Assembly (NCBI GenBank): GCA_011364985.1
Contig: RDOC01000001.1
Location: 155,124 to 219,123 of the forward strand
Source of the DNA: Candidatus Thorarchaeota archaeon
GTDB lineage: Archaea; Asgardarchaeota; Thorarchaeia; Thorarchaeales; Thorarchaeaceae
Length of the DNA: 64,000 nucleotides
Direction of reading: 5' to 3'
Position numbers and translations under genes: made by a program. Within the stretch, counting starts at the first letter, position 1, and every line of letters starts with the position of its first letter. The notes under the pieces are model-generated. The model did no database searches, was not told the DNA's origin, and worked only from the letters and a program-made list of their open reading frames with translations. This document shows positions 1-64,000 of this stretch, in pieces.

Positions 1-1
1 T

Positions 2-1720
2 ACATCAGATTTTAGATATTCACGTCTTTCAATTAATCTAGCAGATCCAGACCTTGTTACTGATGATCCGTTGGAGGCAGCAAAAAACGATGTACACATA
101 GCCTTTGTGAGGACGGTGGGATTTGACCCATCGCCAACGTCCATCAGAACAATTACAGTCGGAGGAGAAGAGCTAAAGGAGTACGAATTCGACTTCAGTC
201 CTTTGATCTTGCTGTATCCTCAAATGAAGGAGCAGATTAAACATCTCTCAACAGCCTATAGAATCCGTGTTAACTCGCGAAACAGAATCGTTGAGGTATG
301 GGCAAGAAAAGCCTATTCGGCTGATTTGATGTCAGGCATACCCGCATTTGTTAGCGTCGATGGTGACCGAATGCCCAGCCAATTACTTGAATTGGATATA
401 GACGTTGATCCAAAATCGATACGAGTATCAGAAGAAGAAGAATATCTGACGATTGCCATTCAAGGAAACAACTTGCAAGGGATAGCAGCGAAACGGTTAG
501 ACCTAGAAGTAACTGACAAGGAGGCCGATATTGAGGTTGAGGGTGCTGTCATTTGCACAGAAACGACAATTGAGAATAGTCTGGTGAGTGTGAAAATCGA
601 AGAGGAGGGGACGGTTTCCTTGACCGACAAAAGAACTGGGGAGAAATACACGGGATTGCTTGTCTTCGAGGACTCTGAGGACGTAGGCGATGAATATGAC
701 TATTCGCCAGCCACAAACCATCAAGTGATTCGAACAACTGGAACGGATCTATCAGTAGAAGTCGGATACGCGGGGCCACTTATAGGATCGCTAATAATCT
801 CAGGCGAATTAGAGCTGCCAGCTCTAGCAAAGGAAGACCTTACCGGAAGATCTGAGGAGAATGTGTCATGCGACTTTGTGACCGAGATTACTCTTCATGC
901 AAATAGTCCCACAATAAGAATTCAGACCGAGTTTGACAACTATGCCGAAGACCATAGATTGCGAGTCCTGTTCCCAACGGGAACCGACGCAGAGGTAGTC
1001 CACGCAGACACTGCATTTGATATCCGAGAGAGGCCAGTTCGCCCAACCGTCAATGACGAGGGGTGGCATCAGCCAGTTGCTGCAACCTACCCTCTTCGAA
1101 GCTTTGTTCATCTATCTTCTGCGAAAAGAGGACTGACTGTATCAACTTCGGGGCTACTTGAGTTTGAAGTGCAACAATCTGATGATGGAGAAACAATTGC
1201 GCTTACTCTGGTTCGATCAGTGGGTCAGCTATCTCGTGAGAAGCTGAAGACACGCCATGAAGGAGCAGGACCATTGCTGAAAACTCCAGGAGGACAATGC
1301 CAAGGAACCCTGCTCTTCGAGTATTCCATTACTCCAAAGAGCCCCAAGGAGGAGTGGGGTGATATCTTTCAGCACACTGAAGAAGCTTTACTTCCGATAG
1401 TAGCGCATTTCATTCCGCCTGGGGAAACCAGACAAGTTCAGTATAACAGGAGCTTTGTTCAGATTGACTCACGCCACATCAAGCTGTCAGCCTTCAAATC
1501 ATCCGAAGATGGAAAGCATCTTGTCCTTAGGGTATGGAACACCTCTGAGAGCAGCAAGAAATGTCAAATCAATCTGGGATTTGCATTGAGTAAGGCCATA
1601 GGCGCACGAGCTGATGAAATCCCAGATGATACTTTGCAGGTCACTCTAAAAGAGGGGAACATACTGGAAGCGGAATTACCTGGACGACGAATTGCCACCT
1701 TTTTATTGGAACCGGAATAG
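2..1720 (+). CDS. Glycoside hydrolase family 38 alpha-mannosidase-like, C-terminal part (truncated at the left edge of the window)
   Basis: Frame is open to the window edge upstream of the listed TTG start at 71. Beta-sandwich C-terminal features recognised: NSLVSVKIEEEGTVSLTDKRTGEKY, YDYSPATNHQ, FPTGTDAEVVHADTAFDIRERP, RGLTVSTSGLLEFE. Confidence 0.75.
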   Translation, partial: TSDFRYSRLSINLADPDLVTDDPLEAAKNDVHIAFVRTVGFDPSPTSIRTITVGGEELKEYEFDFSPLILLYPQMKEQIKHLSTAYRIRVNSRNRIVEVWARKAYSADLMSGIPAFVSVDGDRMPSQLLELDIDVDPKSIRVSEEEEYLTIAIQGNNLQGIAAKRLDLEVTDKEADIEVEGAVICTETTIENSLVSVKIEEEGTVSLTDKRTGEKYTGLLVFEDSEDVGDEYDYSPATNHQVIRTTGTDLSVEVGYAGPLIGSLIISGELELPALAKEDLTGRSEENVSCDFVTEITLHANSPTIRIQTEFDNYAEDHRLRVLFPTGTDAEVVHADTAFDIRERPVRPTVNDEGWHQPVAATYPLRSFVHLSSAKRGLTVSTSGLLEFEVQQSDDGETIALTLVRSVGQLSREKLKTRHEGAGPLLKTPGGQCQGTLLFEYSITPKSPKEEWGDIFQHTEEALLPIVAHFIPPGETRQVQYNRSFVQIDSRHIKLSAFKSSEDGKHLVLRVWNTSESSKKCQINLGFALSKAIGARADEIPDDTLQVTLKEGNILEAELPGRRIATFLLEPE

Positions 1721-1846
1721 GACTTGATTGCAGTACCAAAGGATGGCAATGTACCTGGACCGATGTATGAGAGAACGAGGTCTCGGCTGGAAAGTCTCAA
1801 GCCTGCGATAGAGCAATAAGATGGTCTGTATTCATGAAGTTTCGTT

Positions 1847-2599
1847 ATGGTTTACCCAGAGGAGGACCCAGAGCATTTTGTCAGGACATTTGCTCCAATT
1901 CTTCACTTCCATCCTAAGGAAGGCAATTACTGCTGCTTTCCATCCGATGCAGAAGCGGTCTTTGAACGCCACTCCAAGGACTGGAGCGGATTCGGAAAAA
2001 CCCTCCAGCCCAAAAAGCTTCAGCAGGATACGCCATGTTACTATGAAATATGGGATGGCCCCGACATGACGCAGATGAAGTTCTGGTTCTGGTACAACTA
2101 CAACAAATTCCCAAAGGCACCTCTTGGATTGGGGCAGCATATTGGTGATTGGGAACATATTGAGGTAAGACATTACCCACTGGGTTCGAAAACGCCAGGA
2201 ACGATATGGTTAGTTTCAAATCATCTGAAGGCAATATTGGGATCTCATCCAGGCCATTTCATCCTCCAAGGATTTATGCCACAACCAGTTACACTGGCAG
2301 ATCTTCATATTCATGTTTGGGTTGCACTGGGGTCTCATGCCAGCTACTTATCACCCGATGATAAGACGAGGAGATTCCTCGGATTTTGGCGAGATGAAAC
2401 AGAAGATGGAGGTCCCATTTGGGAGACCGAAGAGAATCTGAAAGGGCTTGGTGATACAAATTTTGGCAGGTTTGAGGGCAGGTGGGGAAACAAAAGATCT
2501 CCCAGAAGTCCAAGAAATCCCTACAATTGTCGGGAGAGAAACGCTCCCCTGCTCAAGCCAACTCCTGTAAACGAGAATCAAAATGGCCTCAGCTCATGA
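1847..2599 (+). CDS. Vps62/DUF946-like protein
   Basis: FAPILHFHPKEGNYCCFPSD, FWFWYNYN, GQHIGDWEHIEVRHYP and VWVALGSHASYLSPDD match the hallmark motifs of the Vps62-like family. Confidence 0.6.
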   Translation: MVYPEEDPEHFVRTFAPILHFHPKEGNYCCFPSDAEAVFERHSKDWSGFGKTLQPKKLQQDTPCYYEIWDGPDMTQMKFWFWYNYNKFPKAPLGLGQHIGDWEHIEVRHYPLGSKTPGTIWLVSNHLKAILGSHPGHFILQGFMPQPVTLADLHIHVWVALGSHASYLSPDDKTRRFLGFWRDETEDGGPIWETEENLKGLGDTNFGRFEGRWGNKRSPRSPRNPYNCRERNAPLLKPTPVNENQNGLSS

Positions 2600-3686
2600 A
2601 ATGAATCGCTTCATTGAATTGCTTAGAGTACTCGATAAGGCTCTCAGCAGTCTTTGCATCAAGAGGAATCCCTTCCCTTGTGCGCAAGTCATGCATCTCG
2701 TACTCCTTTTCTCCATGAACATAGATTCTTGAACAGCCCTCCGCCCTATTACATGTGTGAAGGAGGTCGATATAGTCGTCCATCCTCCTTTTGAATACAT
2801 CAAGCTCCGTGAAAAACGCAGGATCTAGCGCCATGAAAAAGTGACCAACTCTAGGATGATTCATCTTCCCATCTTTAGTGGCTATGATGTCAGGACCGAA
2901 ATTTGAGCCGGAAAGAACTCCACTCAGCACATCCACCATGAGTGACAGCCCATACCCCTTGTGTCCTCCATGGGTTTCTCCCTCTCCGCCCAATGGTAGA
3001 ATGCCTCCGGCGTATCCGTAAAGTACATTCTCAAGCACTCTTGCTGGATCATCTGTGCTTGTTCCTCTCTCATCAGTTGCCCACCCTGGTGGAATCCTTT
3101 TACCAAGCCGCTCATAGACCTCGAGTTTTCCTCTTGGTACAACACTGGTTGCAAGGTCCATGACCCAAGGCCTATTCTTGGAGGTGGGCGCTGCAATAGA
3201 GATTGGATTTGTACCTAGAATTGCATTCCTTGCAAAAGTCGGTACTACTAGAGGTTCAGAATTGGTGAGGGAGATCCCGATGAGATTGTGTTCCAGTGCT
3301 CTCATTGCGTAGTATCCTGCAAAACCATAGTGGTTTGAATTGAAGACAGTCACTAGACCGATGCCTTCGCTTTGAGCCTTCTCAATTGCCATGTCCATTC
3401 CAAAGACACCTGCAGGTTGGCCAACTCCGTCTCGAGCATCGACATTGCCAAGGACGCTATTTTCTCTGACTATCTTTGGAGAAACATCCGGAACAATATA
3501 CCCGCGTCGGATTCCTTCAACATAGCGCTTGACTCTTCCAACACCATGCGAGTCAATCCCACGCAGATTGGCAGTGACGAGATTGTCAGCAATGTAGTGT
3601 GCCCCTACGTCAGAAACCTGACACCTCATCATTAAACGTTTGACAAAATCGTATAGGTCCTCCGCCTTTATCACTTGGTCAGACAT
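2589..3686 (-). CDS. Malate/L-lactate dehydrogenase family (Ldh2/YlbC type) oxidoreductase
   Basis: HGVGRVKRYVEGIRRG, NSNHYGFAGYYAMRAL, GTNPISIAAPT, GGHKGYGLSLMVDVLSG. Start chosen at the internal MSDQVIKAED; the ORF is open to 3746. Confidence 0.85.
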   Translation of the reverse strand: MSDQVIKAEDLYDFVKRLMMRCQVSDVGAHYIADNLVTANLRGIDSHGVGRVKRYVEGIRRGYIVPDVSPKIVRENSVLGNVDARDGVGQPAGVFGMDMAIEKAQSEGIGLVTVFNSNHYGFAGYYAMRALEHNLIGISLTNSEPLVVPTFARNAILGTNPISIAAPTSKNRPWVMDLATSVVPRGKLEVYERLGKRIPPGWATDERGTSTDDPARVLENVLYGYAGGILPLGGEGETHGGHKGYGLSLMVDVLSGVLSGSNFGPDIIATKDGKMNHPRVGHFFMALDPAFFTELDVFKRRMDDYIDLLHTCNRAEGCSRIYVHGEKEYEMHDLRTREGIPLDAKTAESLIEYSKQFNEAIHFMS

Positions 3687-3751
3687 TCTTCGATCTCCAA
3701 CACTGTAAACAAGAAGCGTTCCTGATAAAGGGGTCGACCGTTTCATCGCCT

Positions 3752-4249
3752 CTATGTTTCATTAGAACTCGAACGTCTGGTCCAAGGCGTACGACAAGGA
3801 ATCCATCTCGGCACATTCTGCATGTACTCCAAGTACTCATCGCCAAATCTTGCTACGAAATCAGACTCCTCTGATTTTATCAAATAGATGTGATTTCCCA
3901 CAAAGAAGAGTAGAAACCAGAGCAACAAGTGAGGAGAGAGAAAGTATATCGATTCTCCGACGATGACCAAGAGAACGCCCCAAGTCATTGGATTTCTAAC
4001 ATATCTGTACATTCCTGCGATGACTAGCTTCTTGGTCGGAGACCATGGAGCAAGAGTTCCTTTTCCAATTTCTGAGAAATCCATGATGCATAGTATCAAA
4101 ATGATGGAACCTACGATGATGACTGAAAGCCCAGCTTCAGAATAGATGGAAAACACATAGTAAGGATCACGGGGGAATCCGCCAGTTAGCCAAAGGACTA
4201 TTCCAGGGATTAGAATAAGAACAGCAATTGGCAGGCAAAATGATCCAAG
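3752..4249 (-). CDS. Isoprenylcysteine methyltransferase-like / phospholipid methyltransferase-like integral membrane protein; 5' end unclear
   Basis: GMYRYVRNPMTWGVLLVIVGESI and SEESDFVARFGDEYLEYMQNVPRWIP. The frame is open upstream of the GTG at 4156 as LGSFCLPIAVLILIPGIVLWLTGGFPRDPYYV, but no ATG/GTG/TTG occurs before the TAA at 4250-4252. Confidence 0.6.
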   Translation of the reverse strand, partial: LGSFCLPIAVLILIPGIVLWLTGGFPRDPYYVFSIYSEAGLSVIIVGSIILILCIMDFSEIGKGTLAPWSPTKKLVIAGMYRYVRNPMTWGVLLVIVGESIYFLSPHLLLWFLLFFVGNHIYLIKSEESDFVARFGDEYLEYMQNVPRWIPCRTPWTRRSSSNET

Positions 4250-4283
4250 TTATTCATATCGTGGAGGAAATGCCAACCTGCAG

Positions 4284-5882
4284 TCACTCCTCATCAACTG
4301 AAATGTATCCCTTCTTCATCACCGTGTCAACGGCAGCCTTGGATGGTTCTGGGTAATCCCTGTTGTAGTGAGCACCTCGACTCTCCTTTCTCATCCGGGC
4401 CATTTTGATGATGAGTTCGGCCACGGTGGCAATGTTCCGAAGCTCGATCAAGTCAGGAGTGATGATAAAGTCCCAGTAGAACGACTCGATCTCTCTAGCA
4501 AGGAAGCCAATTCTATTCCGTGCTCGTATCAATCGCTTGTTTGTCCGAACGATGCCAACATAGTTGACCATCAAACGGCGCACTTCGTCCCACATATGAG
4601 AAATGACCACGAGCTCATCAGGATCGGTTGCTTCGCCTGGATCCCAAGGAGGCATGCTATGGACTTCGATGCCCCGCTGCAAGTCATCGCTCACAGCCGC
4701 AGCTGTATTATGAGCCATGACAACTCCTTCCAATAGGGAATTGGATGCAAGACGGTTGGCGCCGTGAAAACCGGTGCCGGCACACTCTCCAATGGCATAG
4801 AGACCCCTCACATCGGTTTTTCCATTAATATCGGTCTTCACCCCTCCACACACATAGTGAACACCAGGTACAACTGGAATTGGTTCCTGCGTGATGTCGA
4901 TACCAGCATTCAAGCATGTCGAGTAGATAGCAGGAAAACGGTCTTTGATGAAATCTGCATCTTTGAAGGAAATATCCAAGTGGACAAAATTCGCTCCTGT
5001 CCTCTTCAGTTCACTGTCAATTGCCCTCGCTACAACATCTCGAGGCGCAAGCTCTGCATCTGGATGATAGGCATCCATGAAGCGTTTTCCATCTGGTCCA
5101 AGAAGAACGGCTCCCTCCCCTCTTAATGCCTCAGAGATTAGGAAAGAACGTATCTTTGAATGATAGAGAAGCGTGGGATGGAATTGAATGAATTCGAGAT
5201 TTGTGATGCTCGCCCCTGCGCGATATGCCATTGCAATCCCGTCACCTGTTGCAACATCGGGGTTGCTTGTGTAAAGAAACACCCTGCCCGCCCCGCCAGT
5301 AGCAAGAACTGTAACCTTCGAGGGAAAACGCTTCACGGTTTTAGTTTCCTTGTCAAGGACATAGGCACCCATCACACAGTCGTTGCTCATATAGAGATTC
5401 ACTGCGGAATGGTTCTCGTAGACTGTGACGTTGGAGCGCTTTCTTATCTGTTCTACCAGAGCTCTCTGAATGTCTGCTCCCGTATGGTCTTTTACGTGCA
5501 AGACACGTCTGTTTGTATGCCCACCCTCAAGGCCAAGGTCAAAATCATCACATCCCTCTTCCCTACAAAACTCGACTCCAAGACGAACCAGTTCTTCTAT
5601 TCGCTTGGGACCACTCTTTACAATGGATTCTACAACCTTGGGATGGCAGAGACCTGCACCAACACGGATTGTATCTTCAATATGGGAAGCAACTGAGTCC
5701 TTATCCGAGATCACAGCAGCTATACCACCCTGAGCCCTATTTGTGGCGGTCTCCAAGATGGAGGTTTTTGTCACTACTGTCACTGTATAGGTCTCAGGAA
5801 TATTAAGAGAAAATGATAGTCCTGCAATCCCAGACCCAATGACTAAGACATCTGACGATACGACATCGCTCAATCTTTTCAC
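4284..5882 (-). CDS. nadB: L-aspartate oxidase
   Basis: VIGSGIAGLSFSL FAD site, TNRAQGGIAAV, GGHTNRRVLHVKDHTGADIQRAL, LEFIQFHPT, GVHYVCGGVKTDINGKTDVRGLYAIGECAGTGFHGANRLASNSLLEG. Confidence 0.9.
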   Translation of the reverse strand: MKRLSDVVSSDVLVIGSGIAGLSFSLNIPETYTVTVVTKTSILETATNRAQGGIAAVISDKDSVASHIEDTIRVGAGLCHPKVVESIVKSGPKRIEELVRLGVEFCREEGCDDFDLGLEGGHTNRRVLHVKDHTGADIQRALVEQIRKRSNVTVYENHSAVNLYMSNDCVMGAYVLDKETKTVKRFPSKVTVLATGGAGRVFLYTSNPDVATGDGIAMAYRAGASITNLEFIQFHPTLLYHSKIRSFLISEALRGEGAVLLGPDGKRFMDAYHPDAELAPRDVVARAIDSELKRTGANFVHLDISFKDADFIKDRFPAIYSTCLNAGIDITQEPIPVVPGVHYVCGGVKTDINGKTDVRGLYAIGECAGTGFHGANRLASNSLLEGVVMAHNTAAAVSDDLQRGIEVHSMPPWDPGEATDPDELVVISHMWDEVRRLMVNYVGIVRTNKRLIRARNRIGFLAREIESFYWDFIITPDLIELRNIATVAELIIKMARMRKESRGAHYNRDYPEPSKAAVDTVMKKGYISVDEE

Positions 5883-6024
5883 ATCTCAGCAGTTGCACGT
5901 CGAGTGCCATTGATTTCACGGATTCTAATTCCCGTTAAGAGATTTCCTGAGGTACATGATAAGAAGATTTTATTATGAGACATCAGGGGCGAATGCAAAT
6001 CGTTGAAACGTCCAGCGAAAGACC

Positions 6025-6969
6025 GTGAGTCGAATGGAAATGGCTGTGCCGCGGGAAAAACCTCATCCTGAATTGGAAAAGCAGGGGTCCAAGATAGAAG
6101 GAGTTGTCATCTTCGATGCTAATTCTGGAATACCGCTTTATTCTAGGCTTGAGAAACGAATCGATCCATCGCTGTTTACGGGCTTCGTTTCTGCTGCGAG
6201 ACACTTCTCTAACGAGCTATCCCTTGGCGGACTCACTTCCTTTACAACGGAAGAAAAGGTAATCTTCTTGGCTCGTAAGAACAAGGTTATCACAGCAATA
6301 ATAAAACCCCAAAATCCTGATCATCAAAGCACAGTATCATTAGCATACGAGCTAGCAGAGCAGTTTGAGTCTAGGTTTGATGTCCCCCGGAATCCGCAGC
6401 CAAGCATGTACAAAGACTTCGAGGGCGTTGTTGATGATTACATCAGAGAAATCAAGAACCCCTTTTTGAGTAGAGTTGCTAGGTTCATTCATAAGCAATA
6501 CGGGGGAGAGGTGGCCATCAAACCTCGATTTAATAAAAAGAGCGGAAGCCAAGGTGTCATTGATATCGTAGCCAGTACTCAAGAAGAATCACGGGATCTC
6601 AGAAATGGAATTTCTAATCTCTATTCGGATAAATACACCTTTGTGCAGGCTGTTGATGGTGTGGCCAAGAAGGGGGATATAATGGAATTCCTAGATAACA
6701 CTGACTGCTACGGGGTAATGGTCATGATAAAGGACAGTCTGGAATTCGTCCCGTACTTTCCGTCTCGTGCAGTTGTGGTAGCTAGGCAGTACCCTGAGGA
6801 TCTTCTTGGCTACTTGGACAAACTACCGCGTGACAAAGGGCGAATCTACATTGATGGAACTCATGCCTTCGTCGGTCTTGGAATCAAAGGGCTTAAGAGA
6901 GACCCGAAATGCTTCGTTGAGCTTTGGAAGTGGCGTGATAGTGATGACCCTGTGAGAGCCTATCCATAG
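6025..6969 (+). CDS. Uncharacterised protein with N-terminal longin/roadblock-like domain
   Basis: N-terminal IEGVVIFDANSGIPLYSRLEKRIDPSLFTGFVSAARHFSNELS...FLARKNKVITAIIKP resembles longin-like sensor domains. GTG start. C-terminal ~190 aa unrecognised. Confidence 0.5.
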   Translation: MSRMEMAVPREKPHPELEKQGSKIEGVVIFDANSGIPLYSRLEKRIDPSLFTGFVSAARHFSNELSLGGLTSFTTEEKVIFLARKNKVITAIIKPQNPDHQSTVSLAYELAEQFESRFDVPRNPQPSMYKDFEGVVDDYIREIKNPFLSRVARFIHKQYGGEVAIKPRFNKKSGSQGVIDIVASTQEESRDLRNGISNLYSDKYTFVQAVDGVAKKGDIMEFLDNTDCYGVMVMIKDSLEFVPYFPSRAVVVARQYPEDLLGYLDKLPRDKGRIYIDGTHAFVGLGIKGLKRDPKCFVELWKWRDSDDPVRAYP

Positions 6970-6976
6970 CCATGCA

Positions 6977-7657
6977 TCAGCATATTGCAGTCCCGCAGTA
7001 CTCGCAGGTCACAAGTTTCCCTTTTCGAAGTTTCTTAGCTTGCTCTACGTTAAATCTGCTCCCACACATTGGACATAGATACGGTTGCATCTCAACTGGA
7101 GGCCCACTCTGAATCTCGCCTCCTATTTCCGTCAAGGATTTCTCGGCCCATTGAACATACTTCGACTGGTTAGTCTTTCTGAAATTGTATACTGCTTCTT
7201 CGAGTAGGCTTCTCGCCTCCTCTAATCTACCTGTACCTCTGTAGGCACTTGCAAGACCCATTGCATTCCAAGCAGTATACCATGCGTCCGCTGTTGTTCT
7301 GGCCAAGGTCAGGCCCTGCTCAAAAAGCTGGACAGCGGTACTGTAATCCAGCCTTCGTAGTGCTACTTGCCCAAGGCCCCATTTCGCAGCAGATTGGTAC
7401 CAATAGTTGTCAATCTTAATTCCTTCGCGGTGTAGATTCTCGTAAATGGTCTGGGCTTTCTTCAGATTGTGTGCATTCAGCGTGCAATCACCCATCACAC
7501 GAAGAGCCTCTACAGCGCGGTCAATCTGCCCGCTCTTCTGGAATTTCTTATGTGCTTTCTCAGCAGCCTTAATGCACTTGTCAAACTTGGAAGACTGATG
7601 CATCGAAATGGCCTCTTGGAGAAGTTCTTCTGGTTCCGGCGACATAGCCTGAAACAA
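6977..7657 (-). CDS. TPR-repeat protein with C-terminal zinc ribbon
   Basis: Tandem helical TPR-like repeats (YRGTGRLEEARSLLEEAVYNFRK) followed by YLCPMCGSRFNVEQAKKLRKGKLVTCEYCGTAIC. Confidence 0.7.
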   Translation of the reverse strand: MFQAMSPEPEELLQEAISMHQSSKFDKCIKAAEKAHKKFQKSGQIDRAVEALRVMGDCTLNAHNLKKAQTIYENLHREGIKIDNYWYQSAAKWGLGQVALRRLDYSTAVQLFEQGLTLARTTADAWYTAWNAMGLASAYRGTGRLEEARSLLEEAVYNFRKTNQSKYVQWAEKSLTEIGGEIQSGPPVEMQPYLCPMCGSRFNVEQAKKLRKGKLVTCEYCGTAIC

Positions 7658-7702
7658 ACACCCCTGCGTAATAAAAAAGCTGCCATCTCAAGTGCAATGA
7701 AA

Positions 7703-10120
7703 TCATCTATGGAAAGTCGCAATCACTGTGTTGGACATTGGCAAAGCGCGAATGTATGCAATTCCAACCTCCTTCACTCGGTTTACAATGCCTCCTCCAA
7801 AGACTTTCATCATAGGCAAGGAGAAATACGTAGGCACATGAATTTCCAATTCATTTGGCAGCTGAGTCATCCGGATCTCAATCTGGTGTTGATTTGTAGA
7901 TGCTCCAACTTCAATGTCTACCTCACCCAGTGACAGTGGAATTCTATCTACGAGGAGGGGTGTGGGAGAAGTATACCATTCATCAGGAATGGCCGGGAGG
8001 ACAACGATATCCGACTCCATTTCAGATACCACCATTTCGCGCAAGAGGATGAGAAGATCTGCTGCTGCAATCATGCTGCATCCATCGCCAGAGTGTCCTG
8101 CACCCGAATGTGGATCGACAAACTCAGGAAGAGTATGGTATTCCGAGAGCAGCTCTATTGCTCTGCGAAGAATATTCCATGTGCCAGATTTGCGAAGCGT
8201 GAAGACGTAGTAGTGGGCCAAACGCAGTGCAAGATGACTGGAAAATCGTTTCTCCTCTCCCGGGATCATTACTAGATTCCTTCGCATAAGGTTGTCCAAA
8301 GTGGTGTTTAGCGACCATTGTTCAAGACTGCTGTCGATAGTACCCTTTCCGAGAAGAGCAATTGCTGCAAGGAGGTCAAGTGATGCAAGCGATAGATCGG
8401 GGTCATCCGCTTGGTCTACGACACTTTGGTAGACCCTCACTGATTTGGATTCAAGCCATTTTGCATAGTCGTTCTGCAGACTACAGAGCGATTCTGCCAA
8501 TTGGGTCATTTCAAGTGCCTCGAGAGACACCACACCGATTCTTAGAGCTGCTAAATCCCATAGTGAATCAACAATATCACGAAGTCCAAACTGCATTCTT
8601 ATTGGAACAGGAGCCACATCCGTTGTGATGTCCTCACGCAATTCAGCCGTTACCGCCAGTATTTCATCGACACCCAAGAACTCCTCTTTCGGCTCACTGT
8701 CTTCTCTGATTTTACCATGAATACTCCCAGACTTCACTGATTCATCAGCCAAATCGCCAGACTCACTTTGCACTCTGATTCTGGCCTCAATTGTCAATTG
8801 CATCTTAGAATAATATGCGCCAATCAATGGGCTTATTGTCTTCAGAAACGTCATATCTCGGAAATAGAAGAAATACTGAAGAATTCCCCAAATCAACGAA
8901 CTCTGGCTATTAGGAGGTGTTTCCTTTTCATCCGAAAACCACTTCCGGATTGCTTTAAGGGCAAGTTCTTTCGCTAGCTCGGAACAGCCAGAGCGGCATA
9001 GTGCAGAAAAGACTCTAGCCCATTCGATAGACTCGGTTGAGCCTACTGAGCTAATGCCTGAGTTCAGCTTTGTGTCAACTTGTTGTGCAAGAACGGCCTT
9101 CGCCTGCAGAGCGGCATCATTCAGCACTACCTCTGGAAAAGTAAGATTCGTTGTCTTTTCGGCGAAATCGAACCACATGCCTACATATTCATCCCTTACG
9201 TTCGTATTCATTTTGAAGGGGATTTCGTCTGTCTTCGTCATTCTGGATAAGGGACTCACAAAGAAATACTTCTTGGATTCAGCCGGAGCTAAATTGACTC
9301 TGTACTTCAGAACAGCAGTAACGAGACCTTTGACGCTAGAGAACTCTGTGTCCTTTCGGTCATTCTCTTCTTGGATAGTGGCGATCAGATTCGGATTATC
9401 AGCAGTTGAAAGAACGATTGACGATGCCAGCTTGTCAAAGAGCATGGCAACGTAACCATTGGAAATCATCATCTTCTGAGCGGAATCATACTCGACGGAC
9501 TCCAATGGTTCGACCCCTCTAACGGAAGTGGGTCTAAGAACTGCATAGAAAACAAACTCAGTATCATTCAGCGAATGGTTCTTTAAGTGAATCTCATTGT
9601 ATAGAGCTTCGCGTCCGCTCGATGTGCCATGATAAATCTGGCGAATCACTTCGATCGCCCCAAAGAATTTTCTCCATTCGAAAAGCTGATCATCAGGACT
9701 ATACAGCTCGATTCTTGATTCGTTTCGGTCAACCAAGGCAGGGAAGACCATAGAGCCTTTATCCTCAAACCAGAAATCAATGGACCCACATTCACGATTA
9801 GCTGTCACAAGTCCTGTTTCATCCATTATTGCATAATTGCTGGATCCCACTCCGCCAATGGTGATCCAGTTCTGGCTCATGTTATTGGAAAGGGCATCCT
9901 CGGATATACTGCCAGATTTGGAAATTGATGCCTGCTTTGTAGCCCAAGCGGGGAGCATCCATGATTCCGAGGAGGTATAAACTACCTTGTTCAATCCAAC
10001 CTGTAGATCACGTATTTCAAGTGCTGCGGAAGAATGTTGAAAGGATGACGACGGCACTTTGTTATTTCGTGCTACTCGCCTGAATCGCTCAATAAGGTTA
10101 TCATCTGTTAGGTCCAACAC
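7703..10120 (-). CDS. Large protein, possibly six-hairpin glycosidase-like
   Basis: 805-aa ORF; beta-rich N-terminal half, helical middle and a C-terminal segment (MVVSEMESDIVVLPAIPDEW...VDIEVGAS) that recalls glycosidase C-terminal regions. Weak resemblance only. Confidence 0.35.
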   Translation of the reverse strand: MLDLTDDNLIERFRRVARNNKVPSSSFQHSSAALEIRDLQVGLNKVVYTSSESWMLPAWATKQASISKSGSISEDALSNNMSQNWITIGGVGSSNYAIMDETGLVTANRECGSIDFWFEDKGSMVFPALVDRNESRIELYSPDDQLFEWRKFFGAIEVIRQIYHGTSSGREALYNEIHLKNHSLNDTEFVFYAVLRPTSVRGVEPLESVEYDSAQKMMISNGYVAMLFDKLASSIVLSTADNPNLIATIQEENDRKDTEFSSVKGLVTAVLKYRVNLAPAESKKYFFVSPLSRMTKTDEIPFKMNTNVRDEYVGMWFDFAEKTTNLTFPEVVLNDAALQAKAVLAQQVDTKLNSGISSVGSTESIEWARVFSALCRSGCSELAKELALKAIRKWFSDEKETPPNSQSSLIWGILQYFFYFRDMTFLKTISPLIGAYYSKMQLTIEARIRVQSESGDLADESVKSGSIHGKIREDSEPKEEFLGVDEILAVTAELREDITTDVAPVPIRMQFGLRDIVDSLWDLAALRIGVVSLEALEMTQLAESLCSLQNDYAKWLESKSVRVYQSVVDQADDPDLSLASLDLLAAIALLGKGTIDSSLEQWSLNTTLDNLMRRNLVMIPGEEKRFSSHLALRLAHYYVFTLRKSGTWNILRRAIELLSEYHTLPEFVDPHSGAGHSGDGCSMIAAADLLILLREMVVSEMESDIVVLPAIPDEWYTSPTPLLVDRIPLSLGEVDIEVGASTNQHQIEIRMTQLPNELEIHVPTYFSLPMMKVFGGGIVNRVKEVGIAYIRALPMSNTVIATFHR

Positions 10121-10324
10121 GGTCCAACTCCAATTTGTGAGAGTGAGAAGCTGGCTGATGAGTCCTAAGTTGCGGAATAGGTAATTAATGTAGCTTGTTC
10201 ATTTTTCGGACATGTCATGGATACCTAAGCCTTAATAACACTCTCAAGCCCGATTGTACAAAAGCTCGATATGATTGCGTATTAAGCCCAAATGCTGATT
10301 GACCAAAGATATGAGGGATTTGCT

Positions 10325-11512
10325 ATGGCGGAAGTCCTCACGAAACCGTCTCGTAGAATTAGGAATATGGTTGCAAAGGAACTCAGATTAATAGCTAAAG
10401 ACAAGGTTGCTCTGTTCTTGATCTTTCTGCTTCCAGCCGCGCTGATTGGAATGCTCTGGTGGGTTACGGATATGAGCGACATGGGAGATATTCAGTTAGG
10501 CGATGATGACGGCGGCACAGACATTGGCACAAGCACAAACATAACCGAAGCTGAGGACACAGGTATCAGCATTGGGCTATTAGACTTCGACACAACACGC
10601 GTCTATGAAGGAGAGGACCTCTCTACAAACTTCACAAACTACTTGGAGATGTTCGTTGACGATTTAATAATGTACAACGACACGGCAGATGCTTTTCGAG
10701 ACTTGTATGAGGGCGAAATCCTTGGATATGTAATAATCCCTGATGGATTCGAGGCCAACCTGACTGAGAACATACCAACATATGTTGAAATTCATGTAGA
10801 TGCCACAGCACTATTGGATCAAGCTTCTGTTCAAGGTGTAATTCAGGGGGCTATAATAAGCTTCAGGGCATCAAAACTGTGGATTAGATCTGAAGTGTTT
10901 CCTTCGATGATAATCGAATTCCAGCCAGAAGGAAGCTACCTTGCTGCAGTCTTTGGAGCATTCATTGTCATAATATCCTCATACCTAGGAATTGCTATGA
11001 CTTCTGCCCAATCCATTGTAGGTGACATTCCTCTTCGTAGAATGTTACTCACCCCGACAAACAGGCTAGAAGTGATTACTTCTAAGGCCATCGCCTATGT
11101 GATTATTGGTTTCTTCCAATCGCTTCTTCTCATTTCCCTCTGGATTATTGCTTTCGATTTGGAGATGAACACTGGTTTTGGGAGTCTGGTTATCATTATG
11201 AGCCTAACAGCTTTGACAGGATCATCTACAGGGATAATCATCTCTGCAGCTGCAGGAACAAGATTGCAGGCCAATCAGATCTTTCTCTTTGTCATGTTTG
11301 GCTCTGTTATAATGTCAGGATTCTTTATCGACGTGGGTTGGCTCAATGAAGTACTCCCCCTGAATCTGGGAATGAGCGTCCTGATTGATACAGCATTCAA
11401 AGGATTATCATTACTTGATATCATAGATGCCATTCTTAGACTTCTTGCAATTTCATTAGGGATGATACTAGCTGCATCATTCATTTTCTCTAGAAAGCCA
11501 ACTCTTGACTAG
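10325..11512 (+). CDS. ABC-2 type transporter permease
   Basis: N-terminal MVAKELRLIAKDKVALFLIFLLPAALIGML, large extracytoplasmic loop, then AQSIVGDIPLRRMLLTPTNRLEVITSKAIAYVIIGFFQSLLLI and several TM segments. Start placed at MAEVLTKPSRR; the ORF is open to 10292. Confidence 0.85.
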   Translation: MAEVLTKPSRRIRNMVAKELRLIAKDKVALFLIFLLPAALIGMLWWVTDMSDMGDIQLGDDDGGTDIGTSTNITEAEDTGISIGLLDFDTTRVYEGEDLSTNFTNYLEMFVDDLIMYNDTADAFRDLYEGEILGYVIIPDGFEANLTENIPTYVEIHVDATALLDQASVQGVIQGAIISFRASKLWIRSEVFPSMIIEFQPEGSYLAAVFGAFIVIISSYLGIAMTSAQSIVGDIPLRRMLLTPTNRLEVITSKAIAYVIIGFFQSLLLISLWIIAFDLEMNTGFGSLVIIMSLTALTGSSTGIIISAAAGTRLQANQIFLFVMFGSVIMSGFFIDVGWLNEVLPLNLGMSVLIDTAFKGLSLLDIIDAILRLLAISLGMILAASFIFSRKPTLD

Positions 11513-13216
11513 GTGATGGACATGATAAAACAAGATCGTGACGAAGCATCAGAAATCGAAGCAAAACCAACCTTTGTAGAAGAAGCCTACTTCTCTGGGG
11601 GAAGACTGAACGAAGCCATTGATTGGTGTCTTGCTCGTCACGACCGAGAAATTCACTGTATAGTGGAAGGAGTACTCAACAGTACAAGCAGGGAAGTACG
11701 TTTCAGCGGAAGGCTTCTGAAGATAAAGAAGAGTGTCTTGACACGGAGATTTGCCGCCCTTGTTGAAGAGGATTTGAGAAAGAGGAAGAGAGGAGATCTT
11801 GATGCAATTCTCACAGTGGGCGGAGAAGGGGCAACTCAAGAGGATGTTGCAGCCACCCAAATAACACTTCGTAATTACTTGAAAAGAAACCTCGCAGAAG
11901 ACTTGTATTATGATGGACGTGACCTTCAGCAGGCAGTGAAGGACCTTGAAAAGATGAAGAGCACACAGAGCCTCTGTACTGTGTGGGGTAATAGAGCCTC
12001 TGATAGGCTTCCGATTATGATAAGCGGAATGGTTGTAGGATTTGCCATTGAAGCAATGCAGCCTGCTCGCGGCACGATTCTACCTGAAGGGTTTCTTGAA
12101 GTCAGGGTTGAGCCAGAGGGCTCTGTGGGAGATCCGAAGATATACTTGGTCGCTCAACCACAGCTATTCATTGGTCCAGGGTATAATCCCAATCTTACAA
12201 TTATAGCCAGCAAGGTTTACATCCAGCCTTATGCCTGGAAAGAAGCGCCAGCCTATCGAGATGTCGTTGAAGCTAGGAACCTCACGGTCTCTCTAAAGAC
12301 CGGCAAGAACCTAGTAGAGAATGTATCATTTGCATTAGAAGAGGGAGAGATGCTTGCAATAATCGGTGAGTCGGGAGCTGGCAAGTCAACAACTGTGAAG
12401 GCACTAATTGGGGATATACCTAGTACAGGAGTCGCCAGAATCGCAGGAGTCGATTCCCGACAAACAACAAAGGTAAGGCACTTCTTTGGATATTGCCCAC
12501 AAGACCTATCCTACATGTACGAGACCTTCACACCATTGGAGAATATCATTGCGTTTGGGAAACAATACGATATACCGGAGTGGCAATTGATTCAGAGAGG
12601 GAAATCGCTGCTTAGGGACTTTGGGATTCTGGAAAAAGGAAACAATGCTACAAGAGAATTGAGTGGAGGACAGCAACGACGCGTATCCATAGCTGTGGCC
12701 TTGGCCCACATGCCAAAGGTACTGTTGATGGACGAGCCGACTTCCGGACTCGACCCAGACAACAGAAATGAGCTATGGAACTATCTAGCCTATATCAATC
12801 AGGAATATGGAACCTCAATCATTGTAATCACTCACTACCCGATAGAGGCAGAATTCTGCGATAAGGTTGCGGTCTTTATTCGTGGAAAATCACTTGTTGC
12901 CTTTGGCAGCCCACAAAGACTCAAGGAGTCCCTCCCAAATAGAGGCTTTTCTGTTGGAGTCGTGCTTGAAGAGGTGGATCCGCGAGCAAGGACGATCCTT
13001 GAGGAAGTGGAAGGAGTCCGCTTTGTGCTTCAGCGAGGAGAGCTACTCAAGGTATTCACAGATGAGCCCCTTGAGAAAGTGGCTCAGAAATGTGTCTCCG
13101 CACTCGATACCAGAAAGATTGCGGTTAAGATTGTGAAGACAAAATCCGTGGCCGATATGGTGGACTATTACATAGCAATCACTAGGGGCCTAGTAACAGG
13201 AACAATCGAGAAGTGA
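11513..13216 (+). CDS. ABC transporter ATP-binding protein with ~245-aa N-terminal extension
   Basis: Walker A GESGAGKSTT, signature LSGGQQRR, Walker B VLLMDEPTSGLD, switch His VITHY. The first ~245 aa have no Walker motifs. Confidence 0.9.
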   Translation: MMDMIKQDRDEASEIEAKPTFVEEAYFSGGRLNEAIDWCLARHDREIHCIVEGVLNSTSREVRFSGRLLKIKKSVLTRRFAALVEEDLRKRKRGDLDAILTVGGEGATQEDVAATQITLRNYLKRNLAEDLYYDGRDLQQAVKDLEKMKSTQSLCTVWGNRASDRLPIMISGMVVGFAIEAMQPARGTILPEGFLEVRVEPEGSVGDPKIYLVAQPQLFIGPGYNPNLTIIASKVYIQPYAWKEAPAYRDVVEARNLTVSLKTGKNLVENVSFALEEGEMLAIIGESGAGKSTTVKALIGDIPSTGVARIAGVDSRQTTKVRHFFGYCPQDLSYMYETFTPLENIIAFGKQYDIPEWQLIQRGKSLLRDFGILEKGNNATRELSGGQQRRVSIAVALAHMPKVLLMDEPTSGLDPDNRNELWNYLAYINQEYGTSIIVITHYPIEAEFCDKVAVFIRGKSLVAFGSPQRLKESLPNRGFSVGVVLEEVDPRARTILEEVEGVRFVLQRGELLKVFTDEPLEKVAQKCVSALDTRKIAVKIVKTKSVADMVDYYIAITRGLVTGTIEK

Positions 13217-13223
13217 TGAAGAA

Positions 13224-16200
13224 GTGGCTCTGACGAACTTGCTAAGACGAACAGCGACTGGTTTCGCAGTTTTGGTTCTAGTGATGGTCGTTTCAGTTAG
13301 CCCTATGATTGCTACGATGTCTGTACTACCGGAGATGACTGAAGAATCACCGGTAGTCAGAATAGATGACGCCCTCTTAGATGATATGAACTCGAGCAAT
13401 GAAACTGATATTCTTCTCACGTATAGTGATGCTGTTACCGAATACAAAGCGAAAACATCAATTGAGATGATAGACAGCTCAGCCAGAATCATTGAGACAT
13501 TCACTGACCTGAATATGCTTCGGGTGAAGCTCATAGGAAGCTCGATTGGGAAACTGGTCGAACTGAATTTCATCACGAATATATGGTCAAATGAGTTGTG
13601 TGAGGTGTCATCAGGCACCAATGCCTTGAGTCCAAGCGTTGCATCAAATCAGTACCAACCTGCTATCGACCTTATAGGTGGTCGGGGTCTCTGGGAGGAA
13701 GGATTCAATGGAACAGGTGTTGTCATTGCGGTTCTTGACACAGGTGTAGATAGCACCCATGCAGACCTTGACGACTTTGATGATAATGCCAGCACTTCTG
13801 ACACGAAAGTTGCAGCTTCGGCATCCTTCTCCGAAGGCGATACACTGCCCATCGATATAATAGGCCATGGGACTTACGCGGCATCAATTGCTGCAGGCAC
13901 TGGGAATAGCTCGGAAGGCTTGTATGCCGGGATAGCTCCAGGAGCTACTATTCTTTCAGCCAAGGTAACACTGGGAGGCCTATACGCATCACCTAGCTGG
14001 ATTGTATCAGGAATCGAATGGGCTGCAAGTAGAGGCGCAGACATCATCCTCCTGCCCTTCAACACCTTTGGTGCGCCAGGAGATGCTGTTTCTGTCGCAG
14101 TACGCGAAGCAGCAGAGAAGGGAATCTTCGTTGTTGCGGCGGCCGGTGACGATGGACCAGATTACCTCACAATCATGTCACCAGGGGGTTCTGCTGCAAC
14201 ATTTACAGTTGGGGCGTATGATACCGAGAAGCAAGAGATTCCTGATTTCTCGGGAAGAGGACCATCTCTTGACCTCCTAACAAAACCGGACATTGTGGCA
14301 CCAGGCGTAGGTGTTGTTGGAGCAAAGATGGGATCTGCGCTCGAAAGCCTTGGTTTCGGATCCTTTGACCTTGGCACCATTGGAAGCCTCTCGGGGCTTC
14401 TCGGTGGCGATAGCACCGGAGAAGACCTTGATGAGTACTACATGGTTGACGATACAACAACTGCATCTGCATCAATCGTAGCAGGAGCTGCTGCAATTCT
14501 CATGCAGGCATTCGATAGGGTAACACCCATTGCCCTTGGCAATGTCCTAAGAGACACTGCAACTCTAATTCCCTACGGAGCAAATGATGGAGGTGCTGGA
14601 CTTCTCAATCTGCAAGCAGCATTTAGCTATCTTCGAACCAAGCAAGAGCCCATAAACCCCCAAAACAGAACAACGGGAACATCACAACTTGCTCTTGGTA
14701 TCGTGACAACTGCAGGAACTGATTCCTCAACCATTCTACTAATGAGCAGCTACGGTACTACTGTGGCAGCAGTTGATACACGAACTAGTCAAGACACCAG
14801 CATTCACATTCTCATGGGGATGTTTGCCCTCAGCTGGGAAAACAGAAGCCCCACTAACCTCATGGAATTTGAAGTGAAAAGTGAACTTCACTACACTAGA
14901 CTAGACTCAGGAGATCTTGGTTACAACAGAATGGTTGGAGTTCTTGCGTATGATGAGATTTATGTGGTTCTGCTTGTGGAATCATATAATCTTACAACAT
15001 ATTCTTCTTTGCCACTTGACGGATTAAAGGTAACACCGTATATTCTTAATCTGGGTCCTAATCCTATTGATAATGTCAGTCTATTCCTGTCCTATTCTCT
15101 TGATCTCTTTAGTGACGGAGAGGATGACCATGGAAAATACTCGTTGGGCATGCAGGAGTTGTTTGTCTATGGCCAATCAGAAGACTTGGATAGCTTCTAC
15201 TTCGGTCTGAATTCCAGCATCCCATTATCCGCCTTTGAGATTGGCAATTCTTCCGAGGTATCATCTCATATTTCAGATGACGGCTTGACCGGCTCAACCA
15301 CATTCGACGGTTCGGTGGGTCTAGGGATGAAATGGCATTTTGGAGAACTCCCTGTGAAGAAACCAGCTAACGTTTCAATTGCTATGGGCTTCGGAGAGAA
15401 TCGAACAGTCCTTGATGCGTCAATCCTAGCACAATGGGAAGCAGAGCCTCCATCTACGGTTACTGATGAAGGAGACCTCATTATTGTCGAGGCAGACATT
15501 CCACGAGTTGCCGAGATAGGGGAGCATTATAAAACAAGGGCAGTCATGATCAACGTGGGTGGAAATGCCTCACAAGCGACCGGCGCATTCTTGGTGGCAA
15601 AGGAAGAGGACAACGGACTATCGATGTTCAGCAGAGTGTTCTTGTTTGATGAAGTAAAACCATTCCATGCAGAGATACTAACAACAACTTGGAGCCCTGA
15701 GAAGATGGGCATAAACACTGCTGCATGGATTGCTGCACCAGATTTCGCTATTGTAACACAACTATTCTTGGGAACAGCGAATATCGTTGACCTGATCAAT
15801 CTCTTGGACAACTTTCTCTTGCGAGATGTTTTTGTCATTGACCCAATCTCCTCAACATCAGTGTTCCCTAAACAGCTGCCATTTGCACCCTTTGATATCG
15901 TATTTCCCGCTGATTTTGGTTTATACACATTCGTAGTCGCCACAACAGAAAGCCTTGGAAACCTCACTGTACAGAAGTATGGCAATGCAAGCGATTGGGG
16001 TAATGCCACACTACCAAGTACAGAAACAGTGGAGGGTTATTACAACTTCTCACTCTTTCTTCTAGCATCCCCGATAACCATTGATGGATACCATCGATGT
16101 GACTATGTAATCGATACGGACACAGGCTGGACCTACAATATTACGTTGGAAACAAGCCTTAGATATCCTAGAGCAATGATGCTGGTTGACACCTCTCACG

Positions 16201-17594
16201 GGGGAGGATTGAGTTTCTTTGGAGGCTTTGGGGATGTGGGAGGTATGGGAGATATTGGCGGAAGCATGGAATTCCCGCTTGCACAGGATGATAGCGGAGG
16301 CATTTCACTTGATTCAGGATTCGACCTCAGCAGCCTTGGAGACCTAGGTGATCTTACCGGTCTATTGGATGCATTTCGTCTCACAACATTCTCAGGACTA
16401 TCAAGCATGAAGAAAGCGATGGCCAACAGAGGTCTTGATTTGGTTGAAACGCCAGGAATTGAGCTTGATGAAGACCTTCTAAGCCAGTTCTCGGCAGTCT
16501 TTGTCTTCAGTCCAACGGAAGAATTCAACAGCACAGACGTTGACATGCTCAGGAAATATACAAGAGATGGTGGCAAGCTAATAGTCCTTGGAGATGAGGA
16601 TGGTACAGCCAATCTAACTGGCATTAACAATTTGATTTCGCCTTTTGGATACTCGATGCAAGGCGCTCATCGGCAAGAGAACACCACAGACATCATAAGT
16701 GGAACGCTGCTTGGGAGTAGTCTAGACTCAATCTGGCTTGGTGGTGGAACCTACATTCTGGGTAATCAGTCGTTATCCACCGCTTTCGTCAATGGAAAAC
16801 CTGTTGTCCTCCTTGACGATTCAAGACCAGAGTTGGCCCTCTTTGGGTCTTCAAGAATATTCATGAACAAGAATCTTGCAAAATGCAACAATTCTCTTCT
16901 ATTAGATAATCTAATCACATACCTATTGAGAAACACGCTGACGGGAGAGGCATCACTGGCTGAAGACACCCACTTATACGAGGCGGGAAAGAGCGTCTAT
17001 CTGAATCTTGTGATAACAGACATACATGGGCGTCCTGTGAACGATTTGTTCGTGGCAATAGCCTTTGAGCTGCCCAATGATACGCTTGTCTTTTTTATTG
17101 CCGGATTTGTGGAGAACGGACTCTACTCGTCCCAGTTCACTCCGAGCTACTGGAAATCAGCAGGAAGAATCAACGGTATCTTTGTGATAATGGGTGGGGA
17201 GAACTATGCCAATACCTATGCCGGCATAGGATTCGAGCTTTATGAACCAAGTGCCACTACAGGAGTCGAGCCGCCGTTCAGACTCTTGACAATGGCCCAG
17301 ATAGCCATGTTAGCTGCCGGCGGCATCTTTGGCTCTCTAATACTGGGGCTCGTCTACAATAGAAGAGCCAAGCGCAAGAAGATGCGCATCATTGAGATTG
17401 AGCCCGAATTAGTGAGAGAGATTGACAATACGCTAAATGCATTGCTTGCTGCTTTCACGCAGATAGAACAGCTCATCCAACGAGAAGACCTAGACCGAGT
17501 ACAGAAAATAGAATCGTTGAGAGGACTTATGGAAGGGCTCGAAAAGGGACAAAAGGAGTTCAAGAAGGTGAGCGATAGAGTGGGAGGTGTGTGA
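13224..17594 (+). CDS. Subtilisin-like (S8) cell-surface protein, probable pseudoprotease, with C-terminal TM helix and cytosolic coiled-coil tail
   Basis: Signal/TM GFAVLVLVMVVSVSPMIA; VIAVLDTGVDSTHADL (Asp), GHGTYAAS (His), AAAGDDGP at the oxyanion Asn position, DDTTTASASIVAGAAAIL at the GTSMAxPHVAG position; C-terminal AQIAMLAAGGIFGSLILGLVYNRRAKRKK. GTG start. Confidence 0.85.
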   Translation: MALTNLLRRTATGFAVLVLVMVVSVSPMIATMSVLPEMTEESPVVRIDDALLDDMNSSNETDILLTYSDAVTEYKAKTSIEMIDSSARIIETFTDLNMLRVKLIGSSIGKLVELNFITNIWSNELCEVSSGTNALSPSVASNQYQPAIDLIGGRGLWEEGFNGTGVVIAVLDTGVDSTHADLDDFDDNASTSDTKVAASASFSEGDTLPIDIIGHGTYAASIAAGTGNSSEGLYAGIAPGATILSAKVTLGGLYASPSWIVSGIEWAASRGADIILLPFNTFGAPGDAVSVAVREAAEKGIFVVAAAGDDGPDYLTIMSPGGSAATFTVGAYDTEKQEIPDFSGRGPSLDLLTKPDIVAPGVGVVGAKMGSALESLGFGSFDLGTIGSLSGLLGGDSTGEDLDEYYMVDDTTTASASIVAGAAAILMQAFDRVTPIALGNVLRDTATLIPYGANDGGAGLLNLQAAFSYLRTKQEPINPQNRTTGTSQLALGIVTTAGTDSSTILLMSSYGTTVAAVDTRTSQDTSIHILMGMFALSWENRSPTNLMEFEVKSELHYTRLDSGDLGYNRMVGVLAYDEIYVVLLVESYNLTTYSSLPLDGLKVTPYILNLGPNPIDNVSLFLSYSLDLFSDGEDDHGKYSLGMQELFVYGQSEDLDSFYFGLNSSIPLSAFEIGNSSEVSSHISDDGLTGSTTFDGSVGLGMKWHFGELPVKKPANVSIAMGFGENRTVLDASILAQWEAEPPSTVTDEGDLIIVEADIPRVAEIGEHYKTRAVMINVGGNASQATGAFLVAKEEDNGLSMFSRVFLFDEVKPFHAEILTTTWSPEKMGINTAAWIAAPDFAIVTQLFLGTANIVDLINLLDNFLLRDVFVIDPISSTSVFPKQLPFAPFDIVFPADFGLYTFVVATTESLGNLTVQKYGNASDWGNATLPSTETVEGYYNFSLFLLASPITIDGYHRCDYVIDTDTGWTYNITLETSLRYPRAMMLVDTSHGGGLSFFGGFGDVGGMGDIGGSMEFPLAQDDSGGISLDSGFDLSSLGDLGDLTGLLDAFRLTTFSGLSSMKKAMANRGLDLVETPGIELDEDLLSQFSAVFVFSPTEEFNSTDVDMLRKYTRDGGKLIVLGDEDGTANLTGINNLISPFGYSMQGAHRQENTTDIISGTLLGSSLDSIWLGGGTYILGNQSLSTAFVNGKPVVLLDDSRPELALFGSSRIFMNKNLAKCNNSLLLDNLITYLLRNTLTGEASLAEDTHLYEAGKSVYLNLVITDIHGRPVNDLFVAIAFELPNDTLVFFIAGFVENGLYSSQFTPSYWKSAGRINGIFVIMGGENYANTYAGIGFELYEPSATTGVEPPFRLLTMAQIAMLAAGGIFGSLILGLVYNRRAKRKKMRIIEIEPELVREIDNTLNALLAAFTQIEQLIQREDLDRVQKIESLRGLMEGLEKGQKEFKKVSDRVGGV

Positions 17595-17595
17595 G

Positions 17596-18585
17596 ATGTC
17601 TGATGCTGAGAAGACTCAAGCACTCGAGATTGACATCAAGGACCTCAAGGTTGCCTTTGGTGATTTTTACGCACTTAATGGGGTTTCGTTTTTCGCTTAC
17701 AAGAAGGAGTTCCTCGGAATCATTGGGGCCTCTGGAGCAGGGAAGACCACTGTTCTCCGTGTTCTTACAGGACAGGTCGGACCAACCTCTGGTCAAGCCT
17801 TTGTTGGCGGCTTTGATGTGACTAAGAAGAGCGACCTAATCAGCCTTCTAGTTGGCTACGTTCCTCAACTAGAGCATCTCAGTCTGTACTATGACTTTAC
17901 CGCCCTTCAAAATGCCGAGTTCTTTGGTAGGTGTTTTGGCCTGAGGCCTAAGGAGATAGAGAAGCGTGCTCGAAACATCCTGACAATTCTTGGTTTCGAT
18001 GAAGAACTCATGACAAAGGCGGTAAAGAGACTCTCAGGTGGAGAGAGGAAGCGTGTTTCCATTTGTCTTGGCATGATTCATGATCCCCCAGTGCTGTTGC
18101 TCGACGAACCTACAACCGGCCTCGATGCACACCTCAGACACGAGACTCTGAACTACCTGAAAGAACTGAACTACGAACTGGGAACAACGATGGTCATCAT
18201 CTCCCATGACCTTGAGATTGTTGACTATTGTACACGAGTATGCCTGCTGGAAGACGGGCTCATTAGCCAATTTGGCACTCCAGAGGAGTTGATCTCCACG
18301 CTGCCCGGAAAAGGCGAGAGTTTGAGGATTGTTCTTCCAAAGATAACGACTGGAATCATGAACCAAGTGATGTCACTTCCTGGCGTCGAATATGTGGCTG
18401 CAGCCGGTAGAAACGCAGTCAAGCTTTTCATTGATGATCCGGATAAGCAGATTCTTCCAATTATCAAAATGCTCAACCAGAGAGGTATACCCTTTGAGGA
18501 GATATCCCTAGTAGAGAGCGATTTCTTCGATTACTTCCAAGTGAAGCCTTGGAAAGACAATGGTGGAGGAGAGAGTACTCCGTGA
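17596..18585 (+). CDS. ABC transporter ATP-binding protein
   Basis: GASGAGKTT, LSGGERKRVS, VLLLDEPTTGLD, ISHD. SD GGGAGGTG precedes ATG 17596 and overlaps the upstream stop; the ORF is listed from 17587. Confidence 0.9.
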   Translation: MSDAEKTQALEIDIKDLKVAFGDFYALNGVSFFAYKKEFLGIIGASGAGKTTVLRVLTGQVGPTSGQAFVGGFDVTKKSDLISLLVGYVPQLEHLSLYYDFTALQNAEFFGRCFGLRPKEIEKRARNILTILGFDEELMTKAVKRLSGGERKRVSICLGMIHDPPVLLLDEPTTGLDAHLRHETLNYLKELNYELGTTMVIISHDLEIVDYCTRVCLLEDGLISQFGTPEELISTLPGKGESLRIVLPKITTGIMNQVMSLPGVEYVAAAGRNAVKLFIDDPDKQILPIIKMLNQRGIPFEEISLVESDFFDYFQVKPWKDNGGGESTP

Positions 18586-21500
18586 AACGAAACAGAATAC
18601 TCCTAGTATTATTGTGTGCTTGTGTGCTAATCGGACTCCAAGCATTAATTGGAGATCCCACAGGGCAATCTGTTGCCATCATACAGGACAGGTCCAGTGC
18701 AGTAGTCGCGGAGATTGCTCCGTTCGACACCGCGATTGTGTGGTCCAATGACACAGGAGGACAGGTGGCTGGTATTGCCATTGCTAATTTTGATGGCGAT
18801 AACTACGATGAGATGGCGGTGGTCACTCAGGCCGGGGTGTTACAGCTCTATGATCACACTGGGAATCGTCTCTGGAGCAGAGACCTGATGACTCCAGCCA
18901 ATGACATCGCGACCTTGGATAGGAACGCCGACGGAGAAATGGAGATCGTGGTGGGAACTGACGATGGCTTCATGGTGATGACAGCATCCCAGACCGTTCT
19001 TGCCAATATTGCCCTTCCAAATCCAGTACAGGCCGTTGATTCCGGTGACCTTGATCTGGACACCTTTGACGAGGTCTTCATTGGATGCGATGACAACCAT
19101 CTCTACGCCTATGAGGCAAATGGCACCTATATCTGGGAGTTTGCAAGCAATGGGCCCATCACTCAGGTTCTGGCCGCTGATGTTGACCTCGACAGTGGAG
19201 CAGAGGTGCTTGTCGGGTCCTCAGCTGGAAAATTCGCTCTGGTCGAAACCACTGGAGCCGTCACATTCAGTGTAGACAAGGCTTATGCTATCACTGGAGT
19301 GGCTGCAGGAAACCTGCTGAGCGGGGGAAATCTAGAGGTAGCCTTTGGTACCGCTGGGGGCGAAATTGCAGTCTATCGAAGTGCCGGCACTCCAGAATAT
19401 GGCATCTACCATGATGATGCAGTGACCGCCTTGCACATTGGACAGCTTGTTTCTGGAGGCTTTGATGAGATGGCCTTTGGCACTGCAGGAAACGAACTGC
19501 ACGTCTACAATGGCACCGGCTCTATGCAATGGAATAAGACGTTGGCAGGCCAAGTAAACAGCATCCGCTTTGCCAATGTGGGCGGTCTCCCGAACAATCA
19601 GCTCATCTCTGGTACTGGGGCTGGGACCCTCAACGTCTACAATGCCACAGGTTACAGGGTGGTTCAGACTACCCTTGATACTTTCCAAGGAGTCATTGCC
19701 ATCGGTGATATCGACACCAATGGCAACAGCGAGTATGCCGCAGGAACCAACAACGGCATCATTAACGTCTACGGAAGGGATCTTGATGGCGACGACCTTG
19801 CAGATGCGCGAGAAACCCTCATCGACCTCACTAACCCCGCAGAGCCTGACTCGGACTATGACAATTTAGATGATGGTGAAGAGGTTCTTCAGTATGGTAC
19901 AGATCCAAATAGCGACGACTCAGACTCAGATAAGCTGAAGGACTTCTCAGAAGTTCACACCTATGGAACCGATCCCAACGATGCTGATTCTGACGATGAC
20001 CTTCTCACAGACTGGCAAGAGATCTACCTCGGTACCGATCCCAATGACGAAGACTCGGACGGAGATGACTTGACAGACTTTGAAGAGAACAACGTGACTC
20101 TCACGGACCCACTTGATTCTGACACGAACAACAATGATATCAATGACGGGGCTGACGATAATGATGGCGATGGCCTGACAAATCTGCAAGAAGTGCGTCT
20201 TACGCTTACCGATCCCAATGATGTGAACACAGATGGAGATGCGCTCAGCGATTATTATGATGATGAGGACGCAGATAGCCTCGCCAACTGGAAGGAGATT
20301 CAGGTCGGTGCGGACCCGCTTGATCCTGACTCAGATGATGACTTGCTTTTGGACGGTGCAGAGGTCAAGATATGGAAGTCCAGCCCCACGAATCCAGACA
20401 CTGACGGAGACGATTTGACCGACTATGAAGAAGTCATGATTGTTGGCTCGAACCCCACCAAAGCTGATACTGACGAAGACACGCTGTCTGACTACGAAGA
20501 ATACGTGACCTACGGAACCAACGTCACCAATGCCGACTCGGACTATGACGACTTGGAAGATGCAGACGAGATCAATGAGTACTTCACAGACCCTCTCGAT
20601 TGGGACTCGGACGGAGATACTCTGTCGGATGGCGACGAAGTAAATGTATATGGTACTGACCCCAACTCGGTGGACACGGATCTAGACACGCTTTCGGATG
20701 ATTATGAGATTACACAGGGAACGAACCCCAAGAAGGCAGACACCGACGGAGACACGATAAATGACGCGCTTGAATTGCTTACCTATTTCACCAATGCCAC
20801 AAATGTCGACACCGATGGCGACCTGATTCGGGACAACGATGAGATCAAGTATCTGGCATTTGGTTTCGACCCCACGGATTCGACTTCTTGGGGGCAGCCA
20901 GAGAGCGATTATGATTATGATGCTGACGGTGACTTGCTTACTAATGGTCAGGAGATATACCTCACCCGAACGCATCCAGGCCGAATTGACTCAGACCTAG
21001 ATGGTACCAACGACAATCTTGAGGATGCTGACTTGGATGACATCAACAACTACGATGAGATCAACGTGACTGATACAGACCCTCGAAATCCTGATACCGA
21101 TGGGGATGAAGTGAAGGATGGTGATGAGTATCTCATTTTAGGAACTGACCCCAACGATGAGGACACGAATGATAATTCAATCAACGATTATGATGAGGAC
21201 CCCGATGAGGACAACCTCTCCAATGGTGTCGAGCTCTATATCACCGATACTGACCCCTTGGACGCAACAACTCACGGGACAACGCCAGACGACGAATATG
21301 ATGGTGACGGAGATTTCTTGCCAAACTGGTTTGAAGTCTTTAGAACTGGGACTGACCCGCTGTACAATGATACCAATGACAATGGCATCTTTGACTGGGA
21401 GGAGGACCCAGACAATGATGATTTGACCAATCTGCAGGAGTATGAGGTATGGAGAGATTTTGGGTACGAGTGTGATCCCCTCGATGCAGACTCTGACAAT

Positions 21501-24500
21501 GACCAACTAACGGATGGTGAAGAGGTCCTCTACACGCTCACCGATCCCAGCGACAATGATGACGACGATGACACGATTCTCGATGGTCAAGACGACCAGG
21601 ACAACGATGGCCTAACAAACATAGAGGAACTGCGGATCTATAACACGAATGCCACCAATTGGGATACCGACGGAGACATGATCCGCGACGGGCTTGAGAT
21701 TCAGATAGGGCTGAATGCGACAAACTTTGACACGGATGGGGATGGGATCTATGATGGATGGTTCGATGAGGATGGGGACGGAATCTATGACCCTGAAGAG
21801 CTAGGAGAAGATGTGGATGCAGATGGCATTGTTGACCCTGAAGAAACCGACCCGAACAACGCAGATTCCGACGGGGATGAGTTAGATGATTATGAGGAAT
21901 ACTTAGTGGGCACGAATCCGTTGAAACCAGATTCGGACGAAGATTTGCTGCTTGATGGTCAGGAGGTTCTTCACTTCGGGACGAATCCGCTTTCAAACGA
22001 CACTGATGGAGATCTCCTTGATGACTATATTGAGGTGAATGTTACCCTTACCGACCCAACTAATATGTGGTTCAATGGCACTCACACGGATTACCAAATT
22101 GACTCGGATAATGACATGCTGTCAAATGGTGACGAAATCTACATCTATGACACTAGCCCCGGCGACTTCGACTCCGATGACGACCTCATTGGAGATGGCG
22201 AAGAGATACTTGTCTATGGCTCAGACCCGCTAAAATGGGACTCCGATGGAGACCTGCTATCGGACTACGATGAGATTATGAGATACGGGACGAACCCCGC
22301 GGCCCAGGACTCTGACGCAGATCAGGTCGATGACTATTCGGAGATTGTGATTCTTGGCACTGATCCGAACCTATGGAGCACAGCAGGCAACGGCACTTCA
22401 GACTATGACCGAGATGAGGATGGAGATGGTCTAAGCAACGGTCTCGAACTCTATGGTTACCACAGCAATGCCACGTCTTCTGACACTGATGGAGATGAAT
22501 TGGAAGATGGCATAGAGGTCTATCTCGCAGGGAGCAGCCCGACCGACAAAGACACTGACGATGACGGTGTTAGTGACTACTTAGAATACATGGTCTACCA
22601 CACAGACGCTTCGGGCTCGGATTCAGACTCAGACGATTTGACGGACTACTATGAAATCTACGTGTCCCTTACGAGTCCTACTGACTGGGACTCAGACGAT
22701 GACCAGCTCTCTGACGGTGACGAGGTGAATGAATATGGGACAGACCCCAAGGCAGCGGACTCGGACAACGACCAGCTCAATGACAGAAGGGAGCTGTTTG
22801 AGGTTGGTACCGACCCCTTGCTCAACGATACTGACGGAGACACCCTCAGTGACTACGAAGAATGGGTTATTTACGGTACAGACCCGCTAGTGGCCGATGC
22901 AGACGAAGATGGACTTAACGACGCAGAAGAAATAGAGAACGGAACTGACCCAGAGAATGAAGACTCCGACTTTGATTCCCTTAGCGATTATGATGAGGTC
23001 AATATCTACGAAACCAGTCCTATTAACGCAGACACAGACTTTGATAACCTTGCAGATAGTGATGAAATATTCAATAGCAAGACCGATCCCAATCGCGCGG
23101 ACACCGATGGGGACTCAATCCCGGATGACCTTGATGATAAGGACGCCGATGGAATAAGCAACTTCGATGAGATCTACGTGTATGAAACCAACTGCACTCT
23201 CTTTGACACCGACGGGGATATGCTAGGGGATGGCTATGAAATCGCACAAAATCCATGGGTAACCGACCCGAATGAGGTTGATACCGATGATGATTTGCTT
23301 AGCGACTGGGATGAAATCTTCATGTGGTCTAGCAATCCAACACGCAAGGATACCGACGGGGATCTCCTCCAAGATGGTGAGGAAGTTCTGACCTGGCACA
23401 CCGACCCTAACCTCGATGATACAGACGCCGATATGGTCAACGATTATGATGAAATCAAGGTCTTCGAAACAAACGCGTTGGACCCCGATTCTGATGATGA
23501 CAATTTGTCCGATGGTTATGAGTTGTTCGTCTACAACACGGACCCCCTCAATGAAGACACAGACAATGACAGACTACTGGACGACGAAGAGGAATTCTAT
23601 GGTACTGACCCAAGAGTGGAAGATACAGATGAAGACGAACTAACAGACTATGAAGAAGTGTACTTGACGGGTACAGATCCGACCCTATACAGTACGGAGG
23701 GCGACGGAATTTCAGACGCCGACCGTGACGGCGATAACGACATGCTCACAAATTCTCAGGAGATTCGTCTGACTAAAACAAACCCTGCTAGCAATGATAC
23801 CGATGCCGATGGCAAAATCGATGGATTAGATGACGAGGATAGAGACCTCTTGACCAACTACGAGGAATGCGTCATTACTGAAACTGACCCCAGAGACAGA
23901 GACTCCGACGACGACGGTGTTAGCGACCTGAACGACGATCAGGACGGGGATGGACTCACGAATGGTGATGAGGTGCACATTTATCTGACAGACCCGCTAC
24001 GTCGCGATACTGACGGAGACAAACTGTCTGACAGAGAAGAGGTTGAAGACTACGGCACAGATCCGCTCGTCAAGGACACGGACATGGACGAAATCGAGGA
24101 CTACGAGGAGATAAACACCTATCACACCAATGCGACCTACTTTGATACAGACTACGACCTGCTCAGCGATTGGATCGAAATCTTCCTAACTGAAACTGAC
24201 CCGACGAATATGTGGTACAATGCGACTCATACGGACTATGAGATTGACTCAGATGGTGACTTCTTATCCAATGGTGCAGAGATCTACAATTACGCCACAT
24301 CACCGGGAGACCCTGATTCGGACAACGACAACTTGCTTGATGGCGAAGAAATCGCACTGGGAACGGACCCCCTTGAAGAAGACTCAGACTTGGATAATCT
24401 CATTGACGGCTTGGAAGTGCACGTATACCAAACTGACCCCCTCTCCGAGGACACCGACGAAGACCAAATCAATGACTACGATGAAGTGCGCATCTACTTC

Positions 24501-25361
24501 ACGAACCCAAACGTTGAAGACACGGATCAAGACAACCTATCAGATTACGATGAAATCTTCGTCTACTTTACGGACCCGAACTCCGGAGACTCCGATAGGG
24601 ATCAGGTCCCTGACTATACCGAAGTTGTAACCTATGCCGAGTATAACATGAATCCCTGGCAGGCAGATTCTGACAGCGACGGGCTGAGCGACAGCCTTGA
24701 ACTCTACACAATAGGCACGAACCCCGGTCTGAATGACACAGACGCGGATGGACTTGACGACTATGCAGAATACTACACCTACAAAACCTCCCCGTTGGCT
24801 CCTGATACAGACCAAGATGGCTGGACGGACTATGAAGAAGTCACCATCTACGGGACCGACCCGCTAAAGGTCGACACGGATGCAGACGGTCTCATGGACT
24901 CAATGGATTTCAATCCGCGGCTCCACTGGGTCGTGCCAATCATCGTTCTACTATTCGTTGGCGGCATCACCGCAGTAGTCTATAAACGCGTACGTAGAAC
25001 TACACGCAGAGAGGAGTACATCACAAAGGCAGAGCCTGCAAGCCTCGGTCTTGAGAAGGGGATGGACATCGCGGTGGAGTACAAGATACGCGAAGGCAAG
25101 GTGGTCTTTGGCGTGGCGATACGGAATAACTCTGCGAACCCCATGAGCAATGTGCAGGTGGTGCTTGGTATACCCGAACTGACAGATACCATCCAGAGCA
25201 AGAGCGCAGGTTCTGTTGAGCCCGGCGATAGTGCAGTGGTAGAGATCGCCTTCGAATTGCAGCCCGGCGCCGAGGGCGAGCTAGTAGGCATGGTGGAATA
25301 TGACTCCGTCGAGGGTGAGCACCGTATAGTGAACCTAAAGCCCGTCAGGATTGTAGCATAG
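18582..25361 (+). CDS. Giant surface protein: signal/TM, FG-GAP/VCBS-like beta-propeller, ~65 TSP3-like Ca-binding-type repeats, TM helix, cytosolic beta-sandwich-like domain
   Basis: GTG 18582 follows SD GGAGGAG and overlaps the upstream TGA (GTGA). N-terminal hydrophobic RILLVLLCACVLIGLQ; about 8 blade-like units (DGDNYDEMAVVTQAGVLQLYD...); repeated DSDGDxLSDxxEVxxYGTDPxxx units; HWVVPIIVLLFVGGITAVVYKRVRR; tail with VAIRNNSANPMSNVQVVLGIPE. Confidence 0.9.
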   Translation: MKRNRILLVLLCACVLIGLQALIGDPTGQSVAIIQDRSSAVVAEIAPFDTAIVWSNDTGGQVAGIAIANFDGDNYDEMAVVTQAGVLQLYDHTGNRLWSRDLMTPANDIATLDRNADGEMEIVVGTDDGFMVMTASQTVLANIALPNPVQAVDSGDLDLDTFDEVFIGCDDNHLYAYEANGTYIWEFASNGPITQVLAADVDLDSGAEVLVGSSAGKFALVETTGAVTFSVDKAYAITGVAAGNLLSGGNLEVAFGTAGGEIAVYRSAGTPEYGIYHDDAVTALHIGQLVSGGFDEMAFGTAGNELHVYNGTGSMQWNKTLAGQVNSIRFANVGGLPNNQLISGTGAGTLNVYNATGYRVVQTTLDTFQGVIAIGDIDTNGNSEYAAGTNNGIINVYGRDLDGDDLADARETLIDLTNPAEPDSDYDNLDDGEEVLQYGTDPNSDDSDSDKLKDFSEVHTYGTDPNDADSDDDLLTDWQEIYLGTDPNDEDSDGDDLTDFEENNVTLTDPLDSDTNNNDINDGADDNDGDGLTNLQEVRLTLTDPNDVNTDGDALSDYYDDEDADSLANWKEIQVGADPLDPDSDDDLLLDGAEVKIWKSSPTNPDTDGDDLTDYEEVMIVGSNPTKADTDEDTLSDYEEYVTYGTNVTNADSDYDDLEDADEINEYFTDPLDWDSDGDTLSDGDEVNVYGTDPNSVDTDLDTLSDDYEITQGTNPKKADTDGDTINDALELLTYFTNATNVDTDGDLIRDNDEIKYLAFGFDPTDSTSWGQPESDYDYDADGDLLTNGQEIYLTRTHPGRIDSDLDGTNDNLEDADLDDINNYDEINVTDTDPRNPDTDGDEVKDGDEYLILGTDPNDEDTNDNSINDYDEDPDEDNLSNGVELYITDTDPLDATTHGTTPDDEYDGDGDFLPNWFEVFRTGTDPLYNDTNDNGIFDWEEDPDNDDLTNLQEYEVWRDFGYECDPLDADSDNDQLTDGEEVLYTLTDPSDNDDDDDTILDGQDDQDNDGLTNIEELRIYNTNATNWDTDGDMIRDGLEIQIGLNATNFDTDGDGIYDGWFDEDGDGIYDPEELGEDVDADGIVDPEETDPNNADSDGDELDDYEEYLVGTNPLKPDSDEDLLLDGQEVLHFGTNPLSNDTDGDLLDDYIEVNVTLTDPTNMWFNGTHTDYQIDSDNDMLSNGDEIYIYDTSPGDFDSDDDLIGDGEEILVYGSDPLKWDSDGDLLSDYDEIMRYGTNPAAQDSDADQVDDYSEIVILGTDPNLWSTAGNGTSDYDRDEDGDGLSNGLELYGYHSNATSSDTDGDELEDGIEVYLAGSSPTDKDTDDDGVSDYLEYMVYHTDASGSDSDSDDLTDYYEIYVSLTSPTDWDSDDDQLSDGDEVNEYGTDPKAADSDNDQLNDRRELFEVGTDPLLNDTDGDTLSDYEEWVIYGTDPLVADADEDGLNDAEEIENGTDPENEDSDFDSLSDYDEVNIYETSPINADTDFDNLADSDEIFNSKTDPNRADTDGDSIPDDLDDKDADGISNFDEIYVYETNCTLFDTDGDMLGDGYEIAQNPWVTDPNEVDTDDDLLSDWDEIFMWSSNPTRKDTDGDLLQDGEEVLTWHTDPNLDDTDADMVNDYDEIKVFETNALDPDSDDDNLSDGYELFVYNTDPLNEDTDNDRLLDDEEEFYGTDPRVEDTDEDELTDYEEVYLTGTDPTLYSTEGDGISDADRDGDNDMLTNSQEIRLTKTNPASNDTDADGKIDGLDDEDRDLLTNYEECVITETDPRDRDSDDDGVSDLNDDQDGDGLTNGDEVHIYLTDPLRRDTDGDKLSDREEVEDYGTDPLVKDTDMDEIEDYEEINTYHTNATYFDTDYDLLSDWIEIFLTETDPTNMWYNATHTDYEIDSDGDFLSNGAEIYNYATSPGDPDSDNDNLLDGEEIALGTDPLEEDSDLDNLIDGLEVHVYQTDPLSEDTDEDQINDYDEVRIYFTNPNVEDTDQDNLSDYDEIFVYFTDPNSGDSDRDQVPDYTEVVTYAEYNMNPWQADSDSDGLSDSLELYTIGTNPGLNDTDADGLDDYAEYYTYKTSPLAPDTDQDGWTDYEEVTIYGTDPLKVDTDADGLMDSMDFNPRLHWVVPIIVLLFVGGITAVVYKRVRRTTRREEYITKAEPASLGLEKGMDIAVEYKIREGKVVFGVAIRNNSANPMSNVQVVLGIPELTDTIQSKSAGSVEPGDSAVVEIAFELQPGAEGELVGMVEYDSVEGEHRIVNLKPVRIVA

Positions 25362-25647
25362 AAGAACGGATATGGTCAGCAATCTCCACCACGTAGCAGT
25401 CTACATCAAGTGCAAGACAAACGAAGTCACCCATCTCTTAATGTTCTGACACCTCGCCTAGGGATTAAGGAGATTCCATCTTGTCTTCGAGTCACAGTCA
25501 TGTGCCTTGGATATCTACAACTATGATGCACACTGTTATAACGGCGAGTCTGCTCGGCCAGAGCAGATTGGGAGAAGATCAGGGTTCTATTGATACAAAG
25601 AGCCAACACTCATCCATTGCTGTCCACAGATGTTCGATTAGCCTTAC

Positions 25648-26460
25648 TTGGAGGCTCCATTATTGAATAAGAAACTAATCATCCTTGGTTCAGGAGGACC
25701 GTTCACACTTCCTCGATTCTTCTGTGAGTGTGATACCTGTGAAACAGCCCGCAGAGAACCCGCACTGAGAAGAACAAGAGCTTCTGCAGCTATCTTGGGT
25801 GACGAGGTGACACTCATTGATGCAGGACCTGACCTAGAAATGCAGCTTGAGCGCGAAAGCATCAGAAGGATTGACAATATTCTCATCACTCACTGGCACT
25901 ATGATCATGTGGCAGGTCTTGGAGCGATCAACTATCCACAGGTCATGCGCGAATGGAAACCGATAGATGTCTATGTGGAGAAGAGCTTGATATCCCATTT
26001 TGCCAAAGAACTCATATATCTGGAAGACAGAGTCACGCTTCATTCGATATCTCCAGGCGATACGATAGCACTTCCCGATGCAACCATCGAGGTGGTTAAG
26101 ACCGCCCACACAGAAGATAGTGTAGGATACATTTTCAACTCCAAGTCGAGAATTGCATACCTTGTCGATACCGCGCTACCGTCTGATGAAACCGCTCGAA
26201 GTATCAGTGATGCAGACACGTTAATCCTTGATGCCATGTTTGATTCTGCAGACATCGAATGGAGGCATTTCACTGTCCACGGAGCCATTGACTTCTGGAA
26301 AAGCAGTGGTCCTGAGAGATGCATTCTGACGCATCTTGCATGCCATAAATGGGCAAACTGGCACTGGATTGCGGGGTTCACATGCAAGGAGAGGCTACAA
26401 ATAGAAAGACAGAATCCCGGACTCCAATTTGCTTATGATGGATTGGAAATCTCTCTATGA
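25648..26460 (+). CDS. PhnP-like metallo-beta-lactamase-fold hydrolase
   Basis: LGSGGPFTLPRFFCECDTCETAR, ITHWHYDHVAGL, VDTALP, ILTHLACHKW. Confidence 0.75.
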   Translation: MEAPLLNKKLIILGSGGPFTLPRFFCECDTCETARREPALRRTRASAAILGDEVTLIDAGPDLEMQLERESIRRIDNILITHWHYDHVAGLGAINYPQVMREWKPIDVYVEKSLISHFAKELIYLEDRVTLHSISPGDTIALPDATIEVVKTAHTEDSVGYIFNSKSRIAYLVDTALPSDETARSISDADTLILDAMFDSADIEWRHFTVHGAIDFWKSSGPERCILTHLACHKWANWHWIAGFTCKERLQIERQNPGLQFAYDGLEISL

Positions 26461-26768
26461 GCTAGAAGACTATCTCACTCTCTTCACAGGAGCAACGTCG
26501 AACCATTCGGAACAAACACTAACCATACTTCATCTCTGGAACAGATTGCCATTGCATTTTTGATGGTCGGTGTCATCTTTGGAAGGATAATTGGCATTTA
26601 TGGCGGATTCAAGTCCTACCATAAAGAGGCATATCCCTATCTGGCAGTCTTGTGTCTCATTCCGGTCATTGTAGTGTCGTTCTAGTATCTCCTTCGATGA
26701 GAGGAATCAGTATCCGATGAAGTAAGAGATTCAACACTCATAAGGAGGAACTTCCTTAGTTCTAGGTC

Positions 26769-27482
26769 ATGTCATTCATTCTCTTTGTCACGCTATTCTG
26801 GGTCTTTGCAGTCATTGCCATTCTCCTTAGAGCCATACCCAAGTTCGAGATTAGAACCCCGATCGGCGCATCAATCAAGGCAATTCCGGGAGTCTTGGCT
26901 GTTGTCTTCATTCTGCGGATGCAACCTGATCCGGTCTTCTTCTATTCGATTCTGGCCATTGCCTTGTTCTTTTGCGCGTGCGGAGACTTCAGCATCGAGT
27001 TCAAGCTCATTGCAGGACTTGGTTGTTTCCTCATATCACATATCTTCTATGTCATAAACTTCCTTCTGCTTAGTATCACAATTGGACTAACTCCTATTCC
27101 GATCCTAGCCTTCGTCATCTGCTTGGCGGCATTGATGGTCTACATATTCTTCTATCACAGATATCTCAAAACTTCTGAGACAGAAATCCCCAGACCTATG
27201 CTTCGAGCAGTGGACTTCTATGCCTTCATGATCTCTCTAACACTCAGTGCATCGCTTCTCTTGTGGCTATCTTCAGAGCTAATCAACGGCGCCTATGTAT
27301 TCCTTGGAGCGCTGTTTTTCGTGATATCGGACTCGATGATCGGAATCAGGGAATTTCATCACCAGTCTGCACGACAGGAAATCCAAGAACTGCTGATTCT
27401 GGTGACCTATTACCTGGCAATCTTCTTGCTGGCTGTTGGAACATTCCAGAGCATCCATGCAACCATTTTCACAATGCCATAG
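26769..27482 (+). CDS. YhhN family membrane protein (lysoplasmalogenase-like)
   Basis: KAIPGVLAVVFI, ALFFCACGDFSIEF, GCFLISHIFYVINF, ALFFVISDSMIGIREF, multiple TM helices. Confidence 0.65.
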   Translation: MSFILFVTLFWVFAVIAILLRAIPKFEIRTPIGASIKAIPGVLAVVFILRMQPDPVFFYSILAIALFFCACGDFSIEFKLIAGLGCFLISHIFYVINFLLLSITIGLTPIPILAFVICLAALMVYIFFYHRYLKTSETEIPRPMLRAVDFYAFMISLTLSASLLLWLSSELINGAYVFLGALFFVISDSMIGIREFHHQSARQEIQELLILVTYYLAIFLLAVGTFQSIHATIFTMP

Positions 27483-27493
27483 ACTCTGATACT

Positions 27494-28012
27494 TCAACTG
27501 CTACCCGGACAAAGCATGGTGACATGGGTATTGATATCTTGTAGCTGTGCCCCGGGTGATACGAAATCGAAAGTGGTCATTAGGTTGCTCAGGCCGTCAT
27601 GAGCTTTTCTCAGCAGGTCGCCTTGAAGAACGCCTAACTCAGCGGAGCTCTCAATCGTGTTTCTCAAGCTAAGGAGAGTAAAGGCGGATTTTCGCTGTTT
27701 CTCCAGCGCCTCTATATCCTCTCGAATCATCTTCTGGATGTATGGTGGAATCGCGTTTACTGCATTGATGACAGCGACAAGAATCTGGTCAGTAAGAAAG
27801 ATGAGATAGGTGGAAATGATTGCTACCATCAACGGGAGAAGGATGATTATGAATTCTAGCCAGCGTTGCTGCTTCTTCTTCCTTGCCAAGAGTCCCTTAT
27901 CCTGCTCAAAAGAATCGCCCATGAAGTTGGCAATCGTATCAATTCGCCCTTCATAATCTCTGGCTAGATTCTTCTGGCAGCTAGATGAGAGATCATTCAG
28001 GTCGACTGGCAT
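27494..28012 (-). CDS. Uncharacterised membrane protein (two adjacent TM segments flanked by soluble helices)
   Basis: WLEFIIILLPLMVAIISTYLIFLTDQILVAVINAVNAIPPYI. Start placed at MPVDLND. Confidence 0.5.
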   Translation of the reverse strand: MPVDLNDLSSSCQKNLARDYEGRIDTIANFMGDSFEQDKGLLARKKKQQRWLEFIIILLPLMVAIISTYLIFLTDQILVAVINAVNAIPPYIQKMIREDIEALEKQRKSAFTLLSLRNTIESSAELGVLQGDLLRKAHDGLSNLMTTFDFVSPGAQLQDINTHVTMLCPGSS

Positions 28013-28014
28013 TA

Positions 28015-28167
28015 TCAATCATCCCCCCTGTCATCATCCGTAGGTTTCTTCTTGCGTACTTTGATTTCCATCTGCCTTACAAAGTCGCGATCATCAACAA
28101 TCTCGTCGATTTCGACAAGAGCTTTCTCGAGCCGCTCCTTTTGTTTCTTCTTTTCATCTTCAGACAA
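28015..28167 (-). CDS. Small charged protein (50 aa), TTG start
   Basis: Manual translation: MSEDEKKKQKERLEKALVEIDEIVDDRDFVRQMEIKVRKKKPTDDDRGDD. SD TGGAGGGG upstream; stop lies 2 nt before the ATG of the downstream gene. Absent from the ORF track (<60 aa). Confidence 0.55.
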   Translation of the reverse strand: MSEDEKKKQKERLEKALVEIDEIVDDRDFVRQMEIKVRKKKPTDDDRGDD

Positions 28168-28308
28168 TGGGGCCCCTCCAAATGATACTTCTATCAGCGC
28201 AAGCTAATCCTAATATTAAGTTATTTCTTCATCAGAAGGCGATATGTTGCCAAGGTTGATAAGATATTAGGTAGATGAGGAGCTTAAGACTCAAGGGGAA
28301 ATCCTAGC

Positions 28309-29571
28309 ATGAATCCTGACCAGCTCTTGAGCGAACTCGAAGCAAAACTCAAAGTAGTTGGGATTAAGGAGATTATTGAGCCAGAGCTTGTCAGACCGGC
28401 AAGGCATCAGAGCAGAAACCGAAGAGCTATCACTTCTCTTGAGCCCGAATTGCAGAATGCATTGGAAGCCCTGAAACACGATGAGAGACTGCCAATAGTC
28501 CTGTTCAAGATGGCTAATCTTCACCTTCTGGAAGGAAGTTTTGCTAAGGCAATAATGCTCTACGAGATTACCCTTGGAATGGATAGCAGGCAAATTCCTG
28601 CATGGGTTAACATGGGTCTTGCATATCTCCTATCAAATGAATACAAGGATGCGGCAAGTTGTTTCGGAAGTGCCCTTGCATTAGACAATGAAAATGTGGT
28701 TGCCTTGGTTCATATGTCAGTGGCTCAATGTGAGCTAGGGAGTTCTGATGCTTGCCAGAAACATCTGGACCTTGCGTTGAAAGTAGACCCAAACAGCGCG
28801 AGAGCTCGACATGGAAAGGGAATGTACCTAAAACGTCAAGGAATCTTGGAAGGGGCCCTCAATTGGTTTGCCAAGGCACTTGAAGTCGATGAGTTCTTTG
28901 TCCCTTCCCTGATGGAGCTCGGAAGAGTCCATCTGGAACTCGGACAGCACGAAAAAGCAGTGGATGACCTCAAGAAGGTCCTTCGAGTGGATCCAAACCA
29001 AGCATATGCATATGCTATTCTTGGAGATGTTTTCTACGAACTCAAGGACTACAATCAATGCCTCTTCTATTACGATAGAGCCGTTGCAATAAAATTCGAC
29101 GACCCTGCGCTCTGGATTAGGAAGGGGGACATTCACAAACTACTGAAGTCATACAAGCAGGCACATGACGCATATCAAAAGGCAATTAATGCGGATCCAG
29201 AACACGTGGAAGCTTGGGCAAGAAGTGGAGAGAACCTCCTGTGGATGAATGACCAAGATGTTGCTCTTGAGTACTTCAATACAGCTCTAGCTCTAGCACC
29301 AGATGATGCAGATGTAGCGCACAAAAGGGGTCTTGTATATTATGGAATGCAGAGATACGATGAGGCCCTGGCCGATTTCGATATTGCATTCTCTGTTGAG
29401 CCAGACAACCCAGAACATCTATACCACAGGGCATTCTGTTTGGAACATCTTGAAAGATATGCTGAGGCAAAACGCACTTGGCAGGTTGCCAAGGCACTCT
29501 ACGACGAGGAAGGTAATGATATCCGGTCTGCAGAGTGCAATGCAAGAATGAAGAGACTCTCAAGTTCATAA
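28309..29571 (+). CDS. TPR-repeat protein
   Basis: Many consecutive TPR units (e.g. PAWVNMGLAYLLSNEYKDAASCFGSALALDNEN, AYAILGDVFYELKDYNQCLFYYDRAVAIKFDDP). Confidence 0.85.
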   Translation: MNPDQLLSELEAKLKVVGIKEIIEPELVRPARHQSRNRRAITSLEPELQNALEALKHDERLPIVLFKMANLHLLEGSFAKAIMLYEITLGMDSRQIPAWVNMGLAYLLSNEYKDAASCFGSALALDNENVVALVHMSVAQCELGSSDACQKHLDLALKVDPNSARARHGKGMYLKRQGILEGALNWFAKALEVDEFFVPSLMELGRVHLELGQHEKAVDDLKKVLRVDPNQAYAYAILGDVFYELKDYNQCLFYYDRAVAIKFDDPALWIRKGDIHKLLKSYKQAHDAYQKAINADPEHVEAWARSGENLLWMNDQDVALEYFNTALALAPDDADVAHKRGLVYYGMQRYDEALADFDIAFSVEPDNPEHLYHRAFCLEHLERYAEAKRTWQVAKALYDEEGNDIRSAECNARMKRLSSS

Positions 29572-29680
29572 GGAGACTCCTACTGGGTGTGTCCTACATA
29601 GAATAAGAATAAATACAAAGAGAAATTACATCTCTCGCAATTCCAAAACGTTGTGCAGGTTGCCCTGGCAGAATATGAAG

Positions 29681-30703
29681 GATAACCCAGAGAATAGCCA
29701 CATTGTCAAATCCAATTCAGGAGATGATACAAGGAAAGCGATTCCCAAGGCGAGATGGAAAGACCTTGTTGGATCGTCCACCTTTCTGGAATCGCGAAAC
29801 CTCGCACCAAAGGTGGGAGTGGAGAAGCTCTTTCTCAAATTTGAAGGAGGAAATCCGACTGGCACTCAGAAAGACAGAATTGCTCTGGCATTAGCTGAGG
29901 ATGCTTGGAAGAAAGGCACAGCTGCTATTGTTACCGCTACATGCGGGAATTACGGAGCTGCACTTGCATATGCGGCAAAACTATGGCAGTTGCCGGCGCA
30001 CATCTATATACCCAAGGAATATCACGTTCCAAAGGATAGGATGAAACGAATACAGGAATCGGGTGCTGTACTCCATTTTGAGGAGGGACAATATGAGGAT
30101 CTGGTTTATCTCTCAGGCCAGGTGTGCGACGAGAATAGATGGTACGATGCAAATGCTGGTGCAGAAGGAACAACAGAAATCGCACTTAATGCCTATGCAG
30201 AGATTGCCCTTGAGGTCTTTAGAGACATTAGAAGAGCCCCAGATTTTGTATTCTGCCCTGTTGGAAATGGTACTACACTGGCTGGAATCTATCAAGGCTT
30301 CAAAAGCTTGGTAGCATCTGGAAAGACCATGAAGGTTCCTAGAATGGTTGCCACTAGTACTCGTCGGGGAAATGCCATTGTGAAGTCCTACAAGATGAGA
30401 AGTAGACGGCTTATTGATTTGAGCAGAGAAGAGATCAAGGAGACTAAAATCAATGAACCGTTGACCAACTGGCATTCCTTTGACGGCCAAGAGGCCTTAG
30501 ATGCCATCTATGAATCTGATGGATTTGCCGACTATGCATCCGAAGTGAAAATGGTCGAGTTCTCAAGGCTACTTCGCGAAGAAGAAGGACTGAACGTATT
30601 ACCAGCAGCAGCCAGCACCCTGGCTGTCATGTCCGACCTCGCTGACAGCCGAGTAGTTGTGAAAGGAACTTTCTTGGCCATTCTCACAGGTAGAGACTTC
30701 TAA
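29681..30703 (+). CDS. Threonine synthase-like PLP-dependent (fold type II) enzyme
   Basis: FEGGNPTGTQKDRIA (PLP Lys), TATCGNYGAALAYAAKLW, FCPVGNGTTLAGIYQGF. Start placed at the ATG (MKDNPENS); the ORF is open to 29651. Confidence 0.75.
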   Translation, partial: DNPENSHIVKSNSGDDTRKAIPKARWKDLVGSSTFLESRNLAPKVGVEKLFLKFEGGNPTGTQKDRIALALAEDAWKKGTAAIVTATCGNYGAALAYAAKLWQLPAHIYIPKEYHVPKDRMKRIQESGAVLHFEEGQYEDLVYLSGQVCDENRWYDANAGAEGTTEIALNAYAEIALEVFRDIRRAPDFVFCPVGNGTTLAGIYQGFKSLVASGKTMKVPRMVATSTRRGNAIVKSYKMRSRRLIDLSREEIKETKINEPLTNWHSFDGQEALDAIYESDGFADYASEVKMVEFSRLLREEEGLNVLPAAASTLAVMSDLADSRVVVKGTFLAILTGRDF

Positions 30704-30713
30704 GATCATTGGG

Positions 30714-31259
30714 TTAAAGAACGAGCTTCATTGTAAGATTGCCTGAGTTCTCACGAGCCACTATACTGAATCCAAAACCTTCATAGAATCGCTGGAGCTG
30801 GATGCCTTTTTCATCCTCCACTTCAGTATCAACAGAGATGACCAGAAAGTTCTCAGTTCGGGCCCAGTCTATCAAAGCCTCAATCATTCTTTTGCCAATT
30901 CCCTTTCTCTGTTGCTTCACTGCAATTGTATCTAGATGGAATGTCTTCACGTAAGTACTTGGCAATGTATATCCGAAGAGCACAGCCTCCGGTACCGAGT
31001 TTACAACTACATACATCAGGAGGTGTCCTGGAGCCTGGAGCCGCTCAAGGATTTCATCCTCTGAATATCTAAGGGAGGATCTGAAAGCCACACGTTCGAG
31101 GTCCATGAACCAATCGACATGATAGTCCTTGAGTTCTTGAGGGAAGAATATCTGTACCTCATCAGAGAATATCTCCGAAAGCTTCTCATTAAGGCTAAGC
31201 CAAATCGATTCATCGGGTTCAGGTTGATCCTTTAGATACATTCCTGATTCAGCTCCCAT
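30714..31259 (-). CDS. GNAT-family N-acetyltransferase
   Basis: LDTIAVKQQRKGIGKRMIEALIDWARTENFLVISVDTEVEDEKGIQLQRFYEGFGF. Confidence 0.8.
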   Translation of the reverse strand: MGAESGMYLKDQPEPDESIWLSLNEKLSEIFSDEVQIFFPQELKDYHVDWFMDLERVAFRSSLRYSEDEILERLQAPGHLLMYVVVNSVPEAVLFGYTLPSTYVKTFHLDTIAVKQQRKGIGKRMIEALIDWARTENFLVISVDTEVEDEKGIQLQRFYEGFGFSIVARENSGNLTMKLVL

Positions 31260-31294
31260 TCTTTTTTTTCTAATCGACCCAAATTATAGTTTAC

Positions 31295-32290
31295 TCATGA
31301 ATCTATGCCATAACGACTTCTAGCTGATTCTATCAACCGATGAATCAACTGGTCATAAGTATACCCGCCCTTCATTGCCATGTAGGGATAGAAGGAGATA
31401 TCCTTCTCCTCCAAATCGAAATCCATTCCAGGAAGAGGATTGATTTCAAGGAAAAAGATCTTTCCGCCATCATTCATGCGATAATCGATTCTGGCAAAGT
31501 CGGGAATCTCAAGATGCCTGCATACATCAATTGTAATCTGTTCAATTTCCTCCTTCAGAAACTCGGGAATCTTGGCCGGGCAGACGTAGTGATCAAGATC
31601 CTCGTATATCGTCTTTGCCCTTTGACCATAGACCCCCATAACTTCTGGCGGAAATCCAGAGAAGTCAATCTCCAGAATGGGTAGTACCTCTGGAGTTCCT
31701 CCAGGCACACCCAGTATTCCGACACTAAACTCCCGTCCTTCGATGAATTCTTCTATCAGAATCGACTGCTCATAAGACTCTAGCATAGCTGTAAGCTTGA
31801 CCCGAAGTCCGTCCCGATTCCTTACCACATTGTCCTCGTTTATTCCAACTGAAGACCCCTCCTCATTTGGCTTGAGAATAACGGGAAACGTGAAGTCAAG
31901 GGATTCGGTTTCTTCGACGGTTCTACACACATGGAAAGCTGCTGTGCGAACGCCATGATATGCAAGTATCATCTTTGTCCAGGCCTTGTTGAGACATACT
32001 GCCGTGGTGAGAACGTTAGCACCTACATACGGAATGCCAAGCATCTCAAGAAGCGCAGGAATGTGAGACTCTCTGCTCTCGCCTCGTAGGCCTTCAGCCC
32101 TGTTAAACACCAGATCAGGTTTGACATCCTTGAGGTTTTCTATGACGTTCTCGTCAGCTTCGATGAATATGTAATTGTGCCCAGCCGCTTCAATGCCGTG
32201 TTTAATCATCTCGATTGTATGAGGTGGATCGTATTCAACTTCGAATTCGGATTCTCCAAGACGAGTATTTACTATCAGTGCAACTAGCAT
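31295..32290 (-). CDS. D-alanine-D-alanine ligase-like ATP-grasp enzyme
   Basis: LVFNRAEGLRGESRESHIPALLEMLGIPYVGANVLTTAVCLNKAWTK, FPVILKPNEEGSSVGI, ARIDYRMNDGGKIFFLEINPLPGM. Start placed at MLVALIVNTR. Confidence 0.85.
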   Translation of the reverse strand: MLVALIVNTRLGESEFEVEYDPPHTIEMIKHGIEAAGHNYIFIEADENVIENLKDVKPDLVFNRAEGLRGESRESHIPALLEMLGIPYVGANVLTTAVCLNKAWTKMILAYHGVRTAAFHVCRTVEETESLDFTFPVILKPNEEGSSVGINEDNVVRNRDGLRVKLTAMLESYEQSILIEEFIEGREFSVGILGVPGGTPEVLPILEIDFSGFPPEVMGVYGQRAKTIYEDLDHYVCPAKIPEFLKEEIEQITIDVCRHLEIPDFARIDYRMNDGGKIFFLEINPLPGMDFDLEEKDISFYPYMAMKGGYTYDQLIHRLIESARSRYGIDS

Positions 32291-32387
32291 TTTTCGCACA
32301 GTCTCAAAAATGTGTCTTTTCGGATTAAATATCCATCCAAATGCTTCATTTGTCGTCTAGCTCACGTATTTGACGCTATTCCCGCAT

Positions 32388-33788
32388 CTAAAGCGAGAAG
32401 GATGAAACCTCCTCCCGGTAGATAGACATTACCTCCTTTTTCAGGTCTTTTGGAACCGAGATTGGCTCATAGACTCGTACGAATTTCTTGAAGAGCTCAT
32501 CCTCACGCTCTAAGGCTTCTTCGTAAATCTTACTCGCCCTGAATTCTTCGATTAGTCCACCCTTTGCGCCCCGCTTTGATGCACATAGGAAGGCAAAGAG
32601 CTGTTCGTCGCGCGCCATCGCCGTATTCGCATAGGTGAAGCTTGACTTTCCCCCAAAAAGCGTGAAGAGATGTCTCTTGTCCGAGGTGAGCATATTCTCC
32701 TTCAATCCAATTGCAGCTGGATCAATTCCGGAACCAACAATGAGGAGGTACATCTTGGCACAGATTGTGCAGTCATGACACCAATGATAGTCCTTACCTG
32801 ACTCCTTCTCAGTGAAACAACTCATTTGGTACTTGGAATAATTCGGATATCTATGAGCCAATGTCCTTTGCACCATCATGTCCATGAGTGGTTCAATGAG
32901 GCTGCCAGTTCTTATTGATCCCCCTGAGAACATCTGAGAAATCTGATCTATATGGACTGTCCAAGCATGCGATTGGTCATAGCAGGGATAGACAATCCAC
33001 TTGTTTTCGGCGTCCATATAGGTTGCAGAGGCGGACTGCTCATTGCCAAAGAGAATGTACTTTGCATTGTGAGCATACGCGAATGGGATAAGTTCCAATG
33101 CGTACTCGGTAGTCTGAAGACCCCATCCAAGCTCAGAGAATGGTAAACCAAGATGGTTGTAATCTCTTAAACGCCCAGTATCATGATGAAGAACAAGGAG
33201 CTCCGTTCCGAACTCCTCCTTGAATCGATGTCCAAGGGCCTTCTTGTGTTTTTCCTCATATGTCATGCTTTCTTCAACAATGTACACTGGTAGAGGGTCA
33301 AGGCCAATCTCATTTGCGACAGCAAAGGTCAAGAGACTGTCCTTTCCAAAGCTTAGCCCCACAATCGCACGGCTTGCCGAATCAACTGGGATAGAGGAGG
33401 GCAGAGCTATTTCCGGTTGTCTAAACTCATACTCTGTGTTGAAGAACTGACGCACCACTTCTGCTGTATCAGTTCCATCCACTTCAGTGCAGGAAGGAAT
33501 GTCCTTTAGGAAGTTCTGAGTGAAGTATGTTTCAAGCAAGGGACGACCAGAATGATAGACTGCGCGACTCTCACCAAAGATCAGAGGGAGATGCATTGTT
33601 ACAGCCAAGGCGAGGTTGTCACGCAAGGCAATCTTGCTTTCGTCAGGAGTTGAAGCCCATACCTCAGGAGAGTATCCAATGGCGTAGGTTTCGCCCCTGA
33701 AGTAGATAACAATACCATTCTCTGTAACTCTCGAATCAAACTCCAATTTGAGCGACCACTGAACAGATTCTCCAATTGCGTATAACAA
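32388..33788 (-). CDS. PP-loop/adenine nucleotide alpha hydrolase-fold protein, MurL-like
   Basis: AIVGLSFGKDSLLTFAVA (PP-loop SxGKDS), YILFGNEQSAS, MSCFTEKESGKDYHWCHDCTICAKMYL (paired Cys motif) resemble the UDP-MurNAc-L-Ala-L-Glu epimerase (MurL) family. Confidence 0.5.
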   Translation of the reverse strand: MLYAIGESVQWSLKLEFDSRVTENGIVIYFRGETYAIGYSPEVWASTPDESKIALRDNLALAVTMHLPLIFGESRAVYHSGRPLLETYFTQNFLKDIPSCTEVDGTDTAEVVRQFFNTEYEFRQPEIALPSSIPVDSASRAIVGLSFGKDSLLTFAVANEIGLDPLPVYIVEESMTYEEKHKKALGHRFKEEFGTELLVLHHDTGRLRDYNHLGLPFSELGWGLQTTEYALELIPFAYAHNAKYILFGNEQSASATYMDAENKWIVYPCYDQSHAWTVHIDQISQMFSGGSIRTGSLIEPLMDMMVQRTLAHRYPNYSKYQMSCFTEKESGKDYHWCHDCTICAKMYLLIVGSGIDPAAIGLKENMLTSDKRHLFTLFGGKSSFTYANTAMARDEQLFAFLCASKRGAKGGLIEEFRASKIYEEALEREDELFKKFVRVYEPISVPKDLKKEVMSIYREEVSSFSL

Positions 33789-33846
33789 TTACTGAAGTGC
33801 CAAGGAACCAAACAAGAAATAAACAGAATGTGATGCATACGAGTTC

Positions 33847-34866
33847 ATGTCCAAACCATTTAGAGTTGTACAGGTTGGCCTTGGTAGTATAGGCCTGCCA
33901 ATTGCCAAGGCAATTCTCAACCGAGGGAATTTGAGCCTTGTAGGAACTATGGATGCCAATCCTGAACTTATCGGAAAGAAACTGTCCCAGATTCTAAGGG
34001 AAGACAGTAATACGCGCCTGACCATAAGCGGAGTGTTAGAGGAGGTAATAGGTGCTTCTGCAGATGTCGCAATAATTGCAACATCATCCTCCTTGAAGAC
34101 TGTAAAACAGACGATCATGAAGGCACTGGATGCAGGACTCCATGTTGTGTCAATCTGCGAGGAACTCTCGTATCCCTACAAGCGGCATGCAAGGATTGCT
34201 AAAGAGATCGACCATGCAGCAAGAGATGTGGGGCGATCCGTTCTAGGAACAGGGATCAATCCGGGATACCTGATGGATATTCTCCCAATACTCCTGACTG
34301 CACCGTGCCTGACACTTGAAGCGCTGTATGTCACACGTTGCGTTAATTCAAGCAGACGACGAATGTCGTTTCAGAAGAAGATCGGAACGGGAATGAAGAA
34401 GAAGGATTTCTCCAATGCAATCAGTAGCGGAGTGATTACAGGTCATGTGGGGCTGGAGGAGTCCATTTGCATGATTGATGACACACTGAAATTGGGCTTG
34501 GACAACGTTGAAGAGCTACCTCCCAAACCCGTTATCGCGGACTCAGAAGTAGTAACTCCACTTGCGACGATCAGCCCTGGAGATGTCCTTGGTCTGCGAA
34601 GCAGGGCTGTAGGAAAGAGGGAGGACACCACCGTGGTGACTCTTGATTTCATAGCCTATGCAGATGCGGACCCCGAATATGATGAAGTCGTTGTCGAGGG
34701 ATTTCCAAGGATTCAACAGAGGATAGAAGGAGGCGTAATGGGAGACCATGGCACGATTGCAATGGCGATAAACGCCATACCTCTTGTTGTACATGCACAT
34801 CCAGGACTCTTGACAATGAAGGACCTTCCAAGCCCAAGGAACACCCAATTCTATTTCAGAGGATGA
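33847..34866 (+). CDS. Dihydrodipicolinate reductase-like / 2,4-diaminopentanoate dehydrogenase-like NAD(P)-binding protein
   Basis: RVVQVGLGSIGLPIAKAILNRGNLSLVG, VAIIATSSSL, GLHVVSICEELSYP, GTGINPGYLMDILPI. Confidence 0.65.
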   Translation: MSKPFRVVQVGLGSIGLPIAKAILNRGNLSLVGTMDANPELIGKKLSQILREDSNTRLTISGVLEEVIGASADVAIIATSSSLKTVKQTIMKALDAGLHVVSICEELSYPYKRHARIAKEIDHAARDVGRSVLGTGINPGYLMDILPILLTAPCLTLEALYVTRCVNSSRRRMSFQKKIGTGMKKKDFSNAISSGVITGHVGLEESICMIDDTLKLGLDNVEELPPKPVIADSEVVTPLATISPGDVLGLRSRAVGKREDTTVVTLDFIAYADADPEYDEVVVEGFPRIQQRIEGGVMGDHGTIAMAINAIPLVVHAHPGLLTMKDLPSPRNTQFYFRG

Positions 34867-34908
34867 TGAAATCACAAACACAGCTGCAATGATACATGAG
34901 GTGATCTC

Positions 34909-36213
34909 TTGTTAGAGGATTACAAAAAACGTACGCCCAAATCGGAGAAGCTTTGGTTTCGTGCAAACAAGGTCTTCGCAGGAGGCGTTAATCACAATAT
35001 TAGGAACTTCGGGATGCTATCTGCTGGAGCTTATCCCCCTTATATCAAGAGTGGAAAGGGAAGCAGGATATGGGATGTTGATGGAAATGAGTACATCGAT
35101 TGGTGGATGACTCACTATTCAGATATCTTGGGTCACTGCCACCGTTCCATTGTAAGCGCTCTTCGAGCCCAATTGGAAGAATGTATCCATATCGGCGCTT
35201 TGAATGAGCACCAAGTGAAGTTTGCCGAAGAGCTTCAAGAGGCAATTCCATTCCTCCAAAAGATGAGATTCTGCACGACAGGAAGCGAGGCTACAATGTA
35301 TGGCACCAGACTAGCAAGATTGTTCACAGGCAGAAAACTTGTCGCCAAAGCTCGTGGCGGCTGGCATGGAGGAAATGATGCCGTTGGATTCCATGTAAGT
35401 CATCCCTATGACGACGAACCTTACTATAACGGGCTTTCCTTCGATTTCAATGATGCAGAAAGTGTGACTTCGTTACTTAAACAGCATGGAAAAGAAATAG
35501 CAGCGATTATCGTTGAACCCGTTATGGGAGCAGCTGGAGGGATACCTCCAACCGATGGATTTCTTTCCTTCTTGAGAGAAGAGACTGAGAAACGAGATAT
35601 TCTACTGATTTTCGATGAGATCATAACTGGATTCAGATTGTCATACGGGTCAGCTGGCTCCAACATCTTTGGCGTCGAACCAGACCTTCTAACGCTTGGT
35701 AAGATAGTGGCGGGGGGTATGCCATTTGGGCTGTACGGAGGGCGAGAAGATATCATGGGGCTAGCAGCTCCGGGAGCAAAAGGTGGACGATGGGTAGGCG
35801 GAGGAACCTTCTCCAGCCATCCACTCTCGATGACAGCAGGCTTGGCCACTCTTGCAGAACTCAAGAATCGTACAAGCCAATACACCCAGCTCTCTCAGAA
35901 AGGAAACAGATTCAAACAGAAACTGAACGAAGCATTTGACAATGTTGGCTCGAACAATCTTGCAACTGGATTTGGATCCATTCTCTTCATCAGCTGCCTC
36001 TCCAAGCGAATAGACGAGCCGCTCACTGGAACCAAAGTTGGTGACGTTTTTGACCACCAGAAACAGGACCTGTTCCAAGCCTATCTAATGGAGATGGGCA
36101 TCTTTGGATACCATGGTCTAGGAGCAATGTCTTTCGTTCATAGTGATGAGGACTTGGATAAGACTCTGCTATGCGCGGAGAATGCAGCATCGAAGCTTCT
36201 TGGCAACGAGTAA
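34909..36213 (+). CDS. Class III aminotransferase, glutamate-1-semialdehyde aminomutase-like
   Basis: GSRIWDVDGNEYIDWWMTHYSDILGHCH, CTTGSEATMYGTRLAR, LLIFDEIITGFRLSYG, LTLGKIVAGGMPFGLYGGR. TTG start with a GAGGTGAT SD-like site. Confidence 0.85.
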   Translation: MLEDYKKRTPKSEKLWFRANKVFAGGVNHNIRNFGMLSAGAYPPYIKSGKGSRIWDVDGNEYIDWWMTHYSDILGHCHRSIVSALRAQLEECIHIGALNEHQVKFAEELQEAIPFLQKMRFCTTGSEATMYGTRLARLFTGRKLVAKARGGWHGGNDAVGFHVSHPYDDEPYYNGLSFDFNDAESVTSLLKQHGKEIAAIIVEPVMGAAGGIPPTDGFLSFLREETEKRDILLIFDEIITGFRLSYGSAGSNIFGVEPDLLTLGKIVAGGMPFGLYGGREDIMGLAAPGAKGGRWVGGGTFSSHPLSMTAGLATLAELKNRTSQYTQLSQKGNRFKQKLNEAFDNVGSNNLATGFGSILFISCLSKRIDEPLTGTKVGDVFDHQKQDLFQAYLMEMGIFGYHGLGAMSFVHSDEDLDKTLLCAENAASKLLGNE

Positions 36214-36227
36214 TGGCGGGCTTTTGC

Positions 36228-36833
36228 TCATTTCCTGAGGGCCATACGTACAAAGAATGTCAATCCACTGGTTACCTGTTCAATGGCCTCGAATCCATGT
36301 TTCTGAGCTTCAACTATAAACGAATCCATGTTTTGGTCTCGTATAGCTGCACCGTAGCCGGTTGTTCTTCTTCTCCCATCAGGAAAGACTACAGTCAGTG
36401 GCACTAAGAAGTACTTCTTCTCTTCTATGTCGGAAGGCAGCTCCACATTGACATCCCAAATGAGTAGCTCGCCGCCGGGTTTGAGAACACGTGATATCTC
36501 CCCAAAGACGGAAGATAGGTCGTCAAGGGGAATATACATGAGGGTGAAAAAGAGAGTTGCAGTCCCAAAGGAATTCTCAAGGAAATTCAACTGACGGGCA
36601 TCCATCACAAGTTTCAAAGCTTCGTTCCTCGTGTCTAAGAGCTCATCGCTCACGCGATCAATGGCCACTACTTGACGGCCTTCGAGGCTGCCAATGATGC
36701 CCTCGCCACCTCCTCCTATGTCAAGAATCCACTCTTCGTCATGATGAATTCCACAAAGATTGACCTCCTGATGGGGAAGCTCATGCACTTCCGATAGATC
36801 AATTTCGGGATGATGATTGGACATTTCAAGCAA
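36228..36833 (-). CDS. Class I SAM-dependent methyltransferase
   Basis: WILDIGGGGEGIIGSL, VAIDRVSDELLD, VMDARQLNFLENSFGTATLFFTLMYI, VLKPGGELLIWD. Confidence 0.75.
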   Translation of the reverse strand: MLEMSNHHPEIDLSEVHELPHQEVNLCGIHHDEEWILDIGGGGEGIIGSLEGRQVVAIDRVSDELLDTRNEALKLVMDARQLNFLENSFGTATLFFTLMYIPLDDLSSVFGEISRVLKPGGELLIWDVNVELPSDIEEKKYFLVPLTVVFPDGRRRTTGYGAAIRDQNMDSFIVEAQKHGFEAIEQVTSGLTFFVRMALRK

Positions 36834-36918
36834 GGAAAGTCATTACATACATTCAAAATATGTTTTCTGGATGAGAGAAAAAGAAGAGAAAAGGGAGAAT
36901 CTTCTTCTTCAAAGCGTA

Positions 36919-37674
36919 CTAGTGGACCTCGATATCTACTTCGCCAATGTCAGTTGTTGCAGTGACTGTGACAGTCTGGCTGGCTGTGTCGTAATCAGAC
37001 GACTCATAGTGGCTGGACGTGAGTTCATGCCAGCCAAGAGCATCAATATCAACTGCACCGATTTCAGTTACCGCTTCAACGCTACCTCCGATGCCTGCAG
37101 GCAAATCAAGGTCAATCTCTATTGCGCCTATACTGGTTTCAAAGGCGAAGTCAGGACTTCCAATAATAACAATATCGTCAGTCATTGAGAACTCGATGGC
37201 ACCTGCATCGGTCGTGATTGAGATATCACTTACGTTTGCCCCGCTTGCTAAGGCGCAGGTTACAGCACCTGCTGTTGTTGTTATGTCAAGGGTGTAGTTT
37301 GTACCGCTGCCCAAAGTGATGTTCACTGCACCTGCAGTATATTTGTATATAATCGTATTAGATGCGTAACTAACAGTTGGGGGACCTTTCTCTTGGACGG
37401 TCGCGTTGTCCACAGCAATGTCGATCTCATAGAGAAGTGTTGTATTCTCCACAAACTCAATATTGACTGACCCAGCAGTCAAATCTACATCCAAGGTTAC
37501 AAGTCCTGAAGTTGTGTCTACGACCTCATCAAACGAGTAGTAGACTGTTTCTCCAGGGCCGACAAACCAATGACTGGGCCCGTAGAAAGACAGAACTCCA
37601 ACCACGACTGCGCTTCCAATCAGCACAGCTAGTATACACAGAACCATTCCAGTATTTCGTTGATATTCACTCAT
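36919..37674 (-). CDS. Membrane-anchored beta-repeat surface protein (DUF4097-like)
   Basis: N-terminal TM (MVLCILAVLIGSAVVVGVLSFY) then repeated TTAGAV/TDAGAIEF/TSIGAIEIDL/TEIGAVDID/TDIGEVDI strands. Confidence 0.6.
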   Translation of the reverse strand: MSEYQRNTGMVLCILAVLIGSAVVVGVLSFYGPSHWFVGPGETVYYSFDEVVDTTSGLVTLDVDLTAGSVNIEFVENTTLLYEIDIAVDNATVQEKGPPTVSYASNTIIYKYTAGAVNITLGSGTNYTLDITTTAGAVTCALASGANVSDISITTDAGAIEFSMTDDIVIIGSPDFAFETSIGAIEIDLDLPAGIGGSVEAVTEIGAVDIDALGWHELTSSHYESSDYDTASQTVTVTATTDIGEVDIEVH

Positions 37675-38311
37675 TTTCTATACCTACCTTTCGATGCGAT
37701 CGGAGAAAGCCGTGCCACTCCTCTCGCAGCCGTTGATATTCCGAATCTTCTTCCAGAGAGAGGCGACGCATGATTCGGGATGCATCACCCCTTACTGCGG
37801 GAGGAAGTGCTTGATAGGCTCTTTCATTCGAAATTGGCAGATTCGAGCTTACAACATTCTCCCGCTCTATTAGCCTCCTAAGAATGTCCACCGCCTTCTT
37901 CATCTGAGACTCTGGAATCTCTATACCATAGACGGAGAGGCTGGATATTGTGGACGTGAGGCGGTCTCTTGCAAACTGGGCTACGCCACCGTTTGCTTCC
38001 ATCATCCCACTGATTCCTAATCTGTACTCTCGAGCCGTTGCACGATAGTATCTTTGCACAATACCAGTAGGTGTTTGTTCAGTACGTTCCTGAACTACAA
38101 GGCCCGCTTCCTGAAGTTTCTGAATGTGATGAAGTATTGTTCCAGGATTCTTGCCTGTGGCATCAGATAGTTGCTTTACTGTCATTGATCCATTGACCAA
38201 GTAGTTGAAGACAATCTTTGCCCTGGTTTCTTCAAAGAGAATCTTGATGGCATTAGTATCCGAAATAATTTCAAGGTCCTTCATTGGCGGGACAGAATCA
38301 ATCGTTTCCAT
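37667..38311 (-). CDS. ArsR-like winged-helix transcriptional regulator
   Basis: ETRAKIVFNYLVNGSMTVKQLSDATGKNPGTILHHIQKLQEAGLVVQERTEQTPTGIVQRYYRATA. Confidence 0.8.
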   Translation of the reverse strand: METIDSVPPMKDLEIISDTNAIKILFEETRAKIVFNYLVNGSMTVKQLSDATGKNPGTILHHIQKLQEAGLVVQERTEQTPTGIVQRYYRATAREYRLGISGMMEANGGVAQFARDRLTSTISSLSVYGIEIPESQMKKAVDILRRLIERENVVSSNLPISNERAYQALPPAVRGDASRIMRRLSLEEDSEYQRLREEWHGFLRSHRKVGIENE

Positions 38312-38314
38312 TAA

Positions 38315-39244
38315 TCACACGCCCCCTATGAAACTCAAATCAGGGTCTCCCGGTTCTTGGACGGTGACCTCAATCCCACTAAAGATTAGGTAGAGCCGGT
38401 TCGAAGCTATGACTAATGCAGGAAAGTAAAGAAGCAACAGGAATACTGCTAAGGGCAATGTCATTATTCCAATTACAATCGCTCCTGCTTCTCCCAGAAC
38501 CTCGAATCCTGCAAGTGGAGGAACAATGCAGATTACCAACATTCCTAAGAAGCTAAGCCAAAGCGAAAAGACCCTGTCGAAGTGCCTAATACTTAGCCTG
38601 AAGGACTCTTTGAATGCATCAAACACTGAAAGGCCATCGATGACAGCTGGAAATACCATTAAAGACAATCCAAGGCTTATTACCAACCAGAGCCCCGAAA
38701 TGGTAGCAATCACTGCATTGAGAATATTCGGCAACTCAAACCCTATTATGGCAAATGCAGTACCATAGAGCATTAACAGGGGCAGCAATACAATAAGTAG
38801 GAGCAAAATGCCAGTACCGGCCAGGGAGAAGAACTCCTTTCTGTACCATACAAAGACACCTTCAGCTGTTGTGCCCTCGCTTTCAACAATCTCACGCCCC
38901 ATGCCAAAGAGAGCCCCGATGGCAATGAAGAAGGGACTTGCGATGATTGCAATAATGAACGCCATCGCTCCAAATGCCGCAGGATTCATTATGCTACCCG
39001 AAGTGAATACATCTTCGAGTACAACTCCTAGATTCATGAAGTAGATTGCGAGTCCTTCCCATCCTCCAAGTAAAATCAGCATTGGGATAAAAGCAGCTAT
39101 CATGAAGAGTACGAGTACCACAACGGACACCAACACAACCCCAATCGTCCCAAGTAGAAAGGAAATGATGTTCTTGGCGGCAAACTTGAAACTTACCTTT
39201 AGGTCCTCCACTAATGCCCCGAAACTCGCGTTTTTGTTACTCAT
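38315..39244 (-). CDS. DUF6159-like integral membrane protein (paralog of the adjacent ORF)
   Basis: Multiple TM segments; VFDAFKESFRLSIRHFDRVFSLWLSFLGMLV aligns with the neighbouring ORF. Confidence 0.6.
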   Translation of the reverse strand: MSNKNASFGALVEDLKVSFKFAAKNIISFLLGTIGVVLVSVVVLVLFMIAAFIPMLILLGGWEGLAIYFMNLGVVLEDVFTSGSIMNPAAFGAMAFIIAIIASPFFIAIGALFGMGREIVESEGTTAEGVFVWYRKEFFSLAGTGILLLLIVLLPLLMLYGTAFAIIGFELPNILNAVIATISGLWLVISLGLSLMVFPAVIDGLSVFDAFKESFRLSIRHFDRVFSLWLSFLGMLVICIVPPLAGFEVLGEAGAIVIGIMTLPLAVFLLLLYFPALVIASNRLYLIFSGIEVTVQEPGDPDLSFIGGV

Positions 39245-39315
39245 TTTTTTACCTCAAGAAAGGATTGAGAGTGCCCCGTTGAAAAATCATTCGAGGCACT
39301 CTCGACAACAGCCAC

Positions 39316-40224
39316 CTACACAAGTGGAAGAGGCGGGGGCTGTTGCTTAGCCACCTGACCACCGGCCATCTCGGCATAGACTTTCACAAATGATATAATT
39401 GCCATTGGTAGGAACCAAAGGATCCAGAGAAACATCATGACCACAGTGTAGACCATTATAGTGACGGCCAATGGATTGGCGATATGGACCAAAGTTGGCA
39501 CGGCTGGGAGAATCAAGCCCCATGCAATGGCGGGACCAAGGGATGCGGCAAAGAGGAGAAGAATACCAGAGAGCAATCCATAGACTCGCTCAAACTGTGT
39601 TCTTGCCAAGTGAAAAGATTCCTTGAAGGCATCCTGAACGTCCTTGCCGTAGGTGATAGCAGGGAAGACCATTGCGCACAGGCCCACTGTGAGGAAGACC
39701 CAGACAAAGGTCACAACAGAGAGGATCGAGGAGAGGAGGAGATCGATTGAATAGCCTGAGAGAATGGAAGCTGAACCCCAGAGAACCAATGGAGGGATAA
39801 TAATAATGACAGTTAGTAGCACTCCAGCTCCAGCAAACGTCAGGAACTTGTGTCTAAACCAGCTGAAAGCTCGCTCCGCCTTGGTCTCACCATTTGCCAC
39901 CAGATCCTTGCTCATGCCATAGACAGACGCGATGAACGTGAATAGAAAGGAGATAATGGGTATGAGTACCAATAGCCCAACACCTCCAACAACCCAGGGA
40001 TTAGCCTGAGTCCATGCTGCTGCGGCTGCCTCATTAAAGCCTTCAAAGTTGAACCCGAAGATAAGAAAACCAGCTGCAGCCAGAGGAATTGCTGTTATGA
40101 CCGCTAGGACAACAAGGAGAATCAGAAGTCCGATGTTCGCAAGGAAATAGCTAAGCATGCTACTCCTGGCAAGCTTCAGACTCGACTTCATATCATCAAT
40201 AATCGTGTTGAAACTCGTAGACAT
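39316..40224 (-). CDS. DUF6159-like integral membrane protein
   Basis: Multiple TM segments; VQDAFKESFHLARTQFERVYGLLSGILLLF. Start placed at MSTSFNTIIDDMKSSLKLARSS, which aligns with the paralog's N terminus; the ORF is open to 40266. Confidence 0.6.
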   Translation of the reverse strand: MSTSFNTIIDDMKSSLKLARSSMLSYFLANIGLLILLVVLAVITAIPLAAAGFLIFGFNFEGFNEAAAAAWTQANPWVVGGVGLLVLIPIISFLFTFIASVYGMSKDLVANGETKAERAFSWFRHKFLTFAGAGVLLTVIIIIPPLVLWGSASILSGYSIDLLLSSILSVVTFVWVFLTVGLCAMVFPAITYGKDVQDAFKESFHLARTQFERVYGLLSGILLLFAASLGPAIAWGLILPAVPTLVHIANPLAVTIMVYTVVMMFLWILWFLPMAIISFVKVYAEMAGGQVAKQQPPPLPLV

Positions 40225-40278
40225 TTCGTTTCGCCATAATTGTTTGTTACAGGCATACGTACGCACATTTACTTATTA

Positions 40279-40341
40279 AATGTTTGGTTATTGTCAAACA
40301 TTAAACACCAAACGAATCTATGAGTATCAAACGTCAAACAT
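40279..40341. promoter_or_regulatory. CAAAC-repeat operator-like cluster next to a TATA-like element
   Basis: AATGTTTG-N8-CAAACATT perfect 8-bp inverted repeat at 40279-40302; further CAAAC copies at 40309, 40328 and 40335. Minus-strand TATA-like TTTAATAAG at 40272-40280, ~50 nt upstream of the ATG at 40224. Confidence 0.55.
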
Positions 40342-40409
40342 CAGAAGCAGATTTGGGGCTTTAGTAAGTGTAAGCCTGAGGTCGCATGAGACGCTCAGGA
40401 ATTGACATC

Positions 40410-40748
40410 ATGAAAAAGGTACTAGTATTCTACGGCACGAAATTTGAGAACACTAAATAACTTGCTTCGGGAATTGCACTAAGCATTCAGAAGCCTAGAG
40501 AGATCACACAAAGGTGTAGAGCATTGATGATTTTTGACCGAGAAACAAATGCTTTCGACGAAGTGCTATTTGGTTATCCATTCCATGTCTTTCATGTGAC
40601 TCGTGGGATGCTGTCTGCCATTAAGAAAGCAGCAAAGAATGGACCTAGCGGAAAGCCTGTAGCTACATTTGAAACGTATATAGAAGCACCATACGAAGGC
40701 AACTCCAAAGATGGAGGAAACACTGACAAAGAAGAACACAGATACTAG
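40410..40748 (+). pseudogene. Flavodoxin-like pseudogene with in-frame TAA
   Basis: Manual translation from ATG 40410: MKKVLVFYGTKFENTK*LASGIALSIQKPREITQRCRALMIFDRETNAFDEVLFGYPFHVFHVTRGMLSAIKKAAKNG... Flavodoxin FMN-loop-like start, stop at codon 17, same frame continues as ORF 40524-40748. Confidence 0.65.
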
Positions 40749-40937
40749 ATTTGTGGATCCAAGATTCTTGGCTCTGATCGACAATTAAGAAAACCCACTC
40801 CATGAAGCTCACATCCTGATGCCAACATCTTTGGGGGGAGATTTGGTAAGAGGCTACTTGCTTCTTAGTGTTCTAAGAAATGAGATAATGCCTCAATAGC
40901 TCCAATAGACTACTGCATGCTACAAACGATTTGGTTT

Positions 40938-41453
40938 CTAGACCATGTCATCAGGTTGTGCGATTTCTTCCGATTTCTCTTTGCTAGTTACTGGTTCCTC
41001 TTCCGTCTGGGCTTTCTTCTCTTTGTCCTTCTTTTCAAGAATGTCAGAGAATGACTCCATCAGGGGTGCATTACCGTACTGAAGTGCCAGGGGTACTGCA
41101 CTAAAGAGGATGAGGACTGCTCCAATGACACTCAGCGCATTGCCTAGAATTGGGATGAACGCTAGGTATAGGCCCACAAGATAAATCAGTATACCAATAA
41201 TCAGCCCGGGCCAAGCCATGGTAAGGGGACGCTTGAGGGCCGAGGCCGCTGTGGCCAAGCATGTTAGCACGAATCCAGCCGTCATAAAGATGGGCTGAAT
41301 GAATGGGATATACGGAGCAGCAAACCAAATCACCGCACCAATCACGATGAGAATGAAGTTTGGGTCTTTTACTAATTCGTTGAAGGGAACTTCTATGTCT
41401 GATGCCTTCAATCTAGTTACACCGCTATTAACAAGGAAAGAAAGTGTTATCAT
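40938..41453 (-). CDS. Uncharacterised integral membrane protein
   Basis: Four hydrophobic segments then a charged C-terminal tail (ILEKKDKEKKAQTEEEPVTSKEK). Confidence 0.5.
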   Translation of the reverse strand: MITLSFLVNSGVTRLKASDIEVPFNELVKDPNFILIVIGAVIWFAAPYIPFIQPIFMTAGFVLTCLATAASALKRPLTMAWPGLIIGILIYLVGLYLAFIPILGNALSVIGAVLILFSAVPLALQYGNAPLMESFSDILEKKDKEKKAQTEEEPVTSKEKSEEIAQPDDMV

Positions 41454-41544
41454 TCTTTCCCCGAGTTCTGACGATTATGACATGACTTGAAAAACTCAAT
41501 ATCAGCATGGAATTGTTCGGTATGCATACTTAGGAGGAACTACC

Positions 41545-41802
41545 CTGAAGACATCAGACATTCTTTTTATCCCTCTTCTCTGTGCAGGTGTGCTGTTACT
41601 ATTCCTTGTACAAACACAGCTTATCACAGTACAGATCTTAGGAGACCTTGTAGAACGATGCAATACTCTAACGAGCCCTCAAGATTTTGGTAATCCAAGC
41701 GACTACCATGGTGTTGACATTCTGCCATCAGAGCATTATAATCTCCGCGTTGAGTCAGTTCGTGATTCAGCTGTGTACACATCGTCTTATACTATAATAT
41801 GA
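41545..41802 (+). CDS. Short secreted/membrane protein, putative CTG start; possibly a truncated remnant
   Basis: SD AGGAGG at 41532-41537, 7-nt spacer, CTG 41545; LKTSDILFIPLLCAGVLLLFLVQTQ signal-like segment. Confidence 0.35.
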   Translation: MKTSDILFIPLLCAGVLLLFLVQTQLITVQILGDLVERCNTLTSPQDFGNPSDYHGVDILPSEHYNLRVESVRDSAVYTSSYTII

Positions 41803-42015
41803 ACGGATTTCGTTTCATCGGAATCACTGATGCCGCCGCAAGAGGCGTAGTAAGAGAACACATTGTCAGAAGGGGAGGGATTTTGTCTCACCAGATAGCA
41901 TCATAGATAAATCAGCATAGAAGGGTCTGGCTGATTGCTCTCGGCAAGATCTTTCCTCTATTCTTCTCATCCAAGAAGTTCTGTCAGATTCGCGTTTTGA
42001 AAAAAAAGGAAGAAT

Positions 42016-42034
42016 GTCGTGCGGTTTGCACGAC
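42016..42034 (-). terminator. Hairpin (GTCGTGC-N5-GCACGAC) with downstream T8 tract on the minus strand
   Basis: Perfect 7-bp stem; A8 at 42000-42007 on the plus strand reads as T8 on the minus strand, 8 nt after the stem. Confidence 0.45.
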
Positions 42035-42347
42035 GCTTTACTAAAACTCATTCGTTCCTATCTCCTGAATGAGACTCTGTAGAGTTCAACGCGAACATCG
42101 TTCTTGAACTTCATGTAGTCTGACATATCAGGTTCGGGCTTAGTTGTTTTATCTTGCTTTGCAAATGCCATTTTGATTCACATGCCATGCTCGTACGTTG
42201 ACACATATCTAGTCACGGTAGCCAAGTGGTTCACTAAATAGAAGAAAACGATCAGAAAGATGCCGGTTTCCGAAGCAATTGGTTATGAAAAGCGCAGGTC
42301 AGCATCTGGTACGAAATGGATGAGGGCTCAATGCAGCCTGCGCCGGA

Positions 42348-42367
42348 CTAGAAGTAGCTACTTCTAG
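42348..42367. repeat. 20-bp perfect palindrome CTAGAAGTAGCTACTTCTAG
   Basis: Direct reading of the sequence; located immediately 3' of minus ORF 42369-42641. Confidence 0.7.
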
Positions 42368-42368
42368 A

Positions 42369-42872
42369 TTAGAAGGACATGAGAAAGCGATGCCATACCA
42401 CACTCAGTCGACTATAGCCCGGGTCCATCTGAAACATGAGGATTTGCATGGTCCGATCAGTTCGGATTCTCATCTCCAAAGGAATTCTTTGAATGCGAGT
42501 CGGAATTAACACTTTAACAACACACCCGTTCCGTATTATTCCCTCAACAAGCGCTTCTACATCTTCCATTCTTCCATCAGAGATATAGATTCCATATGCT
42601 CCAAGAGCACGCAGGATTTCGATGATACTGGCTTCTACCACAGGTCTTGATTCCGATTTTGCCTAAGCAACGGCCTCGTCACGCAAGTGATACTTCCTCG
42701 CTATGGCACGACAGCATTTTGGTACAACCCTTGTCGTTGTCCGCTCAGTACAAGGATTCAGACAATAAATGAGAGGAATGGTGAATAGGATCACGCCAAA
42801 AAAGGAGCTTTCGGGGAGATGCTGTGAGAGAAGATTCGCAACAGTATTCACGCCATTGTATTGCCTATTCAC
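42369..42872 (-). pseudogene. Possible ~165-aa gene split by an in-frame TAG
   Basis: ORFs 42369-42641 and 42663-42872 share one frame, separated by a single TAG: ...HLRDEAVA*AKSESRPVVEASIIEILRALG... Confidence 0.3.
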
Positions 42873-42993
42873 CTGCAGATAGAAAACACACTTCTCCTAA
42901 TAACCGAAGTCATAGTCCAAATCTCGTACCAGGTTCAACACACATAATAGGAAAGCCTGATTCTGGAATCATGAAGCATAAGGAGGGAGCACT

Positions 42994-45020
42994 CTGAAGT
43001 CAAGATACTTACTCGTTCTTCTCCTGCTCATCCTTGAGTCAAACCTTCCAGTCATGATATCGTTTGAACAAGTCAGCGCACAATCTCCCGGAGACTTGGT
43101 TCATCCCGGTGACGCCATGGTAGGGGAATTGACCAAGGAGAACGACAAGGACTTCTTTGGAATCCAGATTAGTTCACCGGGTCTGTACAACTTCACACTG
43201 GAATCGTTGGGACAAACCTCCGCCGTAGCTTACTTCCGTTCTTACGAGGGAGGATACCCTTACTCAGGAGGCGCTTCGATAACGTCCAATGGTCAAGAAT
43301 CGTAGATATTCATCCAGACCAATTAGGAGAACGCTTTACCTATCAAATCGTAATATACGGTGAGCTTTGGTGGAAGGCAATCTTTCCAGTAGCATACACC
43401 ATGCGATTTGTTTTATTGTCAGATATTGATATTGCTGCAATCAGCGTACCAATATCCCATGATTTTCGCCAAGATGGGGAGTATAAGTGGTTCCTATTAC
43501 AAACTGGGCAGAACCGCCTCTTTCCCACAATGCAAGCTTACAAATTCAGACTAGACAGCAATGAATCAGGACTAGTGGACTGGTGCTTTTATCAAAAGAA
43601 TGGATTAATCCACAGCTATGGGTCAGCACTTCCTAACCGAACAAACGTGGCTCTCTTGGATGCAGCTGAGTACTACTTCTGTATGGTAAGTCATTCAGCG
43701 TTGCCGCGTACAGTCACGGCTTTCTTCAAGCCCACCGAGCTGGAGATTTTGGAACCCGGAGAGTCATTGAAGGTCAATATGCTCCAAGCAGTAGAGGCGC
43801 AACAACGAACGTTCTATCAACTAAGTCTTCTCCAAGGAGTTCACTATGAAATCTCTGCCAACTGTGAAGCAAGTATGGATGTAGCATTCAAGATATACAA
43901 AGGACCTGCAACCGGTGCAATATCACTCGATTTCTCTGATGGGGGATATGGTGAAACGGAGATCGTCACTGATCTGATTCTTTGGGGTCAATTCTCTTCC
44001 TATTCCTCTGGGAGGAGAAGACCTGAAGAACCAGGTGGAGCTGAGTCACAATTGGAAACAGGGTGGAATGGAGACATTATCGATCATTCACGAATGATTC
44101 TCGAATTGCTAGTAGAGTCAGGAGAGGGAGATGTTACGTTGGCCGTCACTCAAAGTGTAGAAGCACCAATAGTTACGGTAGGCAGTAGTATCGCATGTCC
44201 ATTGGACAACTATGAAGGGCCCTATTGGTATCTCTTCCAATTGATGGACCTTCAAGGGATGACCGTCTACGACATAACCCTGAACCATTCCGCTGGTCTG
44301 GCCACATCGTATTCTGTCTTTCAATCCATGAGATTCGATCAGAGCTATCTGTATAATGAAAGGCAATGGTTGGATGAAAAAAGCAGAACATATGTGGAAA
44401 GAAGACAGGACTATGATGTCCATGTGTTATGGGACAGCTACGACCCCGGGGGAAGCCAGACTTATTTGGTGTATCAGCCGATGGCAGGAAACCAATGGCT
44501 TCTTGTTGAAGTGCCAAATATTGATATCTCATCCCGTTTGACCGGAGAAATCAATGTCTCAATAAAGGCATCACCACATTTCGACGCAACGATGGGTAAT
44601 AGTCAACATATTGATGTCAAGGAGAATCAAGCTGCTGTGTTGCGAATACCACTCGAAAGCAGTCACACCTATGGCATTGAGATTACAGCTATTAATGGGA
44701 GCAGCTATGCAGACTGTGCGCTGTACAATGAGAGCGGGTTCTTCCTGACTGGTCAATTCGAATACTTATGGTATTATACTCCAAGGCAAAAAAATGAAGA
44801 TGTGAGATACAGGTGTTACTACATTGCATCGACTGGATTGCATGCGTTCATAATTTCAGGCGATGGCGATGCTCCCGTAACTGTGAGGATATTTGAACTC
44901 GGGCAGGCAATACCTATCGATCTGACCATTACATTCTTGGGTATGATAGGTGCTGCTTCAGGGGGTATTGTTGTCGGCGTCCTAATTGGAAGGAGAAAGT
45001 ACGGTCCAGTGATAAAGTGA
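42994..45020 (+). pseudogene. Secreted, C-terminally TM-anchored surface protein interrupted by a frameshift (ORFs ~42994-43305 and ~43401-45020)
   Basis: SD AGGAGG at 42981-42986 then CTG 42994; signal-like LKSRYLLVLLLLILESNLPVM; first ORF ends ...SGGASITSNGQES*. The second frame is open upstream of 43401 (VDIHPDQLGERFTYQIVIYGELWWKAIFPVAYTMRFV), overlapping the end of the first ORF. C-terminal TM ITFLGMIGAASGGIVVGVLIGRRK. Confidence 0.55.
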
Positions 45021-45060
45021 AATAAGAGAATTGCCAACTCTAAAATCAATAATCAGGAAA

Positions 45061-45093
45061 GGGCCTGCTGCATCCACATTTGCAGCAGGGCCC
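45061..45093. terminator. Strong hairpin between convergent genes
   Basis: GGGCC-TGCTGCA...TGCAGCA-GGGCCC: 7-bp perfect inner stem plus 5-bp GC outer stem with one bulged base, in the 45020/45258 convergent intergenic region. Confidence 0.4.
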
Positions 45094-45257
45094 GCGGAAG
45101 AGAGGAGTAGGGAAATCTGCAAGGTTTCTTTAACTCTAATCCTGAATGGCGAAAATCATATTTTCATCGAAGACATTTCGGAAACTCAAATAATCATATA
45201 GTGTATGACGACTTTCCTAAATAATAGCTATCATTAAAGCAGGCCAAACGGTTCAAT

Positions 45258-47066
45258 TCATACGGACTCGTAGCGGGACTGAACAAGTTCTCTAAGGTCA
45301 CTAAGAAAGCGTTCCGCCTGCTTGGTACCAAGCTCCCAAAATGCAGGGTCAGAAATATCATAACCAAACTCAAGTAATTGGTCATGAGGACTTTGGCTAC
45401 CGCCCTTGGAAAGCAGCTTCTTGAATCGTTCTACAAATGTAGAACCTTCCTGCTTATAGGTCTCGTAGAGGGCAAAGACCAGCATCTGTGCAAAGCAGTA
45501 GCTATAATTGTAGAAACGGAAGTTAGGTTTGTAAAAATGGGGAATTCGTGCCCATTCATAGTCGATGTAATCTGCTTCTGCCCAATCCACAGTCTCGCCA
45601 AAGATCTCTCTTCTAGCCTCACTCCACAAGATACACGCAGCATCGGCATCGATAACCTTCCCGGCTTCAATCGCCTCATACACTTTCTTCTCAAAGAATG
45701 CTCTGACACCGACATAGTAGACTATATAGAAGAAGCGGGTTAGCAGTTCTCCAAGTGTTTCGATTTTCTGTTCCCTCGATTCAGCCAGTGAGAGTAGTCT
45801 CTCGGAGAGTAGCAGCTCTCCAAAGACGCTGCCCATTTCTGCCATACAATGACCCGGGGACCTGCTTAGTACTGATTGTGCATGCAGAGCATAGTGTCCT
45901 TGAACAGCATGCCCATTCTCATGAGTAAGAGTGAATATGTCGCTCAGGGAGTTGTCATAAGTTGTCTGTATGAAAGAAGTCTTCGCATGGAACCAATAGG
46001 TACAGAATGCCCCGCTACGTTTTCCAACACGACTGGCAGCGTCAACCCGTTTCCCATCAAACATGTTTTTTACTATTGTCCCCATCTCTTCATCAAATGA
46101 GCTATATGCATCAATCACCATTTTCTTAGCCATGGGCCATTCAAGGGACCAGTCTGACTTCACAGTCATTGGAGCAATGACATCAAATCCTGCCAACTTC
46201 TCAAGTCCTAGAACTCTGCCTTTAAGCCTCAGAAACTCTCGATATTTGCCAGCAGTATTCTTGATTGCAGAAAGGAGACTCTCTATCGTCTTTTCATCCA
46301 CATCTTGATCTAGAAGGCTCTGTGTCATTGAAGACGGCATTCCCCTTCTCTTTGTCATGGAGAAATGGTCTGCACAGATTGAACGCAGTGCATAGGCATG
46401 TAGAAGACCATCATCATGAAGGCTCTTGTACTCCATTGCTGATGCCATTTTGCGAATATTCCGGTTCGGATTACTTCTCAGAGCACTGAGTGAGGAGTAT
46501 GGCAGTATCTTTTTCTCACCATCAATCTCAACTTCATATTTCTTTCTCGATACCCATGTTTGCCTCAATTCTTCAAAGAGAAAGATGCCATAGAGGTCCT
46601 TTGATACAATGATTCTCTCTTCATCATCGGATAGTCGATATGGAAGCCAAGCTGCCAGTTTCTCAAGCCAGTGACGATGCCGAGCAAGGGCAGCGTTTTC
46701 GAGCAAGTCTGGGGATTCATGTGCTACCTTTCCTAGTCGGATGTACAACGGTTTCTCTATCTGCTCGAATTTCCTGCGCGCTTCTTCTCCCCATTGCCTC
46801 AGCTGGATGGAGATCCTATCTTGACTATTTGCAGAAAAACTCAATCTGCAATAAAGATTCAAATCCATGAATCTGGCATAGAGCTGTTCGTACTCATCAA
46901 TGAACATCTTCAGGGCATGTGGGTTCATTGATTCGATTTCATCCATGTATTTGCGGGAAAAAGACTCCGCTTCCTCAATCGTCTCCTGAAGCATATCATG
47001 AACTTCATCTGGAGATGCACCGTTGACAATCTGAGAGAGATCCCATGACATATTGTTGTCAGACAT
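45258..47066 (-). CDS. Oligoendopeptidase F-like M3 metallopeptidase
   Basis: FTLTHENGHAVQGHYA (HExxH), SSFDEEMGTIVKNMFDGKRVDAASRVGKRSGAFC, DWAEADYIDYEWARIPHFY. Start placed at MSDNNMSWDLS. Confidence 0.88.
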   Translation of the reverse strand: MSDNNMSWDLSQIVNGASPDEVHDMLQETIEEAESFSRKYMDEIESMNPHALKMFIDEYEQLYARFMDLNLYCRLSFSANSQDRISIQLRQWGEEARRKFEQIEKPLYIRLGKVAHESPDLLENAALARHRHWLEKLAAWLPYRLSDDEERIIVSKDLYGIFLFEELRQTWVSRKKYEVEIDGEKKILPYSSLSALRSNPNRNIRKMASAMEYKSLHDDGLLHAYALRSICADHFSMTKRRGMPSSMTQSLLDQDVDEKTIESLLSAIKNTAGKYREFLRLKGRVLGLEKLAGFDVIAPMTVKSDWSLEWPMAKKMVIDAYSSFDEEMGTIVKNMFDGKRVDAASRVGKRSGAFCTYWFHAKTSFIQTTYDNSLSDIFTLTHENGHAVQGHYALHAQSVLSRSPGHCMAEMGSVFGELLLSERLLSLAESREQKIETLGELLTRFFYIVYYVGVRAFFEKKVYEAIEAGKVIDADAACILWSEARREIFGETVDWAEADYIDYEWARIPHFYKPNFRFYNYSYCFAQMLVFALYETYKQEGSTFVERFKKLLSKGGSQSPHDQLLEFGYDISDPAFWELGTKQAERFLSDLRELVQSRYESV

Positions 47067-47175
47067 CGCCGTAACCCGAATCGGCTGGGTTCCGTGCCCC
47101 AATAAAAGAACTCCTTTATGGCAGGTTTCCGGTAAGCGCTAAGTTAAATTCGCGCAGAAAACACTGGCATCAACA

Positions 47176-47826
47176 ATGAATAAGCCTCAATATGACCTCC
47201 ACATTCACTCCAACTTTTCAGACGGAATTCCAAGTGTTGCCCAGATAGTAGAAAGAGCGTCAGAGCTTCGCTTGAAAACTATCGCAATAACAGACCACTT
47301 CTGGCCATCCTTAGGATCTCAAAGAGGAGGGCTTGGAACGATAGAAGAACGGCGTATGCAAATTGCCGTCCTCAGAGAGGATTTCCCTGCAATGACAATC
47401 CTTGATGGGGCAGAGATTGATATTCTCTCCAATGGTGGATTTGTACCTGTTGCTGGCGGCCCCGACAAGTTTGATCTTGTAATTGGCTCGGTGCATTGGC
47501 TATCTGGATCTGAACAATGGACATCAGCAATGCTGAAAACACTCGCAATGACCCACTTTGATGTTCTTGGTCACTGGGATGGCTACCTGACAACTTACAA
47601 GCATGAAGAAGGAGTCAAGGTGGCGGAGGCGCTTGCAGAGGCTGAAGTAGCAATCGAACTCAGTTCAAGGTATGAACCTGTGCATACGGAGTTTCTAGAA
47701 GCAGCACGGGATGCAGGATGTCTGTTTACACTTGGCAGTGACTCTCATAGCTTGGACACCATAGGAAAATTAGATGACCAATTCAAATTAGCTGTTGCGC
47801 TGGATCTTACACTATTGAATGCATAA
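47176..47826 (+). CDS. PHP-domain phosphoesterase (histidinol phosphatase-like)
   Basis: YDLHIHSNFSDGIPSV, IAITDHFWPS, DGAEIDIL, GSVHW, LGSDSHSLDTIGKL. Confidence 0.85.
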   Translation: MNKPQYDLHIHSNFSDGIPSVAQIVERASELRLKTIAITDHFWPSLGSQRGGLGTIEERRMQIAVLREDFPAMTILDGAEIDILSNGGFVPVAGGPDKFDLVIGSVHWLSGSEQWTSAMLKTLAMTHFDVLGHWDGYLTTYKHEEGVKVAEALAEAEVAIELSSRYEPVHTEFLEAARDAGCLFTLGSDSHSLDTIGKLDDQFKLAVALDLTLLNA

Positions 47827-47918
47827 ATACCCTAGAAACAGACGGATTCTTAGGACCCAGAAGGCTTTTCTCATGCCATTCCTTCATTACAACAAGACGT
47901 AGTCAGGAGAGTAGTGCT

Positions 47919-48344
47919 ATGGGTGATAACAAATTCATTTTTCCTTCAGAGGAATGGATTGAGAAATATGAAGAAGTCCTGAACGCCAGCAAAGAATACG
48001 AAGACGCGGCCTATGATTGGGAAGGAGACTTCGTATTTGAGATAGAACCAGATGGAGAGATAATAAAGGAGTCCATCCGGTTCTATTTGGATCTATGGCA
48101 TGGGAAGTGTAGGTCTGCACGGATGGCTGGAGCCAATGATACGGCCGAGTTCACTTACGCTGGCCCCTATAAGAATTGGAAGCTCCTCTTCGACAAGAAG
48201 ATAGACCCGATAAAGGGCCTGATGCAGAGGAAATTCAAGTTGGGCAAAGGAAATGACATGGGGAAGATAATGCGCTATACCAAAGCGGCTATGGAACTTG
48301 TCAATGCGACAACGAAAGTCCCCACCAAGTTCCTTGATGAGTAG
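47919..48344 (+). CDS. SCP2 sterol-binding-domain-like protein
   Basis: DWEGDFVFEIEPDGE..., AEFTYAGPYKNWKLLFDKKIDPIKGLMQRKFKLGKGNDMGKIMRYTKAAMEL. Confidence 0.6.
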   Translation: MGDNKFIFPSEEWIEKYEEVLNASKEYEDAAYDWEGDFVFEIEPDGEIIKESIRFYLDLWHGKCRSARMAGANDTAEFTYAGPYKNWKLLFDKKIDPIKGLMQRKFKLGKGNDMGKIMRYTKAAMELVNATTKVPTKFLDE

Positions 48345-48404
48345 TTCATGGGTAAATCCATAGAATCACATACTTAATACGATATCAAAGCTTCAAAAGA
48401 GGCT

Positions 48405-49496
48405 ATGCCCTCCATTCGAACACCGATATGCGAAATTCTAGGAATTAAGCATCCGATTCTTCAAGGGGGAATGGGACCGTACAAGACTGAAGATCTTGCA
48501 ATTGCTGTATCAAATGCGGGTGCGCTTGGGGTTATCAGCAGTATTGGCATGGCAGCGACACTTCTGCCAGACGCCGCCCCCATAGACGCAGTGAAACTCT
48601 TTGGTATGGATCCTCCAACAGTCATTCTGCAGAAATCAATCGAGAAAGTTGCCAAGGAAACAAGACAGTCAGGAGGCGTCTTTGGCGTCAATATTCCTGT
48701 CGCCTCTGAATTTATCCTTGCCTCACAGATATTTTCTAAACAGGTTCTCGAATCTCGCTCGGATGATTCGGATATAGAAAGATCTCTCAGGGTTGTTGTG
48801 ACATCCGCTGGAAACCCTACTCCATGGGCTGAACTAAAGAAACATGGTCTGATTTGGATTCACGTCGTGCCATCAGTTTATCATGCAAAAAAGGCTGAGA
48901 AAGCAGGTGTGGATATCATAGTTGCTTCGGGGCATGAAGGGGGCGCCCATGTCTCATGGGATCCTGTTCACTCCATCGTATTAGTTCCCGCTGTGGCAAA
49001 GGCAGTTAAGACGCCAGTTGTTGCAGCAGGAGGATTCTGCGATGGGAGATCGCTAGCCTCAGCATTGAGTCTTGGAGCTGAAGGAATACAAATGGGTACA
49101 AGGTTCATTGCCACCAAAGAAAGCGACTTCGAACCAATATGGAAGCAAGCTATCATGTCACATGAGGAAAGAGAGACTCTTGTGGGCAGGGGCATTTTTG
49201 GCCCAATGAGATTCCTGAGGAATAGACGTGCAGAGCAAATAGTAGAACAGACACTCCAAGATTTGCCACGTTTTTATCTCGGAAAACCCATTGACTCCAA
49301 CGCAGAGATACTAAGGCTGGAAAGGACCGGATTTGACGACCTTCTTGACGCAAAGAAAGATACTTCCTTGATGTTCGGTGGAGAGGTGGTTGGTAGAATC
49401 AGTGACATGCCAACGGTGAAAGAGCTAATCACAGAGATTATAGAAGAAGCTGCTTCAACTCTTCGATGGCTCCTTCAGTATGTTGATGAAAGGTAG
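48405..49496 (+). CDS. Nitronate monooxygenase / 2-nitropropane dioxygenase family FMN enzyme
   Basis: PICEILGIKHPILQGGMG, VSNAGALGVISS, DIIVASGHEGGAH, PVVAAGGFCDGRSLASALSLGAEGIQMGTRFIATKES. Confidence 0.85.
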   Translation: MPSIRTPICEILGIKHPILQGGMGPYKTEDLAIAVSNAGALGVISSIGMAATLLPDAAPIDAVKLFGMDPPTVILQKSIEKVAKETRQSGGVFGVNIPVASEFILASQIFSKQVLESRSDDSDIERSLRVVVTSAGNPTPWAELKKHGLIWIHVVPSVYHAKKAEKAGVDIIVASGHEGGAHVSWDPVHSIVLVPAVAKAVKTPVVAAGGFCDGRSLASALSLGAEGIQMGTRFIATKESDFEPIWKQAIMSHEERETLVGRGIFGPMRFLRNRRAEQIVEQTLQDLPRFYLGKPIDSNAEILRLERTGFDDLLDAKKDTSLMFGGEVVGRISDMPTVKELITEIIEEAASTLRWLLQYVDER

Positions 49497-49585
49497 TACG
49501 TCAGAAATAAGTGGGCGTTTACAATTCACATATACCAAGGCTTGTAGCAAAAAAGAGATTGGTACTGCAAAATAAGGTGCAGAAT

Positions 49586-50758
49586 ATGTCATGGGAATAT
49601 GATATACCAAAGATAGTCTTCGGTGAGGATGCCATTGAAGAGCTTAATCGACTGAAGGGAAATAGCGCATTCCTTGTCACTGATGGTGTTATCAACAAGC
49701 TTGGACTTGTAGAGAAGGTTGTCCAGATTCTGAGCGACAACCAGTGGAATATTGCCGTTTGGGACTGCGCAGAACAAGACCCACGTGTTTCATCGGTTCG
49801 GGAAGCTGCTGAAGGGATGAGGAACTTCTGTGCAGATATCATAGTCGCTTTGGGAGGCGGAAGCGTGATGGACACGGCAAAGGCCGCCTGGGCGCTATAC
49901 GCTCAGCCTGACATGGACCTCACAGCCCTTAACCCCTTTGAAGAGCTTGGAGTAAGGGAGAAAGCGAAACTTATCTGTATTCCAACAACCTCAGGAACAG
50001 GATCTGAAGTAACCAAGGCTGTTGTCATCAGAGAAGATGAATCAGGACGTAAGTTTGCGACAATCAATCCTGAGCTTGTACCTGACCTTGCAATACTTGA
50101 CCCTTATTTTGTGAAGGATTTACCGAAGAACCTCACCGCATGGACAGGAATGGATGCGCTCACCCACGCTGTTGAAGCATATACCTCGTCATGGAAGAAT
50201 GCCTTCTCAGATGCATGCACGATGAAGGCTGTGAAAATGGTCTTCGAATGGCTTCCAAAATCGGTTGCTGACACTTCAGATATGGATGCAAGAGGGAAGA
50301 TGCAAGTCGCTGCCTGTCTTGCGGGAATGGCCTTTAGCAATTCGCAAGTAGCACTAGCCCACTCGTTAGGACATTCTCTTGGTTCAGTCCTTCGCCTTCA
50401 TCATGGAATGTCCGTTGGAATGGCATTGCCGTACACAATCGAATATTGCTGCACGGATGAGGACACTGCCAAATACTACGCTGAGCTGGCTGCTATCATT
50501 GGAATCGTTGGGAAAAAACCCGAAACCGTCGCTAGGAAGTTCGCTGAAGCAATAAGAGTGCTAATGGAAAAGATAGACAGCCCAACAAGTCTCAAGGCTG
50601 CAAAGGTTACGAAGAAGAAGTTCAAGGAAGGACTGAACAAGCTGGTTGAATATGCCATGATGGATGCAGCAATCACCATGAGCCCGCGAAACACAGACAG
50701 CAACATAATCAAAAGGATCTATATGGCCATGTTTGATGGTGAGCCAATCGACTTCTAG
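49586..50758 (+). CDS. Iron-containing alcohol dehydrogenase
   Basis: ALGGGSVMDTAKAAW, IPTTSGTGSEVTKAVVI, MDALTHAVEAYTS, AHSLGHSLGSVLRLHHGMSVGMALP. Start placed at MSWEYDIPKIVFGEDA. Confidence 0.88.
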   Translation: MSWEYDIPKIVFGEDAIEELNRLKGNSAFLVTDGVINKLGLVEKVVQILSDNQWNIAVWDCAEQDPRVSSVREAAEGMRNFCADIIVALGGGSVMDTAKAAWALYAQPDMDLTALNPFEELGVREKAKLICIPTTSGTGSEVTKAVVIREDESGRKFATINPELVPDLAILDPYFVKDLPKNLTAWTGMDALTHAVEAYTSSWKNAFSDACTMKAVKMVFEWLPKSVADTSDMDARGKMQVAACLAGMAFSNSQVALAHSLGHSLGSVLRLHHGMSVGMALPYTIEYCCTDEDTAKYYAELAAIIGIVGKKPETVARKFAEAIRVLMEKIDSPTSLKAAKVTKKKFKEGLNKLVEYAMMDAAITMSPRNTDSNIIKRIYMAMFDGEPIDF

Positions 50759-50771
50759 CAGGGACGAATCA

Positions 50772-52598
50772 ATGTTTGGATATCGAGGAAAGATACTGAG
50801 GGTAAATCTAAGTTCTCAGGATATCTCTGAGATGGCATTGGACCAAGATGTTGCCCGTGAGTTCATTGGTGGAATTGGACTTGCTGCAAGTATCCTCTAC
50901 GATATGGTTGACAAAGACACCGACCCGTTAGGGCCTAACAATCCGCTTCTTATACTGAATGGTCCATTCTGCGGAACGATGATTCCCACAGGGAGCAAGG
51001 CTGCAATGTGTAGCAAGTCACCACAGACCGACCTTTGGGGACATAGCATATTTGGAGGACACTTCGGAGCAAATCTGAAGTTTGCAGGTTATGATGGTAT
51101 TTTGATTGAGGGTTCATCGGAGAAACCATGCTACATTTTGGTTGATGACTCAAATGTAGAGGTCAGAAATGCAGAACACCTCTGGGGAAGGAATACTGAA
51201 GAAACGTGGGATACTTTGAAGGAAGAGACCGGACTTAGGAATGCAGGTGTTGCACGAATCGGGCTGGCCGGTGAAAATCTCGTCAGATATGCCTGCGTCT
51301 GTGTTGACCACTATAGGGCTGCAGGGCGGACGGGCATGGGTGCGGTCATGGGCTCTAAGAAACTCAAAGCAATTGTTGTGAATGGCACAGATCGAAATGT
51401 GCCAGTGGCAGATCCAGATGGCTTGAATGAGCTAGCAAAGAGCCTCAACGAATCGTTGAGTGAAGACCCAACCTTCAACATGTATTCGGAGTTGGGCAAT
51501 GCCGGTTATGTGGATATGGCAAGCATGATGTATGGTTCCTTGCCTGCGGGGTACTATACCGTTTCAGACTTTGATTCATACAATCTCAGCGGAACAACCA
51601 TGCGTGAAACGATACTTGTTGGAAAATCAGCCTGTTACAGGTGCCCGATAGGCTGCGGTAGAGTAATTGAGATAAAAGAGGGTAAGTACGCAACAGGACG
51701 TTTTGCTGGACCTGAGTATGAGGTCATTGGTTCAATGGGAACGCTCATCCTCACCAATGATTTGGAAGCTGTCACATTCACTGCAAAACAGATGGAACTT
51801 CTGGGTATTGATTTCATATCTGGTGGAAGCACAATTGCTCTTGCATACTATCTGTTTAAGGAGGGAAGAATAACAGCCAAAGACTTGGATGGCATTACCC
51901 CCGAATGGGGCGAGTCTGATTCTGCCTTGGCATTGCTTGCAAAAATCGCCAAGAGAGAGGGAGTAGGGAACATCATGGCGGAGGGGTCTCTTGCATTCGC
52001 GAAGAAGCACGGCTGTGAAGAGCTTGCTGCGCAGGTCAATGGCCTTGAGATGCCCATGCATGATCCCAGAGGCTTCTCAGGCATGGCAATAGGATATGCG
52101 ACTTCGCCACGCGGTGCTTGCCACATGACTGCGGACATGTATAATGTGCAGATGGGGCAGACAAATGAAGCACTTGGCATTGAGAGTCAGAACAGGTTCA
52201 CCAATGAAGCAGAAATTACTGCAAAGCAACAGAACCTGAGATGTGTCACCAACTCACTACTCATTTGTCACTATTATCCAGCCTTGGCTGAGGAGTTGGT
52301 GGAGTTTATACAGAAGACAACGGGCTGGAAGGACTACTCCGTGGAGCAATTGGCTGAGAGCGGTGAGCGGATTTTCACACTCCTGCGCCTCTTCAATTTG
52401 AAGATGGGATATAGAACAGAAAACGAACGCCTACCTGAGATAGTCTTGAGCCCCCTCGAAGGTCCAACTGAGGGGTATGTACCGGACGTTGATGAGATGC
52501 TTGATACCTGGTACCAGTTCAGAGGTTGGGACAGAAAGACAGGAATGCCCCCCAAGAAGCGAATCAAGGAATTGGGGCTCTCTAGTTTTATTCAATGA
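50772..52598 (+). CDS. Tungsten-type aldehyde:ferredoxin oxidoreductase
   Basis: GYRGKILRVNLSS, NPLLILNGPFCGTMIPTGSKAAMCSKSPQT, GHSIFGGHFGANLKFAGYDGILIEG, CYRCPIGCGR cluster motif, GPEYEVIGSMGTLILTND. Confidence 0.9.
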   Translation: MFGYRGKILRVNLSSQDISEMALDQDVAREFIGGIGLAASILYDMVDKDTDPLGPNNPLLILNGPFCGTMIPTGSKAAMCSKSPQTDLWGHSIFGGHFGANLKFAGYDGILIEGSSEKPCYILVDDSNVEVRNAEHLWGRNTEETWDTLKEETGLRNAGVARIGLAGENLVRYACVCVDHYRAAGRTGMGAVMGSKKLKAIVVNGTDRNVPVADPDGLNELAKSLNESLSEDPTFNMYSELGNAGYVDMASMMYGSLPAGYYTVSDFDSYNLSGTTMRETILVGKSACYRCPIGCGRVIEIKEGKYATGRFAGPEYEVIGSMGTLILTNDLEAVTFTAKQMELLGIDFISGGSTIALAYYLFKEGRITAKDLDGITPEWGESDSALALLAKIAKREGVGNIMAEGSLAFAKKHGCEELAAQVNGLEMPMHDPRGFSGMAIGYATSPRGACHMTADMYNVQMGQTNEALGIESQNRFTNEAEITAKQQNLRCVTNSLLICHYYPALAEELVEFIQKTTGWKDYSVEQLAESGERIFTLLRLFNLKMGYRTENERLPEIVLSPLEGPTEGYVPDVDEMLDTWYQFRGWDRKTGMPPKKRIKELGLSSFIQ

Positions 52599-52616
52599 AG
52601 CGGAGGTCAATCAGGA

Positions 52617-54131
52617 TCACTCATCGAGGCGAGGTATTTCTGTAATCACGGACTTCAAGAGCCTATACAGGACAGGTATATCCGAGATTCTTACCCGCTC
52701 ATCTGGAGTATGCGCGTTTTGAATATCAGGCCCAACTGATACCATTTGGATGCCAGGGATTTTGGCCCCAATGATTCCTGTTTCGAGTCCTGCGTGGATA
52801 GCAGAAACCTCTACTTCTCTTCCAAACACGCGGCCATAGATGTCCTTTACAAAGAGAAGGAATGGACTTTCAGGTTCTGGTTTCCACCCTGGATATGCGG
52901 GAGTCTGTGTGAGATTCCAATGTCCCAGGCTGGCAATTCCTGCAATTGACCGGCGAGTAGCTGCAATCTCTTCATCAACGCTGCTTCGTATGGAGAGATG
53001 AAATGTGATTAGCTCTTCTTCGGTCTCGATTATTGCGAAGTTTGAAGACGTTTCAACAAGGCCTTCAACAGAAGGAGAGTATCTTAATGGTCCGTGAGGA
53101 AGGGCACTTGCGGTAGCAATGATGGCTTTGGATTCTCTTACTGAAAAGGTGGGTCTTTTCGCTTCATCATACCAGGAGATTTCAATTTCTGGCTCAAGTA
53201 TCTTTGCACCTGTGACATCACTTCGATAGTATGACAGGATCGCTTTGCGTTCACTCTTCAGAATCTCTATTGCAGCATCTATGTTCTTGACTGCAACAAT
53301 TGCCTCGGATTCACGGGCAATAGCATTATGTTTGGACCCTCCGTTCCACTCAGCCAATGAGATCGTGACATCGTTGGAAATGGCCGAGAGAATTCGTGCA
53401 AGAAGAACATTAGCATTACCGCGCGGAAGATGAATGTCAACACCTGAGTGGCCACCAAGCAGACCTGAAACAGAAATATGGAGGAAATGCCAGTCTTTAC
53501 TCTCATCGGAAAGAGAAACTTGCCTCTTCAAGATGGCATCACCCCCGCCGGCAGAGCCAATGGTCATTGTGCCCAGCAATTCGGAGTCAATGTTGATCAT
53601 CAACTTGCTCCTGATTCCCAATGCATCAATGTCGAGACCAAATGCACCAACAAGACCTGTCTCTTCATCCACGGTGATCAGAACTTCAAGAGGACCATGA
53701 GAAATTGTATCATCAAAGAGCAAAGCCAAGGCAAGGGCAATGCCAATCCCATTATCAGCACCGAGGGTTGTACCCTCTGCTTCTACCCACTTACCATCTT
53801 CAGACAGCTGGATGGGAATTGGATTGGAATCGAAGTTGAAGCCCTCAGGTCTGTTGGTTTCGCAGACCATATCACAGTGTCCCTGAAGAAGTATTGATGG
53901 CCATGATTCATTTCCCTCTGTTGCAGCCTTTCGAATAAGGAGGTTTCCAATTTCATCCTCTAATATCTCGAGGACATTGTCCTTATTCTTCGCCATCTTA
54001 ACAGCCCAAGTCTTAATTGCCGATCGTACTCGGGCCTCCTTCTTTGATGGTCGTGGATTTTTCGATAAGACGAATTCAAAAATCTCCCATACCAGCTTTG
54101 GCTCCAAGTCTTCCAATACCATTCTAAGCAT
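52617..54131 (-). CDS. Aminoacyl-histidine dipeptidase-like M20 peptidase (PepD family)
   Basis: ILLQGHCDMVCETN, TTLGADNGIGIALALALL, LEVLITVDEETGLVGAFGLD, GGDAILKRQ, SGLLGGHSGVDIHLPRGNANVLLAR. Start placed at MLRMVLEDLEP; the ORF is open to 54281. Confidence 0.88.
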   Translation of the reverse strand: MLRMVLEDLEPKLVWEIFEFVLSKNPRPSKKEARVRSAIKTWAVKMAKNKDNVLEILEDEIGNLLIRKAATEGNESWPSILLQGHCDMVCETNRPEGFNFDSNPIPIQLSEDGKWVEAEGTTLGADNGIGIALALALLFDDTISHGPLEVLITVDEETGLVGAFGLDIDALGIRSKLMINIDSELLGTMTIGSAGGGDAILKRQVSLSDESKDWHFLHISVSGLLGGHSGVDIHLPRGNANVLLARILSAISNDVTISLAEWNGGSKHNAIARESEAIVAVKNIDAAIEILKSERKAILSYYRSDVTGAKILEPEIEISWYDEAKRPTFSVRESKAIIATASALPHGPLRYSPSVEGLVETSSNFAIIETEEELITFHLSIRSSVDEEIAATRRSIAGIASLGHWNLTQTPAYPGWKPEPESPFLLFVKDIYGRVFGREVEVSAIHAGLETGIIGAKIPGIQMVSVGPDIQNAHTPDERVRISDIPVLYRLLKSVITEIPRLDE

Positions 54132-54226
54132 ACCTTGGACTGAATTAGAACCGAAGGCACTATTTAGCCTTCCACTACCGGCGTAGTAGGTACATTTTTC
54201 ATTGCTATCTTGAAAGATAGAACGCC

Positions 54227-55099
54227 ATGATTTTTGATCCAGGAATCTCGACTTTTCTACAGAATCTAATACCTTGGGCAAACCTATTCTTCCGCCTGAT
54301 GACCGAGCTAGGTTCGGAAACGTTCTATGTATCAGTAATACTGATTGCCTATTGGGCGTTCAGGAAGAAAGAAGCAATAGCAGCTGCGATTCTGCTGCTT
54401 CTTACCTATTTGTCCAACTACTGGCTGAAGTATGTGATTGCCAATCCCCGTCCGCCCACCTCCGTGTGGGTTGAAGGAGTTGAAGCAACCAACTATAGCA
54501 CACCTAGTGGTCATGCCCAGCTTGCAGCAACCTTGTACGGTTGGCTAGACCTGAAGGTTAGAAAATGGTGGATGGTAGTTTTGTCGATAGTAATCGTCAC
54601 GCTGATTGGCATCTCGCGAGTCTATCTTGGGGTACACTATCTGGGCGACGTGCTACTAGGGTGGGCAATAGGCATTCTAACCGTCATTCTCTATTATTGT
54701 TTAGAAGGATCGCTTGAAAGAGCACAGGAAAGACTACGTGGAGAGTATCTATACTTCATTCTGTTTCTAGTAGGTTTCATGGGTCTACTTATCAGCCTAG
54801 CATTGCCGTCGCCCCCTAGAGACAATTTCGGATCATACGCAGGACTGTTAATGGGTTTGGCTGTTGCATTTCCGTTGGAGCAGCGTTTCGTGGGCTTTGA
54901 AACTAATTTGTTTCCAGTGCCAAAATGGAAGCTTGTTCTCCGAGTGGCGTTTGGTATTTTGCTAGTGCTCGGAGTCATGCTTGGATTGTCGCCGTTCTTG
55001 CCGACAGAAGACATCATACTCCGAGCTTTACGCTATTTCCTTGTTGCTCTGATCGGAGCCTTTCTTTGGCCATTGATTTTTACTAAAGCAAAGATATGA
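54227..55099 (+). CDS. PAP2-superfamily membrane phosphatase
   Basis: KYVIANPRPP, YSTPSGHAQLAATLYG, SRVYLGVHYLGDVLLGWAIG. Confidence 0.88.
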   Translation: MIFDPGISTFLQNLIPWANLFFRLMTELGSETFYVSVILIAYWAFRKKEAIAAAILLLLTYLSNYWLKYVIANPRPPTSVWVEGVEATNYSTPSGHAQLAATLYGWLDLKVRKWWMVVLSIVIVTLIGISRVYLGVHYLGDVLLGWAIGILTVILYYCLEGSLERAQERLRGEYLYFILFLVGFMGLLISLALPSPPRDNFGSYAGLLMGLAVAFPLEQRFVGFETNLFPVPKWKLVLRVAFGILLVLGVMLGLSPFLPTEDIILRALRYFLVALIGAFLWPLIFTKAKI

Positions 55100-55219
55100 T
55101 CAATTGTGGGAAGAAGGAAGCTCATCATGAAGGTGTCTCTTACTTTCCCATACATCATCCGATTATTGTATTCAATCGTTATTCCTGAGGACTAGTGAGG
55201 ATTCTCGGCAGATTCAATA

Positions 55220-55972
55220 ATGCATCCGTATTCAGCCATGTTTGTGATCAATTTGCCAAACGAGTTCAGTACACCACTTGGCAGTCCTTTGTATCCCAAA
55301 GCGCCCTATCATTACAAGGACGCGAAGCTTTTCCTCGCACTCTTCAACCCTACGGAGTCTTCGTTGAAGAGGATGCTGCGGGAGCCACTTCGGCCCTCTC
55401 AAATGCCGTTGGCGGGAATGATGTTCGGCGAGCAAAGATGTGTTGAAACAGGTACGTTCATGGAGGCGGCAATACTTGTGCAGTGCATGTTTGACAACCC
55501 AGATACCAATGAGGAGGAAGTCGGAGTTTACTTTGCCCACAACTATGTCGATACTGATGTGGCCCAATCTGCAGGCCGAGAGATCTGGGGATATCCTCGA
55601 AAACTAGCAGAGATTGAGTTGAGCGTGAAAGGAGATGTTGTGGAAGGGACTGTTGCCCGCCATGGCATCACGCTCTTGAAGGCTTCTTGCATCCTTGAGG
55701 ACGACGGGGAATGGATTGATAGCGGCCCAAACATCAATTTCAAGGTAATCCCAAGTGTTACAGGAAACGGATATGACCTAGCACAAATCACGGCAGGATA
55801 TCTTACCTATGACATAAAGTGTGGCAAGTCAGGAGAGGTTGAGTTTGAAATCCAGAATGGTCCAGAGGATGATTTTTGCTCTATTGAAATAGAAGCATCA
55901 ATGCTTGGTCTCTACTTTGATTGCGACATCACAGTCCCTCCTGGAAGAGTCGTGGGAGAAGTCAAGTTATAG
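55220..55972 (+). CDS. Acetoacetate decarboxylase family protein
   Basis: SAGREIWGYPRKLAEIEL active-site region, TGTFMEAAILVQC, ITAGYLTYDIKCGKSG. Confidence 0.65.
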   Translation: MHPYSAMFVINLPNEFSTPLGSPLYPKAPYHYKDAKLFLALFNPTESSLKRMLREPLRPSQMPLAGMMFGEQRCVETGTFMEAAILVQCMFDNPDTNEEEVGVYFAHNYVDTDVAQSAGREIWGYPRKLAEIELSVKGDVVEGTVARHGITLLKASCILEDDGEWIDSGPNINFKVIPSVTGNGYDLAQITAGYLTYDIKCGKSGEVEFEIQNGPEDDFCSIEIEASMLGLYFDCDITVPPGRVVGEVKL

Positions 55973-55976
55973 CCCA

Positions 55977-56603
55977 TTACTCTAAGGTTATCCATCCATA
56001 GTAAAGCAAGATTGAAGCTAGGGCAATTGCCTCACCGTCGGAGAATCCCACCATACGAGCAATATCGCGGAGCGTGCGTTTTCCATTGGTTGATTGCTCA
56101 ATTAGCTCAAGTTTGAAATCAACTTCTGCAGTTCTCCAAGGAATGACTTCACCAGTGTCTGAAGCCTTGAGAACTACATCTAGATTGAGATTTGCTAAGG
56201 GGAACTCCTCGATTATGTTCAGTGCAAAGTCCTTGAATTGCCGAATATCTCCAACACCAGAATGAATAGCATCGTCAAATTCAATCTCAAACTGCTGTAG
56301 AATCCGCATTAGCTTTGCCCGATAGACATCTTCATCATCAACAGAAATCATACCAATTAGAGCGATGGCATGGCTAGCAGTCTCAAAAATATAGATGGAG
56401 TTCTTCCATCGAATTGCTCGCAAGTCATCCTTGGACAAATGTAGGACTGCCCTTAGTAGAGCTGCATGCATATCAGGATTAACTGGTTCTGCGCCTGCAT
56501 AGGGAATATAGAGCATCAGCTCACCACCTTCTGTACCCAAAATCATTACATGCCTGATTTTGGACACATCAATATTGTCCTTTGCAGGGTTCACATCATT
56601 CAT
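55977..56603 (-). CDS. Uncharacterised protein with longin/roadblock-like sensor region and C-terminal wHTH-like segment
   Basis: RHVMILGTEGGELMLYIPYAG...WKNSIYIFETASHAIALIGMISVDDEDVYRAKLMRILQQFEIEFDDAI; C-terminal STNGKRTLRDIARMVGFSDGEAIALASILLYYGWITLE. Confidence 0.45.
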   Translation of the reverse strand: MNDVNPAKDNIDVSKIRHVMILGTEGGELMLYIPYAGAEPVNPDMHAALLRAVLHLSKDDLRAIRWKNSIYIFETASHAIALIGMISVDDEDVYRAKLMRILQQFEIEFDDAIHSGVGDIRQFKDFALNIIEEFPLANLNLDVVLKASDTGEVIPWRTAEVDFKLELIEQSTNGKRTLRDIARMVGFSDGEAIALASILLYYGWITLE

Positions 56604-56685
56604 GATACGTAACCACTGGAATTCAGCATTAAATTATGATGTATCGTGTGGGAAATATTCGTTTTCGGAGTCTACTTCATCTATC

Positions 56686-58422
56686 CTAGAGATATTTCGA
56701 TGCCTCAATCTGAGCAAGCTTCACACCCGCACTATGAGAATACCGTCTAAAGAGGAAATAGCAGATGGCAGCATAAATCGGAAGGAAGATGTAGACGGAA
56801 AGAATGCCTATCAACGCGCCTTGAACTGCTCCTACAAGTGTGCCAATACCGAGCATTCCAAAAACGCCAGCATATCCCAAGATGTAGGGAATGACCTGAG
56901 CTCTCACAATGGACCATCCGCGAATAGGTTGCTGAACTGCGGAACCTCTCTGTCGTGTAATTATCCGTTCCGCCTTGAAGTCGCCCCCAATTGCTGCTGC
57001 ATTGGCCGCTATCGCTCCAGATGCAACATTTATGAAAACAGCTGCAATTGCCACTGCAGGGAGATAGGGTAAGAGGGAGAAATCAATGATGATAATAATA
57101 ACGGAAATAATGACAGTAGCAGCAATGACAAATGGTACAGCACTGTATACCTTACCTTTGATATAGTCAGCCATGTTTGCCGCCGCCAGCTGAAGAGTCA
57201 TTATGTTTTTCCCTTCGTAGACAATTTCATAGCCTGCGAAATATACACCGTATGAAATGGCGAAGGGAATGAGGGCTGCAAGTATGAGGAAGGGAGTAAA
57301 TATCATTGCTTCCTCACCCACTGCGAACACTGGGAGGATTAGGAAGATGACAAACCGAAGGGGACCAACGAGATATTGAGCCAAGACGCGGCCCTCCCTC
57401 CTAATCGAGGCAATATTATACCATATAGATACGCTAACCGTTTGGTTGAAGGTAAATCCAGGAATAGGTTGTGGGTTCCAAGTTGCATGAGATAATGACT
57501 CCAATTTTGCAGAAGTACGCTTGGATCCGCTAGCAAGCCAGCCGCTGTAATGCGCTTTTTCACTAACGACTGCATTGAGATATACAAGAAATACGCCACC
57601 CAATAGAAAGACAAGTCCCATTAGTACATCCTGAATCCGGATTGGCACTCCCACTAGAACGCTCAATGAGAGTGCACTGACGGCATAGCCGGGAGTCATG
57701 TCTGAGGAGAATCCTAAGGCATTAGTTATTGCGAATAGCCACTGAAAGAGTTCTCCACTATCAGAGGAATAGATTGCATAGTAATAGAATACACTTACCA
57801 CGATGGCTGCAGCACTTCCAAGGAACCAGCCAATTTGCTTCAACGTTCGGCGACCAGCAAGGAGTTTTGAGAACAGGAGTCCGAGAAGACCTCCAAGAGA
57901 AACCCCAATCGTAATCACCCCCAGCACAAGAACAACAAAGACTGGAATTGAAAGAAAAGCGAACAAGGATGATGATGCGATTGAAAGACCAATGAAGATA
58001 GAAACGCCGACTAGCTGCCAGAGAATAGAGTTGTACAGAATTACATAGATTGTCTTCTCCAAGAAGATTGTCCGCATCGAAATTGGCATGATGAGGACGT
58101 ACTCCATCTTTGAGCTATTACCCACAGTGCTAGCAGACACCATGATTGAACCAATGAACGAAAAAAGGAGGATTGCATTGAAGATGGTTGCACCAATCCC
58201 AAGATTTTCGGAGATAAGCTCAGCCACAAACGGCCAGCCAAACAAAGGAACGATTGTGGTGATAATCCAGATAATGAATAAAGCAACAAGTGTTCCGCCA
58301 ATGACTGGAAAGAATCGGCGCAACGTGCTCTTTTGTTCGGTTCGCTTTCCCTTGACACGTCCAACCCGGAAGCTCTTGCGAAAATCTTCGTGCAACAAAA
58401 GCAGCAAGTCCGATAGATTCAC
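56686..58422 (-). CDS. Large ABC-2 type permease
   Basis: 578 aa, about 10 or more hydrophobic segments; starts within the stop region of the upstream ATPase gene (4-nt overlap). Confidence 0.75.
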   Translation of the reverse strand: MNLSDLLLLLHEDFRKSFRVGRVKGKRTEQKSTLRRFFPVIGGTLVALFIIWIITTIVPLFGWPFVAELISENLGIGATIFNAILLFSFIGSIMVSASTVGNSSKMEYVLIMPISMRTIFLEKTIYVILYNSILWQLVGVSIFIGLSIASSSLFAFLSIPVFVVLVLGVITIGVSLGGLLGLLFSKLLAGRRTLKQIGWFLGSAAAIVVSVFYYYAIYSSDSGELFQWLFAITNALGFSSDMTPGYAVSALSLSVLVGVPIRIQDVLMGLVFLLGGVFLVYLNAVVSEKAHYSGWLASGSKRTSAKLESLSHATWNPQPIPGFTFNQTVSVSIWYNIASIRREGRVLAQYLVGPLRFVIFLILPVFAVGEEAMIFTPFLILAALIPFAISYGVYFAGYEIVYEGKNIMTLQLAAANMADYIKGKVYSAVPFVIAATVIISVIIIIIDFSLLPYLPAVAIAAVFINVASGAIAANAAAIGGDFKAERIITRQRGSAVQQPIRGWSIVRAQVIPYILGYAGVFGMLGIGTLVGAVQGALIGILSVYIFLPIYAAICYFLFRRYSHSAGVKLAQIEASKYL

Positions 58423-59183
58423 GCAATCTCACCTAGAAATTCTGCGATTTTCTGCATATCAGGTCCACCAGTCAAGGAGAGGAAAATCTCTTCCAGACTC
58501 GAATGACCCTTTGCTTGAAGTCTTAATTCATCCATTGTACCCTCTGCAATCATCTTCCCTTGGTTAATTATCCCGATGCGGTCACACATCTGCTCGGCAA
58601 TTTCCAAGACGTGAGTACTCATTAGTATGCTAGCGCCTCTGTCGCGCAGGCCGTTCATTATCTCCTTGATTGTGGCAGCCCCTCTAGGGTCGATGCCGGC
58701 TTGAACCTCGTCCAGAATAAGCACCTTGGGATGGTGAATCAAGGCGGCAACAAGACCTATCTTTCGAGCCATCCCTTTCGAGTAGGTCTCGATAAGATCA
58801 TCACTCGCATCACGAATGTCAAGAAGGGTTAGAAGCTCTTCGATTTCCTCTTCACGTTCAGGGCCTCTTTGTATTCGCCAAATATCAGCTACGTAGTTGA
58901 TATACTCCCAGCCAGTAAGACGCTCCGGTAAGACAGGTTCTTCAGGAACATAACCCATGACACGTTTGGCGGCTACTATCTCGTTGGCGATACCATGTCC
59001 CATAATCCGAGCTGTGCCAGAGGTTGGTTGCAGGATACCCAACAGCATTCTCATTGTTGTGGACTTTCCGGACCCATTGGGCCCCAGCAAGCCGTAAATC
59101 TCGCCCGCGCCTACATGAAACGAGAGACCGTCAACAGCGGTGAATTCGGTGAACTTCTTTGTGAGTTCCAGTGCCTCAATCAT
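58419..59183 (-). CDS. ABC transporter ATP-binding protein
   Basis: GLLGPNGSGKSTTMRMLLGILQPTSG, ETYSKGMARKIGLVAAL, VLILDEVQAGIDPRG, STHVLEIAEQMCDRI. Confidence 0.92.
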   Translation of the reverse strand: MIEALELTKKFTEFTAVDGLSFHVGAGEIYGLLGPNGSGKSTTMRMLLGILQPTSGTARIMGHGIANEIVAAKRVMGYVPEEPVLPERLTGWEYINYVADIWRIQRGPEREEEIEELLTLLDIRDASDDLIETYSKGMARKIGLVAALIHHPKVLILDEVQAGIDPRGAATIKEIMNGLRDRGASILMSTHVLEIAEQMCDRIGIINQGKMIAEGTMDELRLQAKGHSSLEEIFLSLTGGPDMQKIAEFLGEIA

Positions 59184-59278
59184 CTATATCAGTGTCAACT
59201 TCAATCATCTAGAGTTTTAATAGTTGGGATATTAGCCAACCGAATTCATTATTAGTCACTCCTAGGTCGGCCCACGAC

Positions 59279-60373
59279 ATGACAGTCGAAACGTGGAGAC
59301 TACTTGACCTTGGTCCGATTCCACCACTCGAAACACAGATTATCTATGACATGATTGCGCAAGGAATCACAGAGAAAGAATCTGAAAACACACTGGTCAT
59401 TTGCTGGCCCACAAAGCCCATTGTCTGCCTAGGCTACTTCCAAGAAATAGAGAAGGATATTGATACACAGTTTTGCATTGAGAATGATATAGTATTCACG
59501 AGACGAGTGATTGGTGGTGGAGGCGTCTATCTTGACGACGGTCAGCTGTTCTACCAGCTCATCAGTCGATTGGATAGCCCCACGACACCAAGAAAGATAG
59601 ATGACTATTATAGAAAATTCCTTGAAGCACCTGTTCAAGCCTATAGGAATCTCGGAGTTCCAGCGGAATTTAAGCCAGTCAACGACTTGATTGCAAATGG
59701 AAAGAAGGTTTCAGGAAACGGTGCAGGGGACGTAGGAGATGCGAGGATTCTAACAGGGAACCTCATTTTCGACTTCAATTTTGACATGATGGTCAAGGTT
59801 CTCAAAGTACCCGACGAAAAATTCAGAGACAAAATTGCAAAGAGCCTACGTGAACGGATGACTACAATCCTCTTAGAAACGGGAGGGCTCCCAGACAGGA
59901 ACGAGGTGAAGGAGGATTTAGTTAGGCTCTATGAGGAAACCCTAGATATCGAGTTGGCGCAAGGCAAGCTCAGCTCATGGGAAATGGGTAGGATGGCTGA
60001 GCTGAAACCCAAGTATCTCTCTGATGAGTGGTTACATTGGAGGCGCGGCGGGAGAATAGATGCGAGAACTGTTCGCATATCAGCCAGCGCACTTGTCGGA
60101 ACGTCAAATTTCAAAGCTCCAGGAGGGCTCATCAGGGTGACAGTTGAAGAGGTTGAGAAGAAGATCAAGGAGATAGTCATCAGTGGCGATTTCTTCATGC
60201 TCCCAGGTGATGCCATAAGTAACCTTGAACACGCCTTGATCGGAGCCAAGACCGAGAACGGAGAAACATCTAGCAGAATTCAATCTGTCTACGAGAAATA
60301 CAAGATTGAATCACCAGGGGTCACTCCAGAAGATCTAGAAATGGCAATCAAGATGGCTCTCGAACAGAAGTAA
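59279..60373 (+). CDS. lplA: Lipoate-protein ligase with C-terminal accessory domain
   Basis: CWPTKPIVCLGYFQEIEKDID, FTRRVIGGGGVYLDDGQLFYQLI, NDLIANGKKVSGNGAG, and a C-terminal GGLIRVTVEEVEKKIKEIVISGDFFMLPGDAISNLEHALIG accessory domain. Confidence 0.8.
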   Translation: MTVETWRLLDLGPIPPLETQIIYDMIAQGITEKESENTLVICWPTKPIVCLGYFQEIEKDIDTQFCIENDIVFTRRVIGGGGVYLDDGQLFYQLISRLDSPTTPRKIDDYYRKFLEAPVQAYRNLGVPAEFKPVNDLIANGKKVSGNGAGDVGDARILTGNLIFDFNFDMMVKVLKVPDEKFRDKIAKSLRERMTTILLETGGLPDRNEVKEDLVRLYEETLDIELAQGKLSSWEMGRMAELKPKYLSDEWLHWRRGGRIDARTVRISASALVGTSNFKAPGGLIRVTVEEVEKKIKEIVISGDFFMLPGDAISNLEHALIGAKTENGETSSRIQSVYEKYKIESPGVTPEDLEMAIKMALEQK

Positions 60374-60504
60374 AGCAAATCTGTGACCTTCGATGGTTTC
60401 AGTTTCTGAAGCCTTTTGCATTGATGAATTCTGGTATGATAAGCGAGTTGTTTGTACTTCCGAATTACATATGAGAGATGGCACCATACAATTAGCAGGC
60501 TAAG

Positions 60505-61182
60505 ATGAAAAGAGTAAAGGCAATTGGGATTATAGTAATTCTAATCTCTGTGGCTGTTACGGTTACCCTTCTATTATCATACACAATGTTAGAGCCGCAC
60601 CAATGCGAGTGGGGAATTGCAACTGGTGATGACTTCCTCTTTGACATTAGAGTTGAAGGGGCGCATATCAATGAGGAGATTCCCATTCCATTCTTGATAT
60701 TCAATAACACTCGAATACAAACCACTATCATTAGCTTACCGAATATTTCAACAATCGATTTGGAACAGAACTTCGAGCAGCTTGTGGGCGCTATGGAAGT
60801 ACATAGTGTATTTGCTAATGGAACTGAATTCCCAGCAGACAAGCCGGAGGGGTATGACGCTCCATGGGTTACAACGATATCCACAATGATTTCAAGGGCA
60901 ATTCTACCGATTGATGAATGGAGTCTAATAGATAGGCTCTTCTTTGATGAAAATGACTACAACATTTCGGTGTTGATTGGTCGACCTGAGAATGATTACT
61001 ATGCCTCAAGCAATCAGGATTACTTCTTCTTCTTCGCTCATAGAATCTTTAGCATTGATTCTGGCAATGGATGGTATGCCAAACTTGATTATGGCACCGG
61101 ATTTCCCTTCTACATAAATCACTGGGAAAGCGACCCAATCTGTATCGGATACTACAAGGTGATTCTCACACTTGTTGTCTGA
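60505..61182 (+). CDS. Uncharacterised secreted or membrane-anchored protein
   Basis: N-terminal TM/signal MKRVKAIGIIVILISVAVTVTLLLSYT; the rest is extracytoplasmic in character. Confidence 0.45.
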   Translation: MKRVKAIGIIVILISVAVTVTLLLSYTMLEPHQCEWGIATGDDFLFDIRVEGAHINEEIPIPFLIFNNTRIQTTIISLPNISTIDLEQNFEQLVGAMEVHSVFANGTEFPADKPEGYDAPWVTTISTMISRAILPIDEWSLIDRLFFDENDYNISVLIGRPENDYYASSNQDYFFFFAHRIFSIDSGNGWYAKLDYGTGFPFYINHWESDPICIGYYKVILTLVV

Positions 61183-61323
61183 AGATACTAGGTTCTCATT
61201 CTCTAGATTAGACAAAAGGCTTTAATTTTGGTTCTTTGAAAAAGGGCTCTTTGAAGACAGAATTCCTAGTTGTCTGTTTAAGATTCTTATTACATTTCGA
61301 AAAGGCTTGGCAATTGTAGTGGA

Positions 61324-62292
61324 GTGAGATGTAAAATGGCAGACCTAACATTCGTACCAACTTGGGTATTCCTGGATTCCTTAATCTTCATTATAGCAAT
61401 GATAACCACCTATGATATTATCAAAAAGGAAGAATACCCTCAATATGTGCTATTAGAGATGGTTTGTTTTTCACTACTCTATGCTGCAATCTTTGAGAAC
61501 TTTGCAACAATAATGGGTTGGTACGAATATGGTAGGTCACTAATCATGGTTGGTAATGTTACTCTTGGCGTCCCAATAGTTGAGTATTTGGTGGTTTATA
61601 CGACATTGGGTATGCTTAGGCATATGGAAATCCCAGAATGGTGCAAACCACTGATTGTGGGGTTTTTCGGAAGGATATTTGATTTCTCCCTTGATCCAGT
61701 CGCCGTACGTTTGAGATTTACAACAGTAGATGGCACCATTGGAAGGTGGACATGGTTCATTGATCCTTCTGATGCTAACATCTATAATGTTCCTGTGTAC
61801 AACTTCTCTGGCTGGGTTCTCCTATGCGGGTATGCAGCGGTATTTCTTATCCTTGGACGTCGATGGTTCAAACGCTCAAATTACAACCATAAAGTAGGCG
61901 TGCTCTATCCTATGCTCTCTATGCTCGCTGCCTTAGCAGTATTAATGTCTCCACTCAGTAATTTCCTTCTGTGGCTAGAACCTATATTCTTCAAAGGTAG
62001 TATTGGAGAATGGATAATGCTGTCAGTATTCTTGGCCGCGCCAGTTGTATTGCTTCTGGTTTTTTGGAGAGGAAGGATGAAACATAGATTCCTACTCAAA
62101 GAGAACTATCCTACAGCCTTGGTATTTATCCTTCTACCGGTTGTTAATGTTGTATTTGCAGTCGTCTATGGATTCTTTGAAATCCTCTGGTTAGAACTGC
62201 TTTTCGCATTTCTTTCTTGTTTCTTGGTTCTATTAGTGGATTATATAAGTAGAAGCGAAAAACAAGTTGAAGCTTCTCAAATAGGATCGTGA
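61324..62292 (+). CDS. Carotenoid-biosynthesis-protein-like (CruF/DUF422-type) integral membrane protein
   Basis: YEYGRSLIMVGNVTLGVPIVEYLVVYTTLGML, DFSLDPVAVRLRFTTVDGTIGRWTWF, IYNVPVYNFSGWVLLCGYAAVF. Confidence 0.5.
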   Translation: MRCKMADLTFVPTWVFLDSLIFIIAMITTYDIIKKEEYPQYVLLEMVCFSLLYAAIFENFATIMGWYEYGRSLIMVGNVTLGVPIVEYLVVYTTLGMLRHMEIPEWCKPLIVGFFGRIFDFSLDPVAVRLRFTTVDGTIGRWTWFIDPSDANIYNVPVYNFSGWVLLCGYAAVFLILGRRWFKRSNYNHKVGVLYPMLSMLAALAVLMSPLSNFLLWLEPIFFKGSIGEWIMLSVFLAAPVVLLLVFWRGRMKHRFLLKENYPTALVFILLPVVNVVFAVVYGFFEILWLELLFAFLSCFLVLLVDYISRSEKQVEASQIGS

Positions 62293-62298
62293 AACTGA

Positions 62299-63375
62299 AT
62301 GTCATTCGAAGTACAAGCACCAGGAAGAGTCTGCTTGTTTGGTGAACATAGTGACTACTTGGGACTCGATGTCATCCCTGCGGCCATTGACATGTACATT
62401 CGAATTACTGCCCATCCCGGAGATGATGACACAATCAGTATTGAATATCTAGATACAGGCCAAAAGGACACCTTTCCTGCCGCTCAGTGCATCCCATATA
62501 AGAGAAGTAGGGATTATGTCCGAAGCGCGTTTAACGTGATGCGTAGAAACGGTATGTCACCGAAACACGGTTGGCATCTGGAGATAGAAGGTAACATACC
62601 TATTGCTGCAGGACTATCTTCATCATCAGCACTAACTACTGCGGCTGTCCTCGCAGTGGCAAGAATGTCAGAAGAGGAAATTGGGAAGGACAGACTCGCC
62701 GAGCTTGCATTCTTCGCAGAAGTTGCCGAGTTCAAAGAGAGTGGTGGGAGAATGGACCACTACGCTTCGGCATATGGTGGACTCATACATCTAGCCTTTG
62801 ATGAGAAGCTGAAGGTGACCCAGATTCCTGCCGAACCAGAAGGATTTGTAATTGGGGATTCCATGCAAAGAAAGCAGGACACTGTGGGAGATCTTCGATC
62901 CATTAGAGAAACCGTCGAGAGCGAATATGAGAGGTTCAAGCGGCAGATGCCAGAATTCGACCTGAAACATACACCTGTCAATCAGATTGAGGAGCTTTCA
63001 CGTAATACGGCAGATAAGGCAAGAACAATGGCGATAACAACACTGAGAAATCGCGACCTCACAAAAAGAGCCCTAGGAGTGCTCAACGGGCCCAAAGTGG
63101 ACGCTGGAGATCTAGGCGATTTGATTAACGAACATCACAAGTACCTTAGAGATGGTCTTGGGCGGTCAACCCCAAAGATTGAGAAGCTAATAGCACGGTC
63201 TCTTGATGCTGGTGCCCTTGGCTGTAAGATCAATGGCAGTGGAGGCGGAGGAACTATGCTTGCATATGCGCCGAAGGCCCAGGAAGAAGTTGCCAAAGCA
63301 ATTCAAGATGCAGGAGGAGCTCCATACATTGTGCGAATTGGCAAGGGAGCCGCCTTTATGGAATTGGATAGGTGA
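62299..63375 (+). CDS. GHMP-family sugar kinase (galactokinase-like)
   Basis: APGRVCLFGEHSDYLGL, NIPIAAGLSSSSALTTAAVLA, GGRMDHYASAYGG, GCKINGSGGGGTMLAYAP. Confidence 0.8.
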   Translation: MSFEVQAPGRVCLFGEHSDYLGLDVIPAAIDMYIRITAHPGDDDTISIEYLDTGQKDTFPAAQCIPYKRSRDYVRSAFNVMRRNGMSPKHGWHLEIEGNIPIAAGLSSSSALTTAAVLAVARMSEEEIGKDRLAELAFFAEVAEFKESGGRMDHYASAYGGLIHLAFDEKLKVTQIPAEPEGFVIGDSMQRKQDTVGDLRSIRETVESEYERFKRQMPEFDLKHTPVNQIEELSRNTADKARTMAITTLRNRDLTKRALGVLNGPKVDAGDLGDLINEHHKYLRDGLGRSTPKIEKLIARSLDAGALGCKINGSGGGGTMLAYAPKAQEEVAKAIQDAGGAPYIVRIGKGAAFMELDR

Positions 63376-63376
63376 C

Positions 63377-64000
63377 TCAGTTATCCTCAGCTAGTTCTTT
63401 CATCCTGCTCTCAACGACTTCAAGGATTTCATCCTTCAGCTTCCGTCCTTTGGCAATTATCTCACTTACTTCATCTAAAGTACGCTTCACAAATGTCTGA
63501 TCCTTGATATTCCCAAGGTTGATTCGAACATTCAAAGCAGCACCTTCGATAGCCGCCATCAAGGCGTGTGCTGCAACTCCAGCGTCGGTAATCGAATTGA
63601 TGTTACCCTTCTGAGCTGCTACAAGGTCATGTGACAGCGCCTTCAGTGAATGGCGCATGGTTGAGAGAGGCACCTCTGCTGCATGAATTGTGGCTTTTTC
63701 TGTTGCTTCTTCCTTCTCCTTCTTCTGAGCAGGGGTTTCTTCGGGAAGTCTAAAGGTGGCCATGACGTCATCAAAGGCTGCAGAATCGGTTTCAATAAGG
63801 TCCATGAGGATTCCTCTATCATTGTCAACAGCATGACGATGCTCTAGCATCTTTTCCTTGATCGCAGCAAACTTGCGTCCGGACAATGAAAGACCTGTTA
63901 CCATTCCAACCAGAGCCGCACCATAAGAGCCCAAAGCAGCAGCCACGCTTCCTCCACCAGGAGTAGCACGCGCTCTCTTCACCTCGTCTCCGAATTCGAT
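63377..64000 (-). CDS. Formiminotransferase-cyclodeaminase (cyclodeaminase/cyclohydrolase domain) family protein, truncated at the right edge
   Basis: RATPGGGSVAAALGSYGAALVGMVTGLSL and NIKDQTFVKRTLDEVSEIIAKGRKLKDEIL. The frame is open to the window edge (IEFGDEVKRARATPGGGS). Confidence 0.75.
   Translation of the reverse strand: MEFGDEVKRARATPGGGSVAAALGSYGAALVGMVTGLSLSGRKFAAIKEKMLEHRHAVDNDRGILMDLIETDSAAFDDVMATFRLPEETPAQKKEKEEATEKATIHAAEVPLSTMRHSLKALSHDLVAAQKGNINSITDAGVAAHALMAAIEGAALNVRINLGNIKDQTFVKRTLDEVSEIIAKGRKLKDEILEVVESRMKELAEDN

What the first reader, a model, noticed from the sequence alone, without database searches (positions are those of the whole stretch)
10325..25361. Five-gene ABC transporter / pseudosubtilase / giant TSP3-stalk surface cluster
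Five genes run on one strand with almost no spacing (11512/11513, 13216/13224, a stop/SD overlap at 17594/17596, and a GTGA overlap at 18582-18585). They encode one ABC-2 permease, two different ABC ATPases and two very large single-pass surface proteins, each with a cytosolic C-terminal tail. Translational coupling suggests one complex. The arrangement would fit a membrane machine in which ATPase and permease cycling is coupled to two extracellular proteins, e.g. adhesion, stalk assembly or export, or substrate capture. I do not recognise it as a named system.
Basis: partly seen in the sequence, partly recalled or inferred. Interest (0 to 1): 0.85.

Follow-up and report, generated by a model that had tools for sequence, protein, structure and literature searches.

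The report
Asgard ABC machine with dead subtilase
A run of five linked genes in a Thorarchaeia (Asgard archaea) genome encodes an ATP-driven membrane machine paired with a surface protein built on a protease that has lost its active site, and the first four genes recur together across many Asgard lineages, which marks it as an old, conserved and so far unnamed cell-surface system.

Summary
Five same-strand, tightly packed genes (10325-25361) encode an ABC-2 permease, an ATPase with an extra N-terminal domain, a pseudosubtilase-GIFT membrane protein, a second ATPase and a propeller-TSP3 stalk protein. The genome is a Thorarchaeia (Asgard) MAG. Genes 1-4 keep this order in Thorarchaeia wherever the contig allows; gene 5 follows gene 4 in all 15 loci where it can be read. 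A related core (permease(s), N-domain ATPase, pseudosubtilase-GIFT, second ATPase) occurs in eight further Asgard families (unlinked in one). Trees of both ATPases, permease and subtilase agree on the main groups, so the module is old and mostly vertically inherited. The subtilase has lost its oxyanion Asn (Asp in all readable members) and its Ser (41 of 44), forms one clade, and remains the best-conserved part of its protein, so it probably binds rather than cuts. It was not found without the ABC core (28 of 30 non-Thor genomes with the short ATPase; 0 of 120 others). Gene 5 is a Thorarchaeia addition. Best reading: an ABC-2 machine whose ATP cycle works an extracellular dead-subtilase/GIFT clamp, GldAFG-like in parts but not a member. 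No substrate, complex or activity has been shown.

The parts
10325..11512 (+). Gene 1: ABC-2 type permease, 6 TM segments with a ~157-residue loop between TM1 and TM2 (ORF opens at 10292; ATG 10325 is the likelier start)
   Evidence: (PF12698 1.5e-24); orthologues 63-70% identical in Thorarchaeia
11513..13216 (+). Gene 2: ABC ATPase with a ~245-residue N-terminal domain (weak TrmB-regulator match), intact Walker A, signature and Walker B
   Evidence: orthologues 70-78% identical, invariant motifs
13224..17594 (+). Gene 3: pseudosubtilase-GIFT surface protein, signal + ectodomain + one TM + cytosolic tail
13710..14582 (+). Gene 3 subtilase domain (residues 163-453), catalytically dead, most conserved part of the protein
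   Evidence: PF00082 7.1e-42; residues 151-470 have 74% mean identity in Thorarchaeia against 58% for the following region
14148..14150 (+). Codon 309: oxyanion-hole Asn replaced by Asp
   Evidence: Asp in 43 of 43 correctly aligned module members; Asn in 4 of 4 unlinked subtilases
14460..14462 (+). Codon 413: catalytic Ser replaced by Thr
   Evidence: Ser position is Ala 24, Thr 8, Gly 8, Leu 1, Ser 3 among module members
16179..16958 (+). Gene 3 GIFT / GATase-like domain (approx. residues 986-1245)
   Evidence: PF23355 IFT52_GIFT in 27 of 27, PF09822 ABC_transp_aux in 26 of 27 Thorarchaeia rows; phmmer to IFT52 structures E 2.5e-5
17283..17591 (+). Gene 3 TM (residues 1354-1379) and cytosolic two-helix tail
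   Evidence: Hydropathy and conservation; helices predicted in the model
17596..18585 (+). Gene 4: second ABC ATPase, DrrA-like, motifs intact
   Evidence: 74-82% identical orthologues
18582..25361 (+). Gene 5: 2259-aa surface protein, signal + beta-propeller + TSP3 array + TM + cytosolic beta-domain
   Evidence: follows gene 4 in 15 readable Thorarchaeia loci
18672..19826 (+). Gene 5 propeller-like head (residues 31-415), the fastest-diverging large domain of this protein (44% identity)
19827..24911 (+). Gene 5 TSP3-type array (expected to bind Ca), 71 loose DxDxDxhx[DN] motifs, 24% Asp
24993..25358 (+). Gene 5 cytosolic tail (residues 2138-2259), the best-conserved part of the protein (71%); weak relatives lie inside probably cytosolic ~790-aa proteins of other Asgards
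28309..29571 (+). Neighbour, not assigned to the machine: TPR-repeat protein found downstream of the cluster in 15 Thorarchaeia loci
7703..10120 (-). Neighbour, not assigned to the machine: divergently transcribed 805-aa protein of unknown family, kept upstream in 17 Thorarchaeia loci

Best explanation
This is an Asgard cell-surface machine built on an ABC-2 type core: permease (one gene in Thorarchaeia, presumably a homodimer; two genes in some other families) powered by two different ATPases, with a dedicated extracellular partner. The partner (gene 3) is a membrane-anchored protein whose subtilase domain can most likely no longer cut but is strongly conserved, followed by beta-rich regions and a GIFT domain of the type found in GldG-family ABC auxiliary proteins. 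I propose that the dead subtilase cleft holds a protein or peptide segment at the surface, and that ATP-driven movements of the permease, passed through the gene 3 TM and its cytosolic helical tail, pull on, release or hand over that segment. In Thorarchaeia a TSP3 stalk with a variable propeller head and a strongly conserved cytosolic domain (gene 5) is made with it and probably docks on the same machine. Shown: gene content, order, co-occurrence, agreeing trees, loss of catalytic residues with conserved fold, intact ATPase motifs. Inferred: physical complex, substrate-clamp role, mechanical coupling, role of gene 5.
For: Order and tight spacing of genes 1-5 in Thorarchaeia. Related module in eight further Asgard families: f10 (same order), f12, f18, f2/g30, f25, f26, f27 linked in varying order; f5 with the subtilase at a distant place. 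Co-occurrence: no strong gene 3 relative without the ABC core in 197 genomes; non-Thor table 28/2/0/120. ATPase 1 and ATPase 2 form two clades holding the same families in nearly the same arrangement; permease and subtilase trees agree on the main groupings. Module subtilases are one clade with SH-aLRT 100, apart from 18 unlinked ones; Asn to Asp in all, Ser lost in 41 of 44, Pro of the GTSxxxP motif lost in all. The subtilase domain is still the best-conserved part, 74% in Thorarchaeia and 43% across families against 58% and 24% for the adjoining region. GIFT/ABC_transp_aux matches in nearly all Thorarchaeia orthologues and in all four module members of other families scanned. ATPase motifs found by strict pattern in 52 of 56 module ATPase domains. 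In Loki-like genomes the related ATPase is fused through a TM to an extracellular alpha-toroid, which suggests independently that this ABC family works with ectodomains.
Against: No interaction, co-expression or activity data. Gene 5 is Thorarchaeia-only and may merely share the transcript. One family (f5) has gene 3 far from the ABC genes. ABC-2 permeases usually do move substrates, so pure mechanical coupling is an analogy. In three Thorarchaeia the Ser position is Ser, so loss of activity is not certain there. The structure model of gene 3's C-terminal two thirds is of moderate quality (pLDDT 62) and its PDB matches were uninformative.
Confidence: 0.45

Rival explanations
1. A conventional ABC-2 exporter of a small molecule, lipid, glycan or peptide. 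Gene 3 is an extracellular receptor or chaperone for the exported substrate, and gene 5 is a passive surface protein.
For: Permease and ATPases belong to the ABC-2 / DrrA-like exporter group; ABC-2 systems are mostly exporters (general knowledge of the family).
Against: A 1456-residue anchored ectoprotein that was not found without the ABC core is unusual for a simple exporter; the Loki-like relatives fuse an ectodomain to the ATPase itself.
Confidence: 0.3
2. A peptide-sensing or peptide-resistance system, in the manner of LanFEG- or Bce-type transporters: the dead subtilase traps a toxic or signal peptide and the ABC core releases or expels it.
For: A subtilase fold with a dead active site is a natural peptide binder; dead subtilases act in signal detection in spore germination (CspC, PMC6636752; abstract). 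ABC-2 permease plus ATPase layout resembles self-protection transporters (family knowledge).
Against: No two-component or immunity genes recognised nearby; near-universal presence in Thorarchaeia (46 of 47 sampled genomes for gene 2) suits a housekeeping role better than an accessory resistance role; PADLOC gave only generic ATPase and subtilase matches.
Confidence: 0.12
3. Only genes 1-4 make the machine; gene 5 is a separate adhesin that is merely co-transcribed with it in Thorarchaeia. (This concerns the role of gene 5 only and can be true together with the best explanation for genes 1-4.)
For: No gene 5 orthologue found outside Thorarchaeia; many other TSP3 and propeller surface proteins exist in Asgards.
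Against: Gene 5 follows gene 4, usually with a 4-nt overlap, in every readable Thorarchaeia locus and its cytosolic tail is its best-conserved part, which suggests a cytosolic partner.
Confidence: 0.35

Closest known systems
GldA-GldF-GldG ABC transporter of gliding Bacteroidota
   Same: ABC-2 permease plus ATPase plus an extracytoplasmic GIFT / ABC_transp_aux domain; the ABC is tied to surface machinery (PMC5682007)
   Different: GIFT domain sits in a single-pass pseudosubtilase protein, not in the permease; two different ATPases; GldA score 131 against cut-off 402 and GldG 12.5 against 390; no T9SS genes seen
Type VII ABC systems with an extracytoplasmic partner (FtsEX-EnvC, YbbAP-TesA)
   Same: Idea of an ABC core doing work on a dedicated outside partner, including an enzyme fold (PMC12646458)
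   Different: Those use FtsX/MacB-fold permeases; this one is ABC-2 and the partner enzyme is dead
CspC / CspA pseudoproteases of Clostridioides
   Same: Subtilase fold kept with lost catalytic residues and a receptor-like role (PMC6636752)
   Different: Soluble spore proteins, no ABC partner, no GIFT domain; scores 32-44 bits against cut-offs 675-1250
MBTPS1 (site-1 protease) of eukaryotes
   Same: Order subtilase - GATase-like domain - TM - short cytosolic tail (general knowledge; Pfam MBTPS1_4th seen in 1 of 27 Thorarchaeia orthologues)
   Different: Active protease; a special relation to gene 3 is not shown
CglD / MtsD TSP3 surface proteins of Myxococcus
   Same: Long TSP3 arrays (310 bits to CglD)
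   Different: Below cut-off (400); shared repeats only; different ends

Membership tests
ABC-2 type ABC transporters | ABC-2 permease domain with six TM segments | tested here: met
   PF12698 1.5e-24 above cut-off; six TM segments
ABC-2 type ABC transporters | ATPase with Walker A, signature and Walker B motifs | tested here: met
   Both window ATPases, and 52 of 56 module domains by strict pattern; the other four were not inspected by eye
GldAFG gliding transporter | GldA, GldF and GldG family models reached | tested here: not met
   GldA 131/402, GldG 12.5/390 bits, GldF not listed
GldAFG gliding transporter | GIFT / ABC_transp_aux domain on the outer face, tied to the ABC core | tested here: met
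   Domain in nearly all orthologues, strict co-occurrence
Subtilase (S8) peptidases | Subtilase fold | tested here: met
   PF00082 7.1e-42
Subtilase (S8) peptidases | Catalytic Asp-His-Ser and oxyanion Asn | tested here: not met
   Ser to Thr and Asn to Asp in the window protein; family pattern
T7SS mycosin | Mycosin model score and ESX genes nearby | tested here: not met
   100 against cut-off 279 bits; no ESX genes recognised among the window ORFs
Known anti-phage defence systems | PADLOC models beyond generic ATPase/subtilase | tested here: not met
   Only generic ATPase and subtilase matches
Type VII mechanotransmission ABC systems | FtsX/MacB permease fold | tested here: not met
   Permease matches ABC2_membrane families only
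Type VII mechanotransmission ABC systems | ATP cycle drives work on an outside partner | not testable with these tools
   Needs biochemistry or structures

The most novel reading that the evidence does not exclude
A surface motor of Asgard archaea: an ABC-2 core with paired ATPases that, through a dead-subtilase clamp and in Thorarchaeia a stalk-and-propeller adhesin, moves or remodels cell-surface contacts (adhesion, motility or partner-cell attachment) rather than transporting a solute. It would date back to an early Asgard ancestor.
Probability: 0.15. Interest if true: 0.85.

Novelty: new variant of a known kind. Interest (0 to 1): 0.62.

Why it matters
Asgard archaea are the closest known archaeal relatives of eukaryotes, and how they act on their surfaces is little known. 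This is a conserved, energy-using surface system with a clear genetic definition, a dead-enzyme partner whose loss of catalysis goes with its tie to the ABC core, and a lineage-specific stalk, so it gives testable candidates for Asgard surface contact or envelope work. It also shows a pseudoprotease apparently recruited once to an ABC core and kept over the divergence of many families.

Tried and rejected
Structure of gene 2 from 23 orthologues: poor (pLDDT 47), so no fold search was run; in the N-terminal domain only residues ~131-240 look folded. Structure of gene 3 residues 470-1456: moderate (pLDDT 62); the PDB fold search gave scattered beta-rich matches (macroglobulins, transglutaminases, mastigonemes) with TM-score at most 0.2 among those listed, rejected as uninformative. 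A special link to IFT52 or BBS proteins was considered because of Pfam names (IFT52_GIFT, BBS2_Mid, BBS7) and rejected: across families the GIFT region matches IFT52_GIFT, ABC_transp_aux and DUF4350 alike, and the propeller matches are generic. CglD/MtsD matches of gene 5 rejected as shared repeats. A first impression that Ser is always Ala was wrong; the column count corrected it (the notebook entry has the older wording). Apparent lack of gene 5 in many loci was rejected: those stretches read N in the collection or the contig ends; they are counted as unreadable, not as present. Some distances are artefacts because the gene 2 ORF was picked in place of gene 4. Paper searches found nothing on this cluster, but the library is partial.
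Full report
Where it is. The window lies in a Thorarchaeia genome: the close relatives of gene 4 in GTDB-representative genomes carry the title Candidatus Thorarchaeota, with two labelled Lokiarchaeota and two labelled only archaeon. The own genome is a 1.7-Mb MAG, 74% complete.

The observation. Two things were missed: gene 3 has a GIFT domain between the subtilase and the TM, and gene 2 has an N-terminal domain of about 245 residues before the ATPase with a weak match to the TrmB regulator family.

Conservation in Thorarchaeia. In loci fetched around gene 4, genes 1, 2, 3 and 4 occur in this order and strand wherever the contig reaches, at 63-70%, 70-78%, 51-66% and 74-82% identity. Gaps are about -56 to +21 nt in nearly all cases. 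Gene 5 directly follows gene 4 in all 15 loci where the sequence is readable; in the others the contig ends or the stretch reads N. No readable counterexample was found.

The wider module. A search of 197 Asgard genomes with gene 2 gave 105 with a strong relative. Reading their surroundings shows the same set of parts: f10 has permease, N-domain ATPase, pseudosubtilase-GIFT and second ATPase in the same order; f12 has them with the subtilase transcribed away; f18 and one genus of f2 have two permeases; f25-f27 have related sets; f5 has the ABC part and the subtilase at separate places. Most f2 (Loki-like) genomes have a relative in which the ATPase is joined, through one TM, to an extracellular alpha-alpha toroid (Pfam Prenyltrans, read in two loci); the f25, f27 and one of the f26 genomes have ORFs of both sizes. 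That the f2 genomes are Lokiarchaeia is my guess from genome size and number.

Co-occurrence. Using the middle region of gene 3, which is specific to this family, 75 of 197 genomes matched. Three of these are weak partial matches to other subtilases in f14. All the rest also have the gene 2 relative. Outside Thorarchaeia the table is 28 with both, 2 with only the short ATPase, 0 with only gene 3, 120 with neither. Of the two, one (G099) has gene 3 by HMM (L093) and one (G125, f2) has a shortened ORF that is probably a fragment of the toroid kind. Genomes are not independent samples, but eight families outside Thorarchaeia are involved.

Shared history. A tree of ATPase domains splits into two clades, ATPase 1 (SH-aLRT 97) and ATPase 2 (90), each holding the same families; Thorarchaeia with f10, f5 with f12, and f18 with f2/g30 group in both. 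The permease and subtilase trees show the same groupings, apart from the duplicated permeases in f18 and f2/g30. These were quick searches with SH-aLRT support only. The two ATPases therefore appear to have diverged before these families did, and the set has been inherited largely together.

The dead subtilase. Column counts: oxyanion Asn is Asp in every correctly aligned module member (43; one further row is a misaligned fragment); the catalytic Ser is Ala 24, Thr 8, Gly 8, Leu 1, Ser 3; the Pro of the GTSxxxP motif is lost in all; His is replaced in 11. Four unlinked Asgard subtilases keep all of these, and many of the further unlinked ones fetched keep recognisable GTS or oxyanion motifs. 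Module members form one clade, so catalysis was probably lost once. An Asp oxyanion alone does not prove inactivity (prohormone convertase 2 is an active exception, from general knowledge), but together with loss of Ser it makes the window protein very probably inactive. The domain is nevertheless the best-conserved region of gene 3. This points to binding.

Topology. Gene 3: signal, ectodomain, one TM, then a 77-residue tail predicted as two helices. Gene 5: signal, propeller, TSP3 array, TM, then a 122-residue tail. The tail of gene 5 is its best-conserved part (71%) and the propeller its fastest-diverging large domain (44%). Weak relatives of the tail (E 1e-6 to 1e-3, 23-36%) lie within ~790-residue proteins of other Asgards that have cysteine-rich and winged-helix-like N-terminal parts and no obvious TM, judged by eye, which fits a cytosolic place.

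Mechanism. Best supported: an ABC-2 core with two different ATPases working a surface clamp made from a dead subtilase and a GIFT domain. The GIFT domain links it in parts to GldG-type auxiliaries; work on an outside partner by an ABC core has precedent in type VII systems, for instance YbbAP-TesA (PMC12646458). Which substrate is handled, and whether anything crosses the membrane, is unknown. I give the coupled-clamp model 0.45, a conventional exporter 0.30, and a peptide resistance or sensing role 0.12; whether gene 5 is a physical part of the machine is a separate question (about 0.35 that it is not).

Novelty. The parts are of known kinds; the combination and its wide conservation in Asgards were not found in the papers searched. 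It fails the GldAFG, mycosin, CspC and type VII tests. I file it as a new variant of ABC systems with an extracellular partner. Absence outside Asgards was not tested properly: the one scan of 85,488 species was a close-relative scan.

Noticed in passing
L097:9392-12490, L098:7435-10422, L099:9355-12528: Loki-like relatives in which an ABC ATPase is fused through one TM to an extracellular alpha-alpha toroid (Pfam Prenyltrans in L097 and L099; L098 has the same size and layout), beside two ABC-2 permeases, a second ATPase and a 570-620-aa ORF with a faint, degenerate ATPase match.
   Followed up: partly
L074:3386-3916 and L081:2806-3339: A Ras-family small GTPase gene sits directly after the second ATPase in two f10 loci.
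   Followed up: partly
L078:7255-13150 and L080:7285-12941: Subtilase-GIFT proteins with intact catalytic motifs (and, in L080, a C-terminal zinc ribbon) next to a LolD-like ATPase and an FtsX-type permease, a possible active counterpart; L080 has a weak match to the GATase-like domain of eukaryotic site-1 protease.
   Followed up: partly
window 28309-29571 (+): TPR-repeat protein conserved downstream of the cluster in 15 Thorarchaeia loci, often directly after gene 5.
   Followed up: partly
window 7703-10120 (-): 805-aa protein without Pfam match, divergently transcribed and kept upstream of the cluster in 17 Thorarchaeia loci at 28-40% identity.
   Followed up: partly
L110:2429-4795, L113:2670-5072: Asgard ~790-aa proteins with cysteine-rich N-termini, repeated winged-helix-like segments and a beta-domain weakly related to the gene 5 tail.
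   Followed up: no
window 11513-12250: The N-terminal domain of gene 2 looks like two copies of a ~110-residue unit, clearest in the f5 relative (L089:9055-10872); judged by eye only.
   Followed up: no
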